From Mesostigma viride (lineage: Eukaryota; Streptophyta; Mesostigmatophyceae; Mesostigmatales; Mesostigmataceae): a DNA stretch of 64,000 nt. Below the pieces are notes generated by a model, which worked only from the letters and a program-made list of their open reading frames with translations, made no database searches and was not told the DNA's origin. Both the position numbers and the translations under genes were made by a program. Location: contig RPFO01000065.1 in NCBI GenBank assembly GCA_009746045.1, positions 9,627,101 through 9,691,100 of the forward strand. The letters run 5' to 3'. Every line of letters starts with the position of its first letter. Positions within the stretch are counted from its first letter, which is position 1. Positions 1 through 64,000 of this stretch are shown piece by piece.

Positions 1-868
1 GAGAATGGTAGTGAATATGTTAGTAGGGAAGCTTCGGTACTAGTTCTGCCATGCAATGCCAGTTTCTTCTCTGAATGCCTTGTTATGGGAGCCCTTGATC
101 GCCAGTGTGCAGATAGCCATCAGCCAGCGCGGCGCGTCAGTGGAATACATAATAACTGGTTTTTAGCGGCCGTGTGGTGTGGGTGTGCTGGCTATGCAGC
201 TGATCAAGACTGAGGCATTCTGCCCGCTCTGATTGAATTTTATGCTAGCCCGTCACGGCCATTGTGTGACCTTTGATCTCTTGAGTTTCTTGCCAGAAGT
301 GGCAGGTTTGCGCATGCATGGCAGCCAGGGTGGGCAGTTGCTCTATCTCCTTTTAAATCGATCAAAACGAATTAGCTTCATGGCATTCGGATTCAGGTTA
401 GTGATTCAAGGTACAGATATCCGGTACTATCCAGGTATCAGTATGAGAGCCAGCATCAGGTATTGTTAATATTCCAGTTCACAGTAGTATCTTATCGTTA
501 ACACACCATGCTAATGAACAAGGTAGTGGTTATTCAGTGCTAATAGACAAGGTCTGGCAATGAGCACCTACCAACGCACGATGCTAATGACAAGGTCTGC
601 TAATGATTATTCAGGATCATATTAATCTTTCACAGCAGGTGTCAGGTTTGTTCAAGTTATCTGCTGATGACTATTCAAGTTCTACCTTATCTTTTCAAAA
701 ATGCTTTGAATGGTCACCCTGCGGGTCGCTTTGTGCGGTGGATTGCCCCTTTGAGTAGCCCTACCTCAAAACTTGGAATATTTATGACCGCAATGAGTTG
801 ATTTTCAAACCGCTACGATACAATAAAATGTGTGTGGAATGCCCCCATTCTGGCAGCGCCTACCTGTG
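1..868. other. No gene recognised
   Basis: AT-rich stretch with short degenerate repeats around the phrase GCTAATGA-ACAAGGT at about 510-600. I see no coding signal, RNA gene or transposon end that I can support. Confidence 0.5.
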
Positions 869-1463
869 CACCTACCTGGCGGCCAACATCGCGGCCCTGA
901 GAGCAGCAGACAGGGAGCGGGTGACGGGGGAAGTAAACACGGAGCGGTTGCTCAAGGCTGGCCAGTGCCTGCCCATTTTGCCCGTCGCGTCGAAGCGAGA
1001 TGGATGGCTACAATCGGGCAATCGAGAACCGAGAGCTGGGTCATTCTACCCCGTGTGTGACGCCACAAAGGGTGCGTCCGGGGGGGACGCCGCACCCAGG
1101 TATGCGGAGCCTTGCTCCGGGATGGCACCTGTCGCTTCCCGAAGGCGCCAGTTGTCAACAAGTCACTCCCTCCTTTTTACCACCTTTGTGGACCATCGAA
1201 AGGCACGTGTCTTTGCGAGTTCGGATGGTGCGGGGAGTATTGCGAGAGCAGACGAGGCAGAAGCAGTAAGTCAGCGATGAAGGCCTCACATGCTGCTGGT
1301 GGCGCTCGTGCCAGCCATGCTGGTCGTGCTTGTGGCGGGCTGCGCAGGCGGTTTGCGTGCGCGCTGCATCGCTACACGGGGGCAGCTTCAGGAGTTGCTG
1401 CGCAAGCGGGGGCCACCAGCAGGGGGGCGGTCATCCGGCGGTCGGACGGGTACAGCCCTCTAT
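869..1463 (+). CDS. Ectodomain/EGF/TM part of cyclase gene, frame-broken
   Basis: GC-rich block that reads as protein but changes frame several times. A stretch around 880-960 reads AANIAALRAADRERV. At 1179-1248 there is an EGF-like half-module: C-x5-C-x-C, then a GW-x-G-x2-C ending (GTCLCEFGWCGEYCE). At 1290-1350 there is a hydrophobic segment (LLVALVPAMLVVLVAG) followed by an Arg-rich stretch, as expected for a single transmembrane helix and its cytosolic flank. The next recognisable coding sequence is the first cyclase exon at 5194, so this is probably the extracellular and membrane part of the same receptor-like cyclase. A good donor (GTAAGT) lies at 1267, between the EGF and TM frames, but I cannot find a convincing acceptor. 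Frame changes mean decay, unresolved introns or sequence indels. Confidence 0.4.
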
Positions 1464-2003
1464 TTTGTCATGCATTGTTTCATAGCAAGAATAATGATAG
1501 AGTTTTATCTGCAGGTAGCACAGACTTTGTTGCCTCGCGCATCGTATTATGCTTAGTATCCCATGTTCGTGCATCAGCAACAATAATTAATAGCCCATTT
1601 AGTAACATGATTGGTTAGTATATTAAGAGCCTGTTTCAAGTCAGTGGAGTCCTAGAACTTATTTTTTTGGCCAATAGTGTTGTGCGGAGGTGTCCTTTCC
1701 ATTGGCCGCTACGTATATGAGGTATCTTGTGCGGAGTCACAAGCATGCCACGGGTCCTTTGGATTTATCGTCGCATTGATAATATGTGAGGCATTAGATA
1801 ACAAGTATCCAGATCATCATATAACCACTACGAGGCTATCATATCAGGATAGGACAATAGTGATGCAGGAGCAGATCTTCATGGACGGCCACTTACAAGG
1901 TGTCTGATACTGCGAATTATGTGCTCTCTATAATCCCTGTAAATTGTACAGTGCTACATAATAAAATGTTATAGTTCTAGTAAATATGCTATCTATAATC
2001 CAT
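1464..2003. other. No gene recognised
   Basis: AT-rich sequence between the TM block and the duplicated region. If the TM block and 5194 belong to one gene, this is intronic. No repeat or coding signal is seen. Confidence 0.4.
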
Positions 2004-2080
2004 GGAAAGCATACATGTGGACACTAATTGACATGCCCGGAGGCACGCCGTTCAAGGCCCTTCATGAAGTAACGTTGCCC
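2004..2080 (+). repeat. Short direct repeat, copy 1
   Basis: A 77-base segment starting GGAAAGCATACATGTGGACA recurs at 2566-2638 with four single-base or two-base deletions and essentially no substitutions. Confidence 0.75.
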
Positions 2081-2112
2081 TAGAGGCAACCAGACAAGGG
2101 TGGGTGGGTGGG

Positions 2113-2513
2113 GAGCAAAGAAAAGGCCGACAAAACCAGCCAGAGCGGCTTTTATCGCAAAACCTCCCTTATCCCTAGCTAACTCACATCATAAACCCTT
2201 ATGTTAGTGGATGCTAGTAGACGCTAACCGTACAACCGGGGGTAGAATATCCGAATCTGCCGGCTAGTATAAATAATGCGTAGGTTGTTCTTTTCAGGGG
2301 CACTGCACCTCACGCCCCGTTCCGCCCGGTATAATCAACCCAAGCGCGGAACGCACATTTTATTTAATTCATTTTTCAACCATGCATATATTGCATCTAC
2401 TAATCACAAAAGCTCTAGCCAAACAGCTACGAGAAACATGCGACCTATAAGCGCTCATCCAGCGGCCTCTTGTTCCGCATTCACGTATAAAAACTCCGTT
2501 CAAAGAACCCGAT
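2113..2513 (+). repeat. Deletion-laden duplicate of 3475-3894
   Basis: This 401-bp segment matches 3475-3894 along its whole length but is 19 bp shorter. The differences are almost all single-base deletions spread evenly, for example GTTAGTGG against GTTTAGTGG, CCGAATC against CCCGAATC, and AGTATAAAT against AGTATTAAAT. It runs straight into the second copy of the short repeat (2566-2638), which shows the same deletion pattern. No coding function is evident in either copy. Confidence 0.8.
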
Positions 2514-2565
2514 TCATGTCCACGTTAGCTCCCACAAAACCAGCATCTTCATTAAAACAATAAGT

Positions 2566-2638
2566 GGAAGCATACATGTACACTAATTGACATGCCCGGA
2601 GGCACGCCGTTCAAGGCCCTTCATGAAGTACGTTGCCC
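2566..2638 (+). repeat. Short direct repeat, copy 2 (deletion-laden)
   Basis: Matches 2004-2080 with small deletions only (GTGGACA to GTACA, AGTAACG to AGTACG). It continues into sequence not present after copy 1. Confidence 0.75.
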
Positions 2639-3474
2639 AATCACCCCCGCCTGGCCTTCCCTTGAAGCCGCACTCCACCTTGCTCGTTGTCACAAGTGAC
2701 CGCCCTGCCGCAAAACGGGAGCCCCCCCACATCGGGAGGCGTGTGCCCGGCGGCTGTGGATGCATGGCCAGGCCCAAAAAGGCCCAGCGCATTTGCACTG
2801 CGATTGCGCACGGCCAGCCTATCATGACCCCTCTCGGGGCCCCGAGTCGGTACCGCTATGGCCGTCTCCCCATAGACCCGGGGTGCTTCGAGAAAAAACG
2901 TGGACCTAGCCCAGGCCCCGCCAGCCCGGATGCCCGAGGCCACAGCCCCAGGCACCTGGCTGAACGAGAGTCCGTTCAGCCAAGACCGCATTCCCCCCCG
3001 AGGTTTCTATGCGTGGGGAAAAAATTTCTAGCTTAGACGCTTTTCCCATCGCCGTCCCCAGCCCCAACCACCCCCCCCTCGGCGGAAGGCAATTGCAAAG
3101 TTTGCTGGCCAGCAGCAATTTCCGAAGAAAAAGCCGCAGGCCGCGGACCGAGACACGGGTCGCCAGTGCCAGCCATCCGGCTCCAACCCGGGGTGCAAGC
3201 ATCCCCAGGTACGGAGCACCAGCTCGCGCACTGGGCCGACCAAGCGACAGTTGAGCACCTGTCACGGCATCCGGCCCACCAAAGACCCCAAGCTGGGGAA
3301 AAGGTGCGGACCGGAGGTAATCTTTTTCTTTTCTTTTAGTTAACCGGGCGAGGAACTACGCCTGGCCGGTTAACAACTGGAAGTCTCACCACTGGCCAAG
3401 TGGCCAGTGCAACCAGTGCTTTTGGGATTTTGCTCCGCAGCACCCATAGCTGCGGCTGCCGCCGCAACGACAAC
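2639..3474. other. GC-rich segment, no gene recognised
   Basis: C-rich, with open frames on both strands but no recognisable domain and no repeat elsewhere in the window. It lies between the two copies of the duplicated segment. Confidence 0.4.
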
Positions 3475-3894
3475 GAGCAAAGAAAGAGGCCGACAAAACC
3501 AGCCAGAGCGGCTTTTAGTCGCAAAACCTCCCTTATCCCTAGCTAACTGACATCATTAAACCCTTATGTTTAGTGGATGCTAGTAAGACGCTAACCGTAC
3601 AGACCGGGGGTAGAATATCCCGAATCTGCACGGCTAGTATTAAATAATGCGTAGGTTGTTCTTTTCAGGGGCACTGCACCTCACGCCCCGTTCCGCCCGG
3701 GTATAATCAACCCAAGCGCGGAACGCACATTTTATTTAATTCATTTTTCAACCATGCACTATATTGCATCTACTAATCACAAAAGCTCTAGCCAAACAGC
3801 TACGAGTAAACACTGCGACCTATAAGCCGCTCATCCAGCGGCCTCTTGTTCCCGCATTCACGTATAGAAGAAACTCCGTTCAAAGAACCCCGAT
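3475..3894 (+). repeat. Intact copy of duplicated segment
   Basis: The longer partner of 2113-2513. After the shared end (CAAAGAACCCCGAT) the two copies diverge completely. Confidence 0.8.
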
Positions 3895-4938
3895 AGTACC
3901 AATAAAGTGTATCGTATTAATGCATATGCGATTTTCTATTGTCCAGGTCATTCGCGTGCGTCTGTTTTTTAAATACCCTGCCCGGGATAACATCTGGCTA
4001 TGTGGGAATTCTTCTGCGCCGCTATGTGGGTATCTTCGAGCTGCTGTGGGGCGCGGCTGGGGAAAGAATTCTTTTATATGTCTTGCGGCGCGGGTGGGGA
4101 AGGATGGCATCAATTCAATTTATTTTTTTGATTCTCTTTGTAGTGCAGACGTCATGGCATGGTTGAAGATTGGCGAGCCGCAAGCTTTTGTGGACCCATA
4201 GATAGTCAACCCTTGGTGGGGTCTGGTTGACATAAATGTGAACCACTGATGCAGCACCTTTACTGTAGTTAAAAACAGTTTCTCAGCCCACTTTAAAGTC
4301 CTGGCTAGAGGGGCTGTGTCATGCATCTCGTCCAGCTGACGTACAAAATGCTTTGTTGTGCCTGCGCCGATCGTACCATTGCTATATATGGATTCACTGT
4401 CAGCGGATGATGATGTGCCAAGGGCACAGGGGTTGCTTGTGTTGAGCTGCGTAACGGCAGCGGGGGGATTGTGACGACCGCTAGCAGCTGAATGGAACAG
4501 GGGCTCGTGACTGACTGTGGGGCTTTTTTAACGTTGCCTAAGTTGAATCTGTGTTGGCGCATCGAGGAATTGCCATTTTTTGATTCAAGCAGCCAATTTT
4601 TTATTCACACGCTGTGCGCAAGTTAGCATGCGCAGAGACCTTCAGGGGGAGGGCTTGGTGGCTTGAAACGTGTCCATTGGTGCGGGATGGGTAAAGCAAG
4701 GATCCTATGCTATCCTTCCATTACATAGGGTGAAGGGTGAGGGCGCTAAGTGGCGGGGCATGGAAGAGGAGGAGGCGTCTGGGCGTTTTACTGAAAAGTT
4801 AAATTGCCCCCATTAACTGTTTGGTTGCTAAGTTGCCGCACAATGTGCACCAATGAAGTAGCTTGCATTGCACACGCGATGCCTGTAAATGAGATGGCGA
4901 GGGATAGCCGCCCTCGCTGTTCTCTTATCTTATTATTT
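3895..4938. other. No gene recognised
   Basis: Mixed-composition sequence. Short open frames are present on both strands but carry no motif I recognise. It is probably an intron if the 0.9-1.46 kb block belongs to the cyclase gene. Confidence 0.4.
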
Positions 4939-5142
4939 GTCCATCTCCTTGTTATGAATCCCATCTACCCCCCTTTCTGCCTCTGCCTGAAACAAAATGA
5001 TGGGGTCGCGCTCATTGCTATTCTCTTCCCTCATGTGACAGTCCATCTCCTTGTCATGAATCCCATCTACCCCCCTTTCTGCCTCTGCCTGAAACAAAAT
5101 GATGGGGTGATTGGGGTCACCCTCCTTGCTATTCTCTTCCAT
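4939..5142 (+). repeat. Two-copy 102-bp tandem repeat
   Basis: Unit starting GTCCATCTCCTTGTTATGAA at 4939 recurs at 5041, with a partial third start near 5147. It is pyrimidine-rich and ends just before the 3' splice site of the cyclase exon at 5194. Confidence 0.8.
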
Positions 5143-5193
5143 TGTTTGTCCTCCTCCTTATTAGTCCTATCTCCCTGCCTCTGTCTGCAACAG

Positions 5194-5267
5194 ACATCGA
5201 GGGCTCGACGTCCCTGTGGGAGTGGAACCCGGAGGTCATGAAGCGATCGCTGGCCATCCACCACAGA
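5194..5267 (+). CDS. Cyclase exon: domain 1 first metal motif
   Basis: Encodes (D)IEGSTSLWEWNPEV...SLAIHHR, the start of a class III adenylyl/guanylyl cyclase catalytic domain. The Asp of the F-T-D-I-x-G-S-T type motif is the first metal ligand. The exon is bounded by CTGCAACAG (acceptor) and GTGCGT (donor). The first codon needs one base (G) from the upstream exon to make the Asp. It joins in phase 0 to 6080, giving HHR-ATQVLRSLLPKYHGYE, which reads continuously like other algal cyclases. The exon immediately upstream, supplying the preceding beta strand, was not located; the TM block at 1290 ends with TGTALYFV, which resembles that strand, but the splice phase does not resolve cleanly. Confidence 0.8.
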
Positions 5268-6079
5268 GTGCGTGGGGCAGGCGGTCCCTGCTGGCTGTGA
5301 TACATGCATTACACTTAATTCTTTCAGCTTTTGGGGGGGGACCAATGTTCTGTTCACGGATCAGCTTTTCCTGGCTCGCTTGCTGGTTCAAATTATAGTG
5401 CTTGATCGTACCAAAGTATAGCATATGTGCTGAAGATTGCCGCGCTGTTGCACGTGGATCGCACCACCAGCTAAGAGAACTGAAGGAAATTGAAACTTGA
5501 TGGAAAGTACGCTCATGGTTGAATTTAAAAACAGTAAAGAAGAAACGTGGTGATGCATGTATTACTACATGCCTGGCTGCCAGGTGATGGGCATGCTTCT
5601 GCCCTACTGTATTACCAATGTAATAAATAAAAATCATAACAACAGATATTACCATTTTTATGAAAATATTAACAATCATGATATTGTTATTGGCAAGATT
5701 TTTCAATCTCTTCTTTTCGTCTGTTCGTTTGGTTTGCTTGTTTCGCTTGTTTCCCTTGTTTCGCTTGTTTCGCTTGTTTCGCTTGTTTCGCTTGTTTCGC
5801 TTGTTACGCTTGTTTCGCTTGTTTCGCTTGTTACGCTTGTTTCGCTTGTTTTGCTTGTTAATTCGCCTGTTTCGCTTGTTTCGCTTGTTTCGCTTGTTTC
5901 GCTTGTTTCGCTTGTTTCGCTTGTTTCACTTGTTTCGCTTGTTTCGCTTGTTTCGCTTGTTTCGCTTGTTTCGCTTGTTTCGCTTGTTTCGCTTGTTTCG
6001 CTTGTTTCGCTTGTTTCGTTTGTTGTGTTCGTTCCATTGGTTGGGTTGGTTTCGTTGGTTTCGTTTGTTACGTTTGGAG
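5268..6079 (+). other. Cyclase intron (GT-AG)
   Basis: Starts GTGCGT and ends TTTGGAG. Removing it joins the two exons in phase 0. Its 3' half is almost entirely the TTGTTTCGC minisatellite. Confidence 0.75.
5721..6024 (+). repeat. (TTGTTTCGC)n minisatellite
   Basis: More than 30 tandem copies of a 9-bp unit with occasional variants (TTGTTACGC, TTGTTTCCC). It is translatable in all frames as (RLF)n, (SLV)n or, on the other strand, (NKR)n, so apparent ORFs here are artefacts. It ends about 55 bp before the splice acceptor at 6079 and forms an extreme polypyrimidine-like tract. Confidence 0.95.
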
Positions 6080-7242
6080 GCCACGCAGGTGCTCCGCTCC
6101 CTCCTGCCCAAGTATCACGGCTATGAGTCCGACACGGAGGGTGACTCCTTCTCCCTCATCTTCCACGACGCCATCGACGCGCTCGGGTGGGCCATGGAGG
6201 TGCAGCGGCAGCTGCTCTTCCCCGCAGGGTCCCTGGGAGTGCCCGGCGGCGTGCCGCCTTCCAACCCCTCCTCCACCGGGCTTTCCGGGCTCCAGCACAA
6301 TGGGGGCCCCTTGGTGGCGTTCTTGGAAGGCAGCAGCGTCAGCCACACGGGGACATCGGGCAGCGCGGGCAGCGGCACGGCGTCCGGGTCACACAGCAGC
6401 GGTCAGTCCACTGTGGAGCTAATACCGACAACCGCCACCAGCAGCTACCAGCTAGTGCCCACAACCAGCAGCCGCCACGTGGTCCCCGTGGCAACAGGTA
6501 GCGGCGACGTGGCGATGAGCAGGGGCATGGCAACAGGTGGCAGCCAGGCGGTGCCTACAGCCAGCAGCCAGCAATTAGCACATCCCGCCAGGAGTGGCCA
6601 GCAGGTCATGCCGACAGGCCACACTCATGACCTTTTGCCAGGCTCGGGGAGCACCCGCCACGAAGAGCTGGTGCCGGCGGGTAGCAATGGTCAGATTGTG
6701 CTGGCGGGCTTGAGCAGTCATCAGCTGGTCCCGGCGGCGACAGGTGGCTTCTGCTGTGAGGGGTGCCAGCGGGCAGCACTGGCCAGTCTACTGTCGTGCC
6801 CGTGGCTGGGGGAGAGTCGAAGACCATCTTGTGCCGGCGGAGAGAATCAACTCTGAGAATCACCAGCTTGTGCTGGCGAGTAGCAGGGCCTCATTTATAC
6901 TGCCAGCGGGGAGTAGGGCAAGTCTCAGCTGCGGGGTGACCGATTGGCCGCCCGAGCTGCTCCTGTTTGAGGCGTGTCAGGAGGTTGCTGATCCCAGGGA
7001 GGGCTGCGTGATCTACCGCGGCCTGCGCGTGCGCATGGGCATCCATACGGGAGTGCCGGACGCATGTATCATGCACCCGAACGGTCGCCAGCATTACCAG
7101 GGCGAGGTGGTGGAGATGACCAAGGCCATCGTTGGGGCGGCCATGTTGGGCGGGCAGGTGTTGATGTCCATGGCGGCGTGGCGTTCGTTGGGCACGCACA
7201 TGCGCAACGTCGTATGCCACCACATGGGCCTGCACGAGGTGG
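6080..7242 (+). CDS. Cyclase exon: rest of domain 1 with large insert
   Basis: Reads ATQVLRSLLPKYHGYESDTE then GDSFSLIFHDAIDALGWAME: the second metal Asp is in TEGDSF. After LLFPAG (about 6230) comes a low-complexity Ser/Thr/Gly-rich insert of about 200 residues with repeated QLVP-type phrases, to about 6930. The fold then resumes with DWPPELLLFEACQEV, GLRVRMGIHTG and, near 7105-7170, YQGEVVEMTKAIVGAAMLGGQ. At the position of the catalytic Asn-x3-Arg this domain has Glu and Ala, so it lacks the transition-state residues. The reading frame changes about twice between 6740 and 6860, inside the insert; this may be a missed intron, a sequence indel or decay. The exon ends HHMGLHEV-G at a GTGAGT donor (7243). 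Confidence 0.75.
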
Positions 7243-7252
7243 GTGAGTGAAG

Positions 7253-7569
7253 GCCACGAATGAGGGTCTATAGTTAATTAATCAATTACATGAGCCACAA
7301 ATGAAGGTCTGTACGTAGTTATAAACTAATCAATTGCCTGAGCCACAAATGAGGGTCTATATAGTTAACTAATCAATTACATGAGCCACGAATGAGGGTC
7401 TATAGTTAACAAATCTATTACATGAGCCACGAATGAGGGTCTATAGTTAACAAATCAATTACATGAGCCACGAGTGAGGATCTATAGTTAACTAACCAAT
7501 TACATGAGCCACGAATGAGGGTCTATAGTTAACTAACCAATTACACAAGCCACGAATGACGGTCTATAG
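7253..7569 (+). repeat. 41-bp minisatellite, left block
   Basis: About eight imperfect tandem copies of a unit CATGAGCCACGAATGAGGGT followed by CTATAGTTAACTAATCAATTA. It lies in the intron after the domain 1 exon and continues at 8904 on the far side of an inserted inverted-repeat element. Confidence 0.9.
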
Positions 7570-7570
7570 T

Positions 7571-8903
7571 TAGTCCGCTGACCCATTTTTGGCACTTTCA
7601 TACCCCTGAAAATGAAAAAAATCATAACTCACAGGCCACAACTCCAAATACCCCAACCAAGATGCTAGGAGTATCTACACTTCAAGGGCTTTCAGAATAT
7701 GCAATAATACCTGGGCTTTATCAAAGCATTTGGATGATAGCTTCAGTCAAAGTTGGCCAAAAGACGATCTTTTTTCCCCAAGGAAAAGTCTACCCCACCC
7801 TAACTTCCCAGGGAGGGCAGGGAATCTCAATAACAACATTGGACAACTTAGTTGGATAGTCCAATGGTGGTTTCCTTGGGTCAGACCACCCGGATAACCC
7901 ATTACCCCTATAAAACGTGCTCATACATGTGTGTGGGTTACGCGCGTGTAAACAGCTATCTATGACATGCAACACAATAATGCATTATAACAAGCTATCA
8001 AAGGCTGCCAAAAGTGCTGGAATACAAACACGTTGCCTACCTGCACTGACGGAGTGGTATACTCCAAAGAAATGCCAAAAACTGGGCACTTTCAGGGCTA
8101 ATACCACTCTTTACAACAGGCATGGAACTTGCTGAAATATGCATGGATAAAATCGTCATTTATAATGCATGGGATACATATTCCGCTGCAAACATCTCGC
8201 AAATACGTTGTCTTACCTGGCTCGTTCATGCCCTACCCGGATTCCGCTGGCCGGGACCCTCATATCTCACACATACTGATGCTCTACATTCAAAGGCCGC
8301 AATAGCCGCATACTTCATGATCCGCCATGACTACCAGGTCGATGTTCCGTGCAAAGATGGCTACTAAACTAGTCCGCATTCTCAGCAAACGCTGCAGCTG
8401 ACGTCCCATACCCAAACTGGATGCCCGGGCTGGCGCAGATTGCCCGGCCATAGGGAGAAAATCGACCTATGATAAGCTATGACTCATCTGGAACTGACGA
8501 CCAGGAAAGCTATATTTTCCTACCTGTATTTTCCCAACCCTATAAATCTGGCCGTGCCTGACCTACGAAAATCATGCATCGTCATTCTGAGCAACATTCT
8601 GAACCGTTTCAAGCCGTGAGACGCAAAAATTTCGTAACAGCGGCACGTTGGCAGCCATATCTCATTACGCGCGCGCGCGAGCGAAAATTTCCCGCCAAAG
8701 TCACGTGATACATTCTCAATGCACGTTGTAATTACCAGGCTATGGCGAATATTACCCCCAAACCTATTCATCACCTTCGTCCCTAAGTGTTCCCGGACCC
8801 ACCGGACCACTGACATCCGTCACTAGTGGCGCGGCGCTCTCGGCGCGGCGCGAAACTCGACCGTTAGTCAAACCCCCCGACAGGTCGGGGGGTTAACGGA
8901 CTA
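7571..8903. mobile_element. Inverted-repeat insertion inside the minisatellite
   Basis: The minisatellite is interrupted by 1.33 kb of unrelated sequence beginning TAGTCCGCTGACC and ending GGTTAACGGACTA, a short imperfect inverted repeat (TTAGTCCG arms). The last 30 bases contain the hairpin CCCCCCGAC-A-GGTCGGGGGG. The flanks fit a TA target duplication. No transposase frame is visible, so it is a non-autonomous element. The family is not identified. Confidence 0.6.
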
Positions 8904-9270
8904 ATCAATTACATGAGCCACGAATGAGGGTCTATAGTTAATTAACTAATCAATTACATGAGCCAGTGACGGACGAAGGTCTATAGTTCATTAATCAATT
9001 ACATGAGCCACGAATGACGGTCTATAGTTAACTAATCGATTACATGAGCCACGAGTGAGGGTCTATAGTTAACTAATCAATTTCATGAGCCACGAACGAA
9101 GGTCTATAGTTCATTAATCAATTACATGAGTTGCGAGTGAGGGCCTTTAGTTATCTAATCAATTACATGAGCCGCGAGTGAGGGCCTTTAGTTATCTAAT
9201 CAATTACATGAGCCACGAGTGAGGGTCTATATAGTAAACTCATCAATTACATGAGCCACTCATGAAGGTC
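8904..9270 (+). repeat. 41-bp minisatellite, right block
   Basis: About nine further copies of the unit seen at 7253-7569, with more sequence variation (GAGTGAGGGCCTTTAGTTATC variants). Confidence 0.9.
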
Positions 9271-9456
9271 TTGTAAATTTGCCCAATTATAACGTTCCTG
9301 CATGTGACCGCCAGCTCTTGGCCACCATTATGTTCCTGCATGAAGTGGAGAGATAGCGGAAATACTGGTAAAGTTAGTCACTGGCTAATGGTTAAGTTAA
9401 TCACAGTCTGGCTAATGGCTAAGTTAATCACATTTCATGGGCTATCAACTAAGGTA

Positions 9457-10594
9457 CAGTCATTACCGCGTTAAGACTACAATACGGTTCCTAGGAGACG
9501 CGAAATGAGTGAGAATGTTACCCGAGCGGTAACGAGGATTCGCACCGTTGATTTAACACATGTTTCTTTTTTTTGCGCCATTTGGCGAGCATCGACTGGA
9601 CCTGAACCTAGCAGGGGGAATCATGCGGGGGAATCTTGCGGGGGAATCTTGCGGGGAAAAATTCCGAACGTGAATTTAGCGAAGTCCTACTACATTTTTC
9701 TTGGGTACACGGTACTACAGTTTCGTCACTGACAATTTTCTCTAGTTGCGTTGGTGTTTCGTACGTTCCGCTGAAATTTTCGTGTTCAGTGCCCAGATCA
9801 CAATTTGATCCGGGCGCAAAATGATTGGCTGTACGGTACGAACCAAAAACGAAATTTTAGTATCTAAGTTCCGCATCGCTTTCTGAATTTGCCCCGGAGG
9901 CCCCGGGGCACTTTCCCCGCTGAAAAAGGTGTCCGCGGAAGCGTATTGTAGTCGGCATTTCTTAAGGTTGCGTTACCGCGTTAAGTTGCGACGCCGGTAA
10001 GTTTGGCGCCGTATACCTCACGGCCCACCTTTTGGCAAAATATCTGGCCTGAAAAATGGATTGAGGCAATATTGATGCTGCAGCTGGATCGGGCTTGACG
10101 AGAGCTGTCGATTGCCGTATAGAAGTCCGTCAGAGGAGGGAGGGGGTGGGCTGCTAGCCTAATTCTACCATTAAGGTTACGTACCCGCGTTAAGTTGCGT
10201 TACCGCGTTAAGTTGCGACGCCAAGTTTAAGGCGGCGATCGCCGGCAACTTAACGCGGTAATGAATTAAGGTTGCGTATTGTAGTGCGTTTCTTAAGGTT
10301 GCGTTACCGCGTTAAGTTGCGACGCCGGTAAGTTTGGCGCCGTATACCTCACGGCCCACCTTTTGGCAAAATATCTGGCCTGAAAAATGGATTGAGGCAA
10401 TATTGATGCTGCAGCTGGATCGGGCTTGACGAGAGCTGTCGATTGCCGTATAGAAGTCCGTCAGAGGAGGGAGGGGGTGGGCTGCTAGCCTAATTCTACC
10501 ATTAAGGTTACGTACCCGCGTTAAGTTGCGTTACCGCGTTAAGTTGCGACGCCAAGTTTAAGGCGGCGATCGCAACTTAACGCGGTAATGACTG
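9457..10594. mobile_element. TA-flanked inverted-repeat element (MITE-like), copy 1
   Basis: Starts CAGTCATTACCGCGTTAAG and ends with its inverse, flanked on both sides by TA (9455-9456, 10595-10596). CAGT ends with a TA duplication resemble Tc1/mariner-type elements. The interior contains an approximately 310-bp tandem duplication (about 9950-10255 and 10262-10575) that itself carries CGCGTTAAG arms. No transposase is seen. A relative sits at 23730-24663. Confidence 0.85.
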
Positions 10595-10738
10595 TATAGC
10601 TTTGGTCGCCGTCAGTTCTCCATCCCCATGGGTGCATGGTTGCATGGCTTCACAGTCGCATGTTACATCATGTTGTCTGCCATCAGACACACCGTCGGAT
10701 GAGCAAACAAATCGCATGACCCGTAACACTTCCAAAAG

Positions 10739-11273
10739 CACTTGGCACGTCCCGCCAACGCCCTCCACCTACCCGCATGCGCCAGCTGGCAGAGCGGCTG
10801 CCCCCCATCCACCTGATGCAGGTCGTCCCCGCAGAGCTCGCCCACCGTGCCATCTTCCATCCTCTTCGTTCAAAGCAGATCTCCCCCTCCTTCTTCGACG
10901 CGCCGGACGCGGAGCACTGCTACCGGACAGGCGAGTCTCCGAGGGACCCCCTGGTGGTCTGCTTCATCTACGTGGGTGGGGCTAGTGCGCTGTCCCGCAT
11001 CGCGAACTACCACGATGCGCTGGGACTCTTTGTCGCGTTCGTACAGGAGCGGCTGGGCCGGTATGACGCGTACGAGTGCGAGGAGAAGGACGGCAACTTT
11101 CTGCTGGCGTTCGCGTCCGCGGTCAAGGCGGCCTGTTTTGCAGAGGCGGTGCAGCGGGAGGCGATGACGATTGAGTGGCCCGAGAGTCTGTTGGAGCATG
11201 ACGCGGCAGCCGAGGTGGTCAAGATGGGGAGGGGGGATGGAGGGTCGCCGCGGCTGGATTGTGTGGTGTTCAG
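10739..11273 (+). CDS. Cyclase exon: linker and N-half of domain 2
   Basis: The linker reads LAERLPPIHLMQVVPAELAH and SKQISPSFFDAPDAE, phrases typical between the two cyclase halves. It is followed by domain 2: LVVCFIYVGGASALSR, GRYDAYECEEKDGNFLLAFA and EWPESLLEHDAAAEVV. The two positions that normally hold the metal aspartates are Tyr (FIYV) and Gly (DGNF). The donor is TTCAG|GTACATT at 11274. The joined codon gives VVF-R-GFRLQIGM with the next exon. The acceptor is uncertain: CCAAAAG|CA at 10738 restores the phase of the previous exon, while GCGCCAG at 10783 has a better local look but the wrong phase. Confidence 0.75.
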
Positions 11274-12430
11274 GTACATTGTGTGGCACGTTAATGATAT
11301 TACTATGCAACAAAAGGAGGGGGGACATCCAGCCAAAACAGCGCACTCACTCGTGTGTCCGGCGCGGCACCTCCAAACGTGGAGCGGACTCCAAAAATGT
11401 GTCCGGCGGCAGAATTTTTGCGACGGAGTGTACTCCAGTCGAAAATTTTAGGGCGGCGCGAAGAAAAATTTTGTGGAGCTTACTCCTTTTGGCAGTCCGG
11501 CGCCTGGTTTTAGTGTCGAAAGGAGTGCGCTAGTGCGCTCTGGTGATCCCGCTAGCTCGGTCAGGCGTTTGATTTTAAAGTGCAGGTGTCCGCTTCGGCC
11601 CTGCTGTACTTACAACTTACGCTGAGAACTTACCAAGTATTGGTTGATTCTAGGAAGACGTACCGACTTTCAGGCAGGCGTCAGGTTGTTGTTGTTGATT
11701 CTGACACCGGACCTGGCGTCAGGCAATAGGCATCGAATTTCCGCCGGCTTGACGTCATTCTTCTACTTGGAGAATATGCTAATACTATCGCTTACTAAGA
11801 GCTTCTACTAAGAGATTCTACAAAAAGTGCCACGTGTTGTACAAGCCACGTAGCACGTAGCACACTCCCAAGTCGGTCCGGCGCAGCTTTTTGACAGACT
11901 GAGTGCACTCCAGCACTTTTCACTTTGGCTGGCGCCGGGCGGCACGGTAGGGCAAACTCTGGAGTACGCTCATGTACGATTTTAGGGGGGATGTCCCCCC
12001 TCCTGCAACAAATGGGTGTAAGTACTACTGCTGATAAAGTGGTGGATATTAAGATTTCCATGTAAGATATCACTGCACGTTTTTACTGTAAGATGGCATA
12101 ATAACTTAACGGCGTTATTCTACAGTAATTGAACTGCTGTGGAAATACACTAGTACTGTTGGAATCATTATCACACTTAACAAGGGTTAATCATGTACTG
12201 ATGTAATCATTACGTGGATATCATCTATTCGTGGCTTTGTGCACTTTCCAAGTTTCCCGTGCTAGTTTCCGTTCGTGAAGAATATTGGCATGTTGATTGC
12301 AGACAAGGTAACTTGATGACAGTTTTAGGTGACATTTATGTACAAAAAATATGTGACAAATCATGACTAGGATTTGTGCGATCTGACAAGCTATGATTTG
12401 TGATTTGTGCATTGTCTCCGGCACCTGCAG
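11274..12430 (+). other. Cyclase intron with MITE
   Basis: Starts GTACAT and ends CACCTGCAG. Splicing restores VVF-R-GFRLQIGMCMG. Sixty percent of it is the inverted-repeat element at 11315-12004. Confidence 0.8.
11315..12004. mobile_element. Inverted-repeat element with 8-bp target duplication
   Basis: Begins AGGAGGGGGGACATCC and ends GGATGTCCCCCCTCCT, with an exact 8-bp direct repeat GCAACAAA on each side (11307-11314 and 12005-12012). The duplication length is typical of hAT-type elements. It is 690 bp with no transposase, so non-autonomous. Internal sub-repeats such as GTCCGGCGC recur in inverse order. Confidence 0.85.
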
Positions 12431-12656
12431 GGGCTTCCGGCTGCAGATCGGCATGTGCATGGGCGTGCCCAGCGACTGCCAGCCGCACATGACGACGGGA
12501 CGCGCGGCCTACTTCGGGGCAGTGGTCAACCGCGCCGCCCGCATCGCAGCGACCGCAGCACCGGGCCAATCCCTGGCCAACCAGGAAGTGTACGAGAGCG
12601 CTCGAGGGCAGACGGGGGACGTCACGTTCCAAGAGCTGGGGGAGTTTGGTCTCAAG
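12431..12656 (+). CDS. Cyclase exon: C-half of domain 2
   Basis: Encodes GFRLQIGMCMGVPSDC, GRAAYFGAVVNRAARIAATA, and QSLANQEVYESA ... FQELGEFGLK. The VNRAAR motif supplies the Asn-x3-Arg pair that stabilises the transition state in class III cyclases, residues that domain 1 lacks. The acceptor CACCTGCAG (12430) is preceded by a pyrimidine-rich stretch, and the donor is CTCAAG|GTACTG (12657). The exon joins the last one as GEFGLK-GVREQLCLYEI, the usual end of a cyclase domain. Whether ATP or GTP is used cannot be decided: the two substrate-choice positions do not match either standard pair. Confidence 0.85.
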
Positions 12657-14304
12657 GTACTGAGTCTGTAGGCTTCTTTGCCCTGATATGTACATAGTGT
12701 GGGATTGAGCTGGGAGAGTTTGGTCTCACAGTTCCATCGATCGACAAGGTTGGGAACAATTATTATGTTTGAAGTGGCTGGCGAGGCAAGCTACAGGGGT
12801 CACCCGCAGTATCGCAACAAGAATCGCAACTACGCAACTTTCCAGGAGGACCAAAAAACACTTTTGTTGCGATTCTTGCGAGGACCGATTTGGACGAAAA
12901 GTTGCGAAACGGCAAACGCGTGGTATCGCAACTAAAGATACACCCCGACGTGAAGTATGTCACTCCTTGGCTGACCGGCGCGAAGAATCAACCGAACTGA
13001 AATGAGCGGCGTCAGAAAAATGCTTTAGCCGCAGTCGCGCAACATCTAATGATGCGCACATTATCTCGGGCTGGTTTTTACTGCGTCTACACGCGTTAAT
13101 CATCACGGGGGTGACGATGAAAGGCAGCACTTGTTATTAGCTTCTGTATCATTGAATTTTTCGCAACCAGTAGTTTTCGTATGATGTATTTCGCGTATTT
13201 CATCATCGTTCAGGGCCAGGAAAGTCTCGACGCCGTGATGAGATTGCCTTTCTGTCATGAGATTGCTAGCTTTCCGCTAGCCTTCTTTTTGCGGTTTCGG
13301 CATGGCGCAGTTTAGTGTACCTGCGGATACCGTCAACAAGGTAAAGTCGTTATATCATTCGGTAAGTAATCTCGGACACGTTGTTGAAGGTTTGTGGTGT
13401 TAAGTTCGCTAACTTACTACTCCTGTGTACTAGTTTGTGGTTGTGGTTTTGTACAACCGTCGTCGTAAGATTTTCATCAGTTTTGTTCATGATTAGCTGC
13501 GTCTGTACCTAATTTTCTAGAATGACGATTGATTTAACATCTAAAGGAGTTGTAGATGGTAGCACGATGGTTTCTATTGCCTAAATTCTTCAGGAAAGAT
13601 GGTATCATGGCCAGTTTTTTGTCAGCCTTTTGGCTTTGCTAGTAAAGGACGCCTGTGCAGTTGTGCAGTCCGTGCAACATCTATGGAGGCCCCAGTGCCT
13701 TGCTGACGTAGAAAAGAAGTTCGATGCAGTGTTTGTATATTTTCATCCTAGGCATGCAAATGGAGGTCATTTCTCATGTTCTGGATGCATGGGTAACACC
13801 GCCCCTTGCACCCCCTTGCTACGTGTGCATTTGGGCCTTGGTTTGTGAAGACGTCCAATATTGCATTATCACTTAACATTGCATTGTAAGTGTCTTTTTT
13901 ATCGCACCCGTGCACCCCCTGAGATTAGTGCTGTATTTAGCACCCATAGGACATATAGGACATTGCAACATGACTAATGACATGACCCCGAAGTAACTCC
14001 CTATATGCGTGTGCTTTGGTCCCAGTATGGACACTAGATTGTTATCAGGCTGGTTTCTGGACATTATCATGCAAGGTGCAACCAGCCATAATTAGGGGTA
14101 GAGTTACACACTGGTCATCCAAGGGCTAAGTGCAGGCCAGCACGCGGTAAAATGGTGACTGTGCATTAATATTAAAAAATTAAATTACGACACGCAGACG
14201 CTACGCGTTGATCAGGCGTCGCGTGACCGCCATGCGAACATTAATAGTTGTCGCGTATATTACATCCTCAATGATGTGGAGGCGGAGATGGAATGAGTAT
14301 CTAT

Positions 14305-14425
14305 AATGTAACCTTGAGTGACAGGGTTGCTGACACCACGGCCCGAATCACTGTTATTACACTTGTACTGAATTGGGTCACATGCATACCCCCACCGACT
14401 TGGGGTTGGTATCCTTTATATATCC
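14305..14425 (+). repeat. SINE-like dispersed repeat, copy 1
   Basis: Contains GACAGGGTTGC, GAATCACT and CCCCACCGACTTGGGGTTGGT in the same order and spacing as 17300-17420. The core CCGACTTGAGGTTGGTACTG also occurs at 19401-19420. Confidence 0.5.
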
Positions 14426-14567
14426 TGCCATGGACTGGAATCGTTGTCTCCTTGAATACATGTATAACTCACATGGGTCAGGGGGCCTGCCCATATTCAC
14501 CACTATATTAATCCCTAAAAGGTGCTTACACTGTCCTCGGTCGCATTCATGCATGCATTCGCGTATC

Positions 14568-15180
14568 CATGCATGCAATCACTTCCATCCCTGCAAGCAT
14601 TCACGCATCCATGCATGCAAACACCATCCATCCACGCAAGCATTCACGTATCCATGCATGCAAACACCATCCACCCCAAGCATTCACACATTCATGCATG
14701 CAAACACCATCCATCCATGCTAGCATTCACGTATCCATGCATGCAAACACCACCCATCCGTGCAAGCATTCACGTATCCATGCATGCAAACACCATCCAC
14801 CCAGGCAAGCATTCACGTATCCATGCATGCAAACACCACCCATCCGTGCAAGCATTCACGCATCCATGCATGCAAACACCATCCACCCATGCAAGCATTC
14901 ACGTATCCATGCATGCAAACACCATCCACCCCAAGCTTTCAGGTATCCATGCATGCAAACACCACCCATCCATGCATGCAAACACCATCCACCCATGCAA
15001 GCATTCACACATTCATGCATGCAAACACCATCCATCCCTGCAAGCATTTACGTATCCATGCATGCAAACACCACCCATCCCTGCAAGCATTCACGTATCC
15101 ATGCATGCAAACACCATCCATCCCTGCAAGCATTCACGTATCCACGCATGCAAACACCATCCATCCCTGCAAGCATTAAT
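14568..15180 (+). repeat. 43-bp minisatellite
   Basis: About 14 tandem copies of a unit CATGCATGCAAACACCATCC followed by ATCCCTGCAAGCATTCACGTATC. It translates in every frame into His/Ala/Cys-rich repeats such as HACKHHP; these are not real proteins. Confidence 0.95.
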
Positions 15181-16468
15181 GCAATATCGATTCGTGTAAT
15201 TAGCACCCATCCTGCGAGCATCCATGCAATTACCACCCATCCTGCGAACATTCACGTGCAATCCATGCATGCAGACACCGCCATCCATTCGATGCAAGCA
15301 TTCACGTTTCCATGCAGCCACCCATCCTCGGCCCGCAGCATCATGGTGAACACAGCATTTCCCTTGCCCGGCCTGCGGCCGGACTGTAACACTGGACTGT
15401 CTCACCGCTTTAACAAAGACGGTTCAGGGCGATATATGTAGTCGCCTCAAAGTTGCACCCGCACGGCCAGCAAATGCTGGGCCGCTGCCATCCCCACTTC
15501 ACAAACACACCCTCTTTCAGAATCTGTCCAGTATTGTTGCCTAATGCATCCCCGTTCGAAAGAGCGACATAATGAAACCACACTGTGAATGAAACAACGC
15601 AGTTTGTTTAACATGCCACGGCGCCGACTATACCTCAAGACCATAGCTGTGTAATGTCGGCGGGACAATGACGGGGTAATGACGCGCAATGACGAGACGA
15701 TGACGCGCGTGATGATTAGGGAACTGTTTGATAACGAAAGGTTAGTGGTTGTAGACTAATTATAGGTCGTTGATTATTCAATGAAGAGGCGGCACACTTT
15801 TGTTTTTGTTCATTATTGCACTGACTTCCGCGCGATGAATCCCACTGAACTGAACTGAACACCGCGCGGCCAATCAATCGTCAACGGCGGTAACTATTGC
15901 AAGTACATATCGGATCCTGCACGCCGATTGGCGACAATTTATTCCTTCCGGCGCACGTGTACGGCGTACTTTTGGTATACTTGCCAGGTTTGTTGCGATT
16001 CTGTTGCATTGCGGAACTCTAGAATTGGTGGGTTTTCAGTTGCGGAACTAGGTGTTGCGATACTCGAGCACGCTCCCATTTTTCATCCAAACATCACTTT
16101 TGAAAAGTGAAGGTGCCATGGTGTGCCCATACCTGCCCTTAATCGAAGTGGATGATAAAATTTTTTTTTTTGAGTTGCGATTCTTGTTGCGATACTGCGG
16201 GTGACCCCTGTAAAGGGTGGAGCTGGGGGAGTGCGGGTCAAGGTACGGTCTAGACTAATTGAGGGGAGCCTTCTCGCACTGGAATGATGAGGTAGCTTGT
16301 TCAGTGCGGGGGTCAAGGTACGCTCTAGGCTAACTGGGGGGAGCATTTTTGCATAGTCTGTGGGGGAGGTTGAATGATTCGAGCATCAACCAAATCTGTT
16401 TGTTTTGTATTCCTCTTTCTTACTGGCATTGGTCGTGCCAGCTGAGCGGGTGTAGGGGCGGCCGGCAC

Positions 16469-16559
16469 GCGGGCGGGCGGGCGGGCGGGCGGGTGGGCGG
16501 GCGGGCGGGCGGGCGGGTGGGCGGGCGGGCGGGCGGGCGGGCGGGCAGGCAGGCAGGCG
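16469..16559 (+). repeat. (GGGC)n G-rich microsatellite
   Basis: About 22 copies of GGGC with GGGT and GGCA variants. It has many runs of three Gs at four-base spacing, so it could fold as G-quadruplexes on the coding strand of the cyclase intron. Confidence 0.9.
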
Positions 16560-17299
16560 AACCACCCACCCATGCCCGATGTAGGGCTCCATCCGTGGGG
16601 GAGGTGGGGGAGTTCAGGCGCAGCATACTTGTAACAAATGGCATGGCGACTGGCTAGTCAAGTTGCCAGCTATGATTAACCTCGAAGTTATCTATAGTAC
16701 AGTATAGGTGTACGAGGAGTACTGTGTATGGGTACGAAAGTGCGGTATGATTTCATTGAGAACGCCAGAGTGGTGGAATTCTATCTATGCAGTGGCATGA
16801 TATACTGCGTACAAATTGCTTCTAAGCTTTGCAAGTCTGAGCCACTTTGCACTGTTGCACAGTACTTGGGGTGCACAGTTTTTAGTTGTCAAATCTTCAC
16901 AATAATAACGTCAGCGGCACGATAATGACACCGCATAGTAGTATGCGAATTGGAAGGCCACACCATGCAGCAGATATGAAGCTGCGATGCTCATCCATGT
17001 CATCTGATTCAGGGTTCGTTGTTACGGCAGCCAGGAATTTGCCTTTCCCTCCACTACTAGGGAGGGGATAATTGCTCTCACTGCTGCCGCTTACACGCTT
17101 ACCATGTTATGTTTTCTCTACTCAATGATGTTTCATGAGCCGGTAAGTCTTTTGGGGGTGGGCTTTCTGTGGCATAGTGCCTGACCTCCATGCATGCCAG
17201 TCATTAATTAATTTATTAACTTACACGTAGACTGCGCCACGTAAGCAAACGTCCTCAGTGGGATGGATATGGGATGGGGTGGATGGATCTAGCTCTCCA
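16560..17299. other. Intron interior, no gene recognised
   Basis: AT-richer sequence inside the long cyclase intron. No domain, RNA gene or transposon end is seen. Confidence 0.4.
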
Positions 17300-17420
17300 A
17301 TTTCTTGTTACAGGGTTGCCGGCGCCCCAGCCCGTCGAATCACTATACCATCGCCAAACTTGGTCACACGCGGAGCCCCCACCGACTTGGAGGCGGTGCT
17401 GTGCCTCATAAAAATTGTCA
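17300..17420 (+). repeat. SINE-like dispersed repeat, copy 2
   Basis: Aligns with 14305-14425: ACAGGGTTGCCGGCGCCCC, GTCGAATCACT and CCCCACCGACTTGGAGGCGGT. It lies about 45 bp before the last splice acceptor of the cyclase gene. Confidence 0.5.
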
Positions 17421-17463
17421 TGACACATAATATCGTGCCCGCACAAATATCTCCCCCACCCAG

Positions 17464-17727
17464 GGTGTCCGCGAGCAACTTTGCCTGTATGAGATTTCCT
17501 CCCCCGCCCTCAGCCTGCGCCTCTTCCCCCGCACGCGCAAGCTCGCCAAGTCGCAGCCGCCGCCCACAAACTTCGACAGCGACGTCGACCGCAAGCAGCT
17601 AAGCCAGCCCTCCACCAGTTCCCCGAAGGGTGGCGAGACGCGGGTGCTGCCCCCCGGCGCTGCAGCAACGTTCGAGCTGACTCCTCACTCGGCATTCAAA
17701 GCACAGCTCGGAGGCATTTTGCCATGA
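17464..17727 (+). CDS. Last cyclase exon and stop
   Basis: Starts after CCCACCCAG with GVREQLCLYEISSPALSLRL and FPRTRKLAK, the strand and tail that close a class III cyclase domain. A roughly 50-residue Ser/Pro-rich tail ends GGILP-stop (TGA at 17725-17727). The splice with 12656 is in phase 0 and gives an uninterrupted LGEFGLKGVREQLCLYEI. No further domain follows in this frame. A GC-rich block at 17.75-18.2 kb could hold an alternative 3' end but is not linked by a clear donor. Confidence 0.8.
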   Translation, partial: GVREQLCLYEISSPALSLRLFPRTRKLAKSQPPPTNFDSDVDRKQLSQPSTSSPKGGETRVLPPGAAATFELTPHSAFKAQLGGILP

Positions 17728-18380
17728 GGATCAAGCTACCGCCGCCGGCTACCCCCCTCAAAGAAATTCGAGCCCCCCGGCCGGGACGGGTACGACCACC
17801 TCAAGAGGACCCCTGAGTCTCAGAGGCTCGTCCCGGCAGGCAGCCCCGGTGTGCAGTCCGGGACGTTGTCAGCCCGGTCGACACCAGCCGTAGCCGCAGC
17901 ATGGGCTCGACAAGTGATCGCCAGTACGGCGAGTGGCGGGGTGGCTTCGGGTAGCTCTGAAACATCGAGGAAGCATCGCCGGTCATGGGGCACGAACTGG
18001 TTATCGCTGCTCGCGCCTGACCGCGAGCCGAGCTGTCGACTGCGGAACAGGAGCGGCGGGAGGGCCTGGACAGGGAGGCGATGCATGGCGGCAGGGGAGA
18101 AGGACCTGGAGGTGCTTACCCGCCAGCTAGGAGCCGCTGAAGTATACGAGGCACCGAGCTGTTGGCGGGCCCGCATGGCTGAGGCAGACTCAGCGTCGCA
18201 CGACCAGTTCGTCCAATGATGTGACCCCGGGACGACCAGAGGATGAACGCGTAACATTTGGCCTGGTCCTTCCTTCAGCTTCGACTTCATTTTTTGCTTT
18301 CCGCCGTCGGGGGACAAGACGTGGGATCTATTATGCCTGACCCTGATAGCCAGTGGCTACGGCGCTAACTGTCGACGTGA
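17728..18380 (+). other. GC-rich block, possible coding remnant
   Basis: Codon-like GC-rich sequence with an open frame at 17851-18219 (122 residues, Ser/Arg/Ala-rich, e.g. AVAAAWARQVIAS). It also has a competing frame reading LSTAEQERREGLDREAM. I recognise no domain. It could be an extra cyclase exon, a separate small gene or a retroelement fragment. Confidence 0.25.
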
Positions 18381-20440
18381 CCCCGGGAGAGTAGCTTTAA
18401 GTACTGGTTATAGGCTATTTGTCTACATCGGGCTATTATTATTGGCCTACTTTTGATCCAAATCCAGCCGCGACGTCATGGACCGCCCAACATGTAAATA
18501 TAGCGCCCACTGGCAAAGGGCCCTGGAGAGGCAAGCTGTGCGCACGCTCACACCTTTCGTCCCGACGCAGCACTTGCAGAATTTCGAAAAATACGTGCTG
18601 CATCCTGCACGTACGTCGGCTGTCAAAATGAGTGTCCGTTGCCTACTTTCAGATTGGTGCATGTTCAAATTGGTGGCCATGCAGTAATTGCCACCGACAG
18701 AGTGCAACTGAGACCAGCTGCCTGTGCGTGCTCTGAATCGGTTTTGTAAATAGGGAGGTAAAGTCGCTAGGTGGAAAAGCAAGCATGCATGCAGTGACCG
18801 TTATACACATTTGTACATTCACATGGTACCCAAGTTTTGCTATAGCCTGGCACATATCGCCCGCCCAATTTCGCTCCTCGTCAGCCATTTGAAGTGTTGA
18901 CAGTTTCTCATCCGTGCAGTGTTTCTGTAATTTTTAGGTATGGACCAAGTCCATGTCATCTAGAAGATCTGTCAATCATCCAACTTTCCTTCGCACTATA
19001 TGAGCCACAAGTGATCTCAGCTAAGTTACAGGTGTCTTTTCCCTGGAAGAGCAAGCTAGGTCACTTGCAGGCTATAATATTTGAAAAGTCTCATTTGTTT
19101 CCGTTGATATATGCACGGTGACTTCTGTGGGGTTTTTTAGCATTGGCATTGTCATTTTCAAGTACAAGAAAAAGTTTCAGTTTGATCCAGAATGAGAGTC
19201 ACACTGATCCACGACTTGCGTGTATCAATAAAACAATTGTGACCATGCGTCACGTGATCTAGCCTCAATGAAACGGAAATGGGATGGGTGCCGGTGTCTA
19301 TCTTAGTAACCTCTACTAGTTGCAGGTTAACTGCGGGCAGCACACCCAGGATAATAGTAACTAAGTGTACCAAGTTTTAGTCACAAGCATTAACCCGGCA
19401 CCGACTTGAGGTTGGTACTGTAAACTTCATAATCTCCCACCATGTCTATTTGGGAGTCATGTGCTCCCAGATGATTCACAGATAATCCGGGCCGGCCGAG
19501 GCTGCACGGGCGTACGTGAGCCTGAGCCCACCGGTTCTTCCTAGGATAGCACATGCCCATGACTATGTAGCCCTCACAAGACGAACCTGTGCCCCAGAAA
19601 GATCCCAGTCTACATAGTGTGAGCTACGCAGCTGAGTTGACCCGGCCAGATTTCGCGATCCGCGAGGGCTATGGGAAAGTAGCAGCCCTGAGTTCTAGTT
19701 TTACATCCAGGCCTAGATATACCGAAAACCTAACTTTGATCTATGGCTAGCTGGAATGCCGTCGGTAAACGGTGGTCGTACCTAAGCAGGCTACATTCCT
19801 GGAATGGAATACTGGTTAACATGAATAGTCATGAAGAAGATATTGACATGTTCATAGCATTATTTACGACAGAAATAAGGAACCATGCCGTTTATTGCCG
19901 ATATCTACGCGCGCGTGGGCTAAAGAGACTGAGTTAAATTCATTTCAGGGGTAACAATTGTAAATGTTCCCACGCACTATTAGGTCTGGCGGCTCACGGC
20001 GCTGCCAAGCAGGCGCTGCCATTGAAGCGAAGCAGACGCTGCCAAGCAGGCGCTGCCCAGCAGGCGCTGCCAACTAGCAGGCGCTGCATGCCAAGTGCCC
20101 CAAGTTTCTTTCTGCCCCCCCCCCCCTCATCCCAATGCCCGCCCTCCGCGTACTCCTCAGTGGGCCTCTCCCCTTCGCCCACCCTCTGGTCGTTCCTCTT
20201 CTGCTCCTTAACCCTCTAGGTTAAATGCTGTACAGACAGGCTCCTTAGTGAATCCCCATTCTGATCAGGATGCCGTCCCCTCTCAATACCCTCGTGATTC
20301 TCCAGCAATGGGTTTCTCACCGGGGTTTCCTCCAGGGTTCGTTCCCTTGGATGATGTGGGGGGGGAGGGAAAACAGTAGACCTGTCAGCAGGGGGTAGCC
20401 TGGTAAGGTCCTCAGCTAGTACCCCAAGCTCAGAAAATTT
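18381..20440. other. Intergenic, no gene recognised
   Basis: Contains a third copy of the SINE-like core at about 19396-19420 and a short degenerate repeat of GCAGGCGCTGCC at 19998-20090. The last few hundred bases may be the decayed gag of the old Gypsy element whose protease follows at 20441. No intact frame is seen. Confidence 0.4.
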
Positions 20441-20887
20441 TTGTTTACCTGTTTTGTCACTACTGTGGATGTTGCATCCTCTGCACCCCTGCGTGTTCAT
20501 CCTTTGATGTTTCTAAATGGTGGCCTTACCGCTCCTACTACCGTGGTAGACCCTTTTCTGCATCCTCATGGTATCCTCAATCTTTCTGTCCTCGTAGATA
20601 GAGGGGCTGCCAGCTCCTTTGTGAGCGAGGCCCTTGTTAGGAGACTAGGATTACATAGTAGCTATCCCTCATTCCTCTCAGGTGACTGTGCACTATATAT
20701 GCTGATGGTCGCACTTGTCACTCTCATGGGACACTATCCTTACCACTCCTCATTCAGGGTCGCCATAGTGGCGACCATAGGCCCTATAACGATTGTTGAT
20801 ATGTTGTTGGGCTTAAATTGGCATCAAGGCCATAAAATCACTATTAATTATAACACTATGGTCCTAGGTTCGATTCCTTGCTGGTAG
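20441..20887 (+). pseudogene. Old Gypsy protease fragment
   Basis: A 148-codon frame with a retropepsin pattern: VLVDRGAASSFVSEALVRRL, where the catalytic Asp is kept but the usual D-[TS]-G-A is D-R-G-A, and near the end IVDMLLGLNWHQGHKITI, the second conserved hydrophobic-Gly strand of Gypsy proteases. Up to 21225 the sequence continues as the pre-RT linker. The matching RT, RNase H and integrase pieces lie at 59.6-61.9 kb on the same strand, beyond the YR element, so this is the 5' half of one decayed Gypsy element split by that insertion. Confidence 0.65.
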
Positions 20888-21225
20888 CTTCTAGGCTTTC
20901 TTACTTTCCGTGTTCCGCGGAATCTCAGATTTGGGCAACTATGTAGCGTTTTTACATTTGTTGCCTTTCGACGAGAACATGACACCATGGTTATAGTAAG
21001 CCTCGGGTCGGAGGCTAGCTGTTACCTGGTTCCCTGATAGCACCTATCAGTTGCCGGAACGACAATGTAAGGTAGAGAATTTATCCTTATTAGTAGATGT
21101 AACCCCTATTGAGTTACCCGGTGATCCTCCTGTATGACCTATGGCTGGTCATTAATGACCAACAATGACAATAGATGTTTTATTGCGTATGTTCCTCCGT
21201 GTCTTACCAATAAAGTCCGTTACAT

Positions 21226-21434
21226 TGGTGAGCTATGCTCATTTTATCTATGACTAACCTGCTGAGCGGAGAATGCAACGCCGTATAGCACCAAAAGAAA
21301 AAATAATTTTAGGAAAAAAAATATTTTTTGTGCTGGCACCCGTACCCCAGCTACCCAGGTAGGGGTTGGCTGGAGAGGTGGTTGCTATGAAAGGTGGGCT
21401 TCCATTCTAGGGAAGCAGGTTGTTTCTTTTGCCT
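21226..21434 (+). repeat. YR element terminal repeat A1
   Basis: Starts TGGTGAGCTATGCTCATTTT and ends TTGTTTCTTTTGCCT. It matches A2 (59147-59355) with only a few substitutions over 209 bp. Confidence 0.9.
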
Positions 21435-21502
21435 GAGAACCTCAAGTGACCACATCACAAAAAACAAAACGCAATATAACACATCAAGCATTATAACCCA
21501 CC

Positions 21503-22159
21503 ATGACCTCAGTGACAGCCCCAGAGCGAAATTTCATAGCAAAGCTCAAGCAAGAAGCCAGGGAGGGATGCACCCCAAAGGAGGCCGCAACTGCGGTCCA
21601 GAAGATCCTAGGGGAGGGGCATTGGCTAGAGCGGATCCAGAAGCTCAATCCGGGGCGTGCCAAGAACGTCATGGACGTGTTGGAGAAAAGGGGGTTTGTC
21701 AGCGACTGGGATGGGGAGGAGGCCCTGGCCGATGTGCTAGCAGCGCAACTGGGGGAGGCTATTGCAGAGCCGGATCCACCAGTGTCAGCAGGTGGGGTGG
21801 GAGCTGGGGGTGTTCCCCCTTCGGCAGGTGGAAGCGGAGGGGCGGGGCATGGTGGACCGGGCGCTGGCGAGGAGGATGGCGCCCCTGGGGCGATCGACCA
21901 GGCTGTGGCGGACCTGGACCGAAACATAGGTCGGTTGCTGGGGACCGAGACGGGCTATGCAACGCCAGCGGGAGGGCTTCCATCCCGCCCGGGCAACGCC
22001 CGCACTGGCGGAGATATTGGCGACCTGATATCGGCCATGTCGAAGCTGCTGGACCAGGCAAAGACTCCAGCAACTGCAAGCCCAGCCGCAGCGGCGACTG
22101 CTGGCAGGCTGGCGCGCACGAAGGGGGTGGCGCTGAGCGGGCGTGCAGTGCCGGTCCTG
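21503..22159 (+). CDS. YR element gag, N-terminal part
   Basis: Starts MTSVTAPERNFIAKLKQEAR about 70 bp after A1. An N-terminal helical region (to about residue 95) is followed by a Gly/Ala/Pro-rich linker and a short helical segment (GDIGDLISAMSKLLDQ). The frame is cut at GTC-CTG by the CACTA transposon. The original sequence resumes in frame at 43665 (V-S-N-M-L-E-A-V-L). No zinc knuckle is seen. The protein is inferred to be the structural (gag-like) product from its position ahead of RT in the element. Confidence 0.65.
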
Positions 22160-22171
22160 CACTAGGAACTC

Positions 22172-22505
22172 GCTACTGAGAAAACTGAGATTTCCTGAGA
22201 TTTCCTGAGATTTCCTGAGAAAAAAACTGAGATTTCCTGAGATTTCCTGAGATGTCCTGAGATTTCCTGAGATTTCCTGAGATTTCCTGAGATTTTCCTG
22301 AGATTTCCTGAGATTTCCTGAGAAAGTGACCTGAGATTTCCTGAGATTGGCCTGATAAAATTGGCTTTTTCTCAGGAAATCTCAGGAAATCTCAGGGCTA
22401 AGTGGAAACTGAGATTTTACGTGGACACTGAGATTTTTTTTTCTCAGGCTGAAAATCTCAGGGCATTTTCTCAGGCGCTGAAAATCTCAGGGCATTTTCT
22501 CAGGC
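22172..22505 (+). repeat. CACTA left subterminal array
   Basis: About 25 copies of TTTCCTGAGA and its inverse TCTCAGGAAA with short spacers, starting right after the left terminal repeat. Such arrays are binding sites for the transposase complex in known CACTA elements. Confidence 0.85.
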
Positions 22506-22985
22506 ATGCAATTGCCAGAATTAAATGTGTATTCTAACAAGCATAACACCATCATGCAATAAATCCAACAATTCATTAATGAATTAAATACGTTATTAGC
22601 ACATCTTGTGGTATTAGGCGTGGCATTCATGGCATCACGCTGTTTGATAGTAATGAACTTATGTTTCATTGTGGCATTCTGCGACTCATCATTTCAATAC
22701 CATCAAAATATAAAACATCGACTCAAAACTGCTCTCATCCTATTTCTGGATTGCTAGCTGATGGCTCATGGCCATATAACAGCTGGCATGCCAGAGCCCA
22801 GCAACGGTGGTTTCACTCAATATTGATGTGTACGTCTTATCGTCGAGCTTGTATGCTCCACGATCTGCATCAAGTCATCCCCCGAAGAAAGAAAGCATAC
22901 AGAAAGCAAGGAGTTAAATTTACAAACATGATAATAATGCCATATGCAACATGATATTCCAAGAATGATATAGAAGGCGGGCATG
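22506..22985. other. CACTA interior, no gene recognised
   Basis: AT-rich, with no coding signal that I can support. Confidence 0.4.
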
Positions 22986-22989
22986 CTGC

Positions 22990-23290
22990 CATGCATTGCG
23001 TGACTGCGTGCAGGCGTGCAGCTAGGTGTGCGTGCGTGGGCGAGTGCGTGCAGTTGTGCATGAGTGCGTTTGTGCAGGCGTGCCTTGGCGGGTGGGTTGA
23101 TGGCTGTGTGCAGGCGTGCGTGCGTGAGTGGGTGCGTGAGAGTGTGCAGCTATGTGTGCGTGTGCGTGCACTTGTGCATGTGCGCGTTTGTGCAGGCGTG
23201 CCTTGGTGGGTGGGTTGATGGCTGCGTGCATGCGTGCGTGCGAGGGTAGGTGCGTGGGAGTGTGCAGCTAGGTGTGCGTGCGTGCAGTCG
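22990..23290 (+). repeat. GTGCGTGCAGGCGTGC-type minisatellite
   Basis: Degenerate G/T/C-rich tandem repeats with two longer near-copies (about 23040-23130 and 23165-23260). Both strands give Cys- or His-rich open frames that are products of the repeat, not genes. Confidence 0.8.
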
Positions 23291-23729
23291 GTGGGCATGG
23301 TGAAGTCTCCGGGGTGTCGCTGTGGACATGGGTGGGGCACTGGACTCGTGAGTGATACCGTTGTGGGAGGTGAATTGGGTGGGTACTCGTGGTCCTGGGT
23401 ATTGTAGAGAGTGTGTGTGTGTGTGTGTTGGACTATTGGGGGGACCCCCCCCTTTGGCGGGGGTCATGGGGGACATTGTTATGGGTTGATTATGTAGTAG
23501 TTGTGAGTCGCAGTTGTAGGTAGCTCGTGCGTAGGTCACAGGTTCGTGTGAGGGTTGGGGATGCTTGGGTTGCGTGGGTGGCTTCAATGGGTACATATGG
23601 TACGTAGGCGGGCTTGCCGGTGGTCGGTGCAGCAGTGTCAGTTATGGTTGAGTGGACAGCTGATTGGTTGCCCCGGAGGCCGGGGTGGATGGTTATGCTT
23701 CACGTGGATGGTGGGGTGGAGTCATCGTA

Positions 23730-24663
23730 CAGTCATTCCCGCGTTAAGTTGCGTTTCTTAAGGTTGCGTTCCCGCGTTAAGTTGCGGCGCCAAAGTTTGG
23801 GGGGCGACCGCAACTTAAGCATGGAGGCCATCGCAACTTAACGCGGTAATGACTCAATTTGTAGGTGTCAGGCCATTTTTGGCCGCGCAGGAGGCCATTT
23901 TTTGCCAAGTTCGGACCCGCTACGGGATTTCAGGCGGCAAAATACGCAAGCCCCACTGGCGCGCAAATTTCCCCGCCTGCTGGCTTAGGTGAAAAGCGCG
24001 AATGCAACCTTACAAATTCAGTTTTGCAGTCTGCGGGCTGCGGTACATAATGAGAATCCACGACCATGTAGCGAGTAGGGTCGATTACGGTAATCAATTG
24101 AGACATCTTGCCGGAAATTACCACCATCAGTCATGCCGAATGCACCACAGAAGGGCAAAGACAAGGTCGTTGAGGCCACAGGCGGGCAGTCTCGCTGCCT
24201 GCACTATGACTGTGGCCTCCATGCTGTTATTATCCTTGTTTACATCCAGGCCATTGACAGTAAATGAAGCTTCCCTCACGACTGTTCCCATGTTTTGTCA
24301 CAATCAAACGTGAAGCCGGCTAGCAATTAAGTAACCTGCCAAAAACTGAGAGAGCCGAAGTCAGAGGGTTAAAACACACATTCAGTTGTAGTATAAAACG
24401 CAGGCACCGCGCGTGGCTTCCCACGGCGTGTTTTGCAGCCCGCCTTCAGTTGTCCAAAATATCTGGCCTGGAAAATGGACTTTGGCCGGCTTTGACGCTG
24501 CAGCTGGATCGGGCTTGACGAGAGCTGTCGAATGCCGTGTAGAAGTCAGTCAGAGGAGGAGGTGGTGGGCTGCTAGCCTAATTCTACCGTTAAGTTGCGT
24601 TCCCGCGTTAAGTTGCGGCGCCAAGTTTTAGGGGGCGATCGCAACTTAACGCGGGAATGACTG
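23730..24663. mobile_element. TA-flanked inverted-repeat element (MITE-like), copy 2
   Basis: Starts CAGTCATTCCCGCGTTAAG and ends with the inverse, flanked by TA (23728-23729, 24664-24665). It shares its ends and an internal block (GCTGCAGCTGGATCGGGCTT, GGGCTGCTAGCCTAATTCTA) with 9457-10594. It is inserted in the CACTA transposon. Confidence 0.85.
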
Positions 24664-26040
24664 TATGTTGGGGCAGCGGGGGGCGGGGTGGGCGGGGTGC
24701 AGTGGTGTAGGGGAACCTCGTTGTGGGGCGGTAGGTTTGTTTAGTAGGTGGTTTGTTATGTTGGTGTGGAAGGTGGTGTATGTAATACGGAAGGGTGGTA
24801 GTCAGATAGGTTGGTTTGGGGGGACTCAAGGTGGATGGTCGGGTGGGTCATCGGATGGTTTGGGGGAGGAGGGCGGTGTTACGGTGTTGTGGGGGACCTC
24901 AGCGTGGGGGCGAGAGTAGTCCGTAGTCAGGTGGGGATGGATAACGGCATGTGGATGTCTGTGACGTATATTTGTGGGTGGGGCGGGTATGGAACAGGCA
25001 GGGGAGTGGGGCGAGTGGGAGTTAGCGGGGTGGAGGGTGCTGGCATTGTGGCGGGATGGTTGGAGGCACATGGACACACGTAATGGCAAGAGTAACTGCA
25101 TGCATAGCAACATTGGACCAGCTGTTCCTAGAACATCTGCAACCCTCAGCATGCAACAACCAACAGCAACTGACAACTGCCGACAGTGACAACGTTAGCA
25201 AGATGTGACGCCAAGTCCACTGGAGACCCCGATGTAATTTCAGGTGGTTCCCAGTCCTGCCGTGTACTTCACTTAATTCAGGGCCGCACACTTCGTTTGG
25301 TGCAGCAAGGGCTCGTGGCCGGTATGGTGGTAGCCGGTAGGCTTGATTGCCATGGATATCCGGCGTGGCGGAGGGGCCGCAGGGAGCGAGGCACCATGGA
25401 GGAGGCGATGGAGCGATTGAAGAAATGTAGGCAGTAGCCCGGTGCCCAGCAGCAGCGGAAGTGGAAATATTGCTTGACGCGGTGCGTGCGGTGGGATGGG
25501 TAGGCACTGCCTGCCATCACCCGGACATTTCCTGTAACGGCACAGCCCGCAGTCGGCCATATTGGAGCAGACGGGCCTTGCTGCGAATCGAGGGCGTGAT
25601 ATTGCACGGGAAAAATCATGCCGAGAGTCTCAGGGCGTCTCGCATGGCGACAGCTGCAGCGTGAGGGCCGACAAGCTCGAGATGCAGGTCTCGTCGGTAC
25701 ATGTGGGCCACTGGTGAGGTCGCCAATGTGATGGAGCCCTCTCCATCGTGCCAGTCGGACATCACTCAACAGCCAACAACGATCTTTTGTGCGACCAGCA
25801 GCCTCCGAATTCCCCAAGTCCGGACTCCGGACGCAGCGCCCCTCTCCAACGGACTGCACGCGGAAATTTGAAATTCAGCCCGAAGGGCACGCGCCGCGCC
25901 AGAGCTAGCACAGGAAGTGGACGTTGCACGTGAATTGGAGAACGCCACCGTGACAAAGACCAAGGCGATAACGGCAGGTACGCAGCCTTGGCAGCGCCAT
26001 AATTTTACTTGGACACCATGCGCGGTGCTGTAGGCAGCCA
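24664..26040. other. CACTA interior, no gene recognised
   Basis: G-rich on the plus strand to about 25080, then mixed. Open frames of 100-190 codons exist on the minus strand but overlap each other in several frames and carry no motif I know. No CACTA transposase signature was found. Confidence 0.4.
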
Positions 26041-26184
26041 TATATATATATTAAAAATATAATTACTTACAGCAGAGTGAAATCACTCAAACCAAAACAA
26101 ACGCCCAGCTAGAAACCTATATACAGAGCCATGTCAAAGCTCTATACTACGATAAGACCAATGGAAACGCCTAACGGGAGGAAC

Positions 26185-26423
26185 CTAATAGCCCTGCTGC
26201 ACCGCAAAATCAGCCCGCGTACGGCGGAGCATGATGTCAGCCATGGCCCGAGTCAGCGCCACCGACAAGCGCTGACGCCAATATGACGTCCAGGTCCGCG
26301 CCGACCATGGGGCCCGCTGGCCCTCCAGGTCCAGCCGGTCCTCCCGGAGCCGGCAACACTCCTTGAAGAAGGCGGAGGTCAGGGGCCCCATGGCCCCAAA
26401 CTCCTCCAGGACAAAGGGCACCA
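26185..26423 (-). pseudogene. Restriction-endonuclease-like domain, C-terminal half
   Basis: Reads VPFVLEEFGAMGPLTSAFFK, then TWTSYWRQRLSVALTRAMAD, ending QQGY-stop. These phrases resemble the C-terminal region of site-specific LINE or related polyproteins with a restriction-endonuclease-like domain. The N-terminal half is at 40471-40667. The assignment rests on pattern memory only. Confidence 0.45.
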
Positions 26424-27039
26424 AGTTGAATGAGAGTTTACCACCGAGGGAATCCATGGCTCTTGCAGGAAAGTTGCCTTTATTATAATGAGCAAACACA
26501 GACGTAAGTCACGTCAAGTCCGAGACTGCACGTAGCACAGACGACAGGGTCGTTATGCCAAGAGAGCGTGCACGCAAGAGCTAGCGCCCCAGTGTGACCA
26601 AGTCACTCATATAGCTTGCTAGGGACGCGTCCAAGTATTCAGCTGCACTGTCACAGCTGAACTGTCAATCAATTGATTACACAGACTCTGGCACGCCTTT
26701 GGCGCGCAGATCTATCAATTGTCCATACGGCTAGTCCTGTGGACCTATCCGTACACTAGTCAGCATCAACTGTCTCATAGGTCCTGGCGCGCTACAGTGC
26801 GCCTACCTATCAATTGACCATCAAGTCCTGTACAAGTCCTGTCAACGTCCTGCGGACTATCAAAGTGACACTTGTACATCCTGTGTCCGTACGCGCCCAC
26901 AGTGGCGCGCCGGGTACTGTCGGCACAGCCTAGGAAACGTCATAACTTTTACGTTCCTTAACCAAATGAGGCGTTCAAGGTGCCGTTGGAAAGAGCGTAA
27001 CAATCTCTATCCATCTAACGTAAATCCTTTACGTTAACT
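26424..27039 (-). repeat. Copia 2 3' LTR
   Basis: 616 bp, identical by eye to 39855-40470. It is preceded (minus strand) by the purine-rich tract AAAGAAAAGAAGGGATTGG. Confidence 0.9.
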
Positions 27040-27463
27040 CCAATCCCTTCTTTTCTTTAGGGATTACATCCCCTGCCAGGGACCCTTGAAGTAGCTTGAA
27101 ATGTCCTTCACTCCAGCTTGAAGCTTGAACAGATGTCTTTAATGGCCAATGCCATTCCCCCAGCCCTTTCTTTTAAGGAACTGGAAAAGAAACAGATCTG
27201 CCACAGGGAAAACCATTTCATGAGAAATGGATAAAAACCTATGGAAGTGGCATTACAGAGTACCACCAGATATTAGAAACACACAAAATTAAATACATAC
27301 AGGTTAATTCTATGAGGTCTTCTCCAGGAATTAATCCCATCACCTCGGTAGAGCCTCCAGTACAATGACCTTCTGGCGGTGAGTTACATTAATCCCAGAT
27401 ACTAATCCCATAAAACCCAGTACATATCTAATATAAGCACAATAAATCCATGACAATTGAAAT

Positions 27464-27892
27464 AGTTGTGCTCCCGAGTGGCATCTATCCGCTGGCCGGT
27501 AGTCGCCGGCCTGGGCGCCTAGTCAGGTGGGCATCAAAGATTGGTGTCTAGATGCTAGTCGGTGCCTAAGCAAGGTACGGAAGCCAGTGCGCGCCGGGAC
27601 GGTCAGAGAACCGTCGCCCTCGGTAGCACAGATCCGCTGAGTGCCGGTAGTCTCGGGTTAGAGGCTCGAGCATGCACTATCGGGTAGCCTACCGGTAGTC
27701 TCGGGTTAGAGGCTCGAGCATGCCTTATCGGTTAGCGCCGCGCCGCTGAGCTCCTTGCGGCCTGGCCAGCTGCAAGGGTTCAATAGCAATCAGTGGCGGC
27801 TGCGGGCTCAGCCTCCCACAATCGGTTCCCCAAACAACAAAAATCCCGTCTCCATCGCCGGCGTGCTAGCCAGCGGTGAAGGGCATTCAACT
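27464..27892 (+). repeat. Copia 1 5' LTR
   Basis: Starts AGTTGTGCTCCCGAG and ends GGGCATTCAACT. It contains an internal 50-bp near-duplicate (CCGGTAGTCTCGGGTTAGAG, twice). A purine/pyrimidine primer-binding site was not identified after it. Confidence 0.92.
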
Positions 27893-28027
27893 TGTATTCA
27901 CAACAGTCAACATTACCGTTGACCATTTTTCTGGGCTCATGGCGCGTGGCGCGGAGCGAACGCAGCTGCAACCCAGGACCAGGGAACGCAAGCATCAACT
28001 CCGGCGGATGGGAGTGGCGCAGCCACC

Positions 28028-29143
28028 GTGGCGACTGAGCCAGCTGGTGGCTCGGTCAGCACAGCTCCGGGGCAGCAGTCAGCACCAACTGCCCGGAAAG
28101 TTTTCAAGAAAGAAGAGCTGCCAAGTAAGCTGCCAGAAATTCTGACGCCGTCCGCCGTGGAGGAGTTTATTAACAGCCTGGGCGAGCTCCGGCAGGACTA
28201 CAACGAACTGTCCGACGCAGTTTTCCTCACCAAGCTGCGCCGGTCAGAGGTATGCAACGAGGCTACGGGTAATGCGGACGTGCGAGGGGTCATTATCAAC
28301 GCCAGCAAAGAGGCGTGGACCTGGCCCGACACAGTGAAGGCCCTGCAAGAGGTGCTCGACACCTCAAGCTTTCCTGACGAGGAAAAGGAGGGGCAGGCGC
28401 TGGTGCGCAACCTGTCGCTTGACCCGAATTACCTCAGCTCGGACATGGCCAGATTCGCGGCCCAGGTCCGGAGCAAGGGTGTCTTGAAGCACATGAGTAG
28501 CGAATATTTACTCAGCGCAGTTCTGGATGCGCTGGGGCTGACGCCAGAGAGCCGTGCCAATGTCAAGGCCGGTCTCGGCATGAAAATTGCGCTAGCTTCT
28601 TCCGTGGTAGTGGGCACCCCGGACGACCAGAAACGGTTCAACGCAGCCATGGCGCACCTCCGAGAGATGTTCAAGGACCGGGGCGGCCCCAGGCGTAACA
28701 ACAAGCTGCCGACAGTTGCTCAGGTAAACCCTGTGCCTGCCTCGACCCCGCCAGCAGCTTCTCTGTCGGACTTGACCACTCTTGTTACCCAGCTGTCCAC
28801 GACGGTGGCCGACAACGTGGTGCGAATGTTGGGTGGCAAACGCCGAGCTCGCGGTGGTCGGCACAACCAGAACGCGTCCAGCAAACGCGGGCCGGGAGGC
28901 GGTCAGGGCAAGCAGCCTCGACAGGAGGGCGGCGCTGGCAGGCAGCAACAGCAGCAGGGTGGCGTCCCCAAGGAGAAGGTCGTCTGCGAGCGGTGCACCG
29001 GCGTGGGGCACACCGAGGCCAACTGCACGCTGCGGCTGGACCTCGGCAAGGCGACTCGAGTGTGCCGGCGCTGCTGGGCGGTTCGGCTTCCTGGACACGA
29101 CCCCAACACATGCCGCGCCCCACGGCCAGCCATGCCCAAGTGA
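28028..29143 (+). CDS. Copia 1 gag
   Basis: 371 codons. It starts MATEPAGGSVSTAPGQQSAP, and a helical body (about residues 30-220) resembles the Copia gag (UBN2-like) core. A basic Gly/Arg/Gln-rich stretch (about 275-320) follows, then the zinc knuckle CERCTGVGHTEANC (C-x2-C-x4-H-x4-C) and a second, irregular Cys/His cluster (CRRCWAVRLPGHDPNTC). It would coat the RNA and form the particle. It ends in TGA followed by C, with the pol frame continuing in register. Confidence 0.85.
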   Translation: MATEPAGGSVSTAPGQQSAPTARKVFKKEELPSKLPEILTPSAVEEFINSLGELRQDYNELSDAVFLTKLRRSEVCNEATGNADVRGVIINASKEAWTWPDTVKALQEVLDTSSFPDEEKEGQALVRNLSLDPNYLSSDMARFAAQVRSKGVLKHMSSEYLLSAVLDALGLTPESRANVKAGLGMKIALASSVVVGTPDDQKRFNAAMAHLREMFKDRGGPRRNNKLPTVAQVNPVPASTPPAASLSDLTTLVTQLSTTVADNVVRMLGGKRRARGGRHNQNASSKRGPGGGQGKQPRQEGGAGRQQQQQGGVPKEKVVCERCTGVGHTEANCTLRLDLGKATRVCRRCWAVRLPGHDPNTCRAPRPAMPK

Positions 29144-30948
29144 CGTCATAGAGGTGATGTGTGTCGCGGTGAGTCGGCTAGGCGTGAGGATGCTGTGCCT
29201 TGTAGTCCTAATGTTCCCACGTCCGTGGTTCAGAATGGAAGTGCAAGTGCTGCAGCTGATCAGGAGTGCGTGCCCAGCGTGGTCGCAATAGAGCCTGAAC
29301 ACGCCCTTCCGGAGCTCACCCCTTCAGGTGAGATAGTGCCGGCAGATGCCGAGGTAGCCCCTCACGTAGACGTGGAGTTGGGTCGCCGCCTCAGTAAGGC
29401 CTCACTAGAGCACATTGCCGACAGGAATGCACATGCAGAGAGCTTGGCGGGGCAGGTGCCTAGCATAGAAGGGGATGGCACCACCCCCACGGCCATAGGA
29501 TTGCGGATGCTTGCTCACCAGATTCACCTTGCGGTGGGTCATGTGGCGGGGCAAACGCTAGACTGGGCGACTCGGCTTATGGGGGCGCCGGGGTTGAAGG
29601 TCGCTCAGGCGGAGTTAGAGGAGTGCCACGCATGCGCAAGTGTCAGGAAGAAGCGTAGGCGCTGGCATGCTAAGACTCCTTCCCCGTACCGGGGGAGGTT
29701 AGTGGGGGATGTCATGCATTTGGAGGAGGGGGACTATTATTTGGTCTTGATGGATCGCTATACCAAGTTCCTAGCCATCGAGCCCCTGCCAAGCATGGTA
29801 GAGGAGTCCTTGTGGCGGGGGCTGCGCATTGCCATGTCTCACTTCTTTCCCATTTCTGAGGTCATGTTGGACCAACAATTTGATTGCATTGTGGGGCGGG
29901 AGGGCTGTGAGATGGTGGTTATTGCTGGGCGGCAGGACCATGGCAACTTGGGGCTGATTGATAGGCACATCAGCAGCGTAAAGGGCATGGCAGCCAAGCA
30001 GCAGGCCAGCGGGTTAGGATTCAAGCCCGCGGGGCAGCCTTATGCACAACGCGCGCTGTGGTGCCGCTTGCTCATGGACAAGTACAACAGCCAGGTGCTT
30101 TTCAAGCTGCCCCAGGGACTAGGTCTTATTACCGCGCGGGGGCTGCAGTCGGGCATTTACCCTCCGGACGTGGCAGACCATTGGGAGGCCCACCTCGCTA
30201 CCACCGCTGAGGTTAGGCGGCAGTTAGACCGCACCCAGCCTGACTTGTCGCAGGAGTGGGAGCTGGGGGAGTTGGTCTTGTTTCACAAGGAGAATTCCTT
30301 TGGCAAGCGGGGGCAGATGCAAGGGCCAGGCATGGTGGTGGATTTGGACTGGGTGCATAGGCGGGTGAAGGTGCACTGGGAGCATAGGGACTATCTCATC
30401 CCGTGGGATAAGGTGTATCGGTACAAGGCGTCCGATGCCCAGGTCCAGGCGGCCAAGGAGCACAGCCGCCAGCTCGGTTGGGATGTGGATAGCCGGCCGG
30501 CCAAGCGGGCCCGGCTGGAACCTGTCCTACCCACCCCACTTGGGGTGGCTGTGCATGATGCGCTTGTTGCCCACCCCCCTGCAGGCGCCGCGCCGGAGCA
30601 AGTCCCCGGGGTCGACGCGGGGGCGCTACCTCAGCCCCTCCCCGCGACCCCAGCAGCGCCCACCGTGGCGGCGCCGGACACATCGTCAGGCGCGGGCGTG
30701 GGCTCCCAGCTGGCCCACGTCCTCCGACAGCTGCTCAAGGCGGACAAGCTCAAGGCGGCGGCAGCGGGGGGTGCGGCACAAGTCAGCCGCGTCATGCCAG
30801 ATAAGTGCCCCACGGTTGTGACTGAAGCTCATGATGTTCCCTCTAGGCATATTGCGGCCATAGATACCATGGCAGGCGTGTCTATCACGAGCCCGGCGGC
30901 GGCCGAGGCCTATTACCCTTTGCTGCCCAGTAGTTGGAAGGAGTTGCG
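29144..30948 (+). CDS. Copia 1 pol, integrase and first part of protease
   Basis: In the same frame as gag after the TGA at 29141-29143. Integrase zinc domain: HLAVGH...ECHAC (about 29540-29640). Catalytic core: first Asp in LVLMDRYTKF, second in VMLDQQFD (about 29870). At the third position the usual Glu is Asp (GLIDRHISSVK, 29960-29962). The DNA-binding part follows (WELGELVLFHKE, KRGQMQGPGMVV). After a Pro/Ala linker the protease begins (AAIDTMAGVSI, about 30855), so protease lies after integrase. The frame is lost in a G-rich run near 30946 and continues in another frame. Confidence 0.8.
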
Positions 30949-32892
30949 GGGTTTGACGGGCAGCGGGCCTATAAGGTGGCTGGGCAGGTGCTCATGCCCA
31001 TCCTAGGGGTAGATGTCCCTGTGCAAGTGCTAGAGGGTTACAAGGGGATCACCCTCATAGGTAACCCTTTTGTTTCCCTCCCCGGGTTTTCTGTGTCAGC
31101 CGGCTTGGTGACCCTCGAGGGGGTGGGGAGCATAGGCTTGTACCAATATCACGTAGCGCTTGCAGCCCTCACGGGCCGGGGTCCCCCCGAGGCTATTAAT
31201 CACCCTGAGGATTATGCCACTGCAGTAGGGGCCATTCGCGGGGCGGAATATACGGCAGAGCCGCTGGTAGCCGATGTCACGCAGCCGCAGAAGTGTCACC
31301 CCAGCAGTCTTGGCATTTTTCCCTGGAGCATCGCCACTAAATCTCCTGTTAGTTATCCGCAGTTTAAGGAGGACTGCCGTGACCCTGTCAAGTTCCATAA
31401 GTGGCGCGCGGCTTTCTTGCGCGCGCAGCTGGAGTGGGCGATGTATGGGGTGTATGGGGAGTTGATGGAGGTGCCGCAAGGGGCGGTAAAGCTGAACTTG
31501 AAGTTTGTGCTCAAGTATAAGCAGGTCCTCCCCACTGACCCTGTCACATTTCATGTACGGCCCTGTGTCACGGAGTTTAGGGGCTCGTCTGAGTTGTCGG
31601 AGGAGGAATTGTTTACGCCCGGGCTGTCGCAGACCACTAGCCGGGTGTTAACATCGGTGTTCTTGGGGCTGTTGGATCGGGGGTTGGACTATGCCATGGC
31701 CTGCTCAGATTTTCAGCGGGCCTTTCTCCATAGCGACCCGGCAGTGGCCGAGGAAGTGTGGCGTGGCACGGTGTATGTGGTCAAGGTCCCTTTGGTGTGG
31801 CAGGGGGAGCTGCGGTGTGTGTACTTGCGGCTTCTCCTTGGTGTGGAGGGCCTGCAGTCTAGCCCCATCATCTTTCGCAAGACGGCTGAACGCATCTTTG
31901 CTAGCATGGGGGCGGTGTTTTCCCGCATCGATAGCAACCTCTTTCACATCCACACACCCAACCCACACGAGCCCGCGTTCATGCAATGGCATGGGGATGA
32001 CTGGCGGCTTATTGGACCCCGGGCGTGGGTCCGGCAGTTCATAACCGCTGTGGCCAAGCTTTTGCCCACTAGCCGCACGTTGTGGCTGGACCCCGACACC
32101 CCCGTCCCTTTCTGTGGCCTAACCTACACTTTGCACCGCACACCGGTTGGCTGGTGCATTGACATGGCGGCCAAGCAGGAATACGCCGACAAGCTCGCGC
32201 AATCGCTGCCTGAGCGGCTGGATGCGTCCGCGGGACCGCACTTGCGCGGCCAGCTGGGGTGGCTCGCGGGCACGGTGCGACCCGACCTGTCCATCTACGC
32301 GCGTGCGCCCGACGCCGTGCTTGCGGGCATGGGAGCGCAGCATCTTCGGACGCAAGTCTTGGCGTCACCGGGCCTGCGCGTGTGGGGGGTTGATATCACC
32401 CGCCCGGTGGCAATGACCATTTACTCTGACGCGAACCTGGAGTCGCGTACCATCACGCAGCTGCGCGCGCGGGAGGCGGCCATCTTTTTTCTTGATAGCC
32501 CCACTGGGCAGCCCACTATTGTCGACTGGTATAGCCGCATCCATCAGCGGGTAGTGGTAGACAGCAATCGCGCGGAGTGTCGCGCGTTCATTTCCGCTGT
32601 CGACCATGCGTGTTATGTGCAGCATCTTTTGCAATGGATTGCGGATAAGGCCCGCGTGGCGCTGTCGCTCCGCATGCGGCTGTGCACAGATAGCAAGTCA
32701 ATAATTGAGTTTCTGAATAACCCGCTCGCCTCCACCACCAAACTAGATTACCTTGTGTTGGCCGAGTCCGCCACGGTGTTGGATGAGCGGCGGTGGATCC
32801 CCGAGAGCGAGAATATTGCCGATGCCTTGACCAAGCCAGCGATGCTGTCGGGGCCTCAGTACAAGCTGCTGCGGCAGCTCATGATGACATGA
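30949..32892 (+). CDS. Copia 1 pol, end of protease, RT and RNase H
   Basis: Opens with the second half of the protease (VLMPILGVDVPVQVLEGYKG, then ITLIGNPFV). RT: ACSDFQRAFLHSD (first Asp), LLLGVEGLQSSPI and WHGDDWRLI (catalytic DD at 31996-32001, with Gly in place of the usual Val of YVDD). RNase H: TIYSDANLES, AECRAF, LCTDSKSI and ENIADALTKP-AMLSGPQY, the classic Copia end. The stop is at 32890-32892. A 338-bp 3' UTR follows to the LTR. Apart from the shift near 30946 the pol looks intact. Confidence 0.88.
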   Translation, partial: GFDGQRAYKVAGQVLMPILGVDVPVQVLEGYKGITLIGNPFVSLPGFSVSAGLVTLEGVGSIGLYQYHVALAALTGRGPPEAINHPEDYATAVGAIRGAEYTAEPLVADVTQPQKCHPSSLGIFPWSIATKSPVSYPQFKEDCRDPVKFHKWRAAFLRAQLEWAMYGVYGELMEVPQGAVKLNLKFVLKYKQVLPTDPVTFHVRPCVTEFRGSSELSEEELFTPGLSQTTSRVLTSVFLGLLDRGLDYAMACSDFQRAFLHSDPAVAEEVWRGTVYVVKVPLVWQGELRCVYLRLLLGVEGLQSSPIIFRKTAERIFASMGAVFSRIDSNLFHIHTPNPHEPAFMQWHGDDWRLIGPRAWVRQFITAVAKLLPTSRTLWLDPDTPVPFCGLTYTLHRTPVGWCIDMAAKQEYADKLAQSLPERLDASAGPHLRGQLGWLAGTVRPDLSIYARAPDAVLAGMGAQHLRTQVLASPGLRVWGVDITRPVAMTIYSDANLESRTITQLRAREAAIFFLDSPTGQPTIVDWYSRIHQRVVVDSNRAECRAFISAVDHACYVQHLLQWIADKARVALSLRMRLCTDSKSIIEFLNNPLASTTKLDYLVLAESATVLDERRWIPESENIADALTKPAMLSGPQYKLLRQLMMT

Positions 32893-33229
32893 GTTTTTTT
32901 TACCGTGTGACCTGTCGTCTTTTTGCATGGGAATGGGCGCTTCTTTCATCTGTGAATACATTTCCCTAGACCTGACAGGCGGCCAGTGTGCCTAATAATG
33001 ATGCATGTGGTGCAGTTGCACCCAAGTAGAAAAGGAGGCCGGGAGCAAAGCCCGGGTGTTTTTGGCGTGCTCAGATCCCAGCGTAGGGCACCCTCCTTGG
33101 GGTTTAGGATTTGGGGACGGTCAGTGTGCCGTTACGTGTTTCTCTACTTGAACGTACGTAGGGTCAGTGCTACCCTATTGCCCCTCGCTTTAAATAATTT
33201 ATGATAATTATTTAAAAAGAAAGTATGGG

Positions 33230-33657
33230 AGTTGTGCTCCCGAGTGGCATCTATCCGCTGGCCGGTAGTCGCCGGCCTGGGCGCCTAGTCAGGTGGGCAT
33301 CAAAGATTGGTGTCTAGATGCTAGTCGGTGCCTAAGCAAGGTACGGAAGCCAGTGCGCGCCGGGACGGTCAGAGAACCGTCGCCCTCGGTAGCACAGATC
33401 CGCTGAGTGCCGGTAGTCTCGGGTTAGAGGCTCGAGCATGCACTATCGGGTAGCCTACCGGTAGTCTCGGGTTAGAGGCTCGAGCATGCCTTATCGGTTA
33501 GCGCCGCGCCGCTGAGCTCCTTGCGGCCTGGCCAGCTGCAAGGGTTCAATAGCAATCAGTGGCGGCTGCGGGCTCAGCCTCCCACAATCGGTTCCCCAAA
33601 CAACAAAATCCCGTCTCCATCGCCGGCGTGCTAGCCAGCGGTGAAGGGCGTTCAACT
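33230..33657 (+). repeat. Copia 1 3' LTR
   Basis: Matches the 5' LTR except for one A missing in an A run and one A/G change. It is preceded by the purine-rich AAAAAGAAAGTATGGG. Confidence 0.92.
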
Positions 33658-33662
33658 GAAAT

Positions 33663-34189
33663 ACCACTTGACAAAGTAAGACGTATTACAATAGTTTCCC
33701 CGTCATACTCTCAACAGGTTAGTATTGGCGCCCGTCTTATGGCGCCCGTCTACTTGTCAGATGATAAATTGCCACAGCAAACAAATGACAAAATGAAACA
33801 CATAGGCAACAATTAAATCCTGCCCTGGGGAACTAGGGAAGTCTGAACAGGTAAAACACCTGAGCAGGCCAGCTTGTAGAAACATAATACCAGGGAATCG
33901 AACCCCGCCCTATAAACCCCAGAATAAAGGTTCCCAGACCATTGTGAGAGGTATGTACAAATATACATTTCTTTTTAAATAGAATACATGGTCTGTAATG
34001 GACCTGTCAACCTTGTGTAGTCAACAGCATGAACCCCAGCCAAAACCTGGCTGTATCCTGATTAAAATCAGAGTGAGTGTACCATGGTCCATGAGCCTTA
34101 GTACAGACTAAAATACAGGTATTATGCCAGTCACAATGCTGACACTACCACACAATCTGCTCTCCAATGCCCTATAACCAGGCACCAGC
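33663..34189 (-). other. Copia 2 3' untranslated region
   Basis: Continues beyond Copia 1 at 27040-27463. No coding frame is seen. Together these give Copia 2 a 3' UTR of nearly 1 kb. Confidence 0.7.
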
Positions 34190-34940
34190 TTAGACAGCTT
34201 GCTGAGATGGGTCCATCAGAGACTGAAGAACCTTGTATTGCACTGCTGCCTTCTGCACTAGCTTGGTCAAAGCATCAGCAGGATTGTCAACCCCAGGGAT
34301 ATGCTCAATATTGGCCAAGGAGGACAATTCCTTAAGAAGGAGATAATCCAAGTCCCTACTTCTGGCCATCTGCCTGTGCACAAACTGCACCATCCCCATG
34401 GAGTCTGTTTTTAGAAGAGTGGTAACCTGAAGTGGCCAAGGAGTGTTAGAAGTCATCTGATGAAGCAACTCCTTCAGATAAAGGCTTGTGTGAATGCCTT
34501 CACAAATAGCCCTGCATTCTGCCACATCACTACTGACAGCCACCCGTTTGTGCAGGCGACTGAACCAGCTCACCAAACTCCCCAGGCCTTCCTGTCTGAG
34601 CACAAAGAGCCCTGCAGCCCTGCCCCTGACCTTGGAGACCTGCCTGCTGTCCATTGAGCTATCCACATACAGCTCCATGCAAATGGGTTGTGATAAATCC
34701 ACTGCAGACAACAGAATGCCAGACGAAGCCCTGACCTGATCAGCCACCTTGGCAGACCCTAGCTCTGTCAGCATGTCATCAGGCAACCTGGCTATGACCA
34801 TAAGGTCTGGCCTGGAAATGCCTGCCACCCAAGCAACCATGCCCCTCACCATGGGACACAGTGCCTGTGTGATGACTGGAGGAAGCTTGCTAATGAGGGT
34901 CTCTTGATAATCGTTGCCCCCCACCAGCAGCATACGCCAC
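34190..34940 (-). CDS. Copia 2 pol, RNase H end
   Basis: Continues pol in a shifted frame: ISRPDLMVIARLPDDML, MELYVDSSMDSRQ (RNase H Asp), AECRAI, LLKTDSMGMV and PGVDNPADALTK, stop at 34190. The frame change falls at a run of seven C (34942-34948) and may be a sequence error or a real break. Confidence 0.85.
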
Positions 34941-37815
34941 TCCCCCCCTTCTTCACCAGTGTGGCCTCCATGCCCACAAACAGGAGAGGCTCATTCTCCA
35001 CCTGCCATTGCTCCCTACCCAGAGGAAACTTGGACTTAATGATGGAGATCAGCTCCTTAAGCCACGACGTGGGAGCTATCAGATGTAGGTCATCCCCGTG
35101 CAGCGAAGCATACACTGGTAGGCCTTCCCATTGCCCCAGAAACAGACAGGGGTCTACAGGAGAAACCTTCAAGTTGCAATGCTCCTTCAGGAAACGGTTG
35201 AGAGTCTCCCTCCAGATTATTGGACTTGACCTCAGGCCCTCCAGGCCCTTGAGGATTTTAAGGAACTCAGTGTGAATGTCCCTTTTCCATACAGCAGGCA
35301 CCCTGACATAGAAAGGCGTCTTGCCCTCCCACTTTTCCTGTGCCACATCTGCATCCCCCTCCAGAAATGCCCTCTTGAAGTCTACCACCACTGAGCCATA
35401 GTCCAAGCCCTTGTTGAGAAGGCCTAGAAATACACACAGCAGCAGCCTCCAAGTGTCATGCAGCATGCCAGGGGTATACAACTCCTCAGCGGTGCACTCA
35501 CCAGTACCCTTGAACTCATTCAGTACTGGCCTGACGTGTGGTACCTTGACCCCGTCCACCTCCTTCATCTTGATGACAAACTTGAGCTTGAGTAGACGTC
35601 GTGCAGGAGGCAGGTCATTGACAGGTTCCACGCATTTCTTGGAGATCCAGTCCTCCCCAGATTTAATCAGACCCAGTGTGACCTGGGGACACATAATGGG
35701 AGAGGACATGAGCTTCACCAGGCCTTGGTAGTTTATAGGGCTGTGTCCAGCAAGTGAGTGAGGACCAATGCCCAAACTGCTTGGATGACTAGCAGCTGGC
35801 AATATGAGGTCATCAACCAAGGGCTCCTGCCCCTGGCACACTTGCACACGCTTAACCGTCCTGGTTACTGCACGTGATAGGTGAGTGGTCCTGAAATTAA
35901 TCAGTGGGACCTGACCAGCCCCTTCCTTAGTCAGGAGAGAGGACGTGATCACTACCCCATCCTGGCATAGGAAATTCTGCCCCAGAAGAGCAGGTCCCTG
36001 ATAGCCCTCCAAGACACAAAAAGCAGTGTCCTGTCCAAGGATAGGAATGGATACCTCACCCAGTACCTTCACGTGTACCCCGCCACTGAAGTCAGACACA
36101 AACTGATAGCTGGGTTCAGTCATGCTGTACCCTGCTGCAGCTCTGGTCCCAATGATGGAAACCTGAGAATTAGTGTCTACCTCTAAGGCAGTGTCCAGCC
36201 CCAGATTGCCATGCCACCTGAGCTTGGCTACCTTGGGCTGCTTCTTGGCCCTTTGCAGAGCCCCAATTAATCCAGCCAAACTTGTCCCCCTGGGCTTGGT
36301 TAGAGCCTTGGGCTTGACAGTTGACTCCCCAGCTGTTGACCTTGCAGCCTGTTCAACAGGTACCTCTGCAACCTGGCCAGGGCTGACAGATTCCCCTGCA
36401 ACAGATGTGGTCGTTGCATCAGTGATGTCACTTGGGACCTGAAAATCCTGCAGGTCCTGTGAGCCTTGTGCCTGACTGCCCTCATTCATCAGGTTAGGCT
36501 TGACATATGACCAACTCAGCCGGTGCACATGCTTTGGTTCGTCCTCCATGCTGACCAAGCATGCGTGGCTAGCTTCATCAACCTGGGTAACCACCCCAGG
36601 ACTCCAGCTACCACGTTTGCCATAAAGGCTAGGTTCCTTCCAAGCTAGGACCTTCTGACCCACTTGTGGCTCCAGCATCTTCCAACCCCGGTCCTTCTCC
36701 CTCAGCTTGGCAAAGGTGACATGTGCAGCATGTTTCCAGCCCTCCAGCACATGTGGTGGGCACAGGCCATGATATAGACCCATTGGGCTGACAGCAACTC
36801 CATCATAGTAGAAGTTAACCCTGCTGTTCAGCTGCTGCTCCACGTTCCTCAGCCATGCACTCCTGACAAGTGCAGGTGCAGATAAGGGTACCCAGTCTTC
36901 AGAGATAATCAATTTCTTGACCTCCTGGATTGCCCTCTCTATAGCACCCTGCTGCCCATGAGCCTCCCTAGGTGTAACCAGCAACTCAGGAAGGGTGGGA
37001 TCACCCTTGAGATGCTGAAACTGCATGTCCACCTGGATCCTTGTGGTAGGAAACTTGGCTCTTACATTCTGCAGGGCAGCCAGCAAGTACCTGTTCTTCA
37101 TAGAAGGTAAATGCTCCAGCACCTTGTATTTTGTGTACCTGTCCACGCACACCAACAGTTGCATGCCCCTGATGTGTTGGATATCACACTGCAGATCACC
37201 AATGCTCTGAGGTATAGCTTTGGCATGTGATTTCCTGGGCTTGTTGGAGGACAACTGGCACTTACACCGTGAGGCAGCTTGCTGACACGCCTTAAGAAGG
37301 GGTGCCCTGCCCATACGGAAGGCAAAGTTGTTTGACAGAGAAGTGGCATGCCCAAACATGTTGTGGATTCGGGCACCCAACTCCTGGTACACAGAGGAAG
37401 CAGTCCCTGGCACAGTCAGGACTGTGCTGTCAGGTTGTCCAGCATCACCATGCTGTCTTCCATCCTGTTCTGACTCAGAGTCTGAGTCACCCTGCTCATG
37501 CCCAACACCTGGACCGCCAGCAGGGACCACATGCATACCACCAGAGGCCTTCACACCCCTCTGTGGTTGTACATTGGTTTCTCTCAAAATGAGAGGTCCA
37601 CCCTCGTGCCCAGCACAAGGATGCATGGGGTCAGACATTCTTACAGCTGCACCAGCTGTCAAGGACGTCTTCATAGGAACCTGTACCTCTCCAGGTGACC
37701 TGGGGCCACCATGAACCTGGAGATCACCCTCTTGTTGCCCAGATATAAAATCTGCATTGGAGCACCTGGCCTCCCCCTTGGGTGAATTAAGGTGTGTAGG
37801 GGTTGCCTCAGACAG
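34941..37815 (-). CDS. Copia 2 pol: integrase, protease, RT
   Basis: In register with gag across the TGA at 37816-37818. Integrase: zinc ligands RIHNMFGH and CQQAASRCKC; core CDIQHIRGMQLLVCVDRYTK, QVDMQFQHL and GAIERAIQEVK (third residue Glu, intact). Then WKEPSLYGKRGSWSPGVV. Protease follows integrase: LEVDTNSQVSIIG ... SIPILGQDTAFCVLEGYQG then ALLGQNFL. RT: VVVDFKRAFLEGD, ILKGLEGLRSSPI and SLHGDDLHLI (catalytic DD). The whole is one open frame of over 900 codons. It is the clearest view of the integrase-before-protease order. Confidence 0.9.
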
Positions 37816-38919
37816 TCACTGCTCCTTGTTGTCTTCTTGCTGACTGCCCTTTGAAGGCTGGCCTGCCTGGGACTTGTTGTTGTTCTTGTTGTTGTTTTTC
37901 TTGTTGCTGCCCTGGCCCTGGGTCTTCTTGAAGCTGGGACACTCCTTCTTGATGTGCCCCCACCCCTTGCACAGGTAGCACTGGATCTTTGACTTGCCCT
38001 GGCCTCCTCCCCCGTTGTCAGGCGCGTTACCCTGCCTGGGCTTACCACCCACCCTCCTGAACACCGACTTGGCATGTGATTGCCCGTCAGGGTCGGGTGA
38101 ATGGTTGGCCTTCCGCTTGTTGTGGTTGCCCCCACGTCCTCCTTGGCTTCTGTCAGCCTCAGACGTCTTGGAGCCCCCCTGGGCACGCCCACCTGCGTGG
38201 GTAGCCTTCACAGCTGGCATTCCACCCTCAAACAGCTCCTCTGCCTCGAGTGCTTGTTTGATTATGACCTTGTAGGCCTTGAGGGTAGAGTGTGGGGCAC
38301 ACATGACCTTTAAAGAGCCACGTGTTGCCTTGTCCAGCCCAGAAACCTTGAGCCAGTTTGTCAGGGCTATGCTGTCAGCGACATTGAAGCCGTGAGCCCT
38401 GCCCTCCTCAACCATTTTACAATAATTGAGGAAGTTCTGGATAAGGTCTCCCTTAACCTCCCACCCTTGGTATTTATCCTGCCAATGGATCCCCACTTTC
38501 TTCCGTTGATCCTCTAGCAGCTCCTCAGCTCTGCCACGTAGACTGCCCAGGCCTTGTTGGCCTTCTTGCACTCTCTAGTGAGGTCTTTAATCTGATCTGT
38601 GCACTTGCCAAAAGTCTGGCTGCCTATCCAGATCTGATAATAGTTTGTACCCCGTACAAGCTTGGAAACCCCTCTAGTCCTTCCACAAACTCCTCTGCCT
38701 GCTTTGGCTTTGAGTCTGAAGTGACAGGTTGCAGCTGATTAACAATAAGGAGACCCTGTGTGGTGAGATCATATCCAGAACAGCATGTGTATTATTATTA
38801 ATAGGCACATTGGTAATCTCGCCGGTAACCCCCACGTCATCTACGTGAGCGGTCCCGCTACCAGCACCCCCATTATTATTCCCACTGGCTAGGCCCTTGC
38901 TACGGCGTCCCTCAGCCAT
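37816..38919 (-). pseudogene. Copia 2 gag, frame-broken in N half
   Basis: The C-terminal half (38571-37816) is open: helical body, basic His/Lys/Asn-rich stretch, zinc knuckle CYLCKGWGHIKKEC, Lys/Asn tail, TGA followed by C. The N-terminal part starts MAEGRRSKGLASGNNNGG (38919) and then needs about three frame changes (near 38778, 38650 and 38530) to reach the C half (GYDLTTQGLLIVNQLQ; IGSQTFGKCTDQIKDL). Because the LTRs look identical, these breaks are unlikely to have accumulated since insertion. Confidence 0.75.
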
Positions 38920-39041
38920 GGTAAACTACACTAGCTGTGTATGGCCCTGAGCTAAGCAGCTGGAAAACAAAAGACAGGTAGATATGTACAATCTGTCAAA
39001 AAGCCGCCTGCCCCGGTGCCGACCGCGCCACCATGCCGAAT

Positions 39042-39827
39042 TCAGTCGAGACCACGAAAATCGCAGTAGTCGTAGTCGTAAATTGGATCGTTGGCGACAG
39101 GCGCAGGCGCCTCCTGGCCTTGCCCAACCTCAATCGTCACCGGAGTTTCGATGACGATGGGGTCCAACCGACGTCCCGTCACCGGATCAATGCGGCGACG
39201 ACGGCGGCGGGTGACGATGCGGAGCGGGTTGGTAAGAATCGTTAGAAAATCCCACCCGTCCGGCGCCCACTCTCGCAATGCAGACAAGAACGCGACAAGA
39301 TTGAGCAGCAATTGCCGCTCACGCGTCCGGAAGCCTCGCGACAGCAACTGCAGAATCGCAAGGTCTTGAAACAGGTTGGTCGTAATCGTCGGAATGACGC
39401 CCGAACGAACCGACAGCCAGTTAGCGAGATTGCGCTGGTAACCTGTAAGCGATGAAACCGCGTTGTCGATCTCCTCAGAGACCTCGGCAACCGCGCTGGG
39501 CGCTTGCAACCCCGCCCGGGTATGGACCTCGAAGTCCGCGAGCAAAGCTCGAATGGAATCAAGGTAATCGCGAAACCCCGAAACAATCGAAGGTTGCGGA
39601 GGCGGGGGCGGCAGTCGTAGGTTTTGCAGCAGTGCCTGCTGCTGAGCGCGTAGCTCCGCACTGGACGCTACCGCCTGGTCAACAACACGCTGCCACGCCG
39701 GATTAAGAACCGGACGATCTTCACGAACAGGAGTCGTCGAAGGACCAGCCGGAGATTCGGCGATGTCCGCTGGACTGCCCAAAATTTCAGAATCCCTCGG
39801 AATGCGGAACTCCATCGAGTCCGGCAT
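39042..39827 (-). CDS. Unknown ORF between Copia 2 LTR and gag
   Basis: 261 residues, starting MPDSMEFRIPRDSEILGSPA 28 bp inside the 5' LTR boundary and ending YDYDYCDFRGLD. The N-terminal third is Pro/Ser/Glu-rich and contains a poly-Pro run. The middle is predicted helical (DYLDSIRALLADFEVHTRAG, NLFQDLAILQLLSRGF, LLLNLVAFLSALREWAPDGW). A six-Arg cluster follows (IVTRRRRRRIDPVTGRRLDP), then a short strand-rich acidic tail. I recognise no family. It is GC-rich and codon-regular, unlike the adjoining gag. It could be an extra retroelement protein or a captured host or viral gene. It is uninterrupted, which argues that it is or was used. Confidence 0.75.
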   Translation of the reverse strand: MPDSMEFRIPRDSEILGSPADIAESPAGPSTTPVREDRPVLNPAWQRVVDQAVASSAELRAQQQALLQNLRLPPPPPQPSIVSGFRDYLDSIRALLADFEVHTRAGLQAPSAVAEVSEEIDNAVSSLTGYQRNLANWLSVRSGVIPTITTNLFQDLAILQLLSRGFRTRERQLLLNLVAFLSALREWAPDGWDFLTILTNPLRIVTRRRRRRIDPVTGRRLDPIVIETPVTIEVGQGQEAPAPVANDPIYDYDYCDFRGLD

Positions 39828-39854
39828 TTTTCTTGGTACGAAGATTGTAATACG

Positions 39855-40470
39855 AGTTGAATGAGAGTTTACCACCGAGGGAATCCATGGCTCTTGCAGG
39901 AAAGTTGCCTTTATTATAATGAGCAAACACAGACGTAAGTCACGTCAAGTCCGAGACTGCACGTAGCACAGACGACAGGGTCGTTATGCCAAGAGAGCGT
40001 GCACGCAAGAGCTAGCGCCCCAGTGTGACCAAGTCACTCATATAGCTTGCTAGGGACGCGTCCAAGTATTCAGCTGCACTGTCACAGCTGAACTGTCAAT
40101 CAATTGATTACACAGACTCTGGCACGCCTTTGGCGCGCAGATCTATCAATTGTCCATACGGCTAGTCCTGTGGACCTATCCGTACACTAGTCAGCATCAA
40201 CTGTCTCATAGGTCCTGGCGCGCTACAGTGCGCCTACCTATCAATTGACCATCAAGTCCTGTACAAGTCCTGTCAACGTCCTGCGGACTATCAAAGTGAC
40301 ACTTGTACATCCTGTGTCCGTACGCGCCCACAGTGGCGCGCCGGGTACTGTCGGCACAGCCTAGGAAACGTCATAACTTTTACGTTCCTTAACCAAATGA
40401 GGCGTTCAAGGTGCCGTTGGAAAGAGCGTAACAATCTCTATCCATCTAACGTAAATCCTTTACGTTAACT
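39855..40470 (-). repeat. Copia 2 5' LTR
   Basis: Identical by eye to 26424-27039. It reads AGTTAACG...CATTCAACT on the minus strand and is followed outside by the CACCA duplication. Confidence 0.9.
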
Positions 40471-40667
40471 CACCACACGATGGTGCCCGACGTCGCCGTA
40501 GGCCAGGAGCTTGGCCCGCTCCGCCCGGTCCGCCGTGTAACCTGCCGTGAGGGAGGCCCCAGCCACGTGGCTAAGAGCCAAGGGCCGCGCCACCGAAACG
40601 TCAATAAGCAGATGCCGGCCACCCCCCTCAAAGTCCAGCACCACGATGTCAGGCCGGTGGTTGGGGG
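40471..40667 (-). pseudogene. Restriction-endonuclease-like domain, N-terminal half
   Basis: Reads NHRPDIVVLDFEGGGRHLLI then DVSVARPLAL, TADRAERAKLLAYGDV. The PD...D-V-S pattern fits the PD-(D/E)-type core of restriction-like endonucleases found at the end of several LINE families. It joins 26423 in frame when Copia 2 and one CACCA copy are removed. It begins abruptly, so it is 5'-truncated. Confidence 0.45.
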
Positions 40668-40724
40668 ATATATATCATTCACAGTGACTCGATGTAAGGT
40701 CGGGTGGTGTAATAGCGACATCAC

Positions 40725-40756
40725 CGGGCCCGCTACGTTTTTTGTAGCGGGCCCGG
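40725..40756. repeat. Perfect GC hairpin
   Basis: CCGGGCCCGCTAC and its inverse are separated by GTTTTTT, a 13-bp stem next to the LINE 5' junction. Its role is unknown; it could be a transposon remnant. Confidence 0.7.
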
Positions 40757-40967
40757 CACCAACCAAGTGACGTGACTCTGCCAGATGATGATTTGATAAC
40801 GCAGATGATTTGATAACGCAGTTCAGCATTATCAAACGTGAACGTCAAGCACTCAATCGGCGAGTTTTTCGTGAGCCAGGAAGCGCTCTTCTCTAGGTAT
40901 TCCTGTGGTTTCGCAGTTCCCTACATCTTGTGAGGTACATAGGGACAGTTTAGGTGAGAATACCAGG

Positions 40968-41933
<966 letters not shown>

Positions 41934-41999
41934 CTTGGTTTAGGTGGTCTTTTGAACTTGTTGATTGATGAAATAAGTTTACCTGTGCGTGGTGTTGAT

Positions 42000-42748
42000 T
42001 TGTCAGTTTGCTACGCCTTTGGTTGTCATGTTGACGTTTGTCATGTTAACATTTGTGGACATTTTGTCATGTTAACAATTTTTTTGGCCTTCGTTTGTTA
42101 ACGTCTTGAAATTTCTTGACACATCACCTTGGTTTGTCAGCGTATTGACATTTTTTTCCGTGTTGATATGCTGATATTTCAAAGATTGTCAAGGTTTTGT
42201 CAACCTTTCAACATTCTGTCAAGGTTTGTCAAGCCTTTGATGTTATCATGTCAAGCTTTTGTCAAGTTCTGTCAAGGTTTGTCAAGGTCATGTCAGTTGA
42301 TATGTCAAGAATCTATATTACTAATTTGGCAATGTAAGGTAATCCGACACTATTCAGGGCATCACCGAGTACGCGGCCAATCCAGAAGGGGCGGACTGAC
42401 TGACCACCAATCCGCGCCAAGCGCACGGAAGAACTGCCAACCAATCCGCGCAAAGCTCCCAGCGAGCGAAGCGAGCGGCCGCTTTAGCGGCCTCCTCTCT
42501 GGAGGGCAGCGAAGGAGACCGTCAGTCCGTCACGATTCCTCTACGGAGTGCAGCGAAGGAGTACGCTTCTACGAACTACAGTATGCGTCTACAGCGGGCA
42601 GCGGGCAGTCCCTCCATGGTCTCTCTACCGCCAAAAATTGATTAATTTTTTTTTTTTTTGGCTGTGTGAAGCCAGCGGGTCACACTAGAACTATTTGACA
42701 ATTCTTGACAAACAATTGTCAAAGTTTGTCAACACTCCGTTCCTAGTG
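42000..42748. repeat. TGTCAA-rich region with CACTA-like ends
   Basis: TGTCAAG and variants occur about 15 times at 42165-42310. The inverse TTGACAA and TGTCAA occur again at 42692-42733, where a 66-bp stretch starts CACTAGAAC (42683) and ends TCCTAGTG (42748). This looks like remains of a second CACTA family whose subterminal word is TGTCAA, next to a GC-rich core (42360-42600). Confidence 0.45.
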
Positions 42749-42760
42749 TGGCAGCGAGGA

Positions 42761-43180
42761 TGGCATGCCTGCACCAAGGAAGAGGAGGGGTAAGCAGCCT
42801 GCAGCAGAAACTGATTCCTCCATCTGCAGCGGCAGTGATAATGGTAGCCAAGAGGATGTGGCTCCACCTAGCAGCGACAGTGATGACCCATGCAGCTACA
42901 ATGCGTCTGAACCTGCACGGGGAAGCGTGGACGGAGGGGGAGAGGAAGGAGGCAGCCTGCAGCAGAAAATGCTGCTGATTCTGCCCGTGGTGGCGATGGC
43001 CGCGAATATGCGGCTGAACCTACGCGGGGGAATCGTGGGCAGAGGGGGAGAGGGGGTAGGCAGCACAAGAATGTGGCTGAACCTAGCCGGGGCGACCTTG
43101 CACCAACGAGGAGAAGTGCAAGGGCGTATGGAAAAGTGAGCTACGCTGAAGCAGATTGTAGCGACTTGTCTAGTGACTGA
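42761..43180 (+). CDS. Small basic/acidic repeat protein, frame-shifted
   Basis: Starts MPAPRKRRGKQPAAETDSSI. A related phrase (RRQPAAENAADSARGGDGRE) follows in another frame, then a third repeat (KNVAEPSRGDLAPTRRSARA) and a stop near 43180. It seems to be a low-complexity protein built of about 35-residue repeats with one frame change near 42950. Its function is unknown. It lies just inside the right subterminal array of the CACTA, where an element-encoded protein could sit. Confidence 0.35.
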
Positions 43181-43294
43181 AATTGATGTTCTTATTAAAC
43201 TTGAAGAGCTGTACTCCAACTGCACAAGAAATTATTCTAATTTGTAATTAAAGTGATTTCTGGTTGCGTGGTATGAATGCGATTTCTCTGTGTG

Positions 43295-43652
43295 CATGAG
43301 GTTTCTCAGTTTTTCTCAGGCCTTAAGTTTCCCAGATATTCTCAGTCTCAGATTTTCTCAGGCAGCAACCTGAGAAAAAACCGGGCGCCTGAGAAATTTC
43401 GTTCCTGAGAAAAAAAAATCTCAGGCCAGGCGACTTTCTCAGGCTGATCTCAGTTTTTTCTCAGTTTTCTCAGTTTTCTCAGGTGATTTTCTCAGTTTTC
43501 CTGAGAAAACTGAGATTTTTCTCAGTTGATCTCAGGAAATCTCAGGAAATCTCAGGACATCTCAGGACATCTCAGGAAATCTCAGGAAATCTCAGGCAGC
43601 CTTCCTGAGAAAACTGAGAAAACTGAGAAAAACTGAGAAAAATCTCAGATCT
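43295..43652 (+). repeat. CACTA right subterminal array
   Basis: Dense copies of CTGAGA and TCTCAG, including TCTCAGGAAA blocks that mirror the TTTCCTGAGA blocks of the left end. Confidence 0.85.
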
Positions 43653-43664
43653 GAGTTCCTAGTG

Positions 43665-43899
43665 GTGAGCAACATGCTGGAGGCGGTGCTGCCGGGGATG
43701 CTGGACTACGCAGAGAGCGTGGGGGGGAAGTCAATCCGTGCATCGTTAATGCTGACGATGCACGGCAGCTCAGCCAGCGGGGAGAGGAGGATGCTGCTCC
43801 TGCACTGAGATGGCAGGAATTCTGGACACGATGGTGACAGAATTTGGCTACTGGGCCACGCCACGCTCCGAAGTTATTCTGTAGCTGGCAGCAGCCGAG
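43665..43899 (+). pseudogene. YR element gag, middle part
   Basis: Resumes the gag frame after the CACTA as VSNMLEAVLPGMLDYAESVG then IRASLMLTM, running to a stop at about 43808. Coding similarity continues in another frame (EMAGILDTMVTEFGYWATPR) with a TAG near 43881. It is cut at GCAGCCGAG by the Gypsy element and continues at 55408-55626 (AAAE-YLAKLITACQLVDV). Confidence 0.6.
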
Positions 43900-44850
43900 T
43901 GTCACGGACGCGAGCTATGTCATCCGGGCGCCCACTATGCACAAGACCGGTGACGTGCGCAAGGAATTTGTTTTCTGCGCATTTTCGACAAAGGCTAGTG
44001 ACCGGGGGGGGGACACTAGCACTTGCAGCATAAGAGCGGAGAAAAGTGCACGTGCGCGCGCGCCGGGCCAGGCACGGCTGGGCGCGCAGCACTGACGTAC
44101 TTGAGCGGACGGCAGCACAAGTGCGCAGCGTCGAGAGGATCATACGCGAGTTAGTGGACAGCTGGAGCTGGAGCTGGAGCTGGAGCTGGAGCTGGACTGC
44201 TGGACTTCAACAGCGCCGAGGCTATTTACAGGCTATTGACAGGCCAGGTGTCTTTGTGGTGTAGAATAGCGGGTCAACGTTATGAGGACTGGACAGAAAA
44301 TGGAAAAGGACAATTTGCGGTGCGGAGCCAGATCGCTGGAATGAATGCGAAATCGCTGGCAGCCCTACAAAGGGATTTCTTCAAGAAAGGAAAGATTAGA
44401 AGCAATGTTTGCTGGGCCACTCACACGCAAGGTGTGAGCGTGCAGATTGTTTGAAGGATATTATGCTTCGACCTTGGTGGTCGTGACTAAATGCCGGACA
44501 TTCCCAGGGACAGAAATGCCGGAGCCTCTAGGAGATGAGATCGGCAACAGGGTAGCAATTTAGATTTGTCGGGATGCCTTCCTGTTTTTGTTGGCATGTG
44601 TGGTAGTAAGCCAGGACGGCAACTGGAATGCGGTTTCTGTTTGCATGGTTCAGGCAGCAAGATAGTTTTGGCATTCCTGGCTGGACTGACAAGTGTGGCG
44701 TGTGTCATGCGTGTGGCATGACGAATGGTTTGGTTCATAGTCGAAGAGGACTCTCACGTAGCGTGTAGTCTCTTCGAGTCTCTCGTTAGTGGCCTTCGTG
44801 TTTCTCCCTTTCCTTGGGAGCAAGGCCAGTAGCATGTCATGGAGCGCTGC
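43900..44850 (+). repeat. Gypsy 5' LTR (shared part)
   Basis: Matches 54296-55253 over its length. It has fewer copies of the GGAGCT hexamer (about 44161-44196) and carries a 17-bp segment absent from the right copy. Confidence 0.85.
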
Positions 44851-45400
44851 CTAACTGCGGGCTCGTGAGCATGGAGTGCATCGATATTGATTGAGACTAT
44901 CAACGTGTTGTAATTGTATTAACTTTCTCAATAAATTCCGCATGTGCGGCTTCATCATCAGACTGTGCAAAGTGTGTGTTGTGAAAGCAGTATTCTACAG
45001 CAGGGGAGGCAATAAGGTGGTCATCAGGCACGAGGGACAGTTCCTTGTCCTCGGCTGAGAGCCCTCCTTTCTTTACTCGAAGAGACTACCCGGTAGTCTG
45101 CTTCCTTCTGTTTGAAGCCAAGACGTTGGCTTTAGTGTTTATCAACCATCAGCAGTACAGGGAACGGCCTGGCTGACAGTTTGTAAAGGAAGTGTCTTGA
45201 GACAGATTTTAAGAAAATAGAACTAGCCAGAATTTGCTGGCTCTTGTCTTTTTCTGGCAGGCTAGTCGAGTCGTTATCCTTGACGCCTGTTATAAAGCCT
45301 TTGGTTGTTGCTTCTTCTCAGCGAAACCTAGGCTTGTTGGTTCTTGTTTTGCCCATCGGTCAGCTGGTGCATGCCACTGACGCGAGCGCAGACTCGAGCC
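44851..45400 (+). other. Gypsy 5' untranslated leader
   Basis: No coding frame is seen between the LTR and the gag start. A primer-binding site was not identified. Confidence 0.5.
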
Positions 45401-48400
45401 ATGGCGGATGCAAATAGAGCAGATGCCGACACGCCCGCTCCGGGGTCGAATGGCGGGATTCCTCCCGCCGTACCCGCAGTGGGTGAGAGTCGCGACCAAG
45501 AAGCGCCGCTGAGTATGGTGGCGCTGTTCGCGCAGATGCAAGCGCAGATGCAGCAACAGTCGCTACAGTTGCAGCAGCAACTGGCGCTGCAGATGCGGGA
45601 AGTGACCGACAGATTGGTGGCCGTAGAGGGTCGTCATCTGCAGTCCACACCATGGGACGGGCAGGCAACGATGCCGGGCCCAAGTGGTGTTGCCGCGGAG
45701 CCGAGGGAGCGGGACCAGCCGCCAACCCGGCTCAGGTAATGCGGCGGGAAGAGCTCCGATGGAACCGGGGTTTTTGGCTGGGTCGCTAACCCAGCACGAC
45801 TTGCTTGGTGAGGCGGATGGTCAGCCATGCACGGGGCGAGTATACGCTGGCGCCCAGGCGCCTGCCTTTCGATCAAGCGCGAGACGGATTGCACGAGGAG
45901 AACGGGGCAGGGCTGGCGCGCGCGATGGACCCACGCAGGGGTGCACCAGGACGCATGCTGCCAGGCGGGGTCTCAATTCCGTTTGGGCGAGGCGGTGGGG
46001 CGCTGACCGGCGGGTCGACTGCACGGTGGTCAAGTGTGCCAATCGGGCGCATTCCGCCCATGGAGGACATAACCACGCCGCTGGCTTTCCGAGTACGGGA
46101 GGCAGCACGCCCAAGCACGCTGGCGCAGGGACGCGCAGCTCAGCGACCGCCGGAGGATGCCGATGGGGTGCAGTACCCGCAAAGGGTGCGCCTCATACCG
46201 GAAGGCGCGAAGATGCCCACCCTACCACGGGTGGACATGCGCGAGAAGTTCTCCACAACCGGCAATCTGGCCACGCTGGCGCAGGCCTACAACGCGTACA
46301 AGTCATGGATTGATCTGCAATACATGACTACGCAAGGCGCTGTAATGCATGAGTTTGTGATGAACAACATGCATTTCTTCTTTCACGGCCTTACGCTGAG
46401 GCGAGTGGCTAGGCTGGTGGAGCAGTGGAGAGAGGTCTCGCTGTACACGCGTCACACGGACGTGTGGTTCGGCTTCGACGGGCGTGGCCAGCCCGACTAT
46501 GACAACATCATGTATGGTGTCGACCCTGCCGAGGAACTGTGGGGCCTCCTTCGCCAGGAATACCCGGTGGAGACCATCAAGGCAGAGCGTGAGTGGCGCA
46601 GTTTCAAGATAGCCGAGGGTGAAACCCCGGAGCAATCTTACGAGCGCCTCATGGAGTTCGCCGGCGAAGTGGAGGACTGGTCCGAAAAGCTGGCGTGTCA
46701 GAAATGGCTGCAAGCGCTAGGCTCCAAGGAGATGGAGCTGCCCACGCCGCCCAACGGCCAGCCGTGGCGATTGCGGTCACTGTGCATTGAGGTCAGGGCC
46801 ATGATGCGACGACACGCGCAAGGCCGGATCTCGGTAAGCACGGTGGTGGCCGAGCTGCAGGCCAAGGTCGACGCGCTGACCAAGGCCAAGTCGGGTGAGT
46901 CGTCTGCCACAAGACAAGCGCGCCCGCAAGGCGGCCACGGTGCTAGCAGGAACCAAGGGGGGTCTCGCAACGCCTCATCGCATGATGCAACCCAGGGTAA
47001 CGCCGCTGGCAGCAACAAGGACGCTGCCGCTCCGCCGACGCGAGCTGGGGGGGGCACGTCCTCACAGACGGGTAGGACGGATGCGCGCAAATCGGGCTGC
47101 TTCCTGTGCGGTCAGGATGGGCACATCAAACGTGATTGTCCCAAGGCGTGTAAGAAGTCACACCCGGCAACGGTCCGCACCCATCTGGCGGGGCAGTGCC
47201 CAGCGCCGGGGGTGCACTTTGCGGACGTGGAGGACAAGAAGGTGGACGCGGGGGTGGTCATCATTCAGCCGACGGGCGAGGCGGGGGGACGTGAAAGGGA
47301 GGATGGGGGATCGCAGGTTCAATACAGGGACGAGGACTTCTGGCGGCCAGCCGACGTGATGGCGTTGGACATCCACGCAGTTGGCGCGCGAGGGAAGCAA
47401 GCACGTGCACCGCCGTCGTTTCAGGTGGGGCAGCCAAGTGAGACTGTGGGGCAGCTGCCTCAGTCCTTTCGCATGGCTCCCGCTCGGACCGGCTCCACCC
47501 TGGAACACGACAATCCTGCTGGGGCAGAGCAGCGGCGCAGGTTGTTGCCATTATACCCTATGCCGTCGGTCGTGGACACGCCTGCATACACTCCCCGGCA
47601 AGTGGTCGAGTGGTTCGGTCAGCGGGCCGTGGAGGTGCTCGGGTCGCATGCGTCAGAGGTACAGCGGTACGCTGACACAATGGACGCCCGTAGGTTGCAC
47701 AACGCTGAGACAGCCACATTTGTCGGGCATCGCCCTGCATCGGCTTCGGTAATCGTGGGTCATGTCGCTCATGGTGTCTTGGACAACGCGCAGCGGGCGT
47801 GCGTAGTGCCTAGGGCACCCACTGTCACCTCATATCCGGATGGCGAGCCAGCAATGGCGTTTCAGGCGCAGGGGCACGGGGAGCCCCTGAGCAACGTGGT
47901 CTACAGTACTGACCATGAATTGGTCGTGAAACTGGACAGCGGGGCCCAGCCACTCGTTATCAGTGCTCGGCTGGCCCAGTTGCTCAACCTAACCAGGGAG
48001 AATGGCGGGCTGCGGGACAGTCATGTGTCCGTGGCGGGCTGGCAGGGCCCTGCCGCTAAACCCTTTGCCATGACTGCGGTCCAGGTAATGGTCATCCTCA
48101 ACCCGCTCAGGCCATCCGACATGGCCTGCATCCCTGTGAATGCCCTTGTGACCGAGCAGTCATCGTATGACGTGCTGGTCGGCATGGAGGTCATGTTTCC
48201 CATGCGGCTCGAGGTACGCATGTGGGAAGGCCGCGCGGTGTACATCGTTGACAGAGACGGTGACGCCATGCGCCAAGCAAGCATCCCGGTGAGCTGCTAC
48301 AGCTCGGACACTGGGGCAGTGCGTGTCTCGACGGTCAACCGGGTCGAGGCTGGCTCGCGCGACGCGGTGGTGGAGGTACGGATGGGGGAGGTCACGGCAG

Positions 48401-48660
48401 CTGGGGGGGCTGTGCGTGATAAGCATCGGCCGTGCATCCCAACAGCGCTGGTGGGACGGGCCTCATTGCACAGCACGTGGGCGGCGCGACAGCAGCCGCA
48501 AGCGCGGCAGGCCCTTTTGCGTCAGCACGTCACCAACGCGGTGCGGCAGCAACAACTCTCTCATCTCCCGCGGCAATCGCAGTCACAAGTGGCTGTCGCG
48601 ACAACCGAAGGTAACTTCTGTGCCGATGTTGTGGCAGAGTCGCGGGTCTTGTCCGAAGGG
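45401..48660 (+). CDS. Gypsy gag and protease
   Basis: Starts MADANRADADTPAPGSNGG. A Gln-rich coiled-coil-like stretch (ALFAQMQAQMQQQSLQLQQQ) is followed by a frame change between about 45740 and 45810 (possibly an intron: CTCAG|GTAATG). The main frame then has a gag core (about 46230-46880; e.g. EWRSFKIAEGETPEQSYERL), the zinc knuckle CFLCGQDGHIKRDC (about 47098-47140), and a retropepsin domain: VVKLDSGAQPLVISARLA (Asp near 47935) ... YDVLVGMEVMFPMRLE. After about 130 further residues the chain runs directly into the methyltransferase. Confidence 0.85.
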
Positions 48661-49640
48661 GTTGTATTGCTAGAATTGTTTGCTGGGATGGGAGGGGGGC
48701 TGGCTGGCTTTCTCGCTGCAGGCGGTACGTGCCACACGTTGATCGCCGTAGAGCCGTCTCCTACCGCTCGGGCAGTGTATAGGCATCACTGTGCCCAGCT
48801 GTCTGCCCTGTATCCATCTCAGTTCCCTCCGTCTGCGTGGACAGATCCGTTTGGGGAGTGCCCTCAGGATATCCGTGCTATTGGGGAGGTTCATGTGCGA
48901 GGCCTTTTGAGGCGGCACAAGAGGATAGACCTCGTCCTCGCGGGCTGGGAATGTCAAGGGTTGAGTCAGGCCGGCGTAGGACGCGGGCTTGCGGATCCTA
49001 GGAGCGGGTTGTTTTGGGATCTGCTTCGAGTCGTTGGACTCTTGCAGCAGCTGCAGGACCAGCCACTAGCGTATCTTTTTGAGAACGTGGTGGCCGACGA
49101 CAGCCCTCACGAGGTAGTGAGGAAGGACTGGGCCCAGATCGTGGACATCTTAGGGGCCCAGTCACGTGCGACAATGCAGGATTGGGCGGGCTCACCCACA
49201 GGTACCGCGCATTCTGGACCAACCTTGCACTCACCACCACCATCCAGGCAGTGGTAGATGCGATCACACGACAGCACGACGGCATGCCCGCGGAGGTGGC
49301 GCTGCCACCACATTTGGTCACGCAGCGTGTAGATGTCGCCGATCGGCACCCTTACGCACCCGTCAATCACGTAGGTAAGCCTATGTGCGCTCTTCCCACC
49401 TTGGTTAGTTACCAGGGGTCATCGGCCTACAGGGACCGGGGCAAGGGTTTGGTATGGGACACCGGTACGGGTTTGTTGGTGCAGCCGCCCGCTGAGTTTC
49501 GTGAGGTGAGCATGGGGTTCCATGTGGGGCGTCCGCCGCTGAGGGGGTTTTAGAGGCCACTAGGTGGTCTCTTGTTGGGCAAGCCATGTCAGCCTTCCAG
49601 GTTGGGTATGTTCTGCGGGCCGCAATGCAAGTGCGCCAGG
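48661..49640 (+). CDS. C5 cytosine DNA methyltransferase domain (DNMT3-like)
   Basis: Fused in frame after the Gypsy protease. Motif I: LLELFAGMGGGLAGFLAAGG (S-adenosylmethionine site, from 48667). A motif II-type acidic residue is in IAVEPS. Motif IV: GWECQGLSQAG with the catalytic Cys at 48952-48954, but Glu replaces the near-invariant Pro of PC. LADPRSGLFWDLLRVV, then motif VI LFENVV (49075-49092). A frame change near 49155-49180 leads to motif VIII (LTHRYRAFWTNL), similar to the AHRARYFWGNL region of DNMT3. Motifs IX/X follow (LVSYQGSSAY; EFREVSMGF), and after another frame change near 49545, LLLGQAMSAFQVGYVL. It would methylate cytosine in DNA. Activity is doubtful because of the ECQ motif and frame breaks. 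Confidence 0.85.
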
Positions 49641-50383
49641 GTGGGGGAGATATCCCCACACCGCCACCGCCTGTCAGTGCCCACGCGGCTGGTGTCCGGC
49701 CAACAGCGTCCGGCGGCACTGGGTCGCCATGGAGATCGCGGCTGCTTCAACTATGGAGCGTTATCCTCATGACGTCCTTGTTGTCCAGCACGGTGTTCGC
49801 TGGAGCGCCCACCCTGCAGCAATCGGTCGGTCGCGCAGTCCGTGCCATTCAGCAGGTGAGCGTCACACCCGGTGTAGCCGCATTTTCCCTTTTCCACGAT
49901 GCCGCTGTCAGGGGGCCTTGTCTCGACAGTAGGAGTGCCGCAGTCGCAGATCCTGCTGCCTCTCACATATGGGCCATAGGTGAGCACCTCACCGCCGCGC
50001 AACGCAAGGCTATGGAGCACTGGTTGCATTCTGCACGCTCAGTTTTCGCTTTCAGCAGTGAAGAACTAGGGTGCTACAACGGGGGCTGCATGGGGGTCCC
50101 ACTAGATACGGATCAGCCCTTATTCAGGCGGCAGCATAGGCCGAGCTTGGCTGAGCTGGAATTCGTAGATGCTAACTGTCGAGAGCTAGAGGCAGCTGGG
50201 ATCATCCGCGCTTCATCCTCCAGTTATGCAGCTGCCACGGTGGTTGCACCCAAGAAGGATACCATCACAGGCGAGTGGACAGGTATGCGCATGGCCACTT
50301 ACCTGCGTCAGCTGAACGCGCACACTCCTGTTGATAGGTACCCCATGCCTCGGGTCGATGATGTTTTGGATAAAATATCTCAG
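49641..50383 (+). CDS. Gypsy linker and start of RT
   Basis: A Pro-rich linker and about 120 unassigned residues are followed by the pre-RT region (FAFSSEELGCYNG, LFRRQHRPSLAELEFVDANC) and the first RT block: AAGIIRASSSSYAAATVVAP, KKDT, ..., YLRQLNAHTPVDRYPMPRVD then DVLDKISQ. The frame stops at the palindromic insert; the next codon of the RT is at 51276. Confidence 0.85.
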
Positions 50384-51275
50384 TTAGGTTAAATAGTGCC
50401 GGAACCTTTTTGCCGTTGGGGCAAATCGGTCCGGAACACTATTTTGCCCGGATTCACCACTTCCGAGCACCCAAGTTAATTCGGCCGAATTAACTTGGGT
50501 GCTCGGAAGTGGTGAATCCGGGCAAAATAGTGTTCCGGACCGATTTGCCCCAACGGCAAAAAGGTTCCGGCACTATTTAACCTAACTAAAACCTGGCCCC
50601 GTGGAGGGGGAGTCGAATAGACCTGGAGACAACCGCCTGGGCTAGTGCACGCAAATGATATTGCACCGGAACTGTCTCTGGCAGGTTTCGAACCCCTGAC
50701 CTCCAAGGTGCACAGGTCTTAGTTAGGTAAAATAGTGCCGGAACCTTTTTGCCGTTGGGGCAAATCGGTCCGGAACACTATTTTGCCCGGAATCACCACT
50801 TCCGAGCACCCAAGTTCATTCGGCCGAATGAACTTGGGTGCTCGGAAGCGGTGATTCCGGGCAAAATAGTGTTCTGGACCGATTTGCCCCAACGGCAAAA
50901 AGGTTCCGGCACTATTTAACCTAACTAAGACCTGTGCACCTTGGAGGTCAGGGGTTCGAAACCTGCCAGAGACAGTTCCGGCGCAATATCATTTGCGTGC
51001 ACTAGCCCAGGCGGTTGTCTCCAGGTCTATTCGACTCCCCCTCCACGGGGCCAGGTTTTAGTTAGGTTAAATAGTGCCGGAACCTTTTTGCCGTTGGGGC
51101 AAATCGGTCCGGAACACTATTTTGCCCGGATTCACCACTTCCGAGCACCCAAGTTAATTCGGCCGAATTAACTTGGGTGCTCGGAAGTGGTGAATCCGGG
51201 CAAAATAGTGTTCCGGACCGATTTGCCCCAACGGCAAAAAGGTTCCGGCACTATTTAACCTAACTATCTCCCCAG
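50384..51275. repeat. Palindrome of palindromes inserted in the RT
   Basis: The 892-bp insert has the layout P1 - S - P2 - S' - P3. Each P is a near-perfect palindrome of about 205 bp without a loop (outer end GTTAGGTTAAATAGTGCCGG; centre AATTCGGCCGAATT in P1 and P3, TTCATTCGGCCGAATGAA in P2). S (50588-50720) and S' (50929-51060) are inverse copies of a 130-bp spacer, so the whole insert folds on the centre of P2. S' contains GGTTCGAAACC, like a tRNA B box. The flanks share TATCTC. Removing 50384-51275 joins CAG to GTC and restores DKISQ-VKYVSSLDLRSG. Confidence 0.95.
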
Positions 51276-54125
51276 GTCAAGTATGTGTCGTCGCTAGATT
51301 TGCGTAGCGGCTTCCATCAGATCAAGGTCGTAGAGGCAGATCAGCGCAAGCTGGCCTTTTGGGGTGGGACCCGTCTGTACGAGTGGGTTCGCATGCCATT
51401 CGGACATCGCAACGCTAGTGCGGTGTTCCAACGTGCCATGGACCAGGTACTGGCAGGGTTGCCATTTGCAGCCTGCTACATAGACGATGTCATTGTCTTT
51501 AGCGAGACGTTTGACCAGCACTTAGCTCACCTCGATCAGGTTCGGATCGCCCTAGATAAGGCCAACCTGCGGCTGCACCCTGAAAAGTGCAAGTTCGCCC
51601 AACAGACCATAGGGTTTCTTGGCCATCAGATTGTACCAGGTGGCCGGACCCCTGAGGCAGCCAAAGTGGAAGCCATCAGCAACGCCGCAGTGCCCATCGA
51701 CATCTCGGGGGTGCGCGCGTATCTCGGGCTAGCTGGCTATTATCGAGGATATATTCAGAATTTCAGCACCAAAGTCAAACCCCTGACTGAGTTGTTGAAG
51801 AAGGGCAATGTCTGGGCGTGGGGTCCGGCTCAGCAGCGAGCCATCGATACCATCAAACAGGAACTGACAGCCGCTCCTATCCTACGCGCCCCCGACTATG
51901 CTCTGCCCTTCATACTTTACACCGATTGGTCCAAGGTAGGCCTAGGGGCTGTGCTAGCACAAAAGGACGATGCGGGGCGCGAGCATGTTATCGCGTACGC
52001 TAGTCGGAGTAACAACTCTGCCGAGAGTCGGTACTCTTCCTACGAGGGGGAAGCGTTAGCCGTTGTGTGGGCCATCAAGCACTTCAGGCCATATCTCTTT
52101 GGGCGGGTGTTCACACTTGTCACAGATCACCAGCCCTTATTGTGGTTGATGACCAGCGACAAACTCACGGGTAAGCTGGCCCGGTGGGCAATGATCATTC
52201 AGGAGTACCACCTGACAATCGTCCATCGGCCAGGTCTGGATCACTCCAACGCGGACGTCCTATCCAGGTATGCTCTACCAACCACTGTTGACAACACCGG
52301 TGCGCGGGCCCTAGGGGCCGAGAGCTCGCCTGGGTCTGTGGTTTTTGTTAATGCTGCAGGCTTCGCTGACGCCGACGCCGAGGCAGACTGGCGCGCAGTC
52401 GAGTATACAGTCGCAGACTTTGCGGCAAGCTGCAATGCAGTTCACCCTTCTCCCTTCACCCCTGCCGCTGGCCTCCTCGCGTTGGAGGAAGGTAATTCTC
52501 CGTCCTTTGACATTGACAATACCTTGGCACGATACCTAGCACTCCAGGTGGTGTTGATTGGCCATCTCACAGTGGAATGCAACATGGGTGATGTGTGGCT
52601 CGATGGGCGTGTGTTGGAGCAGGTCCAAGGGATAGCTCTCACCCCAACCCCTGTTGATTGGTCCTCAGCCCAGCGTGACGCTGAGTTGAATAGGGTGCAA
52701 CATAGGGCGGTCACCTACTCGTGGGATGCCGGGGTCCTCCACAAAATGATCGGCAAGCGCAAAGTGGTGGTGCCGCCGCCTCACAAGCGGGTCGCCATCG
52801 TCCAGCAAGTCCATGAGCGGTATGGCCACCTGGGTGGTAACCGCACTTTGGCGCTAGTGCGCGCCTCTTATTGGTGGAACGGCATGCGTGCCACAGTCGC
52901 GCAGGTCGTCGCTCGCTGCGCGCAGTGTGCCCGGGTGAAGGCCCGGTTCAATGTGGACCACGATGCGAAAGAATTGATGAGCCTACCCATCAGAGGGCTC
53001 TTCTACCGCTGGCACGTAGACCTGTGTGGGCCCTTTGATGAAAGTGCAGATGGCCACAAGTATGTCATGGTGTGTGTCGAAAGTTTTAGCAAGTGGGTCG
53101 AGCTCATCCCCATTGCTGACAAGCAGGCCGCCACCACCGCCAAGCACTTCGCCGACATCATCGCCAGGTTTGGCGCCCCCGCGGAGGTGGTCACCGACCA
53201 GGGCGGGGAGTTTCGGGGGGAGTTTCAGGAATTGTTGGATGCATGTCTCATTGATCACCGTCGCACTTCTCGGGAGATTCCTCAGGCCAATGGTTTGGCT
53301 GAGAGATTGGTGCAGACTGTCAAGCAGGCTTTGCGCAAGTGGAGCCTGCAGTCAGCATCATTCACTATGTGGGATCGTGAACTGGCGTGGATAGCCATGG
53401 GTTACCGAATGTCACCCCAGGAGTCGCTCGCCTGTTTCTCCCCGTATTTCCTGTTGTTTGGGCGCGCACCCTTGCTCCCCACGGAGGCGCAGAGTGCACA
53501 CCCCACCCCTATGGCGTTTGACAACGCCAGTCAGTTTCTGGCTGAGGTGACCGCACGGGCGGCTACTTTCCGCAAGGTTATGCCCATCGCCATGAACAAC
53601 TTGTTCATCGCCCAGCACCGAGATACCCTGCGCTACGCTCAGCGCCGGGGGGGCGCTTACATGGCCCGTCAGCTGCATTTTCGTCCGGGGCAGTTCGTAT
53701 TTCTCCGCACGCAGCTGACCGACACTCTTGACGTGACTGCGGGGCCGACCATCTTGCGGATCGTCGCCCTCAAGCCATCTGGGGTCGCCATTTTGGAGGG
53801 CGTCGACGGCAGTCGCACCACCGATAACGTAAGCAACCTCAGTCCGTGTTCGTTGCCCAACTTATTGCCTGACCTCGCCCCGCACACGGCCAGGCGGGTC
53901 AAGGACGCACAGTGTCAGGTTTGCCATCGCGTAGACCAGGGGGATACCATGTTGCTGTGTGATCACTGTAATTGTGGGTGGCACATGCACTGCTTGCAGC
54001 CAGCGCTCGCCACCGTGCCAGCGGGCCAGTGGTTTTGCCCAGTTTGTGTCGCTGCCCGTTTCGCAACCAGTAGCGTCACCATTTCCTCAGCTGCTGTGGT
54101 GTTGGCACGGTCGCTGGCCATGTGA
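51276..54125 (+). CDS. Gypsy RT, RNase H, integrase and PHD finger
   Basis: RT: VSSLDLRSGFHQIKV, MPFGHRNASAVFQRAMD and YIDDVIVF (catalytic DD near 51482). RNase H: ILYTDWSKVGLGAVLA, YEGEALAVVWAIKHFRPY and VTDHQPLLWL. Integrase zinc module: HERYGHLGG...CAQCARVK; core WHVDLCGPF, VVTDQGGEF and GLAERLVQTVK (complete DDE). At the C-terminus, where many Gypsy elements carry a chromodomain, there is a PHD finger (53910-54054): CQVCHRVD, MLLCDHCNCGWHMHC and WFCPVC, the full C4-H-C3 ligand set. A PHD would bind histone H3 tails and could guide integration. The stop is at 54123-54125. Confidence 0.92.
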   Translation, partial: VKYVSSLDLRSGFHQIKVVEADQRKLAFWGGTRLYEWVRMPFGHRNASAVFQRAMDQVLAGLPFAACYIDDVIVFSETFDQHLAHLDQVRIALDKANLRLHPEKCKFAQQTIGFLGHQIVPGGRTPEAAKVEAISNAAVPIDISGVRAYLGLAGYYRGYIQNFSTKVKPLTELLKKGNVWAWGPAQQRAIDTIKQELTAAPILRAPDYALPFILYTDWSKVGLGAVLAQKDDAGREHVIAYASRSNNSAESRYSSYEGEALAVVWAIKHFRPYLFGRVFTLVTDHQPLLWLMTSDKLTGKLARWAMIIQEYHLTIVHRPGLDHSNADVLSRYALPTTVDNTGARALGAESSPGSVVFVNAAGFADADAEADWRAVEYTVADFAASCNAVHPSPFTPAAGLLALEEGNSPSFDIDNTLARYLALQVVLIGHLTVECNMGDVWLDGRVLEQVQGIALTPTPVDWSSAQRDAELNRVQHRAVTYSWDAGVLHKMIGKRKVVVPPPHKRVAIVQQVHERYGHLGGNRTLALVRASYWWNGMRATVAQVVARCAQCARVKARFNVDHDAKELMSLPIRGLFYRWHVDLCGPFDESADGHKYVMVCVESFSKWVELIPIADKQAATTAKHFADIIARFGAPAEVVTDQGGEFRGEFQELLDACLIDHRRTSREIPQANGLAERLVQTVKQALRKWSLQSASFTMWDRELAWIAMGYRMSPQESLACFSPYFLLFGRAPLLPTEAQSAHPTPMAFDNASQFLAEVTARAATFRKVMPIAMNNLFIAQHRDTLRYAQRRGGAYMARQLHFRPGQFVFLRTQLTDTLDVTAGPTILRIVALKPSGVAILEGVDGSRTTDNVSNLSPCSLPNLLPDLAPHTARRVKDAQCQVCHRVDQGDTMLLCDHCNCGWHMHCLQPALATVPAGQWFCPVCVAARFATSSVTISSAAVVLARSLAM

Positions 54126-54152
54126 GGAGCCATGAGAGCCAGCGAGGGGGGG

Positions 54153-54290
54153 AATCATGGGACAGCTCCTCGCCCAACCCACCGGGCATGCAGTTAAGGC
54201 AGGCACGTCAGCTCAGCTCATTTGGGTTTTACCAAAGCTGAGCATGGCCAGCCGCCATGGTGGCGCCGGAGATTGTGGTACGCAGACGCG
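54153..54290 (+). repeat. 138-bp module left of the right LTR
   Basis: Starts AATCATGGGACAGCTCCTCG directly after a purine-rich tract (GCGAGGGGGGG) and ends ACGCAGACGCG. It is repeated at 55267-55404. Confidence 0.9.
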
Positions 54291-54295
54291 ACAGC

Positions 54296-55253
54296 TGTCA
54301 CGGACGCGAGCTATGTCATCCGGGCGCCCACTATGCACAAGACCGGTGACGTGCGCAAGGAATTTGTTTTCTGTGCATTTTCGACAAAGGCTAGTGACCG
54401 GGGGGGGGACACTAGCACTTGCAGCATAAGAGCGGACGAAAGTGCACGTGCGCGCGCGCCGGGCCAGGCACTGACGTACTTGAGCGGACGGCAGCACAAG
54501 TGCGCAGCGTCGAGAGGATCATACGCGAGTTAGTGGACAGCTGGAGCTGGAGCTGGAGCTGGAGCTGGAGCTGGAGCTGGAGCTGGAGCTGGAGCTGGAC
54601 TGCTGGACTTCAACAGCGCCGAGGCTATTTACAGGCTATTGACAGGCCAGGTGTCTTTGTGGTGTAGAATAGCGGGTCAACGTTATGAGGACTGGACAGA
54701 AAATGGAAAAGGACAATTTGCGGTGCGGAGCCAGATCGCTGGAATGAATGCGAAATCGCTGGCAGCCCTACAAAGGGATTTCTTCTAGAAAGGAAAGATT
54801 AGAAGCAATGTTTGCTGGGCCACTCACACGCAAGGTGTGAGCGTGCAGATTGTTTGAAGGATATTATGCTTCGACCTTGGTGGTCGTGACTAAATGCCGG
54901 AAATTCCCAGGGACAGAAATGCCGGAGCCTCTAGGAGATGAGATCGGCAACAGGGTAGCAATTTAGATTTGTCGGGATGCCTTCCTGTTTTTGTTGGCAT
55001 GTGTGGTAGTAAGCCAGGACGGCAACTGGAATGCGGTTTCTGTTTGCATGGTTCAGGCAGCAAGATAGTTTTGGCATTCCTGGCTGGACTGACAAGTGTG
55101 GCGTGTGTCATGCGTGTGGCATGACGAATGGTTTGGTTCATAGTCGAAGAGGACTCTCACGTAGCGTGTAGTCTCTTCGAGTCTCTCGTTAGTGGCCTTC
55201 GTGTTTCTCCCTTTCCTTGGGAGCAAGGCCAGTAGCATGTCATGGAGCGCTGC
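54296..55253 (+). repeat. Gypsy 3' LTR (shared part)
   Basis: Matches 43900-44850. It has a longer GGAGCT array (about 54541-54599) and small indels. It ends at GCGCTGC like the left copy. Confidence 0.85.
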
Positions 55254-55266
55254 ATGTCATGGAGCA

Positions 55267-55404
55267 AATCATGGGACAGCTCCTCGCCCAACCCACCGGG
55301 CATGCAGTTAAGGCAGGCACGTCAGCTCAGCTCATTTGGGTTTTACCAAAGCTGAGCATGGCCAGCCGCCATGGTGGCGCCGGAGATTGTGGTACGCAGA
55401 CGCG
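55267..55404 (+). repeat. 138-bp module at the right end of the Gypsy element
   Basis: Second copy of 54153-54290. With the following GCA it forms the right edge of the element, next to the CGAG duplication. If counted as LTR, the right LTR would read TG...CA. Confidence 0.9.
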
Positions 55405-55407
55405 GCA

Positions 55408-55626
55408 CGAGTACCTGGCAAAGCTGATCACGGCATGCCAGCTGGTGGATGTGGGGTCGACGGGTTGGAAGGGGACTCCGTCGGCAATGCTGCCATTCCA
55501 GGAGGGTGGAGCAATGCTGGCGTCTCCGGCGGTGCGGGCGGCGATGAGCATGGGGAAGCTGCAGCACAAGCTGGAGCAGGGTCCCGGCAAGAAGGGGCAG
55601 GGCGGCCCGTCCAACAACAACAAGTG
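55408..55626 (+). CDS. YR element gag, C-terminal part
   Basis: Resumes after the Gypsy element as EYLAKLITACQLVDVGSTGW and ends with a basic tail (KLEQGPGKKGQGG...NNNK, stop TGA). The tail may bind nucleic acid in place of a zinc knuckle. It is followed by the RT polyprotein of the same element. Confidence 0.65.
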
Positions 55627-55729
55627 AGGGAGCGGTGCCTTCTTCCACTACCTCTTCCAGCACCCCTGCCACCTCGTGACTGGTGGCAGCAGGTACGCTC
55701 AGGCCGTAGGCGCGATAGGATGAGTCGGG

Positions 55730-58700
55730 CTTTTAATGCTCGCACACTAGCCTGTCAGACGGTTAGGGCGTTAAACTGGATGGGGGGGGGGGGCGAGACC
55801 CGCCTGCTGTAGATTCTGCCCGTGTGCCCGGGCCTCTGCAGCAGGCGGCCCTAGATGGGAATGATGATGCTTGCAGGTCCTTTGTCCGCCGGAACGGTGG
55901 TTCCGTAGCGGCAACGGCAGGATCTGTAGTGGATGGGGGTGAATATGCTGAAGGAGCCCCTTACGAACCGTTAGTGGCCGCACGCTTGGCCTTGCCTGGT
56001 CCGGGGGAAGGTGGCCAAGTGGATGTGCTGAACTTACTACCCCCCTCTTGGGGAGCAATTTTAAATGATGAGAGTAGGATGGTACGGACGCTGAGCCCAG
56101 CAGAGCGGATCTTGCAGAAGTCGATGCGGATCTCGCGGGGGTGTAGCATGGAGGAGTTCGCGCGGGTTTGCACGGTGTGTGTGGAGAGGGGGATTTTGGG
56201 TGGATTTTTTGAGGAGGAGCCGCCTATGGTGAACGGTACTTTTGGGGTCGGAAAGCCCGACGGCCGTATACGGCTGATTGTGGACAACCGGCGTGGCAAC
56301 ATGCCACTACCAGATCCTATGCCCGCTTTTTTACCACACCTTGGCGTGATTTGCGATTTGCCCACGCGCGCTGGGGAGGATGTTTTTGGGGGCGTATCAG
56401 ATTTGGATTCGTACTACAACAGACTCCGCCTGCCAGTTTGGATGCGGCGGTACTGTGCGTGGATGCCGGTGTGGTCGGATCTGGTGGGCCTGAGTGGGGC
56501 TCGTCGGAAGGTGTGGCCGTGGATGTTGTGCTGGCCAATGGGCAACAAGCTGGCCGTCGCCGTGGCCCAGTGTGTGCATCAGTCTGTGTTGTACCGCTGT
56601 GGCCCCAAGCCGCCGTTGGAGGCTAGTCGTGGGCTGAGCATCAACATGTCCGCGCTGATCCTGGTGGCGGAGGCCAACGAGGCGGGGGAGACCGTCCGGC
56701 TGAGGCTGGAGGAGGACCCTGCTGCGCCCTTGGCGCCCTCGCCGTGCTTCGAATCTCGGCAGGATCTGGAAGGTATGCATGCTGTGACGATCGATGACCT
56801 CCATTTCACCCACTGTGCGTCGGTGGATGGGGTGAATCAGCAGCTAGATCGTGTTCAGGCTGCCTACGCCGCTGTTGGGCTGGTGCAGAAGTCTGACAAG
56901 GTGGTACGGGCGACAGCAGAGCAGACTGGTGTGCAGGCGGTGGGTGTCATTCACCAAAGAGATGGTGACGTGGTGCCTGTTCCTGAGCGTGTGGTGGCAG
57001 TTATCGCTGCTACTCATAGAATCTTAGATCGCGGGTTTACATACTACCGCGAACTTAGTTCTGTGCTTGGAAAGTGGGTGTGGATGCATCTGCTGTGCCG
57101 CCCCATGCTTTCGGTGTGGTCTGAGACGTACCGGCTGCTAGCAGCCATGAATGCCTCCCTGCCTGGGCGCCGCTGGCGCCTCCCTGCGGGGGCCCGCCAG
57201 GAGCTTCAGGCGGCGATCGACCTGGCCCCCTTTTTGAGGGCGGCCAGGGCCCGGCCCCTTTCTGACCGGGTCGTCGCAAGTGATGCGAGCGGCTCCGGCG
57301 GTGGGGTGGTCTACAGGGACCTGCCTGGGGCCGATTGTGCCCGGCTGGCGACCCGGCGCGAAGCGCGGGGGTGGCAGACGACAGCTTTAACGTCTGGGGA
57401 GGACTGGGACCTGGAGCGCATGGAGGAGGGGGACTACAGCCTGCTGGATAGTGGCCACTGGCGTACGGCACTGTCCTACCGGTGGCGGGGGCAGCCTAAC
57501 CACATCAACGTCAAGGAGGCGATTGCTGCGACACAGGGGGTCGAGTGGTCGTGCCGGACCAAGGCGTGTCGAGGTAAGCGAGTCGTCCGGCTCGTAGACT
57601 CCAGTGCTGTGGTGGGGGCGTTTGTCAGAGGGCGGTCGTCTTCCTACCGCCTCAACCAGCTGGTTCGGCGCTACTGCGCTCTGTCACTGGCTGGCGACAC
57701 GCAGAGCCACTGGGTCTGGGTGGCTACCGACCACAACCCAGCTGACAAGGCCAGTCGGCGTGGCGCTTGGATTCCTGACTTGACCCGGTGTGGTGACGTG
57801 CATCCCAACCCTGGGCCTGAGGGGGCGCGACGCCCTCGGGACTTGGCACTTTTGGAGGGCACAGTCAACCCTGTGTCTACCTTGCCAGCGTACCGGCGTG
57901 CGGCGGCTGTCTACGTGGCGTGGGCGCCACCTGGCCCTGTCGACCCAGCTGACGCGGAAGCCATTTTCTGTGAGTGGATTTCTGCTGTCTACCATGCCAG
58001 AGGCGGGCGGGGGCGTACCTTATGCCAGCATGCCAAGGCCTGTCTGCACCTGTACTACCCCGACATTGTTCGGAATTGGGTACTGGCGGACCGCCTGCTA
58101 GCAGGTTGGCAGCGGCTTGTTCCGGCTGTCAGCCCTCCGCCTATGCCCTGGCGCCTTTGCTATTTCACTGCCCTGTTGCTAGTTTCACGTCGACAGGTGC
58201 ATTTGAGTGCGTTGATTATTATTGCTTTCCAGCAGTATTTACGCATTAGCGAGGCGCTAGGGCTGCGGGTTCGGGATGTGGCTCATCCCGGCCACCCCCT
58301 TCTCGAGCCAGGGCCCATGGTCGGTGCCCTTGTGCTGCGCAACCCCAAAACTGCGCAGGGGGCGGCCCAGCACGTCCTCGTCCGGGATCCACTTTCTTTG
58401 TGGCTCCTGCGACGTCTGACGGCTGGCCAGCCCCCGGATGCACTCCTCTTTCGGGGCTTAACGTACAGCCAGGCTAGGCAGCAGTGGGAGGCTGTGCAGG
58501 CCCGCATGGGCATCCCGGGATGTTTTCTTTTCACAGCCTCCGGCATGGGGGGGCGACGCACGACGCCATCGCTGGCGAGTCGCCGGAGGCCATCCAGCTG
58601 CGCGGCCGGTGGGCTTCGGCCCTCTCGGTCACGCGCTACATTGGCCTCCACCGCAGCCTCCTGGGGCGCGACATCCCACCCGCCCTCTGGGCTCAGGCCC

Positions 58701-58784
58701 TGGGTTTTGACCCAGCGGCTTTCCGGCGCCACTTCGGTGGCGTCGAGTTTTGACGTCCTCCTGTTTTTATCTCTCATCTTTTAG
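55730..58784 (+). CDS. YR element RT - RNase H - tyrosine recombinase polyprotein
   Basis: The likely start is upstream of a run of 12 G at 55782-55793 (MSRAFNARTLACQTVRALNW), where the frame changes. RT: IRLIVDNRRGN, SDLDSYYNRLRLP and AVTIDDLHFTH (catalytic DD, with Ile in place of the usual variable residue). RNase H: VVASDASGSGGGVVY, INVKEAIAATQGVEW, RLVDSSAVVGAF and ATDHNPADKASR. Next comes a 2A-like CGDVHPNPGP (57789-57818). Then the tyrosine recombinase: QYLRISEALGLRVRDV holds the first catalytic Arg. The frame changes near 58515-58531, and HSLRHGGATHD, GRWAS and VTRYI give His-x2-Arg, Trp/His and the nucleophile Tyr in the shifted frame, which ends at 58753. Confidence 0.88.
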
Positions 58785-58948
58785 CTATCAACTGACCTCA
58801 CCCTTGTGTGGGAGGTCAGGGGGGAAATGGTTTAACTAACCCGAGGGTGAACCTGGGTTGGGACAAAGTACCCCCATAGCTAGGTAGTTTAAGTTTTCTT
58901 TTTTGCATGTCCTACGTATTTTCGGCTGTTAGCCATGTAAGGAGATGT

Positions 58949-59146
58949 GGGTAGAGCAGGGGCACAGCTGCTGTGGGCTGGCCCTGCACATTCACATAGT
59001 GTGCTCACCCTAGCATACAGATGGCCGTGTTGCCATCTGGTAGACATGTCTGTGTTTTTCCACCGTATAGAGCTAGCACACATATTGTAATAAATTTGAT
59101 GTTTTGTGGTGATGCATGCAAAGCAAGGCAAGGCCAGAAATGGATT
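58949..59146 (+). repeat. YR element repeat B1
   Basis: Starts GGGTAGAGCAGGGGCACAGC and ends CCAGAAATGGATT. It is a 198-bp match to B2 (59381-59578). Confidence 0.9.
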
Positions 59147-59355
59147 TGGTGAGCTATGCTCATTTTATCTATGACTAACCTGCTGAGCGGAGAATGCAAC
59201 GCCGTATAGCACCAAAAGAAAAAATAATTTTAGAAAAAAAAATATTTTTTGTGCTGGCACCCGTACCCCAGCCACCCAGGTAGGGGTTGGCTGGAGAGGT
59301 GGTTGCTATAAAAGGTGGGCTTCCATTCTAGGGAAGCAGGTTGTTTCTTTTGCCT
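59147..59355 (+). repeat. YR element repeat A2
   Basis: Matches A1. It abuts B1 directly, forming the B1-A2 junction expected from a circular intermediate. Confidence 0.9.
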
Positions 59356-59380
59356 CCCACCCACCCACCCTGGCAAAAGG

Positions 59381-59578
59381 GGGTAGAGCAGGGGCACAGC
59401 TGCTGTGGGCTGGCCCTGCACATTCACATAGTGTGCTCACCCTAGCATACAGATGGCCGTGTTGCCATCTGGTAGACATGTCTGTGTTTTTCCACCGTAT
59501 AGAGCTAGCACACATATTGTAATAAATTTGATGTTTTGTGGTGATGCATGCAAAGCAAGGCAAGGCCAGAAATGGATT
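59381..59578 (+). repeat. YR element repeat B2
   Basis: Matches B1 and forms the right edge of the element. The old Gypsy sequence resumes at GCCTATTACAGATTCC. Confidence 0.9.
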
Positions 59579-61930
59579 GCCTATTACAGATTCCTCTCGG
59601 GTCTTTGAAGAAAAGACTCCCTCATACCCGGCTCCTCCTCGTTTGGCTTTCTCCGATGTATCGTATGGGCCCCTCCGAATTATAAGAGTTATAACAAATA
59701 CTTGTGTCGTTATTAGAAGCAGATTTAAGGGATCTTAGTAATTCCCCATATTCTACTAGTGTTTTGATAGTCCCTCTGCCCAATGGCAAATTTAGCCTAG
59801 TTACAGGCTATTGTAAAGTTGATTATGATAATAGCCGTGCAAAATACGCAGACATCACTTCCTCATGGTCTAGTATTTTCCTTTCTTGGGCTGATGCACG
59901 TATTGTGATTAATAACCCCTCCGTTTACGTGATTAGGTATAAGAAGTTTCACCTCTTTGAAGAAGCACAGCAGTTCTGTCTTTGGTATCAAAGAGACATT
60001 CATCAGCAGTTCATGTCTTTGGTATAGTCAAACCGACATAGGAATACATCCTCGTCCTGCAGGTCCTCGATCCTACAATTCGTACAGAAGCTGTTCCTTC
60101 TCCATTTCATATCCCTGACAGATTCCTTACTCCCTTACCTTCTCCAACCCTCAAACGGGGTTTTCTTCCTCCTCTATTGAGACCCCTCTTACTGTGGAAT
60201 TTGGTCCCATATCAATCATGGTGACTAGGAAGGAGTGAGCTCAATAGTCCTTTCCTTTCTGCGTGGTTGAAGTTTTTGTTGTCAGCAGACTCCGGCCTGC
60301 GATCCTCGTCTTGCCAGATACCTCGAAACTGTTTGTATTAGCTACTGACACTAGTAAGGTAGCCATTGGGGGTGTTCTCCTCCAAGACCAAGGTCATGGT
60401 TTGCAACACATCGAATACATCTCTAGTAGGACTATGTTACCTGCTGAGCGCAAGTACCCTGTTCACCAACAAGAGTATTGGCTGTGGTATATTGCTGTCA
60501 TGCATGGCAACATTTCCTTAAAGGTGCCCAATTCGATGTCTGTATGTGTGAGCCTTGTGATGCTGACCCTTACCTGTTGGTTATTCAAACCGACCATCGT
60601 CCTCTGATTCACCTCCTGTCACAACCCAACCTCACTCCTCGGCAAGCGCGGTGGATGGAATTCCGTGCGCAATTCGCCCCTGCAATACGTCAAGGGTGTC
60701 GATGATATTGTCCCTGATGCTTTATCCCGACGTCCTGACTTAGTATTCCTTTTTCGAGGATCTAGATGTCCTCACTACCACCCTCGTTCCTACTCCTCTT
60801 GGTGTTTTCCCCTATGGTGACATCCCTCATGACGGGCAGTATACAAGACTACCTTTTCCATACCTGTGTTCGTTTTCCTGATCTCCTCTCTCATGTGGGC
60901 CTTTCTCTTCGGTGTGAGGGCACACCTGTCACCTCGGTGGGGGGGGAGGATACTAATAAAATTATTTCTTTTCCCCTCCGTCATGTGTCCACTAGGGCTG
61001 GGAAGTCGTTTGGTAATCTTGTTCCTTCTAGTCCACCCCTCTTTTTGGTAAACTTGTGGGTGACTTCCTGTAGAACCTTCTGTAGATGCCTCGGTAGCCA
61101 GTCCTACGTCAGATTTAGAGCGTCTTATCAGTGTTTACGGCCACTGAGCTGGAAGCCTTAGTCGCAATATCCTCACACCCTCGAAAATTCGGGAAGTACC
61201 CGTGCAAGTTTGTGGGTGGCTTCTTGTATGTGCTGTTAAAGGATGATCCTCTGCAATGACGTTTGTACTTTCCCCTTATTTGCCGCTCGTCCTTGTTGTT
61301 TGAGTTACATGATTTAGCTGCTCACCAGCTAGGGCGGGAAGCGTGTGCGGGATTTGGTAACCCGTTCATACTTCTGGCCCTCCCTCCTCAGCACTTGATG
61401 TATATGTGGATGAATATGTTGGTAGGACATGCCAATCATGCCAGGAGATGAAACCTAGTAATGTGGGTCATATAGCAGAGCCTCGTACCCTCTTTGATCC
61501 TATTATAATGCCTTGGGATTCCATTATGATGGATTTTGTGGACCCCTTAAAAAAGAATACCAAAGGCAATGCGCATATCCTCGGGTTTGTAGACCGCCTT
61601 GTACGAGACGTTGTCACCTTGTCCCTTGTCCCTTGGAGCTTACTACTGCTCGTGACTGTGCTCAGCTGTACCTTCAAAACGTTTATCGTTACCATGGGAT
61701 GAGCAGGCATTTTATTTCTGATAAGAACAAGCTGTTTACCTCGGACTTTTGGATAGAGTTCTTTGCTGCTAGTGGTACTACAGTGACGTTTGGCACTGCG
61801 TACCATTCCTCCTCACACCTAGTAGAGCGATTCAATAGAGTGGTAGAAGAAGCCCTATGACATTATGTAAATGGACCCGTCTGGTAGTGACTGGGAAGAT
61901 TACCTATGTTTGGTTGAGTGAAAACCTGCA
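59579..61930 (+). pseudogene. Old Gypsy pol: RT, RNase H and integrase remnants
   Basis: Continues the element begun at 20441. RT start: DLSNSPYSTSVLIVPLPNGK (59738-59800). Most of the RT palm is missing. RNase H in two frames: KLFVLATDTSKVAIGGVLLQ (60320-60390), KYPVHQQEYWLW and IQTDHRPLIHLL then NLTPRQARWMEF (to 60680). Integrase in several frames: DEYVGRTCQSCQEMKP, IMPWDSIMMDFVDPL, GFVDRLVRDVV and YRYHGMSRHFISDKNKLFTS, HLVERFNRVVEEAL (to 61860). There are many frame changes and stops, and no LTR was found. This is the oldest member of the stack. Confidence 0.8.
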
Positions 61931-61959
61931 CAACCTCTAGTTGTTTTTCTTCCTTGCCT

Positions 61960-62481
61960 TATGTTATTTCCTGGGGCTGTGGGTCGGTTGGTTGTCCCCC
62001 GCCCTCGATCCGCAGCCATCATGTCAGACGACGCCTGCTCAGCCAGCCGCTGTCGCTCCGTCCGTGGCTCCCTCCCTCGCGCATGCTCAGCCGGCCGCTG
62101 TCGCTCCGTCCGTGGCTCCCTCCGTCGCGCCTGTTCAGCCGGCCGAGCCTCAGCGTCATCCAGATTTGGGCAAGGCGTCGACGGGCAAGCGGGTGTTTGA
62201 CACTACCGAGGATACGTATGATTCGGCCATGGGTGATTGGACCTCTAGCTGCCCGACCGGCCACGACGTCTTCCCCTGTCGCCGCTCCTGCCGCTACCGC
62301 TTCTTCTGTAGCGCCCGCCTCCGCCGTCATCCACCAACCGCGCGTTGCTCCTGTTGGGAAGTCCTCAGCTTCGGTCACGCGTGTTAGCGAGAGTCGTGAG
62401 ATCCGGCACGTGCGTCTGTGGCCCGACAACGTGGAGCGTTTCCTGGACTTGTTTTTCACCTCCGTTGCTCGTGGTAGTTAA
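61960..62481 (+). other. Low-complexity Ala/Pro/Ser coding-like remnant
   Basis: Two tandem copies of a 40-45-bp unit (about 62030-62140) read QPAAVAPSVAPS in one frame. The sequence then reads ASTGKRVFDTTEDTYDSAMG and, in another frame, REIRHVRLWPDNVERFLDLF to a stop at 62481. I do not recognise it. It may be the C-terminal tail of the old Gypsy pol or part of another element's gag. Confidence 0.3.
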
Positions 62482-63371
62482 TGCACTCGTGCAAATGGAT
62501 GCGAACGTGTGTTGGATTATGCAATGGCTGGCATAATATCAACCCATGCAAGCTTGCCAAGCTGGATTGCATGGGCACGTAGGTTAGGGTAACCTAGCTA
62601 TCCTGTACTAGTGCTAACCAATGAGGTGCTGGCTCCGTCCAGCTAGATCTACTCCAGCTAGGACTGATACGATGCCCGCAGGCAACGACTGCCTAACAGC
62701 ACTACGTGGACGATCCTGGACCTCCCCTAGGACCTCCGTACAGGACTAGCACTGCAGCCACCTTGTGGTCTGCATCACAGCTCATAAACCCTACCACGTG
62801 AATACCCACGTGCGTGTGCACTACATATCTCAGTGCTAATAGCTAGCACCCACGTGCCCATCATGGCACGTGCGGATCTAAATCCTAGTAGAGATATGTC
62901 CAGTGTACTACACTACCGTCCATGTCCGTATCCCACTTGGGAGACGGGGACAACGCCACGTGTACTGATAGTCTAGGCCTGAAGCCCTAGAATAACTCCC
63001 ATTATTACTTTTCTTTGGGGAGTGAGGGGAAGACTCTTCCCACAACCCACTCATATGCCAACCACTACTGATAAGCAAGGTTCCCCACAGGGACAACCAG
63101 GACACTGAAAGAGATGCATTTATAAAAGCGCCCATAGCTCCTCCGTGTTGGATACAACATCCCACTGGTTGGGTGCCTGTGTTGGGAAAACCATTGCCAG
63201 AAAAATATGACCACACGTTTTATTGACAAAGAACAAGCCATCAATAAAGGAGGACCCTTCTGACCTCAAGCTTTAATGACGCAAAGAGAGTCTTACGGGT
63301 GGGACACTTCAGACCCTGCCACCCCATGACCACCCTCCTATCTGGTGCTAATAGCCCTAGGCTGAGGCACT
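62482..63371 (-). other. Probable 3' region of Copia element 3
   Basis: Non-coding sequence with many CACGTG-type words (62790-62960). It lies downstream (minus strand) of the partial Copia RNase H at 63372. By analogy with Copia 2 it should hold the 3' UTR and perhaps the 3' LTR, but the partner LTR is outside the window, so no boundary can be set. Confidence 0.35.
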
Positions 63372-64000
63372 TCACCCTCTGCCATTATATGGGTTCATCA
63401 GCGTGTATAGGACTCTGTACTGAGGCCCTGCAGCCTGTGGCACTTTTGTGAGTGCATCTGCTGCATTGTCAGGGTCTCGGATGTGAGTCTTGGACTCCAG
63501 ATAGGTACACTCCTGCTTGAGGACAATCCAGTCCAAATCGGTGTGCACAGCCAAGGGGTTGTCCAGGAAAGAGAGAAGTGATTGACTGTCAGTCAGCAGA
63601 TGGGATTTGACACCAGCATAACTACCAGCCTGATGCTGCAACCACACCAGCAGATGGTTCAAGTACCTGGCATGCAACACAGCTGAGACCACAGCACGGC
63701 ATTCTGCTACATTGCTGCTGACTGCCTTGCGCTTGTGGAGTCTGCTGAACCAGGAAACCAAGGATTGCTTGCCAGTGGGGTTAGACAACATAAAGAGACC
63801 TGCCTCTCTGGCTTGTACCTTAGTGACTACCCGTGACTCCATGGAACTGTCCATCATACATGTGATGTGGATGGGTTGGAACAGATCCAAAGCATGAAGA
63901 ATAAGGGGAGGGCCATCATGTAACACCTGTTTAATAGCCCTGGACCCTACCTCCATGAGGACATCATCATCCACTCTGCTGACCACTGCCAGGTGAGGAG
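63372..64000 (-). CDS. Copia element 3 pol, RNase H end (partial)
   Basis: Runs off the right edge of the window. It reads ITCMMDSSMESRVVTKVQAR (RNase H Asp), AECRAVVSAV, HLLTDSQSLLSFLDN and IRDPDNAADALTKVPQAAGP, with the stop at 63372. It is closest in wording to Copia 2 (DSSMDSRQVSKV, DNPADALTK), so it belongs to the same family. The visible part has no frame break. Confidence 0.88.
   Translation of the reverse strand, partial: PHLAVVSRVDDDVLMEVGSRAIKQVLHDGPPLILHALDLFQPIHITCMMDSSMESRVVTKVQAREAGLFMLSNPTGKQSLVSWFSRLHKRKAVSSNVAECRAVVSAVLHARYLNHLLVWLQHQAGSYAGVKSHLLTDSQSLLSFLDNPLAVHTDLDWIVLKQECTYLESKTHIRDPDNAADALTKVPQAAGPQYRVLYTLMNPYNGRG

What the first reader, a model, noticed from the sequence alone, without database searches (positions are those of the whole stretch)
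43900..55407. Gypsy retrotransposon carrying its own DNA methyltransferase and a PHD finger
Seen: one element reads gag, zinc knuckle, protease, C5 methyltransferase (motifs I, IV, VI, VIII, IX/X), RT, RNase H, integrase, then a complete C4HC3 PHD finger. Known: cytosine methyltransferases captured by retrotransposons have been described in a few eukaryotic lineages, and chromodomains or PHD fingers can steer integration. Inferred: the element may write a mark (5-methylcytosine) on its own or host DNA and read chromatin with the PHD, a self-silencing or self-targeting system. The combination in one chlorophyte element, with the methyltransferase between protease and RT, is unusual.
Basis: partly seen in the sequence, partly recalled or inferred. 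Interest (0 to 1): 0.92.

Follow-up and report, generated by a model that had tools for sequence, protein, structure and literature searches.

The report
Green-lineage retrotransposons carrying DNA methyltransferase
This is one copy of a young, multi-copy jumping-gene family in a green alga that carries its own DNA-methylating enzyme and a histone-reading finger; related elements occur in other green algae and a liverwort, and the family's ends are arranged in an unusual, rotated way.

Summary
The element (43900-55407, flanked by CGAG) reads gag, zinc knuckle, protease, C5 methyltransferase (MT), RT, RNase H, integrase, PHD. This copy is broken (frame changes in gag and MT, an 882-bp palindromic insert in RT), but its genome gave 119 scored MT matches without stops, 39 in a 2074-aa frame. 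The host is Mesostigma viride or very near it, a streptophyte, not a chlorophyte. The MT is DNMT3-type by profile and fold. MT and PHD are constrained; a neighbouring spacer is much less so.

It belongs to a wider MT+PHD Gypsy lineage with the MT either before RT (window side) or between RNase H and integrase (other side); the retroelement MTs form one clade against the outgroups used. Closest precedent: KnitGypsy-Dnmt3 (PMC5890265).

Least expected: copies are integrated as A-coding-B-A-B, yet 9 of 12 copies with both ends have exact 4-bp target-site duplications, and the B|A junction is a palindromic 15-mer shared with a distant element. This suggests integration from a circularly rotated cDNA. 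Self-methylation and histone targeting are inferences.

The parts
43896..43899 (+). target-site duplication CGAG, left
   Evidence: same 4 bases at 55408-55411
43900..45078 (+). repeat A1, begins TGTCACGG; length from other copies
   Evidence: A = 951 + 228 bp in complete copies
44759..44779 (+). arm complementary to the A1 end/leader: candidate self-priming 5' segment (inferred)
   Evidence: 21 nt, 90% complementary to 45075-45095
45075..45095 (+). candidate primer-binding site at the end of A1 (inferred)
45790..49257 (+). stop-to-stop frame holding gag (its 5' part lies in other frames), zinc knuckle, protease and first part of MT
47095..47145 (+). CCHC zinc knuckle
   Evidence: PF00098 E 1.1e-5
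47914..48192 (+). aspartic protease (DSGAQPLV)
   Evidence: PF13650 E 0.0044, below cut-off
48655..49636 (+). DNMT3-type C5 methyltransferase, in three frames in this copy
   Evidence: PF00145; alignment with relatives; profile match to DNMT3A
49505..50392 (+). frame holding the MT end, linker and N-terminal part of RT
50385..51266 (.). 882-bp near-perfect palindromic insert inside RT (not part of the family)
51264..54125 (+). RT (rest), RNase H, integrase, PHD
51894..52208 (+). RNase H
   Evidence: PF17917 E 1.7e-38
52773..53270 (+). integrase zinc-binding and rve core
   Evidence: PF17921, PF00665
53913..54047 (+). PHD finger, C4HC3
   Evidence: PF00628 E 1e-8; all eight ligands invariant in 8 aligned elements
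54144..54154 (+). polypurine tract
   Evidence: exact PPT+B 20-mer in 19 of 20 RT-INT-PHD loci
54155..54293 (+). repeat B1
54289..54303 (.). B|A junction CGACAGCTGTCACGG: candidate integrase site
   Evidence: identical in L081; in 19 of 20 own-genome loci
54296..55253 (+). repeat A2, lacking the last 228 bp in this copy
55269..55407 (+). repeat B2, ends GCGGCA
55408..55411 (+). target-site duplication CGAG, right

Best explanation
Shown: a Ty3/Gypsy retrotransposon family whose polyprotein includes a catalytic-looking DNMT3-type cytosine methyltransferase and, at the place where chromoviruses carry a chromodomain (recalled), a PHD finger; many young copies with open frames in this genome; both extra domains under constraint; one branch of a wider green-lineage family. 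Inferred mechanism: (1) the MT travels in the polyprotein and methylates CpGs of the element's own double-stranded cDNA, so that new copies arrive already marked and quiet, which spares the host; (2) the PHD next to the integrase C-terminus holds the complex on chromatin with an unmodified H3 tail (H3K4me0), placing copies in weakly transcribed chromatin; (3) the cDNA is circularised or concatenated so that LTR ends join, and integrase opens it at the palindromic B|A site, which gives the rotated A-coding-B-A-B copies with 4-bp target duplications.
Against: No methylation, binding or cDNA was measured. KnitGypsy-Dnmt3 MT gave no methylation in yeast, called inconclusive by its authors because human DNMT3B also failed (PMC5890265). 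The CpG footprint can be due to host enzymes, and in the window subfamily alone it is not significant (7 of 338 against 8 of 1108, p 0.058). The element is not CpG-poor (observed/expected 0.85, window 0.77). dS for the MT is saturated, so only raw proportions are given; the RNase H-INT linker is also constrained (0.30). The integrase-PHD model is poor (pLDDT 66). 3 of 12 copies with both ends lack a TSD.
Confidence: 0.5

Rival explanations
1. One-off insertion of a host methyltransferase gene fragment into one Gypsy copy.
For: The window copy itself is broken in three frames.
Against: 119 scored MT matches in the genome; MT in 19 of 20 fetched RT-INT-PHD loci; 54 of 122 fetched relatives carry it; constraint.
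Confidence: 0.01
2. The MT acts in trans: it methylates host DNA or competing elements (or incoming viral DNA), and its benefit is competition or tolerance by the host rather than marking of its own cDNA.
For: A nuclear integrase-PHD complex could reach chromatin; a defence role was speculated for retroelement methylases (passages of PMC6338049).
Against: Nothing here separates cis from trans; the MT lies in the polyprotein that surrounds the cDNA.
Confidence: 0.2
3. The MT is kept for another job, such as RNA methylation or nucleic-acid binding during assembly, with little or no DNA methylation.
For: KnitGypsy-Dnmt3 was inactive on DNA in yeast.
Against: Catalytic residues kept in 31 of 32 MTs; DNMT3-like rather than DNMT2-like.
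Confidence: 0.12
4. The A-coding-B-A-B layout comes from a linear cDNA with unusual plus-strand priming or trimming, not from circles or concatemers.
For: Clean TG...CA ends and exact 4-bp TSDs look like ordinary linear integration.
Against: The PPT directly precedes B1, so a standard LTR would be B+A; the A2-B2 join is an exact U5-to-U3 joint in 4 copies; tandem PHD-PPT-B-GC-A upstream of the C111 copy.
Confidence: 0.3
5. The two MT positions reflect two captures from closely related host DNMT3 genes rather than one capture and one move.
For: No plant or algal host DNMT3 was among the outgroups; A and B can each be one clade.
Against: All retroelement MTs form one clade at SH-aLRT 100 on a long branch; shared C-terminal PHD and INT.
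Confidence: 0.2

Closest known systems
KnitGypsy-Dnmt3 of Klebsormidium nitens (de Mendoza et al. 2018, PMC5890265)
   Same: Gypsy pol with a DNMT3-type MT; many intronless copies; purifying selection reported; legend says its repeats are arranged as in DIRS elements
   Different: No PHD in the main text (term count 0). The authors read it as an acquisition in the K. nitens lineage, whereas the MT clade here spans Mesostigma, chlorophytes and a liverwort. Its sequence was not in hand, so homology is likely but not shown; a K. nitens INT-PHD fragment (P0003) does fall on the window's side of the INT tree.
SymbioDIRS-Dnmt3 and SymbioLINE-Dnmt of Symbiodinium (PMC5890265)
   Same: retroelements encoding cytosine MTs; SymbioDIRS has A-coding-B-A-B repeats; two SymbioDIRS domain orders
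   Different: tyrosine recombinase or LINE machinery instead of an rve integrase; no TSD-making integrase for DIRS
Chromoviruses (chromodomain Ty3/Gypsy; recalled, and search listing)
   Same: chromatin-reader module after the integrase
   Different: PHD instead of chromodomain; MT in pol; rotated repeats
Tf1/sushi self-priming LTR retrotransposons (recalled)
   Same: possible pairing of an upstream segment of A with the site just after A1
   Different: only sequence complementarity seen; priming untested

Membership tests
Ty3/Gypsy LTR retrotransposon | order PR-RT-RNase H-integrase with rve integrase after RNase H | tested here: met
Ty3/Gypsy LTR retrotransposon | two directly repeated, co-terminal LTRs | tested here: not met
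   A-coding-B-A-B in the window and in 3 of 6 fetched copies; the other 3 are truncated or rearranged in the stretch fetched. Gypsy is therefore claimed for pol, not for the repeat layout
Ty3/Gypsy LTR retrotransposon | short TSD made by integrase, TG...CA ends | tested here: met
   9 of 12 copies with both ends, 0 of 132 cross-pairs
DIRS/PAT tyrosine-recombinase elements | split repeats A-coding-B-A-B | tested here: met
DIRS/PAT tyrosine-recombinase elements | tyrosine recombinase, no TSD | tested here: not met
   rve integrase, 4-bp TSDs
DNMT3-type C5 methyltransferase | closest to DNMT3 among solved C5 MTs by sequence profile and fold | tested here: met
DNMT3-type C5 methyltransferase | groups with eukaryotic DNMT3 in a tree | tested here: inconclusive
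   only one DNMT3 (human 3A, partial)
DNMT3-type C5 methyltransferase | de novo CpG methylation activity | not testable with these tools
   needs bench work
KnitGypsy-Dnmt3 | direct sequence homology of MT and pol | not tested
   its sequence was not retrieved; only K. nitens P0003 (INT-PHD)
Chromovirus | chromodomain after integrase | tested here: not met
   PHD found there, no chromodomain in Pfam scan

The most novel reading that the evidence does not exclude
A pan-green-lineage family of Gypsy retrotransposons, from one ancient DNMT3 capture, couples a 'writer' (MT) and a 'reader' (PHD) of chromatin in one polyprotein and integrates from a circular or concatenated cDNA that its DDE integrase opens at an internal palindrome, the circle-junction route once proposed for retroviruses (recalled).
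Probability: 0.35. Interest if true: 0.88.

Novelty: new variant of a known kind. Interest (0 to 1): 0.78.

Why it matters
Methyltransferase-bearing retrotransposons were known from dinoflagellates and one charophyte and read as recurrent, lineage-specific captures. Here the MT is a standing part of a widespread green lineage of elements with a fixed PHD partner, in a genome with many near-identical copies, so self-marking by a retroelement can be tested directly. The rotated repeats with integrase-type target duplications bear on a long-closed question, whether a DDE integrase can use a joined-end DNA as substrate.

Tried and rejected
Rejected: a one-off host insertion; a plain LTR pair; a chlorophyte host; a recent prokaryotic or viral source of the MT (outgroups fall outside a clade at 100; but host DNMT3s were not sampled). 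My first guess of LTR ends (43899-45000 with a TACA end) was wrong and was dropped after other copies were read.

Led nowhere: the search for related loci with the RT-INT-PHD alignment in viral contigs (110 pattern matches, none a relative). The B|A 15-mer occurs in 11 viral contigs; their context was not examined and such hits are expected by chance in a collection of that size. The integrase-PHD model is poor; its top Foldseek hits (PHF1, TM 0.18) mean little, only the short BAZ2A/B-type PHD hits are of use. A first CpG count that included non-homologous flanks was discarded for one on the coding core only. A genome-wide count of the B|A site did not complete. Two literature searches failed, one was malformed.

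Dropped rows: 6 of 122 proteins without a long enough INT, five rows (long or partial), three further copies (C473, C592, C1249) whose right end lies beyond the contig were not entered, and 4 of the 16 entered lacked an end motif.
Full report
1. What is there. In the window, stop-to-stop frames at 45790-49257, 49505-50392 and 51264-54125 carry, in order, gag, a CCHC knuckle, an aspartic protease (weak), a PF00145 methyltransferase, RT, RNase H, integrase and a PHD finger. The MT is spread over three frames in this copy; the pieces align end to end with complete relatives and keep the catalytic Cys, EN(V) and RxR. The gag start lies in other frames, and an 882-bp near-perfect palindrome sits in RT. 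A1 and A2 differ by 5 mismatches over 975 aligned columns, the rest being gaps, so the insertion is young; frame changes in so young a copy may be decay or assembly errors, which cannot be told apart here.

2. Host and copy number. The window is part of a 440-Mb assembly of 2243 contigs. The annotated Mesostigma protein P0001 (name given by the source: jgi/Mesvir1) is 99.2% identical over 725 aa to a copy in this genome, so the host is Mesostigma viride or very close. With the window's RT-INT-PHD protein, 48 of 5197 candidates were scored: the window, three more at 99% and 44 at 81% identity; 16 of the 48 lie in a 2074-aa open frame (counted by eye). With the intact MT of L081, 119 of 514 candidates were scored, all without stops inside, 39 in a 2074-aa frame (counted by eye). 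Both are lower bounds. In one fetched copy (L194) the 2074-aa frame reads zinc knuckle, protease, MT, RT, RNase H, integrase, PHD, and overlaps the gag frame by 184 nt in the -1 frame; -1 frameshifting is inferred.

3. Relatives. A search with the INT-PHD half gave 201 proteins, the best 120 listed; one with protease-MT gave 2. Of these 122, 54 carry the MT by a profile built here. Named hosts: Mesostigma (P0001, P0134, P0139), Volvox reticuliferus (P0061: MT, INT, PHD), V. africanus (P0060: INT-PHD), Chlamydomonas eustigma (P0110), Chromochloris zofingiensis (P0078), Klebsormidium nitens (P0003: INT-PHD only), Dunaliella salina (P0135: MT, no INT in the fragment), the liverwort Calypogeia fissa (P0132: protease-MT). 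A 9285-bp contig binned with a cyanobacterium (L081) holds a complete relative: gag-knuckle-protease-MT, an in-frame UAG followed by CAA UCA, then RT-RNase H-INT-PHD in the same frame. UAG-CAR-YYA is a leaky stop (recalled), so readthrough is likely. The contig's ends overlap by 127 bp.

4. Two positions of the MT. In the INT-PHD tree (117 rows: window and 116 of 122 proteins) one branch (SH-aLRT 98) separates 33 rows from 84. On the first side are the 3 rows with MT before RT (window, P0006, P0075), all 26 rows with nothing between RNase H and INT, and 4 undetermined; on the other, all 49 rows with MT directly before INT, and 35 undetermined. The 26 'nothing' rows do not tell whether an MT lies upstream of their start; P0008 begins in an MT end. 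In the MT tree, 57 retroelement MTs form one clade (100, branch 1.18) against 32 prokaryotic, viral and metagenomic MTs and human DNMT3A. P0091, a partial B-type row, fell among the A rows; holding B or A together is not rejected (p-AU 0.86 and 0.89). MT and INT-PHD divergence go together (30 elements, r 0.78, 0 of 5000 permutations). One capture with one relocation is the simplest reading; two captures from near-identical host genes cannot be excluded, since host DNMT3s were not in the tree.

6. Selection. Window against L194, raw pN and pS: MT 0.172/0.756 (321 codons), RT-RNase H 0.089/0.727 (331), INT 0.110/0.667 (384), PHD 0.132/0.603 (57), RNase H-INT linker 0.232/0.767 (152), protease-MT spacer 0.482/0.594 (77). 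Silent sites are saturated for MT and linker. The MT is less constrained than RT but far more than the spacer.

7. Ends. Order in the window: A1, coding, PPT, B1, A2, B2. Six other copies were fetched: three (C998, C113, C1502) show the full A-coding-B-A-B, with A about 1.15-1.25 kb and A1/A2 identity 99.4-99.9%; C2111 shows B-A-B on the right but no A1 in the stretch; C2 has A1 and B1 but no A2; C1757 is rearranged. Of 20 RT-INT-PHD loci (one is the window), 20 have B1, 19 have A after it, 15 have a second B, and several stretches end just there. PPT+B and B|A motifs are exact in 19 of 20 each. For 16 copies I looked for both outer ends; 12 had them; 9 of the 12 have identical 4 bp outside A-start and B-end, against 0 of 132 mismatched pairs. 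The misses are C111 (preceded by the PHD-PPT-B of another copy, so a tandem), C488 and C998. So integrase, not a tyrosine recombinase, made these insertions, at TGTCAC...GCGACA ends that lie inside what the PPT would define as the LTR (B+A). B1 and A2 meet at GACA-GC-TGTC; the 15-mer CGACAGCTGTCACGG is shared exactly with L081 (0 of 100 shuffles above 13), although the MTs are only 42% identical. The A2-B2 joint is an exact union of the A end with the B start in 4 copies. A 2-LTR-like circle or concatemer opened at B|A explains all of this; the precursor itself was not seen. A 21-nt complement between A (44759-44779) and the A1 end (45075-45095) recurs in two more copies, and a 19-nt one at a like place in L081: self-priming as in Tf1 is possible.

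8. Footprint. On the coding core, 16 copies of the 81% subfamily show C/T or G/A polymorphism at 6 of 369 CpG and 1 of 1271 other C/G sites (p 0.0007); three window-like copies 7 of 338 and 8 of 1108 (p 0.058). CpG methylation of resident copies is likely; by whose enzyme is open.

9. Literature. PMC5890265: I read the first two parts, the Klebsormidium section and passages. It reports KnitGypsy-Dnmt3 and says its repeats are arranged as in DIRS elements; 'PHD' and 'chlorophyte' do not occur in its main text; its MT gave no activity in yeast, judged inconclusive. PMC12344493, PMC6338049, PMC5408684 and PMC6947507 were seen as passages; the first mentions DNMT3 in retrotransposons of streptophytes and dinoflagellates, the last reports 5mC in Mesostigma. 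Searches for PHD with Gypsy elements and for split repeats with Gypsy integrase showed no paper on this combination in their listings; the library is open-access only and two more searches failed.

10. Verdict. Real, conserved and multi-copy; a new variant of a known kind (MT-bearing retrotransposon). New here: the fixed PHD partner, the breadth of the MT clade, the two MT positions, and integrase-type insertion of rotated copies.

Noticed in passing
window 50385-51266: 882-bp near-perfect palindrome (two 442-nt arms, 99%) with nested palindromes, inserted in RT; a foldback/MITE-like element or an assembly fold.
   Followed up: partly
window 55767-58784 and 58949-59578: A 1005-aa frame just downstream that by eye looks like a DIRS-type RT with a tyrosine recombinase (Pfam finds nothing), followed by a 198-bp repeat copied 432 bp apart.
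   Followed up: partly
window 41376-41980: Long trinucleotide-type repeat array giving poly-Ser and poly-Ile frames.
   Followed up: no
L081: Contig binned with an uncultured Synechococcales cyanobacterium holds a complete eukaryotic-type Gypsy element: likely a mis-binned contig.
   Followed up: partly
L081:3483-3503: In-frame UAG CAA UCA between the gag-protease-MT and RT-INT-PHD frames, a candidate readthrough stop.
   Followed up: partly
G000:C111 upstream of the copy (L244, L254): PHD-PPT-B directly joined through GC to A of the next copy: a tandem arrangement.
   Followed up: partly
P0038: INT-PHD element protein named as from a Spirochaetia MAG, probably another mis-binned eukaryotic contig.
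   Followed up: no
window 34190-39944 (minus strand) and 27923-32892 (plus strand): Further long frames (up to 989 aa), not identified.
   Followed up: no
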